64,000 nt of DNA from assembly GCF_040954835.1 (NCBI RefSeq), contig NC_090709.1, positions 42,540,490-42,604,489 of the forward strand. The letters are read 5' to 3'. The notes under the pieces are model-generated. The model worked only from the letters and a program-made list of their open reading frames with translations, searched no databases and was not told where the DNA came from. The stretch is from Lepisosteus oculatus. Its lineage: Eukaryota; Chordata; Actinopteri; Semionotiformes; Lepisosteidae. Positions 1-64,000 of this stretch are shown piece by piece. Position 1 is the first letter of the stretch; each line of letters begins with the position of its first letter. The position numbers and the translations under genes were made by a program.

Positions 1-50
1 GTGTCCAGAAAAGCGCTACATACTGTAAGTGTAAGCAATTATTATTATAA
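1..50 (+). repeat. 3' tail of an L2-tailed SINE
   Basis: The window opens inside the end of the same SINE family seen complete at 55.1 kb: the segment reads gtgtccagaaaagcgct followed by a gtaagcaatt(att)n tail. Only the 3' end lies in the window. Confidence 0.75.
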
Positions 51-1720
51 TTGTAAGCTGTAGAACTGGGTCGAGTCACACACAGTCTTCCGTCTAGATT
101 AAATGTTGTACTGCACATGATCTGCTGGTGTCCACTGTTTCGTTTTTGTGTTGTTGCTATACAATAAGAGATCGCATTATGCATTTCTGTACTAAAATCC
201 AAACATTTATTCCATCTATCGACCTACACTGTGACAAAGACCTACAAGAAACACTCTTGCTGGCACAGCGTCTTAACAAAACTTGAAAAATGTGAAGATT
301 CCTCAGGACAGGAACCAGGGGATCTGTGTGGAGCTGGACTAGGCTGAGGCCTGAGGTGGCTGATGACATGAATTAGACAGGAGAAAGGTTGCTGGAGCGT
401 CAAAGTACAGGTGTATTCTGGGAAAGCTCAGCTGTCAAGCCCAGTGGAGAAGTGTTCTCCGAGCCACAGGCCTGGCAGGAGCCACCAGTGTCTGGAGGAG
501 TGGGACATCACCAGACGAGATGGCAGCTACAGAGGATCTTATGAAGAGTGAACAGACAGATGATTCTGAGAAATGACAGCACTTCTGAGCAATAACTGGG
601 GGTGAGGTGTGGAGACGTGCAAGAACGCAGGCCTGGGGGCCTCAGTACAGAAGAAGTAACCCACAGAAAGATGTGCTGCACGCTGAGCTTCCTGTTGTCT
701 GAGAAAGGAAGTGAAACAGGTGAAAGAGGTGTGTGACAGTTACAAGCCTGCTGTATCGCATTCAGCCTTTCGTAGATTACAATCTTATTGAAAGCCCCTC
801 ACTTGTCTAGTTTTAAATGTAACCTTCCAGGTGATCTCTGGGTTTCAATTTAATCTAAATCTGTTTGCATTTAACCCTTTATTGCACAATTATTTGACCA
901 CAGATATCAATACACTTTTTATTGTGCAACAAAAGACTGGTGCCTTTTGTGCTAGAATCTGATCTGTTAAACGATTTCTTAGAAATACATTTTATTTTAC
1001 TTTACTATTACTGCATGCATTATTCATACAAACATTACACTGCAGAACTAAAATGTGACTAAATAAGCTCAGTCAGCTTGACTAAGTTAAAAGTGGGTGA
1101 ATAAATTGACTATGGCTGATGGACGTTACAGGAACAAGTGAAAGTGTTTCTTTTCTTCTCTTTTCCTGCGTGTTATCTGGAGCACAGTCTAACAGATTTT
1201 GTTTTCTATTAAAAAAAACACGTTATAAATAAGACATCTAACAAAATATCAAACTATCACCAAATAAAAGCGTTCTCTTAGTGTTAGATGAAAGAACAGT
1301 GTTCCAGTTATCCCAGAGCAATCCCAGACAGCCAGAGTGAGGAGACTGCAGTCAGACTGGAGCACTGTCTCCCCTGCAGTCACACTGCCCTGTGGACACA
1401 ACACACAACAACACAGATTGGCAACTTCACCAGTAAAAAAAGTGAAAGATTTTACACACATTATACTGAGAGAGCTGGACTGTACACCTTGACAATTGTA
1501 CTGAGGGAGCTACACACTACACATACTTCACTGAGAGAACAGGACCCAACACACACCTTAATGATAGAGCTATAGATTACACACACCTTGAACAGAGAGA
1601 GCAAACACACACTCAGTACTGGAAGAGCCGGACAAACCAGTAATCAAAGTGTGGTGAGTCCACACTCAGCACCACAAAGACACTCTGCAGTGACTGTGTG
1701 AACCTGGGGTCCCATATCTC
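51..1720. other. No recognised gene
   Basis: I see no convincing gene. Positions about 1,460-1,620 hold a degenerate ~40-bp tandem pattern (ctgagagagctgga / cactgagagaacagga, alternating with acacacctt). The open frames present are short, lack recognisable motifs and are not supported by splice sites I would trust. Confidence 0.5.
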
Positions 1721-1722
1721 AC

Positions 1723-1822
1723 CTTCGTCTTTCTCAGGGTGGAAAACCAGCCCATCCTTCTGCTCTTTCCATTTCAAACTGGTTCTGTCCATCACAGTGT
1801 GCCTGGACAGCAGCCCCCTCAT
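1723..1822 (-). CDS. Possible internal exon of an unidentified minus-strand gene
   Basis: On the minus strand a pyrimidine-rich acceptor (cttctctgtccag) precedes a 100-bp open segment that ends at a good donor (gaag|gtgaga). It starts in phase 0 and encodes a charged peptide containing RTSLKWKEQKDGLVFHPEKD. The phase fits the end of the candidate exon at 2317-2408, so the two could be consecutive exons of one gene lying downstream of the lectin gene. I do not recognise the protein family. No start, stop or conserved domain is visible, so this could be chance or a pseudogene remnant. Confidence 0.3.
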
Positions 1823-1924
1823 CTGGACAGAGAAGAACAGCACAGACTGCCTGAGAGCAGGGCTGGATCTGGACTGGAGCACCAGCCAGCAATACTGATC
1901 CATCACCCTGAGTGTAACTAGTAC

Positions 1925-2185
1925 AGTCTGTACACAGATCCAGTAATATTCACACAGTCCTGATCATTATAGATATATAATTCTCCACACTGTACACTGA
2001 TCCAGTGATATTCACACAGTCCTGATCATTATATATATATATCATTCTCCCCACTGTACACTGATCCGGTAATATTCGCACAGTCCTGATCATTACAGAT
2101 ATATAATTCTCCACACTGATCACTGATCCAGTAATATTCAAACTGTCTTTATTATATAGATATATAATTCTACACACTGTACACT
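1925..2185. repeat. ~62-bp minisatellite, about four copies
   Basis: Four diverged copies of a unit containing ctgtacactgatccagtaat, ttcacacagtcctgatcatt and atatataattctccaca follow one another at 61-64 bp spacing. Copies differ by substitutions and in the length of the ATAT run. Confidence 0.85.
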
Positions 2186-2316
2186 AGCCAACTCAATACA
2201 CTCAGTGGGGTCTCTCTTAACCCAGGTTAGACATGAGCCCTGTCCAAGCTCTGTCACACTTAAGCACATAAAAACCCTGATCAGGATTCCTGGCTCTGAA
2301 GGCTGGCAGCACCTAC

Positions 2317-2408
2317 CTGGTTTAAGAGAGATTCTCTCACTCCAGGTTCATTAGGGTTCTTCCCTTTCTCCAATTGGAGTCCCACACGCATCACCACTCT
2401 CTTCTTCT
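2317..2408 (-). CDS. Possible internal exon of an unidentified minus-strand gene
   Basis: On the minus strand, acceptor ctctacctccacag and donor ccag|gtaggt bound a 92-bp segment. It is open for 30 codons after two bases and ends in phase 0. The peptide includes KKRVVMRVGLQLEKGKNPNE and then GVRESLLNQ. The next candidate exon on the same strand (1723-1822) begins in phase 0. The paired splice signals and phase agreement are what support it. The family is not recognised; an RNA-seq junction between the two segments would decide. Confidence 0.32.
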
Positions 2409-2854
2409 CTGTGGAGGTAGAGATGGACAGGTAACCAGCCTCTCAGAATTACTGAAGCACTCTGATGCACTTTATGATACTGCAGTTGCCATCTGTCGAG
2501 ACCGTTCGGATCCAGACCATTTGAAATGACTCAGGATTTAGATGCGTCTGAAAACCCCACACTCCTGGGAATGATGGGAATTTTGGCGCTTAATTCTGCA
2601 ACCGATTTGTTCAGGGTCTTAAGATCCAGCTCAGCATTATCAAACCCCTGAGAAGTGGATAAGGGCACTTCTCGTTGAGGAAGAAAACGTGAGAGAACAA
2701 GATAAATATGGCGATGTACAGATCAAGGAAGAACTGTGCTTGATAGTTTATCTGTTTTCCGGCATCCAGACAACAAGGAGGGCTGAGGACCAGAGAGAGT
2801 CACGATCACCCCCTACAGTGACCAGCAGAGAACAAAAGCACTTGACCCAGACCC

Positions 2855-2950
2855 CAGAAACAAGAACCAAGAAAATACACAATGAGAGAACCCAGAAACA
2901 AGAACCAAGAAAATACACAATGAGAGAACCCAGAAACAAGAACCAAGAAC
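2855..2950. repeat. 38-bp tandem repeat, three copies
   Basis: The segment cagaaacaagaaccaag starts at 2855, 2893 and 2931, an exact 38-bp period with the spacer aaaatacacaatgagagaac. Confidence 0.9.
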
Positions 2951-2998
2951 AAGAAACAATGAATACAGTAGGAGCAGGGGGGTGTATGACAGAACCCC

Positions 2999-3004
2999 TT
3001 TAAT
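2999..3004 (-). promoter_or_regulatory. Candidate polyadenylation signal of the lectin gene
   Basis: The minus strand reads ATTAAA about 225 bp beyond the stop codon of the lectin gene. It is the nearest variant poly(A) hexamer I noticed. The assignment rests on position only. Confidence 0.35.
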
Positions 3005-3183
3005 TAAAGGCCCTTCCAATGAAGGTTTTGAGTCCAGATCTGAAAGAGTTTCGGGAAGGTGCCTCTCTGATATCCTTGGGGGTAAGAGACCCAGAAAGAT
3101 CACTGGAGAGCTGAAGCGAGGTCTGATGGGGAAGAGTGAGATTTCCCTGGATGAAGCGAGATGCACGACAACGCGAGATTGAC

Positions 3184-3200
3184 CCCCCCCCCCCCCCCCA
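3184..3200. repeat. Poly-C run in the lectin 3' UTR
   Basis: A run of about 17 C on the plus strand, so G-rich in the transcript of the lectin gene, beginning some 30 bp past its stop codon. Homopolymers this long are prone to length errors. Confidence 0.8.
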
Positions 3201-3228
3201 AGATCACACCAGCTGTGTCCTCCCTCCC

Positions 3229-3605
3229 TCACGTCAACCCCTCGATCGAATCACCGCTGAAGCAGAAGAAGGGCAGCCTCTGATCGCAGCCGGTGCCGTT
3301 CCAGTACCCTGCCGAGCTGCCCGCCATCAACAGTGAAGCACAGTCCTCGTTTCCAGCAGCATTGTCAGGGACGCCGTCTGCCCAGTTGCGGAAAGCGGGG
3401 TTGCTCGGGCTCGACCACTTCCAGGGCTCCATGAACAGGCCGATCCAGACGTAGTTACCCCGCGCCGTCAGTCGGATCTCCTCGTTCTCGCTCTGGTTCC
3501 TCACGCTGGCCAGGTCCGTGTGGTGCTCCCGGCAGGACCTCTGGGCTGCGGTGAAGTTCTTGTTCGTTTCTATCAGGAAGTAGCTCCCTGCAGCGTCGCT
3601 GCCCT
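3229..3605 (-). CDS. Lectin gene exon 3: second C-type lectin-like domain and stop
   Basis: Acceptor gttttcacag leads in phase into EGSDAAGSYFLIETNKNF, then AQRSCREHHTDLASV, NYVWIGLFMEPWKW, WADGVPDNAAGNEDC, YWNGTGCDQRLPFFCF and a stop at 3229-3231. It is a complete domain, about 115 residues. The WND calcium motif of sugar-binding members is replaced by WNG. A 2-kb intron with a nested transposon separates it from exon 2. Confidence 0.85.
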
Positions 3606-6600
3606 CTGTGAAAACAAGTCCGAACCAAAACCCGAGAGTCTAAATCAGAGGTGGGGAACGTCCAGCCCATCCATCTGGTCTGGCCCTACCAAGGCAACCA
3701 CAGGTGTAGAGCTTGGCGATAATTTCGATGACGATAATTACCGCGATATAATTTTAACAAAAGTTCGATGAATGTTCACGCGTTGCGCAGGATATGCGCA
3801 TGTGCCCAAAATACTGCGCGCGTGTGTGTTGCAGACCGGGCAGCTAACAGATTTGTTTCATGTTTCTGCTGTTTGGCAAGTGTTGCGTTCTTAAAATAAA
3901 AGAGTTGTTTCATTTACCAATTAACTGTCTGGTTTCTTCAACTTTCACTCAGGAGGAAAAAAAAAATCTGCCTTTAAACTTGAAAGAAATAATGATTTGA
4001 CATTTACCGTGATAAAAATCGATATCGACCGATATGAAACTTATCGGAATAATGGTTTTGGCCATATTGCCCAGCCCTACACAGGCGGGACTTGAAATTC
4101 AATAAACCTAGAAGCTTTTTTCATAGCAACAAATTTATATTAAGTGAATCATAACGTAAATTTTGAGGGACAAGCAAGGAACGTCCATTACAGAATAGAC
4201 AGGACACATACGAGTACATGACGGAACAGACACGCATGCTTCTCGCCAGCTGCCTGCGGCCCATCTGCCTGTATTGCGGTGACTCAGAGGACAGTAAGTG
4301 CCAGGCAGGCTGGGAGTGTACAGGTTGCGAAAGTGTTAACACACTGTGTTTTACGAACTGCGGGATGAAGTCAAGCAGTTCATGGAGGTGAAGGGAAAAC
4401 CCGTCGGGGAACTCAATGATAGCAAGTGGCCGTTTGATGGACTGCGCTCCAGACTGACCGACGCAAACCCGGAAAAGCAGTTGCGAGCAGCAACATCATC
4501 AATGCCAGCTAACATCGCACGCCTCGCCAAAGAGAAGCAGCTCCAGCCATCCCATTAGGGGTGAGTTAATTAGATGTTTGACCAAATATAGCAGGCTAAT
4601 TTTGAATGGCCCGCAAATGATGTTATAAAATATCCAAATGGCCCTTGGCAGAAAAAAAGGTTCCCCACCCCTGGTCTAAAGGATCCAGACTCTTCAAATT
4701 CATTCCAACCGCTGCGTCAGAATGTTTCGCGAGAGTAACGGTCTTGGTCGCGTCGATTCAGGAAGTATCTCTTTGGATCACCCCAAGCTACGAACCAGAA
4801 CCGAGGAGCCTAAACTCCCCGAAATGACCCTCCTGGCGTCAGTTCTGTCAACTGACGCGTCGGAAAGATAGGAGTCACAACTGTAGGAGCTGCAGGAAAA
4901 AAATGGGCCATTAAGATTTGTACAAGTGGCCACATACAGAGAGTGATTTTTTTTTTTTTATGAGCACTTTAGCACCATGGAAGCAGCCAGCAACTGAAGG
5001 GTTAAGCCTTTGCGTGCAGTAATTGTCACGTCAATTCAAGCGCACAGGCTCTTATTTCAGCAGGGAAGTGCTTTATATGGGTTTGAAGACAATCTCTGCA
5101 GCTCACAGCAGCGGGCAAAAGGTGAAATTCAGTTCTCCCATCATGCTACTCTTTCCAATTATCGCAACACACACACACACACACACCAGTTCACCCAGCC
5201 AGCATCTAATACAAACGTTTGGGCTCTTACTGCACCAGGGAAGTGTCTTAAATACAGAACAAATCGCAAAAGCTCACAGCAGTGGGCTGCAGGTGAGGGA
5301 AATTCAACTTGTCTTCCATCATTCGACTCACTATTACTGTACTCACTATTACTATTGCTATTCGACTATTATTGGACTGTAGCCTGAGCGGATAATTGCA
5401 GGTCACACACACACACACCAGTTCACCAGGCCAGCGCCAGGGAGGACCTGGACAGAACATGCAAACTCCACCCAGAAGGTGACCGCCATCCGAATCGCCC
5501 CCCTAGACAAACCGAGGAGCCAGACGAGCCATGGGAGACCGTGCACAACTCCCCTCAGAACGGGCCCAAACTCAGATTGTGCCGCGTGCAACGCACCTTG
5601 ATAGCAAATGAAATAAAAGGAGCAGCTGCAAGGATAGTCGTGCCACAGCCCCCTGCTTTCCATGATCCCACAGTTTTCTTTCCCTCCATAATTCTCTGGC
5701 TGTCCTGTAGCCCAGCTGGTGAAATCCGATCCATTCCGGTTGTCAAGACGGATGTTCCCCATGGACCACTTCCAGCTCCACTGGTCCCAATACAGTCCTA
5801 TCCAGCCGGCATATTGAAGAGGATTCCCCGCAGTCTGGAGGAGTTGCTCGTTGTCCTCTGGGCTGTCAATCACAGCCAGGTCAGTGTAGTTCTCCCTGCA
5901 GTAACTCTGGGCTTCGGTCCAGTTCTTCTCCAGGCTCACAAAGTGATACTGACGAGCGCAGCAGGAGGGGACACCCCAGAGCCCTGGAGAGAGAGAGAGA
6001 GAGAGAGAGACACACACACACAGGACACATCAGTGACCCCAAACCCTCCAGAGACACAGAGGAGGACTCGAGCAAGCGTTGATATTAAGTGCATAGATCT
6101 TCCTGCGAGTCTCTCTCGACGCCCCGATGCCCTTGCAGATCTTGAATCCTTGCATCGGGGCCCGTCGTGGTCATCGATATTCAAGACCGAAAAGATTCAG
6201 TTCCTTCAACACACTCCCCGGGATGGATCTGGTAAATCCCTCCTAGACCGATACCAGAGCGCCTTAGTACTGTTTTACTAGTCTGTTGTACAATATAAAC
6301 ATACCACTGCCTGCGATTTTAATTCTGTGCTTTTAACTTCGTATCCTAGCATTGCGTTCGGTTTCTAACTGTGTGTCAACATCCACCCCTCAGTCTTCTC
6401 CATAAGCAGCCTCTCCTGGCTCGGCCTTCCCCATTTGGCTTTGTTTGGGTGTGTTGCCTGCCCTGCAGACCCCACATCTCGTCCATGTTCAACCTCTTCG
6501 GTCGTCATCATCATATGGAACTGAATCTCTGTGTATTTCCTCTGCTGCTTAGACAGTCTGCTAATCCTCTGAATTGGGTGCGATCTGGACTAATCAGGTG

Positions 6601-7378
6601 GCTCGTGGACTCATTGCTGATGATCATCGATATAAACCTCATCAAAGTATTCATCCCCAACGTCTGAGCTTAACATTAAGAGTTTCAAGCAGGACTTTAT
6701 TTTGAGCATCTATGCAATCTACTCTTGGAGCTTGCAGGATGCAAATAACTTCCAATTTGCATTTAATATTCAGCTGTGAAGCCATAAAGATTTGCAAAGT
6801 TCGGTGTCTGAGTGTTGACACAATGACAGCATTGTGGTTTCTGCTCAAAGCTGGCCCGCATACAGGGAATAGAAAGTCATGCGTGACCAATTCAAGCCAT
6901 CACACAGGACTGGAAAAAATGGGATTAACTCCAATGATCTGGTCAGGTCTTCCTCCTTCTTGTGTTCATGGGGGAGATTCTTACTTGTCTGCAGTTGTAC
7001 TGGTTAGGACGGAGGTCATACTGGTTTCATAAAGTGATGTCACAAGAATAGGACTTCAGTATCAAGTTCCTTCTCAGGGGGATCATTACAAGATATAAAT
7101 GAACTGGCTTCATCCCTCTGCTCTCCTCCCCACTGAGAGCTGGTGTGTGGGGAGCGTTCTGGCGCACTATGGCTGCCGTCGCATCATCCAGGTGGGGCTG
7201 CACACTGGTGGTGGTGGAGGGGATCCCCATGACCTGTAAAGCGCTTTGAGTGGAGTGGCCAGAAAAGCGCTATATAAGTGTAAGCAATTATCATTATTAT
7301 TATAATTAAGAATGAAAAGGTCAATAATAGGTGACACTGACCTGTACAAAGCAGGGTGAGATATACATTCCTCAACAT
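3229..7378 (-). CDS. Secreted protein with two C-type lectin-like domains (three exons)
   Basis: The coding sequence is the minus-strand join of 7342-7378, 5597-5983 and 3229-3605: 801 bp, 266 codons plus stop. Phases agree at both junctions (1 and 1), and donors (acag|gtcagt, caag|gtgcgt) and acceptors (ctctccag, ttttcacag) are canonical. The product starts with a hydrophobic signal peptide, MLRNVYLTLLCTGLWGVPS, followed by two C-type lectin-like domains with no membrane segment after them, so it is probably secreted. Such proteins bind sugars or protein ligands, often in innate immunity. Domain 1 keeps WIGL, a QPE triplet and WHD, so it may bind calcium. Domain 2 keeps WIGL and VPD but has WNG where WND is expected, so its calcium site looks weakened. 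An exon-1 acceptor-like site (tttgcag, ending at 7397) suggests an upstream untranslated exon. The paralog group and ligand are unknown. Confidence 0.85.
3707..4079 (+). mobile_element. 373-bp hAT-type MITE nested in the hAT element
   Basis: The termini are tagagcttggcgataa and, inverted, tagggctgggcaatat. Near-matching 8-bp direct repeats flank it (cacaggtg at 3699-3706, cacaggcg at 4080-4087). It is in inverse orientation to the equally long copy at 55633-56005. There is no coding capacity. Confidence 0.88.
4346..4558 (+). pseudogene. hAT transposase fragment
   Basis: An open frame contains FYELRDEVKQFMEVKGKPV and ELNDSKW. This resembles the segment of vertebrate hAT-Charlie-like transposase-derived proteins (GTF2IRD2-type) with a LREEV..FM..KGK motif. 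After ELNDSKW the frame passes into unrelated sequence (probably a deletion or frame change), so only about 30 residues are recognisable. It lies inside a hAT element with intact ends, which supports the identity. Confidence 0.6.
5045..5480. repeat. Two diverged copies of a ~180-bp segment, plus a fish CA-repeat fragment
   Basis: Both copies contain, in order, ggctctta, cag(c)agggaagtg, a segment with gctcacagcag(c/t)gggc, an aaattca stretch and a CA tract followed by ccagttcaccc/agg. They start near 5,045 and 5,217. The final part (5,440-5,480, gacagaacatgcaaactcca) matches the widespread fish repeat also seen at 14.3-14.6 kb. It lies in intron 2 of the lectin gene. Confidence 0.65.
5597..5983 (-). 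CDS. Lectin gene exon 2: first C-type lectin-like domain
   Basis: The exon follows a long CT/GA-repeat pyrimidine tract ending ctctccag. It encodes the end of the signal peptide and a full domain: YHFVSLEKNWTEAQSYC (first strand and Cys), WIGLYWD, then WATGQPENYGG, KENCGIM, LWHDYPC and FICYQ. The four core cysteines are present, plus extra pairs near the start (CC) and before the last strand (CSC). QPE occupies the position of the EPN/QPD specificity triplet. The open frame continues past the donor into intron with no domain, so the donor is preferred. Confidence 0.85.
7095..7312 (+). mobile_element. SINE, 5'-truncated, L2-like tail
   Basis: It matches the 3' third of the SINE at 55.1 kb: gaactggcttcatccctctg, ctgagagctg, gcatcatccaggtgg, gtaaagcgctttgagtgg and gcgctatataagtg, then an (att)n tail. 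The 5S-like head is missing. It lies in intron 1 of the lectin gene. Confidence 0.85.
7342..7378 (-). CDS. Lectin gene exon 1 coding part (start codon, signal peptide)
   Basis: The ATG is at 7378-7376 on the minus strand and 37 coding bases run to donor acag|gtcagt. It encodes MLRNVYLTLLCT plus the first base of a Gly codon completed by exon 2. This start is preferred over an ATG at the head of the exon-2 open frame because that one lies in intron sequence (ctctct tract) upstream of the acceptor. Confidence 0.8.
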
Positions 7379-7399
7379 GATTCTGAGCCCCCGGACCTG

Positions 7400-8205
7400 C
7401 AAACACAGATAAATTAGGTTAGGACTAGGTTCACATGCACCGAATAAAAGAGCACGGTATGTTGACTAAATGGTTTAAGTGTACATGCTGTTATATCAAC
7501 AGAACCGATTGATTTTTAATTACAGCACAGCATGTCTCTGTAGTTTTGTTGCGTGTTGTCAAATGCAGCCTCATTTTAAACCTCTGTCACTGGCAGCAAT
7601 TCCATTTCTAGTTTCCAGTCAACAGCAGAAAAAGAGGCCCACCATCGCTGTTTTTCTAGGAATTACCAGTCTGTGTCGAGCTTTCTGTCCCTCTGCCCTC
7701 TTAGGAACGAACCGTCTCGATCCCACTCCCTGTCTCCATCTGAGAAGAACGTTGTCTCTCTCCCAGCTCTGGGATTTACGTCAGTGTGATATCATCTCAC
7801 TGACCCTCGAGCCCTTAAAGTCCTATCAGTTCTCAGAACCTCTTAATCCCAGACTCTGGTGTAAAAGTAACCTGCCTTCATATATCTGCTCTATTCAAAC
7901 TCTATTCAAATTCTATGGTCTCCTTTAGGGTAGCCTATTCAAATCGCATTGGTCTGCTACCGTCACATTCAAATCACCCAATTAGGGCAAAGAACCTCTT
8001 TCTAACAGCCTAGGGGTTGAGTGGAGGTCAGGGCCTGGACAATCTGTGATCCTGGGAAAGGAGCTCAGCCTATTAATCCTTCACTCTCAAGCTCTCTGAG
8101 TTTCTCCTGGGATAGAGTGAAGAGGCGGAGTGATCAAGTGTGTTATTGTTTTTCTCCGTGTTGAGCTGGTTTCTTGAATAAAAGTCTTCTTATTCGTAAT
8201 ACTTA
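7400..8205. other. No recognised gene upstream of the lectin gene
   Basis: This stretch should contain the lectin promoter or an untranslated first exon. I cannot place a TATA box or CpG island with confidence. No coding motif is seen. Confidence 0.4.
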
Positions 8206-8209
8206 TATA

Positions 8210-8610
8210 AAAAGACGGTATAATATTAACATAATATATAAAAATTAAAATCAATTCGACAGAATTATTATTCAAGTAGCCTAGGTAGGCTTTGTGCAAG
8301 TACATAATATAAATGTAAGTATATAATATAAAATAAAGACAGTATAATATCAACATGATATATAATAATTAAAATCAATTAGACAATTATCATTCAAGTA
8401 GCATAAGTAGGCTTTATGTAAGTATATAATATAAAATAAAGGCAGTATAATAATATATAATTAAAATCAATAATATACAATCATTCTTCTTCAAGTAGCA
8501 TAAGTAGGCTTTATATAAGTATATAATACTTCTATAAAGACAGTATAATATTAACATAATATACAATTAATTAATATAGAATTATTAATTATTCAAGTAG
8601 CATAAGTGGA
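8210..8610. repeat. AT-rich tandem repeat, about four ~100-120-bp copies
   Basis: The segment ttcaagtagc(a/c)taagtaggct recurs at about 8271, 8393, 8490 and 8592, each time followed by aagtatataatat, aagacagtataata and ttaaaatcaat-like blocks. Confidence 0.85.
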
Positions 8611-8639
8611 CTGCAAAGTAACAAGTAAAAGTTTTATTC

Positions 8640-9059
8640 AATGCTGAAAAGGGAAGAAAAAACCTTTACTTGTTCCAAGTGATAAGGACTACTTTCCCCT
8701 CTCCAGCCACTTGGTGTATAGTGAAGAGAGAAAAAAATTCAAAAGAAATGAAGAAAACACTAGACAACTTACCGGTTATAGGAGCAATTAAGAGGACCTG
8801 GTTGCGATCACTCCCGAGATGGACAGACCTCCCACCCCTCCTCACTGGACCGGATCTTCCTCAGGCCTGCCCAGCATGTGGAGGTCAAATCATGGAAAAG
8901 TCTGACCCCTGGCTATCCTGCTTCTTCAGGACGGAGGATTCCAGTTGAACTTTGTCATCGTCCTTACACCACTATAGTGAATCATACTTACACGAGTATA
9001 GTGAATAGTGTTTCTCATTAGTGTCTCAGTGTATAAATAGAAGATGGCTGAAGAAGGCC
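8640..9059. other. No recognised gene; possible interspersed repeat
   Basis: A segment near 8,640 (tgctgaaaagggaagaaaa) resembles one at 48,672 (tgctgaaaagagaagaaag), which suggests a shared repeat family I cannot name. There is no coding motif. Confidence 0.35.
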
Positions 9060-9320
9060 AGGTCCGTTCTCAAGGACCCCCAGTCACAAACTGTTGTCCC
9101 TCCTCCCATCCCATAAACGGTACTGAAGCATTTCGGTCCAAGTCCAACAGACTACGGAACAGCTCCTACCTCCAGCAGTCAGACTGCTGAACAGCCCACC
9201 TGCGGCTCCTTCAGCAGATCACCTGTAATGACTACAGGGACTCACAGTTTTCACTGTATTCAGCATAACCGCACTACATGTATATATTACACACACACAC
9301 ACACACACAACAGCTCTATT
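9060..9320 (+). mobile_element. LINE 3'-end fragment (Rex/Babar-like)
   Basis: The segment contains the LINE-type end cctacctccagcagtcagac, ctgctgaacagcccac, then ggctccttcagcagatcacc and actgtattcagcataaccgc. The same block recurs on the minus strand at 11,585-11,780, showing that it is an interspersed repeat. A CA tract follows at 9,290. Confidence 0.6.
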
Positions 9321-9389
9321 CATATTGAGTTTTATTCAATTTAAAAAATGTTACCTCAACTTTGTGATTCTTATGAGCTCACAGAAAGA

Positions 9390-9960
9390 GACATTTTATT
9401 GCCAGCAACTACTACTGTTGCTGCTGCTGCATGCCGTATTGTTGTGCATTGGATCAATACACTTCGATTTGAACAGCAGACAGGAACAATAACAGTGTAA
9501 ACGACAGTCTGGTGCCAGTGCACAACTGCCAGAAACTGCGCAAATGCACAAACCGAGAAAAGTAGACAAACGGGGCAAAAGCAATTGGGCGAACAGTGCA
9601 GAAATAGTAGCGATTGATAAATAGTACAATTTCGGCTTACACTCGGTTGTCGTGGGTGTAGTGGTACAGTCATTGGGGGTACAGGAAGCGAGGAGAGGTC
9701 AGAGGACGATGGGAGGGAGCGGGGGCGTCACCAGCTTGACGGCTCGGGGGAAGAAGCCATTTTGGAGTCGAGCTGTGTGCGACTGGAGCATCCGGAACCT
9801 TCTGCCAGATAATAGGGGGGACAAGATACGAGTATGAAAGGCTGTGTCTGTGATGTGCAGGAGAAGCCTGGCTGTTTCACCTGGTTCTGATCCAGACGTA
9901 GGCCAGTCCTGCTGAGAAGGCAGATATTCAGAACCGGTTCTGCCCAGAAGAAATAAAATA
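9390..9960 (-). mobile_element. LINE 3'-UTR fragment (Rex/Babar-like), minus strand
   Basis: Read on the plus strand it starts gacattttattgcc and later has gggggaagaagccattttgg, gcatccggaaccttctgcc. This layout (reverse-complemented poly(A)-proximal end, then the terminal part of the reverse transcriptase frame) is common in fish Rex/Babar elements. No intact open frame remains. Confidence 0.55.
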
Positions 9961-10369
9961 TTGTTGAGGTTGTTGGTCTGGGACACTATTTTCGGTCAGC
10001 AGAACTTTTTTTTTTTTTAAGTTTGCAAAACTGCTTTTAAAAATAGAAGAAACACACCTTAGGCTTCTGAAAGAAAACGTTTTATTTCCTACTGCCGAGG
10101 GCGGCCCCAAAGCCGAAAAAGGTGCCGTTTTCTTTCTCCTCTTTTCAGCGTGGACTTAACCCATCACACGTTTTATTGACGACGCACAACAGAACAAACT
10201 AAAACGGCACCAAAAAAAATAGCAATTAAATGATCGACGGAAAATACCAAACGTTAAAAAAGTCGCACTTTGATTCGGTTGAGTATTTTGTAGAACAGAT
10301 CCCAGACTGCAGGTTCCCCCCACTACTACACGAACCCCCCAAAAAGCCGGAGTGCAATTTGCCAAAACA

Positions 10370-10640
10370 CACCTGAATATACTAAAATCCTCCTGGGAGG
10401 AGGAAGAGCGGGTCCGGTGAACAGATGAGACCAGATTAGAGCCGCCTCCCGGTTTACAGAAAACAAAATGAAGCCTTCAAACACCTTCCCTACAGTGAAG
10501 CATGGCGGAGGTTCAGTAATCGGGGTTACTTTTTTTTGCCAAAGTTTAATTAAATGCACAACGACACAGCGGGCAGCAGTAGTTTGCGGGCAACGAAACG
10601 TCTTTTCTGCGGGCTCACCGGTGGAGGGGGACAAACTTAA
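10370..10640 (+). pseudogene. Tc1-like transposase relic
   Basis: The plus strand reads gatgagaccagattagagc, then a frame with MKPSNTFPTVKHGGGSV. In Tc1-family transposases the DETK.E.. block precedes NTIPTVKHGGGS(I/V)MVWGCF, so the order is right. The frame is broken before and after and the terminal inverted repeats are not recognisable. Confidence 0.65.
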
Positions 10641-10756
10641 AGTGGTTTTTATTTATGCTTAACAAAAGAACACAAAATTACAATCCAAACAAGCGTACAT
10701 ATAACAATTCAAGACAAAAAGATCGTCAGGGGTACATATTACTACATAGATTCAAG

Positions 10757-11110
10757 TTATGAAAAAAGATTAAACGCATTAAATTGAAATAATGCCCGCA
10801 CCGCTTTCAGATTTTTGCACTTCGAAATCTGCAAATACCCCCGTACATCCAGTTTAAAATGCTCAAACAAAGGGTTCTTTCCAGACCACTTCATTTTATG
10901 TATATAATAACGTGCCGTTATAATAATTAAATTTAGTACAAACAATTTTAATATTGTTTTCGATGGGGCTGAAACTTTTCCCATCAAAACAAATATCACT
11001 ATTGGTCTCTTTTTTTTTTTTAAATAGAAGTCTGCAACTTAATCCAGAACATTTTTTACCCGGGACATAACCAAAACACATGCTGAATAGTTTCAGGGCT
11101 ATTGTCACAA
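10757..11110 (-). pseudogene. LINE-1-like ORF2 C-terminal relic
   Basis: On the minus strand the end of an L1-type ORF2 is visible across two frames: a CDNSPETIQHVFWLCPG block (the usual C...ET..H.F..CP motif), then IIITARYYIHKMKWSGKN and a KNLKAVRALFQFNAFN-like terminus. In-frame stops and a frame change show it is dead. Fish L1/Tx1-like elements carry this arrangement. Confidence 0.7.
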
Positions 11111-11144
11111 GTTTAAAAAGTTACAAAAGGAGGTTACAGAAGAC

Positions 11145-11565
11145 ATGATCGTCACGGAAGCCGGGTCGGTCTCCCGTGGAGAGTGGAATTTAGACCCCCC
11201 GCCACGCCAGGCGGCGATTCGGGGAAAAGACAGGGTTCAGGGAAGACACACGCGGGGGGGTTTATTGGGGCTTACGGTGAAGTAGGGAAAATCCGTAGGC
11301 AAAGATATCCAGGGACTTCCAAAGGGAAGTCAGGAAGCAGTCCATAGCCGGGACATCCATCGGGAGACAACCAGAGACCAAGAAATACGGAGCTAAGTGG
11401 GTCTGGAAGCATTAACAGGAGGTTGGGGGCGGGGGAGTATACTTAAATAGTGAAGCTGAAACAAGGCACACCAGGTAATACCGCAGGCAGTCATTAAGAG
11501 AACTAATGCGAGGAGGTTGGAGCGCCCTCTGGCGGAGAGGATGGGGACCGTGACCATAAGAGCGC
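11145..11565. repeat. Unclassified element-like segment
   Basis: It begins gtcacggaagccgggtcgg and ends gggaccgtgac, giving short inverted ends (gtcacgg / ccgtgac). The interior is non-coding, with a tttattggggctta block. It looks like a non-autonomous mobile element, but no second copy is present in the window and no clear target duplication is seen. Confidence 0.4.
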
Positions 11566-11584
11566 AATAGAAACTGAATAAAAT

Positions 11585-11780
11585 GAACTCAGCCCGGGCT
11601 CAATATCAACAGAGCTGCGATCTGGCCAGGGGGTGTGCAGTACGTTATGTCCAAGTAGTGCAGTTATGCTGAATACAGTGAAAACTGTGAGTCCCTGTAG
11701 CCATTACAGGTGATTTGCTGAAGGAGCTGCAGGTGGGCTGTTCAGCAATCTTATTGCCTGGAGGTAGGAGCTGTTAGGAA
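11585..11780 (-). mobile_element. LINE 3'-end fragment (Rex/Babar-like), minus strand
   Basis: The plus strand reads gcagttatgctgaatacag, gtgagtccctgtagccatta, ggtgatttgctgaaggagct and gtgggctgttcagcaat, the reverse complement of the segment at 9,180-9,290. Confidence 0.6.
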
Positions 11781-11867
11781 AACCAGCCCCCTAAGAGTGT
11801 GCGTTCTTTGTCTGTCTGTCCTGTGATCATCCGGCTTCTCCTCCCAGACCTCTCCCACCTTGTGCCG

Positions 11868-12115
11868 TTTTTTTTTTTTTGGGGGGGGGGGGGGGGGGGC
11901 GTTGCCGAGACCCCTTCTGCGCCCCTTTAGCGGTGGCTTCTGTGGCCCGAAACGATACCGGGAACACTTTATACAGGAGTAAAAAAAAAACAACAAAAAA
12001 AACCACAACAACATTCATTTAAAATCAGAGCGGGGGGGGGGGGATGGGCGGTTCACGGATTTCTGGACTGCGATCAAGGCGGGGGGGTGGGGGGTGGGGG
12101 GACACAGGACGGGGA
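11868..12115. repeat. T/G and G homopolymer tracts
   Basis: A T run followed by a G run of about 20 (11,868-11,899), then G runs at 12,032-12,043 and 12,081-12,101 separated by single T bases. They lie just downstream of the GIMAP stop codon and could form G-quadruplexes on the plus strand. Confidence 0.75.
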
Positions 12116-12209
12116 AAAAAAACGAGAACGGGTTCAAACGTTAGAAAGCAGTTTTGGGTGGGGCGCACGTGCAAAACCAGCACCAACAGACCAGTTTCCT
12201 TTTCCGCGT

Positions 12210-13024
12210 TTAATTCTTCCAGCATAACAGATTGAGTCCCTGCTGCCTTCTCCTCCCGGGACATTTCCTCCTTCTGAAGGACCGCAGGCAGGTGACGCAT
12301 CGGCGGAAGAATTTCCAGATCGGGTTGCTCCCTTCCTCCGGGTCCCGAGACGGCGGCCCCCCCCGTCCAGGTTCGCCGGGGTTCTCTTCCTCGATGAGGG
12401 GGCGCCCGTCCGCGGCGGGGTCTTCTTCGCGTCTCCCGGGGCCCGTCCGCTGGGTGTAGTAGGCGCCCCCGTTCTCCCGCACCAGCCCCTCGATCTTGTC
12501 CAGCAGCTGGCTGACCTGCCGGTGGTCGCCGGCGTCCCGGTTGTTGAAGACGTGGTACCGGTTCCCGCAGGCCTCCAGCAGCGCCTTCAGCTCCGCCTGG
12601 GCCCCCCGCAGGAAGTCCTCGACGGGGGCCCCTCCCAGGTCGTCGCCGTAGGTGAACAGGACCACGGCGTGCCGGGTGACCCCGGGCCCGAAGGCCTGTT
12701 TCATCTGCCCCCCGATCCTCTTCTCCCCCTCGGTGAAGCGCCCCAGCTGCAGCACCAGCAGGAAGGCGTGGGGCCCCGGGGCCGACAGGGCCAGGCAGTC
12801 CCGGATGTGGGCCTGGCGATCGGGGAGACCTTCGTCGAAGAGGTCCGGGGTGTCGACGACGTGGAGCCGTCTCCCGCCGGCGCCGGCCGCGTGGGCGCTC
12901 CCGCACCGCGTCGTCACGGCAGTGGAGCTCAGCACCGAGGGGAACTCCGTCCTGCCCAGCAGGGTGTTCCCCGCCGAGCTCTTCCCCGTGCCCCGCCTGC
13001 CCAACAGCACCACCCGCAGGTGAG
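12210..13024 (-). CDS. GIMAP/AIG1-type GTPase, main exon
   Basis: About 271 codons encode one AIG1 domain. These GTPases act in lymphocyte survival and in immunity, usually at membranes. Visible GTP-binding motifs are G1 LLGRRGTGKSSAGNTLLG, the conserved-box region after it, G3 VVDTPDLFD (normally DTPG), a PGPHAFLLVLQLGRFTEGE segment typical of the family, and G4 as TYGDDL. The C-terminal tail is charged, then has FFRRCVTCLRSFRRRKC with several cysteines that might be lipidated; no transmembrane helix is evident. The acceptor gcgccag at 13031-13025 precedes HLRVVLLG, so the upstream ATG of the open frame (13052) is probably intronic and an upstream exon with the true start is missing or not recognised. 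The exon is much more GC-rich than its surroundings. No neighbouring GIMAP copy is in the window. Confidence 0.85.
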
Positions 13025-13081
13025 CTGGCGCAATTACAAAGAGGGAAAACAATGGAGACTTTGATTATTGTGTTCGTCCCT

Positions 13082-13668
13082 TATTATAATAATAATAATG
13101 ACAATTGCTTACACTTATAGAGCGCTTTTCTGGACACTCCACTCAAAGCGCTTGACAGGTCAGGGGGAATCCCACTACCGCCACCAATGTGCAGCCCCCA
13201 CCTGGATGATGCGACGGCAGCCATAGTGCGCCAGAACGCTCCCCACACACCAGCTCTCAGTGGGGAGGAGAGCAGAGGGATGAAGCCAGTTCAGAGAGGG
13301 GGATTGTTAGGAGGCCATGATTGATAAAGGCCGATGGGAAATTTGGCCAGGACGCCGGGGTTACACCCCTACTCTTTTCGAGAAACACCCTGGGATTTTT
13401 AATGACCACAGAGAGTCAGGACCTCGGTTTTTATGTCTCATCCGAAGGACGGCGCCTGTTTACAGTCCAGTGTCCCCCGTCACTATACTGGGGCATTAGG
13501 ACCCACACGGACCGCAGGGTGAGCGCCCCCTGCTGGCCCCACTAACACCTCTTCCAGCAACAACCTTAGTTTTTCCCAGGAGGTCTCCCCATCCAGGTAC
13601 TGACCAGGCTCACACCCGCTGAGCTTCAGTGGGGGCTGCCAGCTGTGAGTTGCAGGGTGATATGGCTG
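13082..13668 (-). mobile_element. SINE with 5S-like head and L2-like tail, near full length
   Basis: In reverse orientation it runs from an (att)n tail and gcgcttttctggacactcca to the head, whose reverse complement reads gtgagcctggtcagtacctg followed by gggagacctcctgggaaaaa. That matches the internal promoter region of 5S rRNA (gcctggttagtacttggatg). It directly follows the GIMAP exon. Confidence 0.88.
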
Positions 13669-13689
13669 CTGGTGTAGACTATTATAGAT

Positions 13690-14324
13690 AGTCTACGAGT
13701 ACCCATTCACCTCATGTGTATTGATCTATTGCTCCCGTCCAACTATTATTATCGCTTGAACTTCCCAATAATTTTCTTTTCCCCTTTTTTTTAATTCCAC
13801 CATTCCATCATCTAAGATGACAATTTTGTTGTTGCTTTTTTTACAATTGGTGCGATCTAATACGACTGACTGCTCCCTCACAGTTATTGTCACCTTTCTC
13901 ACTGAAATCCTTTTTTTTTTTTTAACGGTCATCCTGGTAAAACCGGAATTCTTTCGCTAAACGTATTTAAAAAATGAACGTCTGTGCTAACGCAGTGCCG
14001 TGTGAGAACTCTCACATGCCGGTGAAACATATTCAGAGTGATTTTTATTTGGGGGGGTAAAGTGTGCATACAGTGGCTTTTCAGCCCCCAGCTCAATGTC
14101 AGACAAAGTATTAATCCACTAACCCCCCCTGAAAAGGAACTCAGAACACGGGCATGCATTTATACTCACAACTTCTCTTCCTTGTTGAGGTGCAAACGAT
14201 AGATTCACTCCATACTTGAGCCCAATAGCATAAGGTTTGTAACTACAAATACTCCTAATTAATTGACTAATTAATTGTTTTACATCGATCCTCTTTTAAC
14301 TGTTTCATCCGACCCAGAGGAGAG
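13690..14324. other. No recognised gene
   Basis: AT-rich sequence with T and A homopolymers. No coding motif or repeat family is recognised. Confidence 0.45.
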
Positions 14325-14376
14325 GCAGATTCTATCCTGGCAGGCTGGACAGGACAGCAGTCCATCACGGGGCGCA

Positions 14377-14417
<41 letters not shown>

Positions 14418-14577
14418 TCCAATTTTTCCAGAAGCCTACCCTAACCTAGGTTCTACCCTACCAGTGTGTCTTTGGACTGTGATAGGAAATCCACACACAA
14501 AACCTGAACAGAACATGCAAGCTCCACCCAGACAGCACCACAGGAATTGAACCCAGAGCCCAAGGGCTGTCACTGGG
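14325..14577 (+). repeat. Common fish CA-tract interspersed repeat
   Basis: It contains ggacaggacagcagtccatc, a (CA)18 tract, tgtctttggactgtgatagg and gaacatgcaagctccaccca in the order found in a repeat widespread in fish genomes. Related fragments are at 5,440-5,480 and, reversed, at 45,165-45,330. Confidence 0.7.
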
Positions 14578-14942
14578 TTGGGGGACACTGGATTGTAAAA
14601 AGACGCCGTCCTTCGGACAAGACATAAAACCGAGGTCCTGACTCTCTGTGGTCATTAATAATCCCAGGGTGTTTCTTGAAAGGAGTAGGGGTGTAACCCC
14701 GGCATCCTGGCCAAATTTCTCATTGGCCCTGACCAATCATGGCCCCCTAATAACCCCCCTCTCTGAACTGGCTTCATCACTCTGCTCTCCTCCCCACTGA
14801 GAGCTGCTGTGTGCCGAGCAGACTGGCGCATCATCCAGGTGGGGGCTGCACACTGGTGGCGGTAGTGGGATTCCCCCTGACCTGTAAAGCGCTTTGAGTG
14901 GAGTGTCCAGAAAAACGCCCTACAAGTGTAAGGAATTACTAT
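14578..14942 (+). mobile_element. SINE, 5'-truncated, L2-like tail
   Basis: It covers the central and 3' parts of the 5S-headed SINE: gacgccgtccttcggac, ctgactctctgtggtcatta, gctttgagtggagtgtccag. The 5S head is absent. Confidence 0.87.
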
Positions 14943-15261
14943 AACTTGAGCTCATCCACTACACCGTAATGGATGCTGAGTGAATCAACACCATAGGAAC
15001 TAAACACACTCATTCGTGTTTCACCTAGATCACCTGGATTTTCACCGCTGGAATGGGACTTTGAGATTTTCTGGCTCTCCGAGCTTCTGGAGACAGAAAC
15101 TTGTCGAGCATCGATGGGTTTGCAGGGGGGGGAGGGCGTGTTTCTCCTGCATGTAACTACCACGCCTACCTGTGACTGAGGTATGAACTCAGGTATGTCA
15201 GAGGAATGTACCCCGAACAGTTCCTCATTCTCCTTGCCCTGCCTGTGGTTTCAAGAATAAT
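14943..15261. other. No recognised feature
   Basis: Unique-looking sequence with a short G run at 15,124-15,132. No coding motif is seen. Confidence 0.4.
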
Positions 15262-15546
15262 AACGTCACTTTATTAACCCGAGAAAGGTTCTTGCATGAG
15301 GAATTATCTTGTCGCAGACCCCAGCTGGCTCTCCAGGAGACACACAGACGGGGAGAGAGAGAAGCTGGGGGGTCAGAGCGCAGGGGCAGACATTGTACAG
15401 CGCCACCTGGAGCAGCTGGGGTGAAGGGCCTCGCTCAGGGGGCCCCAACGGAGTAGGATTCCTCTGCCGGCTGCGGGATTTGAACTGGCAAACCCTTCCA
15501 GCCCCAGGCGCAGATCCTGAGCCACAGAGCCACCGCTCTGCCCCCT
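15262..15546 (-). mobile_element. tRNA-derived SINE, minus strand
   Basis: On the minus strand it begins ggcagagcggtggctctgtg, gctcaggatctgcgcc, with a B-box-like ttcaaatcccgcagcc, and ends in a tail whose plus-strand form is taataacgtcactttatta. Copies occur at 15,935, 43,678 and 54,104 in the same orientation. Confidence 0.8.
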
Positions 15547-15934
15547 AAACACCCTCCTGTTTCCTAGCTCGGGAACTGCATCTCTGCAAGGAGACAGCAT
15601 ATTAGCCCATTGTGCATTTCCGTAGCTGTGTGGACTGGAGCAACTGGGCTAAAGACCAGCCCCTCAGGACTGGGATTTGAACCCACTTCTTAACTGCCCC
15701 CCCCTACCACCACCCCCAGCTGGGTAGGTAACGGAACATATTTGGACTGCTGCGGTTTTAAAAAAAAAGAGAGAGAGAAAATCGCAGGATTTTGCTCGTC
15801 TGCATTTCTGTGCTTGTGGCTGTGACTCTCCGTTGCAAAGTGTTGCTCTGTTGCGGTTGTTTTCAGCAAAAAAAGGAGCATTTCAGGAATGCGGTTTCCT
15901 CCCTGAGATGAGATGTTTGATAAGATCAGATCGC

Positions 15935-16205
15935 TTTTTTTTTTTTAAACCATTTCTGGCATGAGGAACTCGTCTTTCTCGCAGACCCCAGATGGCTCTC
16001 CCTGAGACACACAGACGGGGAGAGAGAGAGAGAGAGAAGCTGGGGGTCAGAGCGCAGGGTCGGCCATTGTACAGCGCCACCTGGAGCAGCTGGGGTTCAG
16101 GGCCACGCTCAGGGGGGGCCCCAACGGAGTAGGATTCCTCTGCCGGCCGCGGGATTTGAACTGGCAAACCCCTCCCAGCCACAGAGCGCAGATCCTGAGC
16201 AGCAG
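15935..16205 (-). mobile_element. tRNA-derived SINE, minus strand
   Basis: The second copy of the same family, less than 400 bp from the first. The plus strand reads ggcatgaggaactcgtc, gcagaccccagatggctctc, cagctggggttcagggcc and gcgggatttgaactggcaaa. Confidence 0.8.
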
Positions 16206-16309
16206 ATCTTTCTAGTGATTTGGGAGCGGCCAGAGTATCGACTGGAGGTTTTTTTTTAAATTAAAATAGCACAAGAGCACGTTCAGCAATAGGCTGATCC
16301 ACCCCCGGT

Positions 16310-16657
16310 GCGACAGGGGGCGCTACAGGAGGTCATTCTGGCCTCCTGCCCTCAGACTGTACAACGCCTCTGCCTTGAGTCTGGGCAAAGGCCACACTAA
16401 CAGGGACCCGTTTCTGGACTGAACGCATCTAGACATCTACTGCGACATCGGTTCTCTTTCTTTTCCCCGTTTACAACCGTTTTTTTGGGGGGGCACTATA
16501 CGCCAGGGACCCGTGCAATAATACATTTATATTTACATCTATATTTATATTCATATGTGCGATACGATTTGTCTGCGTGCTGTTCTGTTCTAGTTTGTTC
16601 TTCGTGCGTCCTGGACTGTAACGCTTTTAGTGCACCCCTCACTGTACTGATTATATT

Positions 16658-16704
<47 letters not shown>

Positions 16705-16800
16705 GTATCATTCGTTACACTGTGGCTGTGTTGTCTGTGTTAAGCTGCTGTTGCCCTGCAATTTCCCCACACGGGATCAATAAAGTATCTACCTTTGCCG
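16310..16800 (+). mobile_element. LINE 3' end (Rex/Babar-like)
   Basis: It contains gccctcagactgtacaacgc, a 3' UTR with a (TTA)n tract (16,662-16,704) and the terminal gggatcaataaagtatctac. A second copy lies on the minus strand at 61,640-62,095 with the same block order. Confidence 0.7.
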
Positions 16801-18175
16801 ATTAAAACTGGCTCAAGCCCCACAGTACGATGAAAAAAACGGTGGGCATCGCGGCACGTCATATACATGAAATCAATGCATCTCCGTGCCTATCGGATCC
16901 AATCCTTTGTTAGCGACGCACCCGCCCCTCGTTAATAACCGCGGGACTGTTTCTTCATCTATCGGCACGGATGGTGTCCGCGGCGCTTCATCACACCTCG
17001 AAGGGTCTCCCGATGATACGCTTTTAGAAAAAAAAACCCCGGTTCACATCGCCTGAAACAATATCGACGAGAGCATACCAACGCTGAGAAACGGTGGTTT
17101 GAAACGGAAATCGAATAAGTAAATCGATTCTTAAAAGGTAAAAGAGCTTTAGGGAAATCTATAACAAGGGTTCAACTGCTGCAGATTCTTAGAAGACAGT
17201 TTGTAAACACAGTACGTACCGTCTAGATGACTATATTAGCCAAGGGTAACTGCTAAGCTTGGCAAAATATATATTGGTGCTTCTTCTTTCGTTTCTATGG
17301 TGTGATCCGTTTTGTCTTTCCCTTGCATTAAAACATCTTTCTAAAAAGCCCATAACAAGTTGAGTCTCCGACGCACTCTGCAGAGAGTGACGGCAGGGCT
17401 CCCGGTATTGCAATACTGAGATAAAGACCTTACTCAGGTGAGAGCACTCTCTCGTGGCTTCCTTGACAGGTATATTTCCAGGACAGATTTAAAAAAAAAA
17501 AACAACTTACTGTTCTCCATCACCGCTCCACTGTTATCGGGTTTTGCGACTGCTGGGAAAGTCAGTCTCCGCAGGTAAAAAAACACACACACACACACTG
17601 CTGATCGAATTGTGAAGGGGGAGTGGTTGGGACTGTGTGATTAGGTGTTTGGGTGAGTGAAAGTATGTCACCTACTTTCATACTGGCGACTGCCCGGCTC
17701 AGACGATCTGAACGGGTTGGTCCAGTTGAGGAGAATCTTGAACTCATTCCAGTCGGAGCTCTGCGTTTGACACTGTTTCTCCCCTCTCATTGTGCCCTTC
17801 CGGAAAGGTTGCAGGGGAAAAAAATAAAATAAATTTTTTTATTTTTTATTTTATAAATAATTTTATTTATTTTTAAAACGATTTAATAGTACCCACGAGT
17901 GGGGGGTGGGGGACACTTCTGGTCTCCGGGAGGAAAAAATAAATAAAAGTCACATTTGTGAAGTCGCAAATATTAAACACGGACAATAATTTTTTTTTAA
18001 AAAAACGAAAAACAATGACAATTATGTCCGACCCGGACAGAAAGCAGCCCGGAACAAAACAAAAAAAAAAAGGACTTTTTGAACAGCTTCCCAGAGGACA
18101 TAAAGGAACTGGTTTGCTATTAAGGAAAACCGTCCCATCCCAGTTTATACCGTGTATACTGTGCTCTCTACTGGT
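16801..18175. other. No recognised gene
   Basis: Mixed sequence with AT-rich runs (17,816-17,890). Possible short frames near 17,560-17,760 have no recognised motif. Confidence 0.45.
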
Positions 18176-18177
18176 AC

Positions 18178-18360
18178 AGGTCTCTTCAAGGGGCAGCGAT
18201 CGGGGATCTAGCTACAGGGTTGCAGGTTCAAATCCTCAGTGGGACAGTGCTGTGGCACCCCGGAGCAGGGCGCACATTGCCTCCCTAATATACCCCCCCC
18301 CCACTATAGAAATAGGGTCAAGTGTACAGTATGTTGCTCTGGATAAACGCCTCCATCGAT
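18178..18360 (+). mobile_element. tRNA-derived SINE with L2-like end (different family)
   Basis: A tRNA-like head ends with a B-box-like gcaggttcaaatcctcag. The 3' end reads tgttgctctggataaacgcc, like the terminal ggataaa(a)gcgtctg of fish L2-tailed SINEs. A C run lies at about 18,292. Confidence 0.6.
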
Positions 18361-19460
18361 CAAATCAATCATTAGTGCTTGGTTTAGTCGGTTCCTGCTC
18401 GTCTCCGTGAAAAAAATCTATCTGCCCGTTTCCCTTAAGCTGTTACGATTTCTCAAGATGTTCTGGTCAGGTGCGCTATTAACATATAAGGAATTTCTAA
18501 AACGTGGTTTTACATTATTGGTCAGCGCATGACAAAGAGCTGCCTTCAACCGGCGAGGACAGCTCTGAGCAGCTGAACAGGTTGGCTCAGTTTTTTTTTT
18601 TGTTGTTGTTGTTTAATGAGGAGAGAGAGAATCTCTCTCTCACGCAGTTCCAGGCCAAATCAAAACTAATCATGTTTTCAGACGGTGTACTTTCAGCAAA
18701 GCTTTCCGGAAAAAAAATAATAATATCGCAATTCAACACCTACTCGTGAAAAGAATGTGATAGGTAGCGCCACATTCAATAGTTCCCAAACATTAAAAAC
18801 AGGAGACGGAGAAAAGCGGAGTTCTCCAGACCAACGGAACGAATTCTCTAGAGGCAAACACGTCACTCGTGCTGAACTTTAATAATGTCATCAGTAATAA
18901 TTTCACCTGCGGTTCGGATCACAAATTTACTTACGGCTTGAATATATTCAACATAACATATAGCACGCAGGCTGTCATTTTGACAAACAAATAATAGACG
19001 ATTTTTCCCCATTAAAGAGAACATATTATGCTAGGAAGCTGCAGCTCACTAATATGAATAATAATATGAACTCAAATCACCTTCAGGTGTACTCAAAGCA
19101 GTCCTCTGAAAATGTAGAACACAGTGAAACTAAAACTATAAAAAAACTATTAACTATTCTTACTAATCACAGACATACAAGAAATACAGTACCCACCAAA
19201 CTTAACAGGCGGTCTTCTAGAATAGAAAAACTGCTGTTTTTGAACTTAATTGTAATATTAGGTTTATTCATCATTGGAAGACGAGCTCAACTTAAAGAAC
19301 AGGGAAATACAAAAAAAAATATCATATACACACTATGTTCAGTGACGTAATGCAGTATGTATAACTCGTAACACAGATTTTGTATGAACTGAAGAAATAT
19401 TCTGATTCTGTTTCAATGATCAAACGGTACAGTAAATGTATTTATTCGCGTTTTAAATGT
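18361..19460. other. No recognised gene
   Basis: AT-rich sequence. The open frame at 19,054-19,350 is of low complexity and has no recognised motif. Confidence 0.45.
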
Positions 19461-20267
19461 TTGCATTTTGTTCATCCGAGTATTTTCTTTTAAAGATCAA
19501 TTGTAACAGCTAAACGTGGTCAAATGCCGTTGTTTTGTGCATAACGCTAACTTCATTTTAAGTAAATGAAGAATCTTTGGAGTATTAAAAGGTAGAGGAA
19601 TTAAGGAACAGAAAAGGACATTTGACATCCTGAGGACAGTGTAGCTGGGGACAGAAGGACAGTGTCTCCTGAGGACAGTGTAACTGGGGACAGTAGCAGA
19701 AAAGGACAGTGTCTCCTGAGGACAGTGTAACTGGGGACAGAAGGACAGTGTCTCCTGATGACAGTATAACTGGGGACAGAAGGACAGTGTCCTCTGAGGA
19801 CAGTGCAACTGGGGACAGTAGCAGAAAAGGACAGTGTCTCCTGAAGACAGTGTAACTGGGGACAGAAGGACAGGGCCTCCTGAGGACAGCGTAACTGGGG
19901 ACAGTAGGACAGTGTCTTCTGAGGATAGTAGGCCAGAAGGACAGTGTAACTGGGGACAGAAGGACAGTGTCTCCTGCAGAAATTGCAGTGGAAAGTGATC
20001 GATTTCTCCTTTGCTGCATCTTTCTTACAGCTCCCCCATCCTGTGAACATTTGTGAGGTTCAGCGGTTAATCTCGGTCTCTTCACACGCTGCGGTTGGTA
20101 CCTTCCGACCACAGTTTCCAGCTCAGCTCCGCCACTCCTCCACGTGAATTTCACAATGCAACACATTAAACAGCATCAAAAAATGAAAAGATCACCTTCA
20201 CGTCTGAGGGCTGTAAGCCACAGTTTTAAGGATAGCTGGTAAGATAGACAGAGTGACAGACACACAG
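19461..20267. repeat. Satellite flank, copy 1 (807-bp duplicated block)
   Basis: This block recurs at 39,759-40,565 with a constant offset of 20,298 bp. I noticed only about eight differences (for example ttcatcc/atcatcc, cctgtga/actgtga) and no indels. It contains a ~40-bp minisatellite and then about 290 bp of unique sequence before the satellite begins. Confidence 0.92.
19625..19980. repeat. ~40-bp minisatellite inside the flank
   Basis: Repeats of ggacagtgtctcctgaggac followed by agtgtaactggggacagaag, some with an extra tagcagaaaa. About nine copies. The same array lies at 39,923-40,278. Confidence 0.88.
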
Positions 20268-23200
20268 TCTCACAGTAAAGTCTAGTGTGCAGGTCACAAT
20301 TACCCACACAGTCTCACAGTAAAGTCTAGTGTGCAGGTCAGAATTACCCACAGTCTCACAGTAAAGTCTAGTGTGCAGGTCAGAATTACCCACACAGTCT
20401 CACAGTAAAGTCTAGTGTGCAGGTCAGAATTCCCCACAGTCTCACAGTAAAGTCTAGTGTGCAGGTCAGAATTACCCACAGTCTCACAGTAAAGTCTAGT
20501 GTGCAGGTCAGAATTACCCACAGTCTCACAGTAAAGTCTAGTGTGCAGGTCAGAATTACCCACACAGTCTCACAGTAAAGTCTAGTGTGCAGGTCAGAAT
20601 TACCCACAGTCTCACAGTAAAGTCTAGTGTGCAGGTCAGAATTCCCCACAGTCTCACAGTAAACTCTAGTGTGCAGGTCAGAATTACCCACACAGTCTCA
20701 CAGTAAAGTCTAGTGTGCAGGCCAGAATTACCCACACAGTCTCACAGTAAAGTCTAGTGTGCAGGCCAGAATTACACACAGTCTCACAGTAAAGTCTAGT
20801 GTGCAGGCCAGAATTACACAGAGTCTCACTGTTAAGTCTAGTGTGCAGGTCACAATTACACACAGTCTCACTGTTAAGTCTAGTGTGCAGGTCAGAATTA
20901 CACACAGTCTCACAGTAAAGTCTAGTGTGCAGGTCAGAACTACACACAGTCTCACAGTAAAGTCTAGTGTGCAGGTCAGAATTACACACAGCCTCACAGT
21001 AAAGTCTAGTGTGCAGGTCAGAATTACACACAGCCTCACAGTAAAGTCTAGTGTGCAGGTCAGAATTACCCACACAGTCTCACAGTAAAGTCTAGTGTGC
21101 AGGTCAGAATTACCCACAGTCTCACAGTAAAGTCTAGTGTGCAGGTCAGAATTACACACAGCCTCACAGTAAAGTCTAGTGTGCAGGTCAGAATTACCCA
21201 CACAGTCTCACAGTAAAGTCTAGTGTGCAGGTCAGAATTCCCCACAGTCTCACAGTAAAGTCTAGTGTGCAGGTCAGAATTACACACAGTCTCACAGTAA
21301 AGTCTAGTGTGCAGGTCAGAATTACACACAGTCTCACTGTTAAGTCTAGTGTGCAGGTCAGAATTACACACAGTCTCACTGTTAAGTCTAGTGTGCAGGT
21401 CAGAATTACACACAGTCTCACTGTTAAGTCTAGTGTGCAGGTCAGAATTACACACAGTCTCACAGTGAAGTCTAGTGTGCAGGTCAGAATTACACACAGT
21501 CTCACAGTAAAGTCTAGTGTGCAGGTCAGAATTACACACAGCCTCATAGTAAAGTCTAGTGTGCAGGTCAGAATTACACACAGCCTCATAGTAAAGTCTA
21601 GTGTGCAGGTCACAATTACACACAGTCTCACAGTAAAGTCTAGTGTGCAGGTCAGAATCACACAGTCTCACAGTAAAGTCTAGTGTGCAGGTCAGAATCA
21701 CACACAGTCTCACAGTAAAGTCTAGTGTGCAGGCCAGAATTACCCACACAGTCTCACAGTAAAGTCTAGTGTGCAGGTCAGAATTACCCACAGTCTCACA
21801 GTAAAGTCTAGTGTGCAGGTCAGAATTACACACAGTCTCACAGTAAAGTCTAGTGTGCAGGTCAGAATTACCCACACAGTCTCACAGTAAAGTCTAGTGT
21901 GCAGGTCAGAATTACACACAGCCTCACAGTAAAGTCTAGTGTGCAGGTCAGAATTACCCACACAGTCTCACAGTAAAGTCTAGTGTGCAGGTCAGAATTA
22001 CACACAGCCTCACAGTAAAGTCTAGTGTACAGGTCAGAATTACCCACAGTCTCACAGTAAAGTCTAGTGTGCAGGCCAGAATTACCCACACAGTCTCACA
22101 GTAAAGTCTAGTGTGCAGGCCAGAATTCCCCACAGTCTCACAGTAAAGTCTAGTGTGCAGGCCAGAATTACCCACACAGTCTCACAGTAAAGTCTAGTGT
22201 GCAGGCCAGAATTCCCCACAGTCTCACAGTAAAGTCTAGTGTGCAGGTCAGAATTACACACAGTAAAGTCTAGTGTGCAGGTCAGAATTACCCACACAGT
22301 CTCACAGTAAAGTCTAGTGTGCAGGCCAGAATTACCCACACAGTCTCACAGTAAAGTCTAGTGTGCAGGTCAGAATTACCCACACAGTCTCACAGTAAAG
22401 TCTAGTGTGCAGGCCAGAATTACACACAGTCTCACTGTTAAGTCTAGTGTGCAGGTCAGAATTCCCCACAGTCTCACAGTAAAGTCTAGTGTGCAGGCCA
22501 GAATTACCCACACAGTCTCACAGTAAAGTCTAGTGTGCAGGTCAGAATTACCCACAGTCTCACAGTAAAGCCTAGTGTGCAGGTCAGAATTACCCACAGT
22601 CTCACAGTAAAGTATAGTGTGCAGGTCAGAATTACCCACACAGTCTCACAGTAAAGTCTAGTGTGCAGGTCAGAATTACTCACAGTAAAGTCTAGTGTGC
22701 AGGTCAGAATTACCCACAGTCTCACAGTAAGGTCTAGTGTTCAGGTCAGAATTACCCACAGTCTCACAGTAAAGTCTAGTGTGCAGGTCAGAATTACCCA
22801 CACAGTCTCACAGTAAAGTCTAGTGTGCAGGTCAGAATTACCCACACAGTCTCACAGTAAAGTCTAGTGTGCAGGTCAGAATTACCCACAGTCTCACAGT
22901 AAAGTCTAGTGTGCAGGTCAGAATTACCCACAGTCTCACAGTAAAGTCTAGTGTGCAGGTCAGAATTACCCACACAGCCTCACAGTAAAGTCTAGTGTGC
23001 AGGTCAGAATTACACACAGTTTCACAGTAAAGTCTAGTGTGCAGGTCAGAATTACCCACACAGTCTCACTGTAAAGTCTAGTGTGCAGGTCAGAATTACC
23101 CACAGTCTCACAGTAAAGTCTAGTGTGCAGGTCAGAATTACCCACAGTCTCACAGTAAATTATAGTGTGCAGGTCAGAATTACCCACACAGTCTCACAGT

Positions 23201-26200
23201 AAAGTCTAGTGTGCAGGTCAGAATTACTCACAGTAAAGTCTAGTGTGCAGGTCAGAATTACCCACAGTCTCACAGTAAGGTCTAGTGTTCAGGTCAGAAT
23301 TACCCACAGTCTCACAGTAAAGTCTAGTGTGCAGGTCAGAATTACCCACACAGTCTCACAGTAAAGTCTAGTGTGCAGGTCAGAATTACCCACACAGTCT
23401 CACAGTAAAGTCTAGTGTGCAGGCCAGAATTACACACAGTCTCACTGTTAAGTCTAGTGTGCAGGTCAGAATTACACACAGTCTCACTGTTAAGTCTAGT
23501 GTGCAGGTCAGAATTACACACAGTCTCACAGTAAAGTCTAGTGTGCAGGTCAGAATTACACACAGCCTCACAGTAAAGTCTAGTGTGCAGGTCACAATTC
23601 CCCACAGTCTCACAGTAAAGTCTAGTGTGCAGGCCAGAATTACCCACACAGTCTCACAGTAAAGTCTAGTGTGCAGGTCAGAATTACCCACAGTCTCACA
23701 GTAAAGCCTAGTGTGCAGGTCAGAATTACCCACAGTCTCACAGTAAAGTATAGTGTGCAGGTCAGAATTACCCACACAGTCTCACAGTAAAGTCTAGTGT
23801 GCAGGTCAGAATTACTCACAGTAAAGTCTAGTGTGCAGGTCAGAATTACCCACAGTCTCACAGTAAGGTCTAGTGTGCAGGTCAGAATTACACACAGCCT
23901 CATAGTAAAGTCTAGTGTGCAGGTCAGAATTACACACAGCCTCATAGTAAAGTCTAGTGTGCAGGTCACAATTACACACAGTCTCACAGTAAAGTCTAGT
24001 GTGCAGGTCAGAATCACACAGTCTCACAGTAAAGTCTAGTGTGCAGGTCAGAATCACACACAGTCTCACAGTAAAGTCTAGTGTGCAGGCCAGAATTACC
24101 CACACAGTCTCACAGTAAAGTCTAGTGTGCAGGTCAGAATTACCCACAGTCTCACAGTAAAGTCTAGTGTGCAGGTCAGAATTACACACAGTCTCACAGT
24201 AAAGTCTAGTGTGCAGGCCAGAATTACCCACACAGTCTCACAGTAAAGTCTAGTGTGCAGGCCAGAATTCCCCACAGTCTCACAGTAAAGTCTAGTGTGC
24301 AGGTCAGAATTACACACAGTAAAGTCTAGTGTGCAGGTCAGAATTACCCACACAGTCTCACAGTAAAGTCTAGTGTGCAGGCCAGAATTACCCACACAGT
24401 CTCACAGTAAAGTCTAGTGTGCAGGTCAGAATTACCCACACAGTCTCACAGTAAAGTCTAGTGTGCAGGCCAGAATTACACACAGTCTCACTGTTAAGTC
24501 TAGTGTGCAGGTCAGAATTACACACAGTCTCACTGTTAAGTCTAGTGTGCAGGTCAGAATTCCCCACAGTCTCACAGTAAAGTCTAGTGTGCAGGCCAGA
24601 ATTACCCACACAGTCTCACAGTAAAGTCTAGTGTGCAGGTCAGAATTACCCACAGTCTCACAGTAAAGCCTAGTGTGCAGGTCAGAATTACCCACAGTCT
24701 CACAGTAAAGTATAGTGTGCAGGTCAGAATTACCCACACAGTCTCACAGTAAAGTCTAGTGTGCAGGTCAGAATTACCCACACAGTCTCACAGTAAAGTC
24801 TAGTGTGCAGGTCAGAATTACCCACAGTCTCACAGTAAAGTCTAGTGTGCAGGTCAGAATTACCCACAGTCTCACAGTAAAGTCTAGTGTGCAGGTCAGA
24901 ATTACCCACACAGCCTCACAGTAAAGTCTAGTGTGCAGGTCAGAATTACACACAGTTTCACAGTAAAGTCTAGTGTGCAGGTCAGAATTACCCACACAGT
25001 CTCACTGTAAAGTCTAGTGTGCAGGTCAGAATTACCCACAGTCTCACAGTAAAGTCTAGTGTGCAGGTCAGAATTACCCACAGTCTCACAGTAAATTATA
25101 GTGTGCAGGTCAGAATTACCCACACAGTCTCACAGTAAAGTCTAGTGTGCAGGTCAGAATTACTCACAGTAAAGTCTAGTGTGCAGGTCAGAATTACCCA
25201 CAGTCTCACAGTAAGGTCTAGTGTTCAGGTCAGAATTACCCACAGTCTCACAGTAAAGTCTAGTGTGCAGGTCAGAATTACCCACACAGTCTCACAGTAA
25301 AGTCTAGTGTGCAGGTCAGAATTACCCACACAGTCTCACAGTAAAGTCTAGTGTGCAGGCCAGAATTACACACAGTCTCACTGTTAAGTCTAGTGTGCAG
25401 GTCAGAATTACACACAGTCTCACTGTTAAGTCTAGTGTGCAGGTCAGAATTACACACAGTCTCACAGTAAAGTCTAGTGTGCAGGTCAGAATTACCCACA
25501 CAGTCTCACAGTAAAGTCTAGTGTGCAGGCCAGAATTACACACAGTCTCACTGTTAAGTCTAGTGTGCAGGTCAGAATTACACACAGTCTCACTGTTAAG
25601 TCTAGTGTGCAGGTCAGAATTCCCCACAGTCTCACAGTAAAGTCTAGTGTGCAGGCCAGAATTACCCACACAGTCTCACAGTAAAGTCTAGTGTGCAGGT
25701 CAGAATTACCCACAGTCTCACAGTAAAGCCTAGTGTGCAGGTCAGAATTACCCACAGTCTCACAGTAAAGTATAGTGTGCAGGTCAGAATTACCCACACA
25801 GTCTCACAGTAAAGTCTAGTGTGCAGGTCAGAATTACTCACAGTAAAGTCTAGTGTGCAGGTCAGAATTACCCACAGTCTCACAGTAAGGTCTAGTGTTC
25901 AGGTCAGAATTACCCACAGTCTCACAGTAAAGTCTAGTGTGCAGGTCAGAATTACCCACACAGTCTCACAGTAAAGTCTAGTGTGCAGGTCAGAATTACC
26001 CACACAGTCTCACAGTAAAGTCTAGTGTGCAGGTCAGAATTACCCACAGTCTCACAGTAAAGTCTAGTGTGCAGGTCAGAATTACCCACAGTCTCACAGT
26101 AAAGTCTAGTGTGCAGGTCAGAATTACCCACACAGCCTCACAGTAAAGTCTAGTGTGCAGGTCAGAATTACACACAGTTTCACAGTAAAGTCTAGTGTGC

Positions 26201-29200
26201 AGGTCAGAATTACCCACACAGTCTCACTGTAAAGTCTAGTGTGCAGGTCAGAATTACCCACAGTCTCACAGTAAATTATAGTGTGCAGGTCAGAATTACC
26301 CACACAGTCTCACAGTAAAGTCTAGTGTGCAGGTCAGAATTACTCACAGTAAAGTCTAGTGTGCAGGTCAGAATTACCCACAGTCTCACAGTAAGGTCTA
26401 GTGTTCAGGTCAGAATTACCCACAGTCTCACAGTAAAGTCTAGTGTGCAGGTCAGAATTACCCACACAGTCTCACAGTAAAGTCTAGTGTGCAGGTCAGA
26501 ATTACCCACACAGTCTCACAGTAAAGTCTAGTGTGCAGGCCAGAATTACACACAGTCTCACTGGTAAGTCTAGTGTGCAGGTCAGAATTACACACAGTCT
26601 CACTGTTAAGTCTAGTGTGCAGGTCAGAATTACACACAGTCTCACAGTAAAGTCTAGTGTGCAGGTCAGAATTACACACAGCCTCACAGTAAAGTCTAGT
26701 GTGCAGGTCACAATTCCCCACAGTCTCACAGTAAAGTCTAGTGTGCAGGCCAGAATTACCCACACAGTCTCACAGTAAAGTCTAGTGTGCAGGTCAGAAT
26801 TACCCACAGTCTCACAGTAAAGCCTAGTGTGCAGGTCAGAATTACCCACAGTCTCACAGTAAAGTATAGTGTGCAGGTCAGAATTACCCACACAGTCTCA
26901 CAGTAAAGTCTAGTGTGCAGGTCAGAATTACTCACAGTAAAGTCTAGTGTGCAGGTCAGAATTACCCACAGTCTCACAGTAAGGTCTAGTGTGCAGGTCA
27001 GAATTACACACAGCCTCATAGTAAAGTCTAGTGTGCAGGTCAGAATTACACACAGCCTCATAGTAAAGTCTAGTGTGCAGGTCACAATTACACACAGTCT
27101 CACAGTAAAGTCTAGTGTGCAGGTCAGAATCACACAGTCTCACAGTAAAGTCTAGTGTGCAGGTCAGAATCACACACAGTCTCACAGTAAAGTCTAGTGT
27201 GCAGGCCAGAATTACCCACACAGTCTCACAGTAAAGTCTAGTGTGCAGGTCAGAATTACCCACAGTCTCACAGTAAAGTCTAGTGTGCAGGTCAGAATTA
27301 CACACAGTCTCACAGTAAAGTCTAGTGTGCAGGCCAGAATTACCCACACAGTCTCACAGTAAAGTCTAGTGTGCAGGCCAGAATTCCCCACAGTCTCACA
27401 GTAAAGTCTAGTGTGCAGGTCAGAATTACACACAGTAAAGTCTAGTGTGCAGGTCAGAATTACCCACACAGTCTCACAGTAAAGTCTAGTGTGCAGGCCA
27501 GAATTACCCACACAGTCTCACAGTAAAGTCTAGTGTGCAGGTCAGAATTACCCACACAGTCTCACAGTAAAGTCTAGTGTGCAGGCCAGAATTACACACA
27601 GTCTCACTGTTAAGTCTAGTGTGCAGGTCAGAATTACACACAGTCTCACTGTTAAGTCTAGTGTGCAGGTCAGAATTCCCCACAGTCTCACAGTAAAGTC
27701 TAGTGTGCAGGCCAGAATTACCCACACAGTCTCACAGTAAAGTCTAGTGTGCAGGTCAGAATTACCCACAGTCTCACAGTAAAGCCTAGTGTGCAGGTCA
27801 GAATTACCCACAGTCTCACAGTAAAGTATAGTGTGCAGGTCAGAATTACCCACACAGTCTCACAGTAAAGTCTAGTGTGCAGGTCAGAATTACTCACAGT
27901 AAAGTCTAGTGTGCAGGTCAGAATTACCCACAGTCTCACAGTAAGGTCTAGTGTTCAGGTCAGAATTACCCACAGTCTCACAGTAAAGTCTAGTGTGCAG
28001 GTCAGAATTACCCACACAGTCTCACAGTAAAGTCTAGTGTGCAGGTCAGAATTACCCACACAGTCTCACAGTAAAGTCTAGTGTGCAGGTCAGAATTACC
28101 CACAGTCTCACAGTAAAGTCTAGTGTGCAGGTCAGAATTACCCACAGTCTCACAGTAAAGTCTAGTGTGCAGGTCAGAATTACCCACACAGCCTCACAGT
28201 AAAGTCTAGTGTGCAGGTCAGAATTACACACAGTTTCACAGTAAAGTCTAGTGTGCAGGTCAGAATTACCCACACAGTCTCACTGTAAAGTCTAGTGTGC
28301 AGGTCAGAATTACCCACAGTCTCACAGTAAAGTCTAGTGTGCAGGTCAGAATTACCCACAGTCTCACAGTAAATTATAGTGTGCAGGTCAGAATTACCCA
28401 CACAGTCTCACAGTAAAGTCTAGTGTGCAGGTCAGAATTACTCACAGTAAAGTCTAGTGTGCAGGTCAGAATTACCCACAGTCTCACAGTAAGGTCTAGT
28501 GTTCAGGTCAGAATTACCCACAGTCTCACAGTAAAGTCTAGTGTGCAGGTCAGAATTACCCACACAGTCTCACAGTAAAGTCTAGTGTGCAGGTCAGAAT
28601 TACCCACACAGTCTCACAGTAAAGTCTAGTGTGCAGGCCAGAATTACACACAGTCTCACTGTTAAGTCTAGTGTGCAGGTCAGAATTACACACAGTCTCA
28701 CTGTTAAGTCTAGTGTGCAGGTCAGAATTACACACAGTCTCACAGTAAAGTCTAGTGTGCAGGTCAGAATTACACACAGCCTCACAGTAAAGTCTAGTGT
28801 GCAGGTCACAATTCCCCACAGTCTCACAGTAAAGTCTAGTGTGCAGGCCAGAATTACCCACACAGTCTCACAGTAAAGTCTAGTGTGCAGGTCAGAATTA
28901 CCCACAGTCTCACAGTAAAGCCTAGTGTGCAGGTCAGAATTACCCACAGTCTCACAGTAAAGTATAGTGTGCAGGTCAGAATTACCCACACAGTCTCACA
29001 GTAAAGTCTAGTGTGCAGGTCAGAATTACTCACAGTAAAGTCTAGTGTGCAGGTCAGAATTACCCACAGTCTCACAGTAAGGTCTAGTGTTCAGGTCAGA
29101 ATTACCCACAGTCTCACAGTAAAGTCTAGTGTGCAGGTCAGAATTACCCACACAGTCTCACAGTAAAGTCTAGTGTGCAGGTCAGAATTACCCACACAGT

Positions 29201-32200
29201 CTCACAGTAAAGTCTAGTGTGCAGGTCAGAATTACCCACAGTCTCACAGTAAAGTCTAGTGTGCAGGTCAGAATTACCCACAGTCTCACAGTAAAGTCTA
29301 GTGTGCAGGTCAGAATTACCCACACAGTCTCACAGTAAAGTCTAGTGTGCAGGCCAGAATTACCCACACAGTCTCACAGTAAAGTCTAATGTGCAGGCCA
29401 GAATTACCCACAGTCTCACAGTAAAGTCTAGTGTGCAGGTCAGAATTCCCCACGGTCTCACAGTAAAGTCTAGTGTGCAGGTCAGAATTACCCACAGTCT
29501 CACAGTAAAGTCTAGTGTGCAGGCCAGAATTACCCACACAGTCTCACAGTAAAGTCTAGTGTGCAGGTCAGAATTACCCACACAGTCTCACAGTAAAGTC
29601 TAGTGTGCAGGCCAGAATTACACACAGTCTCACTGTTAAGTCTAGTGTGCAGGTCAGAATTACACACAGTCTCACTGTTAAGTCTAGTGTGCAGGTCAGA
29701 ATTACACACAGTCTCACAGTAAAGTCTAGTGTGCAGGTCAGAATTACACACAGCCTCACAGTAAAGTCTAGTGTGCAGGTCAGAATTCCCCACAGTCTCA
29801 CAGTAAAGTCTAGTGTGCAGGCCAGAATTACCCACACAGTCTCACAGTAAAGTCTAGTGTGCAGGTCAGAATTACCCACAGTCTCACAGTAAAGTCTAGT
29901 GTGCAGGTCAGAATTCCCCACAGTCTCACAGTAAAATATAGTGTGCAGGTCAGAATTACCCACAGTCTCACAGTAAAGTCTAGTGTGCAGGTCAGAATTA
30001 CCCACACAGTCTCACAGTAAAGTCTAGTGTGCAGGTCAGAATTACACAGTCTCACAGTAAAGTGTAGTGTGCAGGTCAGAATTCCCCACAGTCTCACATT
30101 AAAGTCTAGTGTGCAGGTCAGAATTACACACAGCCTCACAGTAAAGTCTAGTGTGCAGGTCAGAATTACACACAGCCTCATAGTAAAGTCTAGTGTGCAG
30201 GTCAGAATTCCCCCCAGTCTCACAGTAAAGTCTAGTGTGCAGGTCAGAATCACACAGTCTCACTGTAAAGTCTAGTGTGCAGGTCAGAATCACACACAGT
30301 CTCACAGTAAAGTCTGGTGTGCAGGCCAGAATTACCCACACAGTCTCACAGTAAAGTCTAGTGTGCAGGTCAGAATTACCCACACAGTCTCACAGTAAAG
30401 CCTAGTGTGCAGGTCAGAATTACACAGTCTCAGAGTAAAGTCTAGTGTGCAGGTCAGAATTACACACAGTCTCACAGTAAAGTCTAGTGTGCAGGTCAGA
30501 ATCACACACAGTCTCACAGTAAAGTCTAGTGTGCAGGTCAGAATTACCCACACAGTCTCACAGTAAAGTCTAGTGTGCAGGTCAGAATTACACACAGCCT
30601 CACAGTAAAGTCTAGTGTGCAGGTCAGAATTACCCACACAGTCTCACAGTAAAGTCTAGTGTGCAGGTCAGAATTCCCCACAGTCTCACAGTAAAGTCTA
30701 GTGTGCAGGCCAGAATTACCCACAGTCTCACAGTAAAGTCTAGTGTGCAGGTCAGAATTACCCACACAGTCTCACAGTAAAGTCTAGTGTGCAGGTCAGA
30801 ATTACCCACACAGTCTCACTGTTAAGTCTAGTGTGCAGGTCACAATTACACACAGTCTCACTGTTAAGTCTAGTGTGCAGGTCAGAATTACACACAGTCT
30901 CACAGTAAAGTCTAGTGTGCAGGTCAGAATCACACAGTCTCACTGTAAAGTCTAGTGTGCAGGCCAGAATTACCCACACAGTCTCACAGTAATGTCTAGT
31001 GTGCAGGTCAGAATTACCCACAGTCTCACAGTAAAGTCTAGTGTGCAGGTCAAAATTACCCACAGTCTCATAGTAAAGTCTAGAGTGCAGGTCAGAATTA
31101 CCCACACAGTCTCACACTAAAGTCTAGTGTGCAGGTCAGAATTACCCACAGTCTCACAGTAAAGTCTAGTGTGCAGGTCAGAATTCCCCACAGTCTCACA
31201 GTAAAGTCTAGTGTGCAGGTCAGAATTACACACAGTCTCACAGTAAAGTATAGTGTGCAGGTCAGAATTACCCACACAGTCTCACAGTAAAGTCTAGTGT
31301 GCAGGTCAGAATTACCCACAGTCTCACAGTAAAGTCTAGTGTGCAGGTCAGAATTACCCACACAGTCTCACAGTAAAGTCTAGTGTGCAGGTCAGAATTA
31401 CCCACAGTCTCACAGTAAAGTCTAGTGTGCAGGCCAGAATTACCCACAGTCTCACAGTAAAGTCTAGCGTGCAGGTCAGAATTACCCACAGTCTCACAGT
31501 AAAGTCTAGTGTGCAGGTCAGAATTACACACAGTCTCACAGTAAAGTCTAGTGTGCAGGTCAGAATTACACACAGTCTCACAGTAAAGTCTAGTGTGCAG
31601 GTCAGAATTACCCACAGTCTCACAGTAAAGTCAAGTGTGCAGGCCAGAATTACCCACAGTCTCACAGTAAAGTCTAGTGTGCAGGTCAGAATTACACACA
31701 GTCTCACAGTAAAGTCTAGCGTGCAGGTCAGAATCCCCCACAGTCTCACAGTAAAGTCTAGTGTGCAGGTCAGAATTACACACAGTAAAGTCTAGTGGTC
31801 AGGTCGGAATTGCCCACACAGCCTCACAGCAAAGTCTAGTGTGCAGGTCAGAATTACACACAGTAAAGTCTAGTGGTCAGGTCGGAATTGCCCACACAGC
31901 CTCACAGCAAAGTCTAGTGTGCAGGTCAGAATTACACACAGCCTCACAGTAATGTCTAGTGTGCAGGTCAGAATTACCCACACAGTCTCACAGTAAAGTC
32001 TAGTGTGCAGGTCAGAATTACCCACAGTGAAGTCTAGTGTGCAGGTCAGAATTACCCACAGTCTCACAGTAAAGTCTAGTGTGCAGGTCAGAATTACCCA
32101 CAGTGAAGTCTAGTGTGCAGGTCAGAATTACCCACAGTCTCACAGTAAAGTCTAGTGTGCAGGTCAGAATTACACACAGTAAAGTCTAGTGGTCAGGTCG

Positions 32201-35200
32201 GAATTGCCCACACAGCCTCACAGCAAAGTCTAGTGTGCAGGTCAGAATTAGCCACACAGTCTCACAGTAAAGTCTAGTGTGCAGGTTAGAATCACCCACA
32301 CAGTCTCACAGTAAAGTCTTGTGTGCAGGTCAGAATTACACACACGGTATCACAGTAAAGTCTAGTGTGCAGGTCAGAATTACCCACAGTCTCACAGTAA
32401 AGTCTATTGTGCAGGTCAGAATTACCCACAGTCTCACAGTAAAGTCTAGTGTGCAGGTTAGAATCACCCACACAGTCTCACAGTAAAGTCTTGTGTGCAG
32501 GTCAGAATTACACACACAGTCTCACAGTAAAGTCTAGTGTGCAGGTCAGAATTACCCACAGTCTCACAGTAAAGCCTAGTGTGCAGGTCAGAATTACACA
32601 CACAGTCTCACAGTAAAGTGTAGTGTGCAGGTCAGAATTACCCACAGTCTCACAGTAAAGTCGAGTGTGCAGGTCAGAATTACCCACAGCCTCACAGTAA
32701 AGTCTAGTGTGCAGGTCAGAATTACCCACAGTGAAGTCTAGTGTGCAGGTCAGAATTACCCACAGTGAAGTCTAGTGTGCAGGTCAGAATTACCCACAGT
32801 CTCACAGTAAAGTCTAGTGTGCAGGTCAGAATTACACACAGTAAAGTCTAGTGGTCAGGTCGGAATTGCCCACACAGCCTCACAGCAAAGTCTAGTGTGC
32901 AGGTCAGAATTACCCACACAGTCTCACAGTAAAGTCTAGTGTGCAGGTCAGAATTAGCCACACAGTCTCACAGTAAAGTCTAGTGTGCAGGTTAGAATCA
33001 CCCACACAGTCTCACAGTAAAGTCTTGTGTGCAGGTCAGAATTACACACACGGTATCACAGTAAAGTCTAGTGTGCAGGTCAGAATTACCCACAGTCTCA
33101 CAGTAAAGCCTAGTGTGCAGGTCAGAATTACCCACAGTCTCACAGTAAAGTCTAGTGTGCAGGTCAGAATTACCCACAGTCTCACAGTAAAGTCTATTGT
33201 GCAGGTCAGAATTACCCACAGTCTCACAGTAAAGTCTAGTGTGCAGTTCAGAATTACCCACAGCCTCACAGTAAAGTCTAGTGTGCAGGTCAGAATTACA
33301 CTCAGCCTCACAGTAAAGTCTAGTGTGCAGGTCAGAATTACCCACAGCCTCACAGTAAAGTCTAGTGTGCAGGTCAGAATTACACACAGCCTCACAGTAA
33401 AGTCTAGTGTGCAGGTCAGAATTACACACAGCCTCACAGTAAAGTCTAGTGTGCAGGTCAGAATTACCCACACAGTCTCACAGTAAAGTCTAGTGTGCAG
33501 GTCAGAATTACCCACACAGTCTCACAGTAAAGTCTAGTGTGCAGGTCAGAATTACCCACAGTCTCACAGTAAAGTCTAGTGTGCAGGCCAGAATTACCCA
33601 CACAGTCTCACAGTAAAGTCTAGTGTGCAGGTCAGAATTACACACAGTCTCACAGTAAAGTCTAGTGTGCAGGTCAGAATTACCCACAGTCTCACAGTAA
33701 AGTCTAGTGTGCAGGTCAGAATTACACACAGTAAAGTCTAGTGGTCAGGTCGGAATTGCCCACACAGCCTCACAGCAAAGTCTAGTGTGCAGGTCAGAAT
33801 TACACACAGTAAAGTCTAGTGGTCAGGTCGGAATTGCCCACACAGCCTCACAGCAAAGTCTAGTGTGCAGGTCAGAATTACACACAGCCTCACAGTAATG
33901 TCTAGTGTGCAGGTCAGAATTACCCACACAGTCTCACAGTAAAGTCTAGTGTGCAGGTCAGAATTACACACAGTAAAGTCTAGTGTTTAGGTCGGAATTA
34001 CCCACAGTGAAGTCTAGTGTGCAGGTCAGAATTACCCACAGTCTCACAGTAAAGTCTAGTGTGCAGGTCAGAATTACCCACAGTGAAGTCTAGTGTGCAG
34101 GTCAGAATTACCCACAGTCTCACAGTAAAGTCTAGTGTGCAGGTCAGAATTACACACAGTAAAGTCTAGTGGTCAGGTCGGAATTGCCCACACAGCCTCA
34201 CAGCAAAGTCTAGTGTGCAGGTCAGAATTAGCCACACAGTCTCACAGTAAAGTCTAGTGTGCAGGTTAGAATCACCCACACAGTCTCACAGTAAAGTCTT
34301 GTGTGCAGGTCAGAATTACACACACGGTATCACAGTAAAGTCTAGTGTGCAGGTCAGAATTACCCACAGTCTCACAGTAAAGTCTAGTGTGCAGGTCAGA
34401 ATTACCCACAGTCTCACAGTAAAGTCTATTGTGCAGGTCAGAATTACCCACAGTCTCACAGTAAAGTCTAGTGTGCAGGTCAGAATTACCCACAGCCTCA
34501 CAGTAAAGTCTAGTGTGCAGGTCAGAATTACACTCAGCCTCACAGTAAAGTCTAGTGTGCAGGTCAGAATTACACACAGCCTCACAGTAAAGTCTATTGT
34601 GCAGGTCAGAATTACCCACAGTCTCACAGTAAAGTCTAGTGTGCAGGTCAGAATTACACACAGTCTCACAGTAAAGTCTAGTGTGCAGGTCAGAATTACC
34701 CACAGTCTCACAGTAAAGTCTAGTGTGCAGGTCAGAATTACCCACACAGTCTCACAGTAAAGTCTAGTGTGCAGGTCAGAATTACCCACAGTCTCACAGT
34801 AAAGTCTAGTGTGCAGGTCAGAATTACCCACACAGTCTCACAGTAAAGTCTAGTGTGGAGGTCAGAATTACACACAGCCTCACAGTAAAGTCTAGTGTGC
34901 AGGTCAGAATTACCCACACAGTCTCACAGTAAAGTCTAGTGTGCAGGTCAGAATTACACACAGCCTCACAGTAAAGTCTAGTGTACAGGTCAGAATTACA
35001 CACAGCCTCACAGTAAAGTCTAGTGTGCAGGCCAGAATTACCCACACAGTCTCACAGTAAAGTCTAGTGTACAGGTCAGAATTCCCCACAGTCTCACAGT
35101 AAAGTCTAGTGTGCAGGCCAGAATTACCCACACAGTCTCACAGTAAAGTCTAGTGTGCAGGTCAGAATTACCCACACAGTCTTACAGTAAAGTCTAGTGT

Positions 35201-38200
35201 GCAGGTCAGAATTACACACAGCCTCACAGTAAAGTCTAGTGTGCAGGTCAGAATTACACACAGCCTCACAGTAAAGTCTAGTGTGCAGGTCAGAATTACA
35301 CACAGCCTCACAGTAAAGTCTAGTGTGCAGGTCAGAATTACCCACACAGTCTCACAGTAAAGTCTAGTGTGCAGGTCAGAATTACCCACACAGTCTCACA
35401 GTAAAGTCTAGTGTGCAGGTCAGAATTACCCACACAGTCTCACAGTAAAGTCTAGTGTGCAGGTCAGAATTACCCACACAGTCTCACAGTAAAGTCTAGT
35501 GTGCAGGTCAGAATTACCCACACAGTCTCACAGTAAAGTCTAGTGTGCAGGTAAGAATTACCCACAGTCTCACAGTAAAGTCTAGTGTACAGGTCAGAAT
35601 TAGCCACACAGTCTCACAGTAAAGTCCAGTGTTCAGGTCAGAATAACACACAGTAAAGTCTAGTGTGCAGGTCAGAATTAGCCACACAGTCTCACAGTAA
35701 AGTCTAGTGTTCAGGTCAGAATTACCCACACAGTCTCACAGTAAAGTCAAGTGTGCAGGCCAGAATTACCCACAGTCTCACAGTAAAGTCTAGCGTGCAG
35801 GTCAGAATCACACACAGTCTCACAGTAAAGTCTAGCGTGCAGGCCAGAATTACACACAGTAAAGTCTAGTGTTCAGGTCGGAATTACCCACAGTGAAGTC
35901 TAGTGTGCAGGTCAGAATTACCCACAGTCTCACAGTAAAGTCTAGTGTGCAGGTCAGAATTACCCACAGTGAAGTCTAGTGTGCAGGTCAGAATTACCCA
36001 CAGTCTCACAGTAAAGTCTAGTGTGCAGGTCAGAATTACCCACAGTCTCACAGTAAAGTCTACTGTTCAGGTCAGAATTAGCCACACAGTCTCACAGTAA
36101 AGTCTAGTGTGCAGGTCAGAATTACCCACAGTCTCACAGTAAAGTCTAGTGTGCAGGTCAGAATTACCCACACAGTCTCACAGTAAAGTCTAGTGTGCAG
36201 GTCAGAATTACCCACAGTCTCACAGTAAAGTCTAGCGTGCAGGCCAGAATTACCCACAGTCTCACAGTAAAGTCTAGCGTGCAGGCCAGAATTACCCACA
36301 GTCTCACAGTAAAGTCTAGCGTGCAGGCCAGAATTACCCACAGTCTCACAGTAAAGTCTAGTTTGCAGGTCAGAATTACCCACACGGTCTCACAGTAAAG
36401 TCTTGTGTGCTGGTCAGAATTACCCACACAGTCTCACAGTAAAGTCTAGTGTGCAGGTCAGAATTACCCACAGTCTCACAGTAAAGTCTAGCGTGCAGGC
36501 CAGAATTACCCACAGTCTCACAGTAAAGTCTAGCGTGCAGGCCAGAATTACCCACAGTCTCACAGTAAAGTCTAGCGTGCAGGCCAGAATTACCCACAGT
36601 CTCACAGTAAAGTCTAGTTTGCAGGTCAGAATTACCCACACGGTCTCACAGTAAAGTCTTGTGTGCTGGTCAGAATTACCCACACAGTCTCACAGTAAAG
36701 TCTAGTGTGCAGGTCAGAATTACCCACACAGTCTCACAGTAAAGTCTAGTGTGCAGGTCAGAATTACACACAGTAAAGTCTAGTGTTCAGGTCGGAATTA
36801 CCCACAGTGAAGTCTAGTGTGCAGGTCAGAATTACCCACAGTCTCACAGTAAAGTCTAGTGTGCAGGTCAGAATTACCCACAGTGAAGTCTAGTGTGCAG
36901 GTCAGAATTACCCACAGTCTCACAGTAAAGTCTAGTGTGCAGGTCAGAATTACCCACAGTCTCACAGTAAAGTCTACTGTTCAGGTCAGAATTAGCCACA
37001 CAGTCTCACAGTAAAGTCTAGTGTGCAGGTCAGAACTACACACAGTCTCACAGTAAAGTCTTGCGTGCAGGCCAGAATTACCCACAGTCTCACAGTAAAG
37101 TCTAGTGTGTAGGTCAGAATTACACACAGTCTCCCAGTAAAGTCTAGTGTGCAGGTCAGAATTAAACACAGTCTCACAGTAAAGTCTAGCGTGCAGGTCA
37201 GAATTACCCACACAGTCTCACAGTAAAGTCTAGTGTACAGGTCAGAATTACCCACAGTCTCACAGTAAAGTCTTGCGTGCAGGCCAGAATTACCCACAGT
37301 CTCACAGTAAAGTCTAGTGTGTAGGTCAGAATTACACACAGTCTCCCAGTAAAGTCTAGTGTGCAGGTCAGAATTAAACACAGTCTCACAGTAAAGTCTA
37401 GCGTGCAGGCCAGAATTACCCACAGTCTCACAGTAAAGTCTAGTGTGTAGGTCAGAATTACACACAGTCTCACAGTAAGGTCTAGTGTGCAGGTCAGAAT
37501 CCCCCACAGTCTCTCAGTAAAATCTAGCGTGCAGGTCGGAATTGCCCACACAGCCTCACAGTAAAGTCTAGTGTGCAGGTCAGAATTACCCACAGTCTCA
37601 CAGTAAAGTCTACTGTTCAGGTCAGAATTAGCCACACAGTCTCACAGTAAAGTCTAGTGTGCAGGTCAGAACTACACACAGTCTCACAGTAAAGTCTAGT
37701 GTGCAGGCCAGAATTACCCACACAGTCTCACAGTAAAGTCTTGCGTGCAGGCCAGAATTACCCACAGTCTCACAGTAAAGTCTAGTGTGTAGGTCAGAAT
37801 TACACACAGTCTCACAGTAAAGTCTAGTGTGCAGGTCAGAATTAAACACAGTCTCACAGTAAAGTCTAGCGTGCAGGTCAGAATCCCCCACAGTCTCACA
37901 GTAAAATCTAGCGTGCAGGTCAGAATCACCCACACAGTCTCACAGTAAAGTCTAGTGTGCAGGTCAGAACCACCCACACAGTCTCACAGTAAAGTCTAGT
38001 GTGCAGGTCAGAATTACCGACACAGTCTCACAGTAAAGTCTAGTGTGCAGGTCAGAATTACCCACACAGTCTCACAGTAAAGTCTAGTGTGTAGGTCAGA
38101 ATTACCCACAGTCTCACAGTAAAGTCTAGTGTGCAGGTCAGAATTACACACAGTAAAGTCTAGTGTTCAGGTCGGAATTACCCACACAGTCTCACAGTAA

Positions 38201-39757
38201 AGTCTAGTGTTCAGGTCAGAATTACACACAGTCTCACAGTAAAGTCTAGTGTGCAGGTCAGAATTAAACACAGTCTCACAGTAATGTCTAGTGTTCAGGT
38301 CAGAATTACACACAGTCTCACAGTAATGTCTAGTGTGCAGGTCAGAATTACACACAGCCTCACAGTAAAGTCTAGTGTGCAGGTCAGAATTACACACAGT
38401 TTCACAGTAAAGTCTAGTGTGCAGGTAAGAATTACCCACACAGTCTCACAGTAAAATCTAGCGTGCAGGTCAGAATCACCCACACAGTCTCAAAGTAAAG
38501 TCTAGTGTGCAGGTCAGAATCACCCACACAGTCTCACAGTAAAGTCTAGTGTGCAGGTCAGAATCACCCACACAGTCTCACAGTAAAGTCTAGTGTTCAG
38601 GTCAGAATTACCCACAGTCTCACAGTAAAGTCTAGTGTGCAGGTCAGAATTACACACAGTAAAGTCTAGTGTTCAGGTCAGAATTGCCCACACAGCCTCA
38701 CAGTAAATTCTAGTGTGCAGGTCAGAATTACCCACAGTCTCACAGTAAAGTCTAGTGTTCAGGTCAGAATTACCCACAGTCTCACAGTTAAGTCTAGTGT
38801 GCAGGTCAGAATTACCCACAGTCTCACAGTTAAGTCTCGTGTGCAGGTCAGAATTACCAACACAGTCTCTCAGTAAAGTCTAGTGTGCAGGTCAGAACTA
38901 CCCACACAGTCTCACAGTCAAGTCTAGTGTGCAGGTCAGAATTACCCACAGTCTCACAGTAAAGTCTAGTGCTCAGGTCAGAATTACCCACACAGTCTCA
39001 CAGTAAAGTCTAGTGTGCAGGTCAGAATCACACACTGTAAAGTCTAGTGTTCAGGTCGGAATTGCCCACACAGCCTCACAGTAAAGTCTAGTGTGCAGGT
39101 CAGAATTACCCACAGTCTCACAGTAAAGTCTAGTGTTCAGGTCGTATTAGCCACACAGTCTCACAGTAAAGTCTAGTGTTCGTCTAGTGTTCGGGTCAGA
39201 ATTAGCCACACAGTCTCACAGTAAAGTCTAGTGTTCAGGTCAGAATTAGCCACAGTCTCACAGTCAAGTCTAGTGTGCAGGTCAGAATTACCCACAGTCT
39301 CACAGTAAAGTCTAGTGTGCAGGTCAGAATTACCCACACAGTCTCACAGTAAAGTCTAGTGTGCAGGTCAGAATTACCCACAGTCTCACAGTAAAGTCTA
39401 GTGTGCAGGCCAGAATTACCCACAGTCTCACAGTAAAGTCTAGTGTGCAGGCCAGAATTACCCACACAGTCTCACAGTAAAGTCTAGTGTGCAGGTAAGA
39501 ACTACACACAGTCTCACAGTAAAGTCTAGTGTGCAGGTCAGAATTACCCACAGTCTCACAGTCAAGTCTAGTGTGCAGGTCAGAATTACCCACAGTCTCA
39601 CAGTAAAGTCTAGTGTGCAGGTCAGAATTACCCACAGTCTAACAGTAAAGTCTAGTGTGCAGGTCAGAATTACCCACACAGTCTCACAGTAAAGTCTAGT
39701 GTGCAGGTCAGAATTACCCACAGTCTCACAGTAAAGTCTAGAGTGCAGGTCAGAATT
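20268..39757. repeat. 42/44-bp satellite array, block 1 (~19.5 kb)
   Basis: Head-to-tail monomers read cagtctcacagtaaagtcta then gtgtgcaggtcagaattacc, closing with ca (42 bp) or caca (44 bp). From length and period I estimate roughly 450 copies. Typical variants are attaca/attacc, cagcctc for cagtctc, ctgttaag for cagtaaag, and gcaggcc for gcaggtc. Shortened monomers lacking tctcacag recur (ttactcacagtaaag, acccacagtgaag, ttacacacagtaaag). Identical variant strings repeat in long blocks, showing higher-order structure. Because 42 is a multiple of 3, both strands show long open frames; these are not genes. No transposon insertion was seen inside. Confidence 0.97.
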
Positions 39758-39758
39758 T

Positions 39759-40565
39759 TTGCATTTTGATCATCCGAGTATTTTCTTTTAAAGATCAATT
39801 GTAACAGCTAAACGTGGTCAAATGCCGTTGTTTTGTGCATAACGCTAACTTCATTTTAAGTAAATGAAGAATCTTTGGAGTATTAAAAGGTAGAGGAATT
39901 AAGGAACAGAAAAGGACATTTGACATCCTGAGGACAGTGTAGCTGGGGACAGAAGGACAGTGTCTCCTGAGGACAATGTAACTGGGGACAGTAGCAGAAA
40001 AGGACAGTGTCTCCTGAGGACAGTGTAACTGGGGACAGAAGGACAGTGTCTCCTGATGACAGTATAACTGGGGACAGAAGGACAGTGTCCTCTGAGGACA
40101 GTGCAACTGGGGACAGTAGCAGAAAAGGACAGTGTCTCCTGAAGACAGTGTAACTGGGGACAGAAGGACAGGGTCTCCTGAGGACAGCCTAACTGGGGAC
40201 AGTAGGACAGTGTCTTCTGAGGATAGTAGGCCAGAAGGACAGTGTAACTGGGGACAGAAGGACAGTGTCTCCTGCAGAAATTGCAGTGGAAAGTGATCGA
40301 TTTCTCCTTTGCTGCATCTTTCTTACAGCTCCCCCATACTGTGAACATTTGTGAGGTTCAGCGGTTAATCTCGGTCTCTTCACACGCTGCGGTTGGTACC
40401 TTCCGACCACAGTTTCCAGCTCAGCTCCGCCACTCCTCCACGTGAATTTCACAATGCAACACATTAAACAGCATCAAAAAATGAAAAGATCACCTTCACG
40501 TCTGAGGGCTGTAAGCCAATGTTTTAAGGATAGCTGGTAAGATAGACAGAGTGACAGACACACAG
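39759..40565. repeat. Satellite flank, copy 2
   Basis: Near-identical to 19,461-20,267. It begins directly after a monomer cut at cagaatt and leads into the second satellite block. Confidence 0.92.
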
Positions 40566-43228
40566 GAAACACAAAGTCTCACAGTAAAAACTAGTGTGCA
40601 GGTCAGAATTACCCACACAGTCTCACAGTAAAGTCTAGTGTGCAGGTCAGAATTACCCACACAGTCTCACAGTAAAGTCTAGTGTGCAGGTCAGAATTAC
40701 CCACACAGTCTCACAGTAAAGTCTAGTGTGCAGGTCAGAATTACCCACACAATCTCACAGTAAAGTCTAGTGTGCAGGTCAGAATTACCCACACAGTCTC
40801 ACAGTAAAGTCTAGTGTGCAGGTCAGAATTACACACAGTCTCACTGTAAAGTCTAGTGTGCAGGTCAGAATCACACACAGGCTCACAGTGAAGTCTATTG
40901 TGCAGGTCAGAATCACACACAGGCTCACAGTGAAGTCTAGTGTGCAGGCCAGAATTACCCACACAGTCTCACAGTAAAGTCTAGTGTGCAGGTCAGAATT
41001 ACCCACACAGTCTCACAGTAAAGTCTAGTGTGCAGGTCAGAATTACCCACACAGTCTCACAGTAAAGTCTAGTGTGCAGGTCAGAATTACCCACACAGTC
41101 TCACAGTAAAGTCTAGTGTGCAGGTCAGAATTACCCACAGTCTCACAGTAAAGTCTATTGTGCAGGTCAGAATCACACACAGGCTCACAGTGAAGTCTAG
41201 TGTGCAGGTCAGAATTACCCACAGCCTCACAGTAAAGTCTAGTGTGCAGGTCAGAATTACCCACAGTCTCACAGTAAAGTCTAGTGTGCAGGTCAGAATT
41301 ACCCACACAGTCTCACAGTAAAGTCTAGTGTGCAGGTCAGAATTACACACAGTCTCACTGTAAAGTCTAGTGTGCAGGTCAGAATCACACACAGGCTCAC
41401 AGTGAAGTCTAGTGTGCAGGTCAGAATCACACACAGGCTCACAGTAAAGTCTAGTGTGCAGGTCAGAATTACACAGTCTCACAGTAAAGTCTAGTGTGGC
41501 GGTCAGAATTACACACAGTCTCACAGTAAAGTCTAGTGTGCAGGTCAGAATTACCCACAGCCTCACAGTAAAGTCTAGTGTGCAGGTCAGAATTACCCAC
41601 ACAATCTCACAGTAAAGTCTAGTGTGCAGGTCAGAATTACCCACACAGTCTCACAGTAAAGTCTAGTGTGCAGGTCAGAATTACCCACAGTCTCACAGTA
41701 AAGTCTAGTGTGCAGGTCAGAATTACACACACAATCTCACAGTAAAGTCTAGTGTGCAGGTCAGAATTACCCACAGTCTCACAGTAAAGTCTAGTGTGCA
41801 GGTCAGAATTACCCACAGTGAAGTCTAGTGTGCAGGTCAGAATTACCCACAGTCTCACAGTAAAGTCTAGTGTGCAGGTCAGAATTACACACAGTAAAGT
41901 CTAGTGGTCAGGTCGGAATTGCCCACACAGCCTCACAGCAAAGTCTAGTGTGCAGGTCAGAATTAGCCACACAGTCTCACAGTAAAGTCTAGTGTGCAGG
42001 TTAGAATCACCCACACAGTCTCACAGTAAAGTCTAGTGTGCAGGTCAGAATTACCCACACAGTCTCACAGTAAAGTCTAGTGTGCAGGTCAGAATTACAC
42101 ACACAGTCTCACAGTAAAATCTAGCGTGCAGGTCAGAATCACCCACACAGTCTCACAGTAAAGTCTAGTGTGCAGGTCAGAATTACCCACACAGTCTCAC
42201 AGTAAAGTCTAGTGTTCAGGTCAGAATTACCCACAGTCTCACAGTAAAGTCTAGCGTGCAGGTCAGAATCACACACAGTCTCACTGTAAAGTCTAGTGTG
42301 CAGGTCAGAATTACCCACAGTCTCACAGTAAAGTCTAGTGTGCAGGTCAGAATTACCCACAGTCTCACAGTAAAGTCTAGTGTGCAGGCCAGAATTACCC
42401 ACACAGTCTCACAGTAAAGTCTAGTGTGCAGGTCAGAATTACCCACACAGTCTCACAGTAAAGTCTAGTGTGCAGGCCAGAATTACACACAGTCTCACTG
42501 TTAAGTCTAGTGTGCAGGTCAGAATTACACACAGTCTCACTGTTAAGTCTAGTGTGCAGGTCAGAATTACACACAGTCTCACAGTAAAGTCTAGTGTGCA
42601 GGTCAGAATTACACACAGCCTCACAGTAAAGTCTAGTGTGCAGGTCAGAATTCCCCACAGTCTCACAGTCAAGTCTAGTGTGCAGGTCAGAATTACCCAC
42701 ACAGTCTCACAGTAAAGTCTAGTGTGCAGGTTCAGAATTCCCCACAGTCTCACAGTAAAGTCTAGTGTGCAGGTCAGAATTACCCACAGTCTCACAGTAA
42801 AGTCTAGTGTGCAGGTCAGAATTACACACAGTCTCACAGTAAAGTCTAGTGTGCAGGTCAGAATTACACAGTCTCACAGTAAAGTCTAGTGTGCAGGTCA
42901 GAATTACCCACACAGTCTCACAGTAAAGTCTAGTGTGCAGGTCAGAATTACACAGTCTCACAGTAAAGTCTAGTGTGCAGGTCAGAATTACCCACAGTCT
43001 CACAGTAAAGTCTAGTGTGCAGGTCAGAATTACACACAGTCTCACAGTAAAGTCTAGTGTGCAGGTCAGAATTACACAGTCTCACAGTAAAGTCTAGTGT
43101 GCAGGTCAGAATTACCCACAGTCTCACAGTAAGGTCTAGTGTTCAGGTCAGAATTACCCACAGTCTCACAGTAAAGTCTAGTGTGCAGGTCAGAATTACC
43201 CACAGTCTCACAGTAAAGTCTAGTGTGC
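40566..43228. repeat. 42/44-bp satellite array, block 2 (~2.7 kb)
   Basis: The same monomer as block 1, about 60 copies by length. Near the start are variants with caggctcacagtgaag that I did not notice in block 1. It ends abruptly at gtgtgcatgctctg. Confidence 0.96.
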
Positions 43229-43677
43229 ATGCTCTGTAACGGTGCGGGTGTTCCCCTTGCACCTAACACTCAGCGTCAACGTGGCTCGACATCATATCCT
43301 CCCGCGTAGCTGGAGAGGATTTTAATTCTTCTCCCGTGAACAGCGAACGTTAAAACTTCAAGGAAGAGAAGAAGAGAAGAAAAAAAAACACATTCTCTAG
43401 TTGACAGGGAAGGAAACTCTGCGCCTGAGCTAGAAGAGGCGTTGGCGTATTTCTGAGCCCCACGCCCAGGCAGCTGCGGGAGTATTTACTGAATTAGCGG
43501 CACCGGTGGTGCTCACGAAATGAGACGCATTCTCGCGCGGATATCGGAGGTGGAGAGAGACAGAGGGCTGCATGTGCTGGTTCTGGGCTGCCCTCTAGTG
43601 GGGATCAGCGGTATCGCAGGACGACAAGTACATTTTGTGAAGCGAAGTTTCTCTGCTCCGTCACGCCTCACCTGACT
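43229..43677. other. No recognised gene
   Basis: Unique-looking sequence after the satellite with several CpG sites (43,500-43,560). No open frame with a recognised motif. Confidence 0.4.
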
Positions 43678-43803
43678 GATAAGATCAGATCACTTTATTG
43701 GCCCTGTACAGTTTCTTGCATGAGGAATTTGTCTTGTCGCAGACCCCAGCTTGCTCTCCGTGAGACACACAGACCGGGAGAGAGAGAGAAACTGGGGGTC
43801 AGA
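43678..43803 (-). mobile_element. tRNA-derived SINE fragment, minus strand
   Basis: The plus strand has gataagatcagatcacttta, gtcgcagaccccagcttgct and gagagagagaaactgggggt, matching the tail half of the family at 15.3 kb. The tRNA-like head is replaced by the minisatellite that follows. Confidence 0.75.
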
Positions 43804-44395
43804 CCGGACCTGAACCACAGGACCAGTTGTCATCCTGGTCTAATAAGACTGGACCTGAACCACAGGACCAGCTGTTCTCCTGGTCTAACAAGACTGGACC
43901 TGAACCATTAAACCAGCTGTCCTCCTGATCTAACAAGACTGGACCTTAACCACTGGACCAGCTGTCTTCCTGGTCTAACAAGACTGGAGCTGAACCACTG
44001 GACCAGCTGTTCTCCTGGTGTAGAGAGACTGGAAATGAACCCTTGACCAGCTGTCTTCCTGGTCTAACAAGACTGGACCTGAACCACTGGACCAGCTGTC
44101 CTCCTGGTGTAAAGAGACTGGACCTGAACCACTGGACCAGCTGTCCTCCTGGTCTAAGAAGACTGGAGCTGAACCACTGGACCAGCTGTCCTCCTGGTCT
44201 AACAAAACTGGACCTGAACCACTGGACCAGCTGTCCTCCTGGTGTAAAGAGACTGGACCTGAACCACTGGACCAGCTGTCCTCCTGGTCTAACAAGACTG
44301 GACCTTAACCACTGGACCAGCTGTCCTCCTGGTCTAACAAGACTGGACCTGAACCACTGGACCAGCTGTTCACCAGTTCTTTCCAGGCTCAGACT
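43804..44395. repeat. 45-bp minisatellite, about 13 copies
   Basis: Repeats of gactggacctgaaccactgg and accagctgtcctcctggtct ending aacaa. The 45-bp period keeps frame, so open frames with QLVQWFRSSL-type repeats occur on both strands and are artefacts. Confidence 0.93.
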
Positions 44396-44725
44396 AATCG
44401 CAGAGTAATAAGACTGGAGACAAACATCAGGCAAAAATAATTTTATTAACAATAATTAGAAACCACACCTGATTATCCGCAAATTATTTACATAGAGTCC
44501 AAAGATGCCTTCATTGAACTTCACTGCTAACTAACAGAGGCACAGCCGCTCACAGACGACAGGCATTCTCTACAGACAATAATGCTCAGATTTAGAAACG
44601 AAATGAGAAATCAGAGATACAAGCATTAACGGGCAAAAACAATAACCTCCGAGTTCAACACTACCTGTTTAAAAACTCCTTGTAACAAATAGGAATTTCT
44701 GTCTCAGTTGGGTTGACTGAACGGG
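44396..44725. other. No recognised gene
   Basis: AT-rich sequence. No repeat family or coding motif is recognised. Confidence 0.4.
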
Positions 44726-44800
44726 GGGGTGACTGTGGCATGGACTTGAACCCGCAACCCATCTGTCATGGGTTCAGAGACTTACCGCTGGCCCAACACT
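44726..44800 (-). repeat. tRNA-like fragment
   Basis: On the minus strand a B-box-like gcgggttcaagtccatgcc follows ggccagcggtaagtctctga, resembling the two promoter boxes of a tRNA-derived repeat head. It does not fold as a complete tRNA by eye, so I read it as SINE debris. Confidence 0.35.
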
Positions 44801-45054
44801 GTACACAATGTGTAAATCACATCTGGATGCAGGCTTCACCTTTGTTTCTAAAAGAACCCCAAACAATCCAAAGACCATTTCTCAAGTTTTCTTTTCTTTA
44901 TTTTTTTAAATTTTGTTCCATTTCTGTGGGGCTATCTAATCTGGGGATTGCTAATATAGACCCATGCTGTAAAAAAAAAGATGATCTAAGAAGAGAGTGG
45001 TATGCATTGCTAATCTAGATGCTCAGATCAGTTGTGCAGGCCTGTGTCAACCCG

Positions 45055-45447
45055 GTCCTGTGTGTGTGTGTGTGTGTGTGTGACTTGTGAAGCCCAGGTT
45101 CTCATGACAATGTTCACTCTCAGAGACACAGTTAGACAGCAGACCTCCAAGAGGTCAGTTGCTGTCTGGGAACTGGGGTATTATCTGTGGGGAGTTTGCA
45201 TGTTCTCCCCATGGTGGCCTGGTCTCCTACCGCGGTCCAAAAACATACTGGTACCGAAGTGTGAACGGGCTTCTGGGGACATAGGCCCTGGTGTGTGTGT
45301 GTGTGTGCCCTGTAATAAGCAGTAAAGCCTTTTACTGTCTGCCTCAATGTAGGGTGTAGGGCTCTCTAAACCCTTGTTTTGTAATTGAGCAAACTCTTTT
45401 ATTTCCTATCAATGTTTTTTGTTACTGTAAAGCGCTTTGAGAGGTTA

Positions 45448-45478
<31 letters not shown>

Positions 45479-45480
45479 TG
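45055..45480 (-). repeat. TG tracts, common fish repeat (reverse) and L2-like tail
   Basis: A (TG)n tract at 45,061-45,082; at 45,190-45,310 gagtttgcatgttctcccca, then accgcggtccaaaaacat and a second TG tract, the reverse of the 14.3-kb repeat. At 45,428-45,478 aaagcgctttgagaggtt leads into (att)n, the usual L2 tail. Confidence 0.6.
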
Positions 45481-45651
45481 CCGAACTGATTTTTTGTCGC
45501 TCATAGCAACAGTCACTAAGGAAGTGACGCTGACAAACCGGAAGTCCTCTGTTGTTCCTGTTTGACCAAGTTTCGCTTCCTCTGAGTTTAAACCCATGTG
45601 TGTACAGCCGCTGCATCAATTGTCTGTGTCGTCCGGATCGACTCTGAAGAG

Positions 45652-46235
45652 ATGGAGAATCTGCTGCTTAATCTGGAGACTGAGTCGCACTCTTTCATGG
45701 AGACTGTGTTTAAATCGATCGTGCACGAAGTTTCGGGGGTTTTCCGAAACCGGACAGATGATTCCGACAAGTCGATTGAAGACAAACTCCGCCGGATCTC
45801 CCAGGTTCTGGCGAGACGGGTCGTGATTAAAATCACGTCGGTCGACCACGGTTTCGGAACCGAAGTCGCGCAGACGACGCAGGAAGACGAGCTTCGCTGT
45901 CTCATAGAGGTGTTGCTCAAATCGATCGTGTATGAAGTTTCGGAGGTTTTCCAAAACGGGGTGTCTGACTCGGAGGACGAGTTTCAAGACAAACTCCGCG
46001 GCGTCGCCCAGATCCTGGTGAGACGGGCCGTGTTTTAAGATCACCCAGTGTGTGGAGGAGACTTTCGGGACTGAGATGGCGCAGCTGAAGGAGGAAAACG
46101 AGATCCTGAAGGTGAGATTGCGGTTCTGGGAGAAGGAGCCGGGAGCAGGAGGAGATCGGGGACAGACAGATCGTGATGGACACACGCTTCCCTGTGAAAT
46201 CACTGCAGAGATAAAAGAAGAGACGGAGCTCTCAG
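45652..46235 (+). pseudogene. Zinc-finger gene exon 1: duplicated helical N-terminus and coiled coil
   Basis: ATG at 45652 has a purine at -3 and G at +4. Two homologous segments follow, ETVFKSIVHEVSGVFRN and EVLLKSIVYEVSEVFQN, at an exact 207-bp (69-codon) spacing, each ending RR(V/A)V(I/F). After the second, an extra T in the run at 46,034-46,037 introduces a stop; the sequence beyond is sensible in the next frame (ETFGTEMAQLKEENEIL, a heptad coiled coil; then EIKEETELS before the donor). Fish zinc-finger proteins often carry a similar N-terminal helix plus coiled coil. No KRAB or SCAN motif is seen. Confidence 0.65.
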
Positions 46236-46683
46236 GTACGTGCAGTGGCTTGTATGTAGTAGTGTCTGTGTTCAAAAACGGTGTTTTTAACTTCCTCACT
46301 GTTGAAACTGTAGTTGAGAGATGCAGAGCGAGGTAGGAGAGGTTTGTGATGTTGCAGAGGGTTGGTTTGCTGCAGACGGAGCTGTTGTGGTCTGGTAATA
46401 TGATAATAGTTGCTGTTGTGTGCGTTTGGGCAGAAACTCTGTTAAGATTGGCCCAAGTATTATTGCTGTCTTTATTTTTATAGTTTTCTAATCAATTTAC
46501 ACGCTTTCTCGATGTGAAAACAATTAAACTTCTTAGATGAATTGGAAAGACGTTGGTAGGGGGATTATGTATCCATTTAACACAAAAGCCAGGTCGTTAT
46601 GTCATCTGTGCAGTGTTAATGTACCGCATTGTACATTAAAACAGTGACAATTGTACATTAAAGTGTCTGTATTAACCCCTCTC

Positions 46684-46940
46684 TCTCTCAGTGCAGTGTT
46701 AATGTACTGGAGTGTCCAGTAAGTGTGTGTGTATGAACCCCTCTCTCAGTGCAGTGTTAATGTCCTGGAGTGTCCAGTCAGTGTGTCTGTATGAACCTCT
46801 CTCTCTCTCTCAGTGCAGTGTTAATGTACTGGAGTGTCCAGTCAGTGTGTCTGTATTAACCCCTCTCTCTCTCTCACTGCAGTGTTCATGTACTGGAGTG
46901 TCCAGGCAGGGTGTCTGTATGAACCCCTCTCTCTCTCAGA
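46684..46940 (+). repeat. ~60-bp minisatellite in intron 1
   Basis: Units contain cagtgcagtgttaatgtact, ggagtgtccagtcagtgtgt, ctgtatgaacccctctctct. Four to five copies, starting about 450 bp after exon 1. The reverse complement of the same unit fills 63,436-64,000. Confidence 0.9.
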
Positions 46941-46984
46941 TTGCAGAACAAAGTAGATGCTTGAAAACCCCTTGCTAAAGACAA

Positions 46985-47228
46985 GAGCCCACATGTGTGT
47001 TGGGGGCCATGGGCCCACGTCGGGGCTTTTTTATAATTCTATAATGTTAGCATGCCCGAAGGGTGGACCCCCAGAGGTTTTGTTTCTCCTTACTAAGGAG
47101 TTTTTGGTGCCTCTTCTCCGTCGTCTTCAGGTCTTCTGTTCTGTATCCACAACACGGATGGGCGCTTGCTTGGTTAAGCGACCCTGGGGCACCCTTGTTG
47201 TGAAAGGCGCTATATAAAAATGACATGA
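46985..47228 (+). mobile_element. L2-clade LINE or SINE 3' end
   Basis: It contains ggacccccagaggttttgtt, tctccttactaaggagtttt and a terminal gaaaggcgctatataaaaat, the usual layout of fish L2 3' UTRs. Confidence 0.7.
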
Positions 47229-50040
47229 ATGGAATAGTGCTCCAGTGGGATTAGATCCCGGGCCGGCCCATGTGACTTTACAAAGTATGTAGCAAATGTG
47301 TAAAAGCCACTGGTTTGGGGAAGAGGTTTACTCACAGCATTTAAATGTGAAGCATTTTGCACCATAGCGTGTTGTGTTTTAGAGGTGAAATGTGAGTAAT
47401 ATTAATTATAATTGGAGGTTTAAGGGATGTCAGCTATTCAATAAAGCAGCATATCACCGTGCACTTTGTAGTTCAGGGTATTAACAACCCAAGTTATTCA
47501 TGCTGTTAAGATTTCAGTTCCTAAATATGGTTTATGGGTTTTATTTTAAGTGTCATTGTCGGTGATGTGGGCTTTTTTTCCCCCTTGATTGGAATTGGAA
47601 GTAGTAATGGCAGATTCTGAGATGACTTTTAGGCAGCAATTGAACATCGGAAATTAAATCTGTTTACGGTCTACTTGTATAACACTGATCCAAATGGTGA
47701 ATATCAGAAATTGACCAAGTGGTTTAGTCAATAAGTCAAATAACTATTCATCACCCCCAAACTTGTTAGTGATTATACCTGAGTGGTTGGTGTCATTAGA
47801 GGCAGGTGAATTCTTAATTAACTTTGGTGAAGAGAGTAATTTAGGCACAGTTGGTTAAACAAGTCTTTATTAACAATGACGGGACAAACTGTACGCTACA
47901 CACAACAATTCCACACACGCGTTAATATATTTACAGTATGTACAAACAAGACGTTTCAGAGGCCTTACATCCTAACCACTGAGATAACCTCAGACTTCTT
48001 GTTAGTATTGAGCTCTTAAGTAATGCCCACAGAGGCCACCGTAACAGACAGGCTTCTCAGTAAATGTAATAGAGCTTGTAGTTAAATCTCTCTCTGCAAA
48101 CCCAAATGCCACAAAATGCATGGAAGACTGTCTCGCTATTCTAAAAATGCATCCATAAGCAGGAAAGACGACTCTAAGGTATCTTTTACCAAGGAAACCC
48201 AAGTTCCCTAGAAATACAGAATAGCACGCGGTCTCTCTCTAGCAAGGTTCAAATATTTATGTTTCATGTGGGTTTGGATGATCATGATGTAGGGCATGGC
48301 ACAAGCTTCAAGTTCCACCTTCTCCTGACCTCTGTTTTCCTCTCTCTTCTCTTCTGTTTCTAAATGGGATCTTATGTGGTGTGCCTTGTGGACTGATCAT
48401 TGTCAGTCATTAGCCCACAATTTAATTGAGGTACACCAAAGTCAAATTTCCAATTCATTTTTTTTTATCAGGGGACCCCCACATCTCAGCAGACGTCCTC
48501 TCAGCTTTGAAATGGGAAATGTTTACTCTGTCAGGCCTCAGATGCTTTATTTGACTTCTTACAGACATATCCTAGTCCCCCGTAACCGTAGCTGTAACAA
48601 ATATAATTCTATCACATGTATTCTCAAATACAAGTTAATATGCAATGGAACTAGTACTGGGTTTGTTCCATGCTGAAAAGAGAAGAAAGGAAGTACAACG
48701 TTTCAGCTGTGAAGCCTTCTTTGGGCGGGGTTTCACTTTGTGTTCCTTTTCAGCTGACGCATGCTTACACGGCTACCCGCCTGAACTACAAGTAAATATG
48801 CTTTTACTCCCGTGAGCTAAACATTAAACAGGTTTGGAATCATAGTTCAACTCTTAAGAGTTGTAAAGTGATTAAAGAAGTATTATACTCAAAGATCCAT
48901 TGGACAAGTCTTTGCTTGGGCTTAAATAAGAGGGAACTTGGGGTTGGTCCATGGTCCGAGATGGCAGTGGCTGTATTCTGGGAGGGTCCCCAATCTGGGA
49001 GGGTTCTGCAGACAGAACAGAGAGCTATGTTGACCAAAAGAGTCCCAACTGTCTAATTCCGTTCATCAGGTGAAAATAAGATTTCTTCTGTTGCCGAAAG
49101 GACATCTTGGCCTCAGTTTGCCTGGAGTCTTGAAGAGTTAAGGTCCTGGGTAGGACTGCTTGCAGTCACATGGTTGGGGAAAAGTCTGATTGCCAGTTTT
49201 AGTTGGAGAGAGATGAGGAGCCAGTGAGTAAACCTAACAAAAATGAGCTCGTTGACAGTTTTTAAGAGACCGCATCACCAATTGGCCTTCCTTTGGGCAA
49301 TGCATGGTCTAGGAAAGGAAACAGACTGGCTGGAGCCCATTTGCATCATATATTATTCCATTGTTCGGCTTTGATACATCTTTGTGATGTCTCTTATCAG
49401 AGGGGGCCTCTTTAGTTACATTTCCCTGTGTTTAGAGAGAGGCACCATGCTGCCTTGGTCAAGACGCACAAAGATGATGCCATGGTGTTACTGTATTCAA
49501 ATTAATGGGCATTTCCTCCTTTATTGTAATTTATGGGCAATTTGTGATTCCTCCTAGTCTCTTTTATTGATGTGTCTGTCTGGACCGTGTCTAGGTGCCT
49601 TTTCTGTCCCCCAAAAATTCCAAATGACAAAATGTCCTGCAAGGTGTATCTTTGTTTGCCTGCAATGTGCTTACAGGGTAATCTGTCCTTCCCAGAGTAT
49701 AACTTTGCCTTGGAAGTTGACTACAGACACTGGGGTTTCATGTCGGCGTTCTTGGTGTTTAGGGCTAACCTTTTGGGTTTCCTGTAGTTTCCAGAACCTC
49801 ACTTGGACAGAGGTGTGCCTCCTTGCCTCCTTTTATTTGTATTTTCATTCACTTTCTCTGGGATCGAACAGCTCATGTGTTGTTTGACTGTTTTGTGGCC
49901 ATCAGGCTTGCCAATATAGCCTCCATCCGTAAAGTAAGTTTCTTTCCTGGCTCGGATTTTATGTTTTTCAGCTTTTTTTTTTAATGGGATGTTGGCTTTT
50001 GAACCCTTTGCAAAGCTGGTGTTAAAGGTCTTGTTCTCTT
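47229..50040. other. Intron 1 of the plus-strand zinc-finger gene
   Basis: About 2.8 kb without a recognised gene. A segment at 48,670-48,760 (gtacaacgtttcagctgtgaagccttc) looks like a repeat end, and 47,855-47,960 starts with gtctttattaacaatg, also repeat-like. I cannot assign either to a family. Confidence 0.5.
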
Positions 50041-50055
50041 GTCCCGTGTTTGCAG

Positions 50056-53000
50056 GGTCAGAGGTCAGCGCTCTCCCTGACTCTGGGGACAGCGAGGAGG
50101 AGGAGGAGGAGGGGGGCTCCCGTCTGATGCAGGAGACAGAGCTCGCCGCCGCACACGGGAAAGAGACACTCAGTGAGCAGCAGCACACAGAGAGCAGACA
50201 GAGGGTGGAGGATCTGGACTCTGTGTCCATGATGAAGACAGAGCCTGAGACAGAGACACCTGGGTTCCTACTATCTGATGATTTTACAGTGACACTGAAC
50301 AATCTGGACACCAAGAATATTGCAGCACATTGTTTGAACTGGGCCGTGTCTCTGTACAAGAGCCCAAAGAAGAACTGGGTGAGTTTAATCTTACAGAGCA
50401 GGACATGGAGCCCCAGTTGACTGACCCTGCAGAGCAGCAGACTGCTGTACCTGGTGAAGAGAACAGTACTGAGTCACAGCAGCCAGAGGAGAGTCAGGAC
50501 AGGGAGGAACAACAGCACCTACAGCGCATGATGATAATTAGGCCTTGTTCTGTTCAAGTGGAGAGACTCTCATTGCAGAGTCTAAAACATTCATACGATC
50601 CCTTAGTATCTGATGACTTCACACGCAGGTTTAATAATCTGGCTACTGAGAAAAGTGTTGAAAGATTAAATGAACTGGGGTGTGTGTCTGTTCTTGGGCA
50701 CAGAGAGGAACAACTGAATGATCTGGACGGTTTTAGTCTCGGAGAGCTGGAGAGGGAGCCCCAGTTGATTCACACTGCAGAGCAGCAGACTGATGTACCT
50801 GGTGAAGGGAACAGTACTGAGTCACGGCACCCAGAGGAGAGTCAGGACAGGGAGGGGCAAGAGCAGCACCTACAGCGCATGATGATAATTAGGCCTTGTT
50901 CTGTTCAAGTGGAGAGACTGTCATTGCAGAGTCTAAAAGGGGAGGAGGAGTGGGGCTCCAGTCTGATGCAGCAGACAGAGCTCACCGGCGCACAAGGGAA
51001 AGAGACTCCTGGGGAACAGCACACAGAGAGCAGACGGAGACAGACTGTGCTCGCGATGAACATGGAGCCTGAGAGAGAGACACCTGGACCCTTAATAACT
51101 GGGGACTCTGCAGGCCAGTTTAATAATGTGCGTGCGAAGGAAATTGCCGAGAGGTTTAATGATCTGGATTCTGTCTCTCCTCGTGGGGCCCCAAGAGAAT
51201 GAACTGGCCGTTTCGAATGCTGCAGATGAGAGACCCCGAACGACTCCCACTGGGGGTCACGAGGGAGAGAACGCAGGTCCGTTTGGGGGCACAGGGCAAG
51301 ATCATCACGGGGAGCGTCCGCAGAGTGAGAAACCCCAGAGAGGCCCGAGGAGCCAGGGGGGTGATCTGAGGCCTGGCTCGGAGGGGGTGGGCAAAAATTC
51401 CTCGCAGCAGCTACCGGTTTTATGTCCGTCCAGCGGTTCAAAACAACGCCAGCACCTTCATGCGGGGAAGAGACCGTTCATCTGCGGCCAGTGCGGGGCC
51501 GGTTTTATTTACCCGATTGACTTAAAAACCCACCAGCTTGTGCACTCGAGAGAGAACCAGTTCAGCGGTCAGTTGTTCACGTGCAGTCGGTGCGACAAGA
51601 GCTTTGGTACGCCGAACCTGTTAAGAAGTCACCAACGCGTTCACGCGGGAGAGAGACCGTTCAGCTGCAGTGAGTGCGGGACCAGTTTTATTTGCTCGAG
51701 TGACTTAAAAGCCCACCAGCTCGAGCACTCAGGGGGGGGAAGCGTTCGGCAGCGGGCAGAGTTTAACTCCGTCAAACGGCTCGGCGACGCGCCCCCCCCC
51801 CCGCGCCCCCCAGAAAGCGTCACGCTTGCGATCGGTGCGAGAAGAGCTTTGCTATACCGAGCCGGCTGACAGCCCACCAGCGCGTTCACACGGGGGAGAG
51901 ACCGTTCAGCTGCGGTCAGTGCGGGAAAGCGTTCCGCAGCGAGGCGGACTTAAAGAGTCACCGGCGGGTTCACGCGAGCAGGCGGTTCACGTGTAGCGAG
52001 TGGGGGAAGGCGTTTCTGGAATTAAGGGGCTTGCGGTCGCACGGGCGCGTTCACATGGGGGAGAGACCGTTCAGCTGCAGTGAGTGCGGGACCAGTTTTA
52101 TTTGCTCGAGTGACTTAAAAGCCCACCAGCTCGAGCACTCGGGGGGGGGGAAGCGTTCGGCAGCGGGCAGAGTTAAACTCCGTCAAACGGCTCGGCGACG
52201 CGCGCCCCCCAGAAAGCGTCACGCTTGCGATCGGTGCGAGGAGAGCTTTGCTATACCGAGCCGGTTGAAAGCCCACCAGCGCCTTCACACGGGGGAGAGA
52301 CCGTTCAGCTGCGGTCAGTGCGGGAAAGCGTTCCGCAGCGAGGCGGACTTAAAGAGTCACCGGCGGGTTCACGCGAGCAGACGGTTCACGTGTAGCGAGT
52401 GTGGGAAGGCGTTTCTGGAATTAAGGGGCTTGCGGTCGCACGGGCGCGTTCACACCGGCGAGAGGCCGTTCAGCTGCAACCTGTGCGGGAAGAGCCTCTC
52501 GACGGCGGGCAGCCTGCGCGCCCCCCCCCCCCCCGGCGCGCCCGCGCGGGGGAGAGGCCCTTCGCCTGCGGCCTGTGCGGGAAGCGCTTCTTCACCTTGA
52601 GCCACCTGAAGGGGCACCAGGTCCGCCACACGGGGGGGGGGGGGGGAGCCCTTCGCCTGAGGCCTGTGCGACAGGCGGTTCACCCGGCGGGCCTGCGCCG
52701 ACAAGCACCGGCGCCTCCACGCCCGGGACGCGTTCGCCTGCCGCCTGTGCCAGCAGCTCTTCAGCGCCGCCGGCCGGCTGAAGACGCACCTGGGCCTCCA
52801 CGCGGGCGGGAGGCCCTATGTCCAGTGCGGGGAAGGGCTTCGGGCAGGCGGCCTACCTGAAGGCCCACCAGAGCGTGCACGCCGGCCTGAAGCCCTTCAG
52901 CTGCCGGCGGTGCGGGAGGGCCTTCGCCAAGTCGAGCCACAGGAAGTCCCACGAGGCCACCCACACGGGGGAGAAGCCGTTCGGCTGCGGGCAGTGCGGG

Positions 53001-53100
53001 GAGAGCTTTCGGCGGCCCGCTGACCTTCCGGCGCCACCAGGGTTCTCTCGGACACAAGAAGAGAGCCCGTTTGCCGGCGGCGGCAGCCCGGCAACCTGAG
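50056..53100 (+). pseudogene. Zinc-finger gene exon 2: acidic linker and finger array, broken
   Basis: The linker starts GSEVSALPDSGDSEEEEEE and includes a 348-bp (116-codon) tandem duplication (for example ccccagttga at 50,411 and 50,759). A motif of the type SDDFTRRFNNLATEKSVERL recurs three times. Fingers start near 51,475 ([35 protein letters not shown]), then continue in changing frames, with a 410-bp tandem duplication at 51,661-52,480 and later fingers such as KPFSCRRCGRAFAKS and KPFGCGQCGESFRR. The reading frame changes at the sites listed for the whole gene. GC content rises steeply from 52.4 kb. Confidence 0.7.
51661..52480 (+). repeat. Tandem duplication of a ~410-bp finger module
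   Basis: Two adjacent copies begin tcagctgcagtgagtgcggg at 51661 and 52071 and run through ctcgagtgacttaaaagccc, gcttgcgatcggtgcgag and ttaaggggcttgcggtcgca. They differ by a few substitutions and by the length of a G run and a C run. Confidence 0.9.
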
Positions 53101-53470
53101 GGTCGAGCCGCCGCCGCCGTCGTCGTCGTCGTGTCCGCGCGCGAGAGCTGGAGTCGTGCGGCGGAGAGACTCTCCGCAGGTCGGGGCGGGAGCGATTTCC
53201 CGCGGCGCGTTCCTCCACATGAGCGAAACCGTTCGGCTGGAGTCGGCGGAGGGGGGGGAGGGCAGGCAGCCTCGGGAAAATGGAAAAAGCAGCGGCGCGT
53301 TCACACAGGAGACCGCCGAGTCGCGGCATCTTTTGTGGAAAGAGATTTAAGGCCTCGGACAGGCTTGGGGAACGCCGATAACGGACCGGACTTTTTCTGC
53401 CGTGGTAACCCGAGTAAACGTTTTAGATCAACCTTATCCCAACAGTAGAGAAAGCTGCATTCCACGTTCA

Positions 53471-53476
53471 AATAAA
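53471..53476 (+). promoter_or_regulatory. Candidate polyadenylation signal
   Basis: AATAAA about 375 bp after the last recognisable finger of the plus-strand gene. Another AATAAA occurs near 53,744. Confidence 0.5.
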
Positions 53477-53479
53477 AGG

Positions 53480-54103
53480 CACCAATTTCGTTTTTTTCCT
53501 GATGTCTCGTCTTTCAAATGGATGCTTCTCTTGGGTTTAAATCATTTGAGATGTGTTTTCTTGTTTGTTTATGCTGTAATTATTTTAACTCTGCCCGATT
53601 CCTTTTCTTTCTAGTTTTCTTCGCGAGAAGCTACGCATCGCATAACGTGGCTCGGCCGTGCAAGATGTATTAGATCATGATAAAAAAAACTGATTTTTAT
53701 TTTGCCAGTCGCCGGGAGGTCCACATTACCTGCCCGCCTCCTCTTAATAAAAATGGGTTAAATAGCTGTTTGTGCTGTGTGCTAATTTCTTTTTCTCTTT
53801 TATGTTCGCAGGTGTCATAATGTCTTATTCTAAGGCGATAGTGTGTTATTTGGCAAGGAAGTGGCCTTAGTGGGAGATTGCGAAATAACGCAATATTATA
53901 CTACTGCATCATTACCCACAACAGCGGAGGTGGTATTTGTTTTCTCTTTCTGTTACTGCGTTTCACGGACAGTCTGCATGGGGCGTTCCACACTCTTTTC
54001 ACCTGCCGAAATGTACTGCGTGCTGTGACCGTGCCCTCTATGAGAGACCAGAGCCCTGAGACCCTCTTGGCGGGTGAGAGAGTCATGGTAGCAGGGCTCT
54101 GGT
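53480..54103. other. No recognised gene
   Basis: AT-rich sequence beyond the zinc-finger gene. No repeat family or coding motif is recognised. Confidence 0.4.
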
Positions 54104-54390
54104 CTAATAATAACATCACTTTATTAGCCCTGTACAATTTCTGGCATGAGGAATTGGTCTTGTCGCAGACCCCAGCTGGCTCTCCAGGAGACACACAGAC
54201 GGGGCGAGAGAGAAGCTGGGGGTCAGAGCACAGGGTCAGCTATTGTACAGCGCCCCTGGAGCAGCTGGGGTGAAGGGCCTCGCTCGGGGGCCCAACGGAG
54301 TAGGATTCCTCTGCCGGCTGCGGGATTTGAACCGGCAAACCCTTCCAGCCACAAGCGCAGATCCTGAGCCACAAAGCCACCGGCTCCGCT
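54104..54390 (-). mobile_element. tRNA-derived SINE, minus strand, complete
   Basis: The plus strand reads taataacatcactttattag, ctggcatgaggaattggtct, cagctggggtgaagggcc, ggatttgaaccggcaaac and ccacaaagccaccggctc. The minus strand has a tRNA-like head with the B-box-like gccggttcaaatcccgc. Confidence 0.82.
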
Positions 54391-54519
54391 GCAGGACTTA
54401 ATCAGACAATTAGTAGATTTATATGACAGAGCAGAGGAATCCCTCATGCTGCAGTTCTGATCGTCACCTCTAGAGGGCCCAAGAAGATGAGGAACACAGC
54501 CCTCTTGCTCCCCTCCTTG

Positions 54520-54870
54520 ACTATAATAATAATTGCTTACACCTCTATAGCGCTTTTCTGGACACTCCACTCAGAGTGCTTTACAGGTAATGGGGAATCC
54601 CACTACCGCCACCAATGTGCAGCCCCACCTGGATGATGCGACGGCAGCCATAGTGCACCAGAACGCTCCCCACACACCAGCTCTCAGTGGGGAGGAGAGC
54701 AGAGTGATGGAGCCAGTTCAGAGAGGGGGGGTTATTAGGAGGCCATTATTGGTAAGGGCCAATGGGAAATTTGGCCAGGATGCTGGGGTTACACCCCTAC
54801 TCTTTTCGAGAAACGCCCTAGGATGACCACAGAGAGTCAGGACCTCGGTTTTACGTCTCAGCCGAAGGAC
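54520..54870 (-). mobile_element. SINE, truncated (5S-headed family)
   Basis: From the (taa)n tail and gcgcttttctggacactcca through ccacctggatgatgcgacgg to tctcagccgaaggac. The 5S head is missing. Confidence 0.87.
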
Positions 54871-54950
54871 TTTTCTTGTCGTCTTCTTAATTCATGATGC
54901 ACCTTGGGTTTGGGAAGGCGCTGGGTCAATAAAAGTTATTAATATTGTCA
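54871..54950 (+). mobile_element. L2-like LINE tail fragment
   Basis: It reads gatgcaccttgggtttggga, aggcgctgggtcaataaaag, ttattaat; short and 5'-truncated. Confidence 0.5.
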
Positions 54951-55075
54951 GTTACAAAGGACATCATGGATAGAGCTATCATTGAGGAGAAATTCACTGG
55001 TGGACAGAGGTCGGCATGGAGTACTGACACACAGAAGACATGATGGATGGATGAATACCCTCATTCATTTCCTTC

Positions 55076-55632
55076 AAACCCACTGAAGCTCAGCAGGTGT
55101 GAGCCTGGTCAGTACCTGGAGGGGAGACCTCCTGGGAAAAACTAAGGTTGCTGCTGGAAGAGGTGTTAGTGGGCCCAGCAGGGGGCGCTCACACTGTGGT
55201 CCATGTGGGTCCTAATGCCCCAGTATAGTGACGGGGACACTATACTGTAAACAGGCGCCGTCCTTCAGATGAGACGTAAAACCGAGGTCCTGACTCTCTG
55301 TGGTCATTAAAAATCCCAGGGCGTTTCTTGAAAAGAGTAGGGGTGTCACCCCGGCGTCCTGGCCAAATTTCCCATTGGCCCTTACCAATCATTGCCTCCT
55401 AATAATCCCCCTCTCTGAACTGGCTTCATCCCTCTGCTCTCCTCCCCACTGAGAGCTGCTGTGTGGGGAGCGTTCTGGCGCACTATGGCTGCCGTCACAT
55501 CATCCAGGTGGGGGCTGCACATTGGTGGTGGTAGTGGGATTCCCCATTACCTGTAAAGCGCTTTGAGTGGAGTGTCCAGAAAAGCGCTATATAAGTGTAA
55601 GCAATTATTATTATTATTATTATTATTATAAG
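55076..55632 (+). mobile_element. SINE with 5S-like head and L2-like tail, complete
   Basis: The head reads ctgaagctcagcaggtgtga, gcctggtcagtacctggagg, ggagacctcctgggaaaaac, corresponding to 5S rRNA positions around its internal promoter. The central body is about 400 bp (gacggggacactatactg, gagtaggggtgtcacccc). It ends gtgtccagaaaagcgctata, then (att)n. A MITE is inserted in the tail at 55,633. Confidence 0.9.
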
Positions 55633-56005
55633 TAGGGCTGGGAGATATGGCCAAAAACATTATCACGATAAACATTTTCATATCAGTCGATATCGATAAT
55701 TATCACGATAAATGTCAAATCATTATTTCTTTCAAGTTTAAAGGCAGATTTTTTCTCCTGAGTGAAAGTTGAAGAAACGAGACAGTTAATTGGGAAATTA
55801 AACAACTATTTACTTTAAGAACACAACAAACACTTGCCAAACATCAGAAACATTAAACAAATCTGTCAGCTGCCCGGTCTGCAACACGCACGCGCAGTAT
55901 TTTGTGCGCATGCGCATATCATGCGCAAAGCATAAACATATATATCGAACATTTCTTAAAATTATATCGCGACAACAATCGTTATCGATTTATCACCCAG
56001 CTCTA
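55633..56005 (+). mobile_element. 373-bp hAT-type MITE with perfect target duplication
   Basis: The termini tagggctgggagatat and, inverted, tagagctgggtgataa are flanked by identical 8-bp repeats attataag (55,625-55,632 and 56,006-56,013). The interior lacks coding capacity and matches the inverted copy at 3,707-4,079, with identical total length. Confidence 0.93.
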
Positions 56006-56013
56006 ATTATAAG

Positions 56014-56365
56014 GTGAAGCGTTTCGGGCGTGACGGGCAGGGAATCTTCCAGAATGACGATACTCCCCACCCCGTCCACCAGTCACGAGCGCTCACCGGA
56101 GGCTGGACGAGCCGGAAAACGTTCCAAACGCTGTCCGAGTTCGCGTGCGGAACGCTCCATGTAAGACCGTCAAAGAAAAGCCAGTAACGGAAAGAAGAGA
56201 GATCCCACCTGTTTTGGGTATTGATGCGATATTATAAGACTGCGTTGTTTCACAGCCTCATAGTGATTTAACTGCTCAGTAACACTGTTATAAAACAGGT
56301 TCTTTGTGAATGTAAAAGAAGAGAAAAAAATAAATGAACATACAACACAAACATTTCTTTGACCC
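56014..56365. other. 3' flank of the minus-strand zinc-finger gene
   Basis: No gene or repeat family is recognised. Confidence 0.4.
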
Positions 56366-56368
56366 ATT

Positions 56369-56374
56369 TTTATT
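56369..56374 (-). promoter_or_regulatory. Candidate polyadenylation signal
   Basis: AATAAA on the minus strand about 555 bp beyond the stop codon of the intact zinc-finger gene. Confidence 0.45.
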
Positions 56375-56544
56375 AGGATTAGGAGGCAGGCTATGCACAC
56401 CTTATCGGCAACATTTCTTGCTTTCAAAACGCCGCGTTTAATACATTGTGCATGACACCGTACACGATCGAGGAAAACTATAAAAACTCTTGTAACAATG
56501 TTGCAACAATGAATTTGATCTTTTCCCCCCACTGATTACTGGCG

Positions 56545-56925
56545 ACTCTACTATATGAAAGCTCTGGTGTCATTTTAAGATGGCCAAGTCACTAAAACTC
56601 TCCCCACAAGGACTACCGATATGGTCTTCCTCCTGCGTGAACTCCTTCGTTGTACCATCTCCCTTCAGGCACTGAGTGTCACCAAAGGGTCTCTCTCTCT
56701 TGCTGGCGCGTGCCGGTCTCTTTTGAAATCGCCCGCCCGAATCAAATTCTTTCAACGCCGACCGCAGCTCTTTAGCGCGGGCGTTTTGGCGACTTTTTAA
56801 GCGGCTCGATGATCTAAAACCCACAGTGGCTACAGAAGGCGTTCCTGTATGAAGGCGCTGGTACTTTTTGTTTTTTTAAACCGGCTTGATGTACTCTCTT
56901 TCTTGGGTGGGTCTTAGGCCCGTTG
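56545..56925 (-). pseudogene. Decayed zinc-finger units in the 3' UTR
   Basis: Beyond the stop codon, minus-strand translation still shows finger remains: GFRSSSRLKSRQNARAKELR, then RFQKRPARASKRERPFG, and CGESFSDLAILK followed by TGA and HQSFHI, which fits the C2H2 pattern except for the stop. The array was probably longer before a stop arose. Confidence 0.6.
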
Positions 56926-56926
56926 A

Positions 56927-59904
56927 CTATCCAATCCGCTTCCCGGATGAGCGGTCTCTCTTCTCGTGAACGGACTGGTGTCGACCGAGGTTACTCCTCG
57001 CACGAAACCTCTTCCCACGCCGCCTGCGGCCGAACGGTTTCGCTCCTGCGTGAATGAGCTGGTGGGCTTTGAAGTGTGCTGGCTGGGCAAAACTCTGCCC
57101 ACCCGGACGGCATGTGTCGCCCCTGTGAAGGACCTGGTGCCGTTTCAGCTTCTCTGCTGTACTAAAAGCCTTCTCACACCGACTGCAACTAAAGCTCTCG
57201 CTCGTGTGAATGTGCTGGTGCCTTGTTAAGGAGATTTTGTATCTAAATGCCTTCCCACACTCACTGCAGCTGAAGGGCTTCTCCTCTGTGTGGATCCTCT
57301 CGTGGCATTTTAGCTGAACCGAGGTCGTAAAGCTTTTCCCACACTGCCTGCAGCTGAACGGCTTCTCCCCCGAGTGGATGCGCAGGTGCGTTTTTAGACT
57401 ACCCGACCGAGTGAACCGCTTCCCGCACTGAGAGCAGCTGAAAGGCCTCTCCCCCGTGTGGCTGCGCTGATGGCTCTTCAAGTGCTCCGACCGAGTGAAA
57501 CTCCGCCCGCACTGCCCGCAGCTGAACGGCCTCTCTCCCGTGTGAAGGCGCTGGTGGACTTTCAAGTCCCCCGGCGCCCGGAAGCTCTTCCCACACGCGC
57601 TGCAGCTGAATGGTCTCTCCCCGGTGCCCGTGTGCATGCGCAGATGCCTTTTTAAGGTGGACGAGCAGGAGAAACACTTCCCACACGCGATGCAACCGAA
57701 CGGTTTCTCTCCCGTGTGAAGCCGCTGGTGTGTTCTTAAGCCCCCCGACGTCTTAAACGCCTTCCCACACTGGCTACAGACGAATGATCTCTCCCTTCTC
57801 GTGTGAAGGCGCTCGTGGCGTCTCAGGTTCTCCAAACAATGAAACGCCTTCCCACACTGGCTGCAGATGAACCGTCTCTCCCCTGCGTGACGGAGCTCGT
57901 GACTCTTTAGGGCTCCTAAAACTTTAAATGACTTCCCACACTGACTACAGACGAATGGCCTCTCTTCTGTGTGACGACGCTCGTGCCTCTTTAAGGCATT
58001 TAAACAACTAAAGGACTTCCCACACTGACTACAGTTTAATGGCCGGTCTTCTGCGTGACTACGCTCATGGATTTTTAAGTTTCCTGAATAATGAAATGCC
58101 TTCCCACACTGGCCACAGACGAATGGTCTCTCCCCTCCAGGGTGAAGGTGCTCGTGGCGTCTCAGGTTTTCCAAACAATGAAACGCCTTCCCACACTGCC
58201 TACAGATGAACCGTCTCTCTGTTGCGTGACGGAGTTCATGACTCTTTAGGGCTCCTAAAACTTTAAATGACTTCCCACACTGACCACAGACGAATGGCCT
58301 CTCTTCTGTGTGACGATGCTCGTGCCTCTTCAAGGCTTTTAAACAATTAAACGACTTCCCACACTGACTACAGTTTAATGGTCCGTCCTCTGCGTGACGA
58401 CGCTCATGAGCTTCTAAGTTTCCTGAGGTCTTAAATGACTTCCCACACTGACTACAGATGAATGGTCTCTCTCCTGTAGGGTGAAGGTGCTCGTGGCGTC
58501 TCAAGTTTTCCAAACAATGAAACGCCTTCCCACACTGGCTACAGATGAACCGTCTCTCTGTTGCGTGACGGAGCTCATGACTCTTTAAGGTTACTAAAAC
58601 TTTAAATGCCTTCCCACATTGACTACAGACGAATGGTCTCTCTTCTGTGTGACAGCGCTCGTGCTGTTTTAAGGCTTTTAAACAATTAAATGACTTCCCA
58701 CACTGACTACAGTTTAATGGTCCATCTTCTGCGTGACGACGCTCGTGCGTTTTTAAGCTTCCCAAATATTGAAACGACTTCCCACACGGACTACAGGCGA
58801 ATGGTCTCTCTTCTGTGTGAAGGAGCTCATGCTTTTTGAAGGCTTTTAAATACTTAAAAGACCTCCCGCAGTGACTGCAGATTAATGGTCTCTCCTCTGT
58901 GTGAAGACGCTCGTGGGTTTTTAGGTTTCCCAAATATCGAAATGACTTTCCACACTGACTGCAGATGAATGGTCTCTCTTCTGTGTGAAGACGCTCGTGA
59001 GTTCTTAGGTTTCCCAAATATTTAAATGATTTCCCACACTGACCGCAGATTAACGGTCTCTCTCTCGTGTGAAGACGCTCGTGCCTTTTGGAGGCTTTTA
59101 AACAACGAAACGACTGCCCACACTGACTACAGATCAGCGGTCTCTCTCTTGCGTGAAGACGCTCGTGCTTCTCTAAGAATCCTAAATGTTTAAATGACTT
59201 CCCACACTCACTACAGCTGAATGGTCTCTCTCCTGCGTGAACGCATTGGTGACTTCTTAACAGGTTCGGCGTACTAAAGCTCTTGTCGCACCGACTGCAG
59301 GTGAACAACTGACCGCTGGTGAACTGTTTCTCTCCCGCGTGCACGAGCTGGTGGGTTTTTAAGTCACTTGGGCAAATAAAACTGGCCCCGCACTGGCCGC
59401 AGACAAATGGTCTCTCTCCGGCGTGAAGGTGCTGGTGTTCTTTTGAATTGGTGGACTGGCATAAACGGGGTATCTGCTGCAATGAATTTTTGTCCACCCC
59501 CTCCGAGCCAGGCATCAGGGGACTCCCCTGGCTCCGCGGGCCCCGCTGGGGTTTCTCACTCTGCGGACGCTCCCCCTGACGATCCTGCTCTCCCCCCCCA
59601 AACGGACCTGCGTTCTCTCCCTCGTGACCCCCAGTGGGAGTCGTTCGGGGTCTCTCATCTGCAGCATCCGAGACAGCCAGTTCATTCCCTTGGGGCCCAC
59701 GAGGAGAGACAGAATCCGGTTCAATAAACCTCTTGGCAATTTCCTTTGGACTCGCATTATTAAACTGGCCTGCAGAGTCCCCAGTTATTAAGGGTCCAGG
59801 TGTCTCTCTCTCAGGCTCTATGTTCACCGTGGGCACAGTCTGTCTCTGTCGGCTCTCTGTGTGCTGTTCCCCAAGAGTCTCTTTCCCCACTGCAGCAGGG
59901 AGCT
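56927..59904 (-). CDS. C2H2 zinc-finger protein, finger-bearing last exon (intact)
   Basis: A single exon of 992 codons after acceptor ctttgcacag, beginning in phase 1 as (G)AG CTC. It is not the true 5' end: the ATG at 59890 is simply the first Met in the exon, and exon 1 should lie beyond the window. About 160 residues of acidic, repeat-rich linker ([20 protein letters not shown], then [16 protein letters not shown]) precede 29 finger units from about residue 163. Units 1-27 keep C2H2 spacing; unit 28 lacks a Cys and unit 29 has Arg for both Cys. Linkers are often TEERPF, AEDGPL or ATERRF instead of TGEKPF, especially in the first 20 units. Fingers 9-20 are three copies of one four-finger module (339 bp). 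The protein is likely a nuclear sequence-specific DNA-binding regulator. No KRAB domain is seen in this exon. Confidence 0.88.
57760..58780 (-). repeat. Three tandem copies of a 339-bp, four-finger module
   Basis: The segment cttcccacactgactacagt followed by ttaatgg occurs at about 58,016, 58,355 and 58,694, spacing 339 bp. In protein each module is a (G/R)[11 protein letters not shown] finger, a RPFVC.QCGK.FKVL finger, a [17 protein letters not shown] finger and a RPF.C.QCGK.F finger. Confidence 0.9.
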
Positions 59905-60123
59905 CTGTGCAAAGAGAAGAGAGTTTATTATAACACCGCAGCTTGTGAACGCGCCTCTTGCAGGTTTACACCCATACAGAAAATCTAAAGGTCAATTCTG
60001 GTAGCTGAATATAAAAACAGTAGTGTCATGTAATACACACCTAATGTACGCGCAGTAGATGGGAAGTGGTAGCTAAATATAAAAAAAAGTACACAACCAC
60101 CTTTCACAAATATTTTACACGTC
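59905..60123. other. Intron sequence of the minus-strand zinc-finger gene
   Basis: It begins with the pyrimidine tract and acceptor on the minus strand. No other feature is seen. Confidence 0.5.
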
Positions 60124-60650
60124 GGAGCGCTTTACAGGTCATGGGGAATCCCACTACCGCCACCAATGTGCAGCCCCCACCTGGATGATGCGACGGCAGC
60201 CATAGTGCGCCAGAACGCTCCCCACACAGCAGCTCTCAGTGGGGAGGAGAGCAGAGGGATGGAGCCAGTTCAGAGAGGGGGGTTATTAGGAGGCCATGAT
60301 TGGTAAGGGCCAATGGGAAATTTGGCCAGGACACTGGGGTTACACCCCTACTCTTTTCGAGAAACACCCTGGGATTGTTAATGACCACAGAAGGTCAGGA
60401 CCTCGGTTTTACATCTCATCCGAAGGACGGCACCTGTTTACAGTCCAGTGTCCCCGTCACTATACTGGGGCATCAGGACCCACAAAGACCGCAGTGTGAG
60501 AGCGCCCCCTGCTGGCCCCACTAACACCTCTTCCAGCAGCAACCTTAGTTTTTCCCAGGAGTCTCCCATCCAGGTACTGACCAGGCTCACACCTGCTGAG
60601 CTCCAGTGGGGGGCTGCCAGCTGTGAGCTTGCAGGGTGATAGGGCTGCTG
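60124..60650 (-). mobile_element. SINE with 5S-like head, lacking its tail
   Basis: From gagcgctttacaggtcatgg to the head, whose minus-strand form includes gctcagcaggtgtgagcctg and gtcagtacctggatggga. The terminal L2-like tail is missing. Confidence 0.87.
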
Positions 60651-60845
60651 GGACTGGTCATTGACAAAAACCTAAAATGGGACAAATGTTGTGACACGAT
60701 CTATAAAAAAAGGCCAACAGAGACTCTTCTTTCTAAGGAAACTCAGCTACTTAAGGTAGAGACGACTATTCTCACTGTTTTCAACAAATCATTCACTGAA
60801 AGTGTCTTCACAAACTGCTTCCCTTGCTGGTTTGGCAACTGAGGA
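60646..60845 (+). pseudogene. LINE reverse-transcriptase C-terminal fragment
   Basis: The plus-strand frame reads LLGLVIDKNLKWDKCCD, then a KETQLLKVETTILTVFNKSF-like stretch and ESVFTNCFPCWFGN, ending in a stop. Fish Rex and L2-type ORF2 proteins have YLG..ID..L.W, followed by ...F..SFIESVLTF...CWFGN. It is a short orphan fragment. Confidence 0.75.
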
Positions 60846-60850
60846 AAAAT

Positions 60851-61190
60851 TTTAGCATTTATCTTTTATCAAGTATATAACACAGTGAACTATCTGCCTT
60901 TGCTCATACGCCTTTTGCTTAGCAACAGTATAAAAGGATCATTCAAGCATATGAATTGATCTTTTGACATGAAGGCTACAACCACAGAATGTCCAGCTCA
61001 TTTCACATCTTCTGTTCTCTTATTTCTGTTTGTCTGTATACAGGGTAAAATTGCTTCTTAAGAAGAACGTGGTCAATTAGAAAGAAATCTATTGTAGAGA
61101 GAAAAAAACAACTTCAAATATGGGAACTTATAATGGGCTCTCTTGTGTGAATCTGCTGTATAATACTAATTGCATTTACCATCTCTTTGG
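60851..61190. other. No recognised feature (intron)
   Basis: AT-rich intron sequence between a LINE relic and a SINE. Confidence 0.4.
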
Positions 61191-61194
61191 AGAG

Positions 61195-61566
61195 GTTCCT
61201 CACACCAGCAGCCAGATCACCCTGCAACTCCCAGCTGGCAGCCCCCCCCCACTGGAGCTCAGTAGGTGTGAGCCTGGTCAGTACCTGGAGGGGAGACTCC
61301 TGGGAAAAACTAAGGTTGCTGCTGGGAGAGGTGTTAGTGGGGCCAGCAGGGGGCGCTCTCACCCTGCGGTCTGTGTGGGTCCTGATGCCCCAGTATAGTG
61401 ACGGGGGACACTGGACTGTAAACAGGCGCCGTCCTTCGGATGAGACGTCAAACCGAGGTCCTGACTCTCTGTGGTCATTAACAATCCCAGGGCGGTTCTC
61501 GAAATAGGCGGCCATGATTTGAGAGGCCACCTTTAAAGGCGCTAGATAAAATAAAGTTGATTATTA
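61195..61566 (+). mobile_element. 5S-headed SINE with a different, shorter 3' end
   Basis: The head (gatcaccctgcaactcccag, gagcctggtcagtacctgga) and first half match the other copies, up to caatcccagggcggttctcg. The element then switches to gaggccacctttaaaggcgc, tagataaaataaagttgatt, an L2-like tail distinct from the common one. Confidence 0.8.
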
Positions 61567-61639
61567 CTGTGTGAGGTGGCAACGGGTTATGGTGCTGAAA
61601 ACATCTGTAAGACAGTAGCAGGGCTGAAAACATGTCGTT

Positions 61640-62095
61640 CGGACTAAGATAGATACTTTATTGATCCCGTGAGGGAAATTGCAGTGCAACAGCAGCTTAA
61701 CACAGAAAACACAGCCACAGTGTGATACAATAATAATAATAGTACAATACAATACAATCAGTACAGTGAGGGGTGGACTAAAAGAGTTTCTCACAGTCCA
61801 GGACACACAAAGAACAAACTAGAACAGCACAGCACGCAGAAAAATCGTAGCACACATATGAATATAAATATAGATGTAAATATAGATATAGATATAAATG
61901 TATTGCACAGGTCCCTGGCATATAGTGCACAAAAAAACGGTTGTAGACGGGAAAGGAAAAAGAAAGAACAGATGTCGCAGTAGATGTGTAGATGCGTTCA
62001 GGCCAGAAACAGGTCCCTGTCGATGTTGCCTCTGCCCAGACGCAAGGTGGAGGCGTTGTACAGTCTGATGGCTGAAGGCAAGAATGACCTCGACT
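61640..62095 (-). mobile_element. LINE 3' end (Rex/Babar-like), minus strand
   Basis: The plus strand starts agatagatactttattgatc, ccgtgagggaaattgcagtg and ends ggcgttgtacagtctgatgg, the reverse of 16,310-16,800. An ATAT-rich block (61,858-61,900) corresponds in both copies. Confidence 0.7.
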
Positions 62096-62099
62096 AACA

Positions 62100-62530
62100 T
62101 CGACTCAAATATTTACTTATATTAGAGAAACACTGCACATCACCGATGTCAACTGCTCGTAATGGTGGTCCGCTTTAGATCGTTTTTTGGTAATATTAGC
62201 AAGGATTATACATTTTATTTGATATGTTTGTTTCATCATTGGTATCTGTTTTAACGGAATGTTGCCTTTTGATGTGTGCTCAAAGCTGTGCGACCGGGAA
62301 GACTTAACTAATTTTCCTGTGAAAGTGCGATGTTTTAGCGTTTATTAGGCGTGGTTAATGAAAAAAAAAGTGATTTGTGTGGTGAGCAATAATCTGTTCT
62401 GTTAAGAAGTTGTTGGGGCATCTCGTTCAGAAAACGTAATAATATAATTATTATATTTTAAATCCTCGCTATAAACGTACTTTTATGTGTTTTGCTGGAA
62501 TGAAGTCACTTCCCTTGTGACCTCGCTTCT
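62100..62530. other. No recognised feature (intron)
   Basis: AT-rich sequence with no coding motif. Confidence 0.4.
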
Positions 62531-62532
62531 TT

Positions 62533-62832
62533 AATAATAATAATTGCTTACACTTATATAGCGCTTTTCTGGACACTCCACTCAAAGCGCTTTACAGGTC
62601 ATGGGGAATCCCACTACCGCCACCAGTGTGCAGCCCCCACCTGGATGATGCGACGGCAGCCATAGTGCGCCAGAACGCTCCCCACACAGCAGCTCTCAGT
62701 GGGGAGGAGAGCAGAGGGATGAAGCCAGTTCAGAGAGGGGGGTTATTAGGAGGCCATGATTGGTAAGGGCCCATGGGAAATTTGGCCAGGACGCCGGGGT
62801 GACACCCCTACTCTTTTCGAGAGACGCCCTGA
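62533..62832 (-). mobile_element. SINE, truncated (5S-headed family)
   Basis: From (taa)n, gcgcttttctggacactcca through gcacctggatgatg-type sequence to ctcttttcgagagacgccct. The 5' half with the 5S head is missing. Confidence 0.87.
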
Positions 62833-63435
62833 GTATTATTTTTTTTTACGATCCAGAACCTTGAATTACAACAGAAAATGGTTTTAAATATATATACACA
62901 TTATGCACCAAGATCTCTCAGTAACAAAACCACAATAATATTATAAGACGAAGAAGGAGACGTGCTCTTCTGGTTCCGCGACTTAACCACATATATAAAG
63001 AACAAAATATGCAAAAACTGTATGAACAGAGATTTTAAAGCCACTATGTACCATAGATTTTTATAATTATAATCATTCACTGATGATAACTTCTCATGAG
63101 TATGTATATTATATTGACATTTATATTAGTTATATTCACACGTCACAGCATGTTAAATATTCACTTTCAATTCATGAGCTCTTCAGCCCTGTCTGGTAGT
63201 GAGGACGAATCAGATGTTGAACTGAGGAAGGGAGACAGTAGCTGGAGCCCCACCCCCCAGACAGACTGAGAAAGGGTTCACTGTCACACAGATGAGCACA
63301 TCTGTAAGACGATGTGAGGCTCTGAACAGCAGCAGCCACAAATCCTGCTCCTGTGTCAATGTTAGAGGGGTTATAAGACATTCGACGTGCATTTTTTTTA
63401 ATTGATTCATGGCCTAACTTGTCCTCCCTATTCGC
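62833..63435. other. No recognised feature (intron)
   Basis: AT-rich sequence. The short open frames present show no motif. Confidence 0.4.
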
Positions 63436-64000
63436 TAACATTGTAAGACTGAGAGAGAGAGGGGGGTTCATACAGACACACTGACTGGACACTCCAGTAC
63501 ATTAACACTGCACTGAGAGAGAGGTAGAGGGGTTAATACAGACACACTGACTGGACACTCCAGGACATTAACACTACACTGAGAGAGAGGGGGGGTTCAT
63601 ACAGACACACTGACTGGACACTCCAGGACATTAACACTGCACTGAGAGAGAGAGGGGTTCATACAGACACACTGACTGGACACTCCAGGACATTAACACT
63701 GCACTGAGAGAGAGGGGGGTTCATACAGACACACTGACTGGACACTCCAGGACATTAACACTGCAATAAGAGAGAGAGAGAGGGGTTCATACAGACACAC
63801 TGACTGGACACTCCTGTACATTAACACTGCACTGAGAGAGAGAGGGGTTCATACAGACACACTGACTGGACACTCCAGTACATTAACACTGCACTGAGAG
63901 AGAGGGGGGTTCATACAGACACACTGACTGGACACTCCAGTGCATTAACACTGCACTGAGAGAGAGAGAGATTAATACAGACATACTGAATGGACATTCA
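63436..64000 (-). repeat. ~60-bp minisatellite, nine or more copies, running off the window
   Basis: Units read gagagagaggggttcataca, gacacactgactggacactc, caggacattaacactgcact. On the minus strand this equals the minisatellite in intron 1 of the plus-strand zinc-finger gene (46,684-46,940). Confidence 0.92.

Follow-up and report, generated by a model that had tools for sequence, protein, structure and literature searches.

A 42/44-bp minisatellite within a segmental duplication on contig C14 that probably lengthened to about 22 kb at one of its five loci

A minisatellite with 9-10 copies of a 42/44-bp unit, carried within a segmental duplication that is present five times on contig C14 of the Lepisosteus oculatus assembly, probably grew to about 22 kb at one of the five loci through unequal exchange or template switching. 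This locus lies in the window, the stretch of 64,000 nucleotides analysed here (C14:42540490-42604489), which was compared with the 813 contigs (1.2 Gb) of the genome. The 807-bp flank of the array would have been copied by one rearrangement; the simplest is a tandem duplication, whether through unequal sister-chromatid exchange or through a template switch during replication. The first of the two arrays would then have kept growing through block duplications of about 0.3-1.7 kb, and this later growth may have blurred the original register between the two. The whole structure is read from one assembly, and the register is too weak to place the right-hand limit of the duplicated unit.

In the window, TRF detects a repeat with periods of 42, 86 and 128 bp at about 20261-43229, interrupted by a second flank. 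The first flank copy, F1 (19461-20267, forward strand), encloses a 39-bp minisatellite at 19628-19929. The second, F2 (39759-40565, forward strand), is a copy of F1 at an offset of exactly 20,298 bp, without indels and with seven mismatches in 807 bp (F1 positions 19471, 19678, 19876, 19891, 20040, 20221 and 20222). The exact offset and the gapless 807-bp flanks claimed in the initial annotation are thus confirmed, with seven mismatches in place of the "about eight" noticed there. Since 800 of the 807 positions are identical, a chance origin of the likeness is excluded. When followed base by base, the match starts at 19460/39758; the similarity ends on both sides, and identity at the same offset is 21-34 in the 100-bp steps lying wholly outside F1 and F2. 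Each flank is followed by a block of the same repeat, and the sizes of 19.5 and 2.7 kb given earlier agree with TRF and BLAST. Array 1 occupies 20263-39758 (forward strand; about 453 monomers, taken as length/43) and array 2 occupies 40566-43229 (forward strand; about 62 monomers by the same division). The units are arranged head-to-tail with spacings mostly of 42 or 44 bp, which lie within the 10-100-bp unit size of a minisatellite or VNTR.

A genome search with the flank (seven candidates, all scored) returned 11 rows, ten of which represent six flank copies, while the remaining one matches query positions 1-164 on C12. The six copies are F1, F2 and one each, in two pieces, at four other loci on C14, near 14.44, 18.75, 27.44 and 29.61 Mb. 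A 401-bp query taken from array 2 (six of seven candidates scored) found 16 places, namely 15 at five loci on C14 and one on C26 (183 bp, 70% identity). This search lists no place in array 1 despite 440 alignments of at least 380 bp there; it misses long arrays, and the absence of the repeat elsewhere is therefore not established by it. With window positions 47885-49478 as a further query (40 of 3,086 candidates scored), these five C14 loci again matched over the full length, and the other 44 matches listed are partial and 68-81% identical.

The four sister loci were read over 20 kb each, and for two of them the stretch was lengthened to 90 and 80 kb. Within the stretch read, each has a single flank followed by an array of 394, 394, 394 or 438 bp, corresponding to 9, 9, 9 and 10 monomers (one array, scored as eight by script, was counted as nine because one 88-bp spacing holds two). 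Between the same borders, the window spans 22,969 bp and the sisters 449, 449, 449 and 493 bp, so that the length difference between paralogues is seen at all four loci. The initial expectation of more copies elsewhere holds, in a form that was not foreseen, for the flank, which occurs at four more places; these places are all on C14, and each has one flank and a short array of 9-10 monomers. The homology is much wider than the repeat: window positions 10481-63503 can be aligned with the 27.4-Mb sister in 16 blocks (85-97% identity), and the loci at 27.4 and 14.4 Mb have about 43 kb in common in five blocks (98.1-99.6%). A bounded transposon with internal repeats was rejected, as the sister homology extends far past the arrays and its ends differ between pairs (window/27.4 Mb and 27.4/14.4 Mb); a segmental duplication fits better.

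The segment also carries open frames. A GIMAP/AIG1-like frame on the minus strand of the window (12213-13064; PF04548, 189 bits at 12447-13019) is seen at all five C14 loci. It is open in the window, and in four of four sister copies residues 54-231 match in a different frame from the rest. A 987-aa open frame at 56927-59890 (minus strand) encodes a C2H2 zinc-finger array; zinc-finger reading frames are present at the 27.4-Mb locus as well, with Pfam support in the window only. Two C-type lectin-like open frames lie on the minus strand, one at 5406-6029 that matches Lectin_C and one at 3232-3639 that was assigned by appearance only. In the genome, where 150 of 291 candidates were scored, about 100 GIMAP/AIG1 domains were counted by hand on C14, most of them at 35-37.4 Mb (C14:35.05-37.43 Mb), and about 38 on C12. 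These domains look strongly amplified, as far as the matches indicate; the model also matches in 12 of 14 control genomes, in seven of them above the cut-off.

The sister loci make it possible to judge which borders at the window locus are original. F1 keeps the original left context, and F2 keeps the original border between flank and array: the left border shared by the sister loci includes 11 bp that are retained next to F2 and absent from the border of F1 with its array, and the first monomer after F2 has further changes. At the right end, roughly 55-60 bp of border sequence found at the sister loci (judged by eye) are missing at 43229, which leaves the right border of array 2 shorter than theirs. 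At both ends, left at F1 and right at 43229, the window lacks border sequence that the four sister loci have in common, so that its array borders look derived. Between array 1 and F2 lies the new junction (39757-39758, forward strand), where a monomer is broken after ...GTCAGAATT and the flank follows from 19460. No bases are shared directly at the join; a match of three bases, AAT, occurs just before it, one mismatch away. Compared with the four sister loci, the window therefore has a single new junction and its original outer contexts, with the right outer border shortened, as is expected of a tandem duplication.

A recent tandem duplication of flank and array together had been proposed initially. 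For the flank this is still the simplest reading, with one new junction near 39758, but the part that concerns the array is not clearly visible. When the start of array 2 was compared with positions of array 1, the start of array 1 (20268) ranked 40th of 455 over 400 bp, 31st of 443 over 900 bp, 18th of 422 over 1,800 bp and 72nd of 406 over 2,500 bp. It is thus above average, in the better 4-18% of places, and outscored by 17 to 71 others; a single BLAST alignment, at 93.6%, nevertheless covers the flank together with the beginning of the array. At most a weak trace of register is thus left between the two arrays, and growth continued after the flank duplication. Since other places in array 1 match the start of array 2 better than position 20268 does, duplication of the array along with the flank is plausible, though not clearly visible today, and the weak register does not fix how far the duplicated unit extends to the right. 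It is possible but unlikely that gene conversion or template switching placed F2 within an array that was already there. Such an insertion would account for the presence of array on both sides of F2 and for the weak register with array 1. However, the right border and first monomer next to F2 are its natural ones, so that a tandem duplication needs one new junction only, and the above-average rank of the array 1 start also argues against an insertion.

The divergence between copies suggests an order of events. F1 and F2 differ by 0.87%; the sisters differ from F1 by 2.2-2.8%, from F2 by 2.9-3.4% and among themselves by 0-0.5%. The youngest blocks of array 1 differ by 0-0.06%. The longest exact internal copies lie at 22415-29327 (forward strand), where 1,462 bp are identical and 1,665 bp are repeated with one mismatch; long exact copies are scarce in the last part of array 1, beyond about 38 kb. 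The block search selects the most alike blocks and so dates the latest growth only. On these values, the split from the sisters (2.2-3.4%) would have come first, followed by the flank duplication (0.87%) and then by the youngest blocks of array 1, and growth of the array appears to have continued after the flank was duplicated. Comparison with the sisters gives a direction to four of the seven differences between F1 and F2, each time with the change on F2; two of these are adjacent, and the resulting number of about three events is too small to conclude from.

The same divergence bears on the possibility of an assembly or haplotype artefact, in which F1 with array 1 and F2 with array 2 would be the two alleles of a heterozygous VNTR (lengths near 19.5 and 2.7 kb) placed one after the other. 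A difference of 0.87% lies within the ordinary heterozygosity of fish, many long reads are about as long as array 1, and the weak register between the arrays would also agree with two alleles. However, assembly joining by overlap needs a read that contains the adjacency, and here the join lies between unlike sequences with nothing shared directly at it; nor does the window contain any N. We consider such an artefact improbable. It is about as improbable that the long array is ancestral and that the four sister copies descend from a version that contracted before they spread: the GIMAP-like frame, open in the window and split between two frames in the sisters, may mark the window as older, and 42- and 44-bp spacings are both present in the sister arrays, but these arrays retain border sequence on both sides that is partly lost in the window, and much of array 1 is of very recent origin. 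Growth from a short array within the segmental duplication is accordingly the direction preferred here.

This growth may have been triggered by the sequence context at 42.58 Mb and not by the repeat as such, as in a position-dependent birth of satellites, but we regard this as doubtful. The array is about fifty times longer than its sisters, and unrelated minisatellites are dense around it. TRF arrays make up 34.5% of 124 kb around the window (near 20%, by arithmetic, without the 22-kb array). In the 90 kb read at 27.4 Mb they make up 5.2%, and in the 80 kb at 14.4 Mb, which include 5,000 N, 4.0%; the three stretches share homology only in part. The 39-bp minisatellite measures 302 bp in the window and 84-116 bp at the sisters. 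Against a position effect, the 45-bp minisatellite (43801-44369, forward strand), which lies 571 bp from the array, has the same length as at the sisters (569 vs 568-613 bp), and the 64-bp minisatellite nearly so (277 vs 235 bp). The zinc-finger coding repeats measure 843, 373 and 1,489 bp in the window and 862, 373 and 985 bp at the sisters, and a 3-bp repeat measures 46 bp in the window against 255 bp at three loci. An expansion shared by every local repeat was rejected: of the four comparable noncoding minisatellites, two (44 and 39 bp) are longer and two (45 and 64 bp) similar, and with the 3-bp repeat shorter, a general regional effect is not shown.

Kinship of the 42/44-bp repeat with its neighbours was unconvincing for each of the four units compared. 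Shuffled sequences reached the observed score in 194 of 300 cases for the 39-bp unit, 78 of 300 for a 42-bp unit to the left, 30 of 300 for a 62-bp unit and 11 of 300 for the 45-bp unit, the nearest of the four. The 45-bp minisatellite belongs to a large family in the genome (2,752 candidates, 40 scored); among the matches listed, besides C14 and one place on C1, it occurs within about 6 Mb of contig ends on C4, C7, C18 and C30. To the left of the window lies a 42-bp minisatellite of 3.5 kb (L032:4356-7868, window -5644 to -2132), which holds exact internal copies of 500 bp at offsets of 1992, 1078 and 914; recent block duplication is thus seen in that repeat as well.

An unusual single-strand fold of the 42/44-bp repeat was not found (z -0.06 to -0.89 in four tests), and instability driven by folding was rejected on this ground. 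A coding repeat was also rejected, as 44 is no multiple of 3 and the alternation of 42- and 44-bp units keeps no reading frame. Fold and frame thus gave no sign of function for the array, and we infer that its growth would reflect neutral repeat turnover.

Short tandem arrays that are carried in dispersed elements and occasionally expand have been described for plant satellites derived from retrotransposons (Vondrak et al. 2019, PMC7004042). As there, the window repeat is short at several dispersed places and long at one, with an internal block structure. The carriers there are plant LTR retrotransposons and expansion is mainly in primary constrictions, whereas the window array is carried by a segmental duplication on a single contig. 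Human VNTR or minisatellite loci (PMC7608644) likewise have units above 15 bp and lengths that differ greatly between copies. Their subtelomeric enrichment is given for GC above 60%, in contrast to the window array, whose GC is about 45% and whose distance to the nearer end of the 60.0-Mb contig is 17 Mb. Expansion of a short array at one of several related places is the pattern known from the retrotransposon-derived satellites of the plant, and the window is another case with a different carrier.

The understanding of how such arrays grow is unchanged by the window locus. Its value lies in a satellite-length array that stands beside short sister arrays in one genome. The flank duplication marks a point in time, and segment copying, flank duplication and latest block growth can thus be put in order from the window and its sisters. 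If the position-dependent reading were true, the five paralogous minisatellite copies on C14 would constitute a natural experiment on the birth of satellites. As it stands, the locus appears to be a clear, if ordinary, example of a satellite array that is forming.
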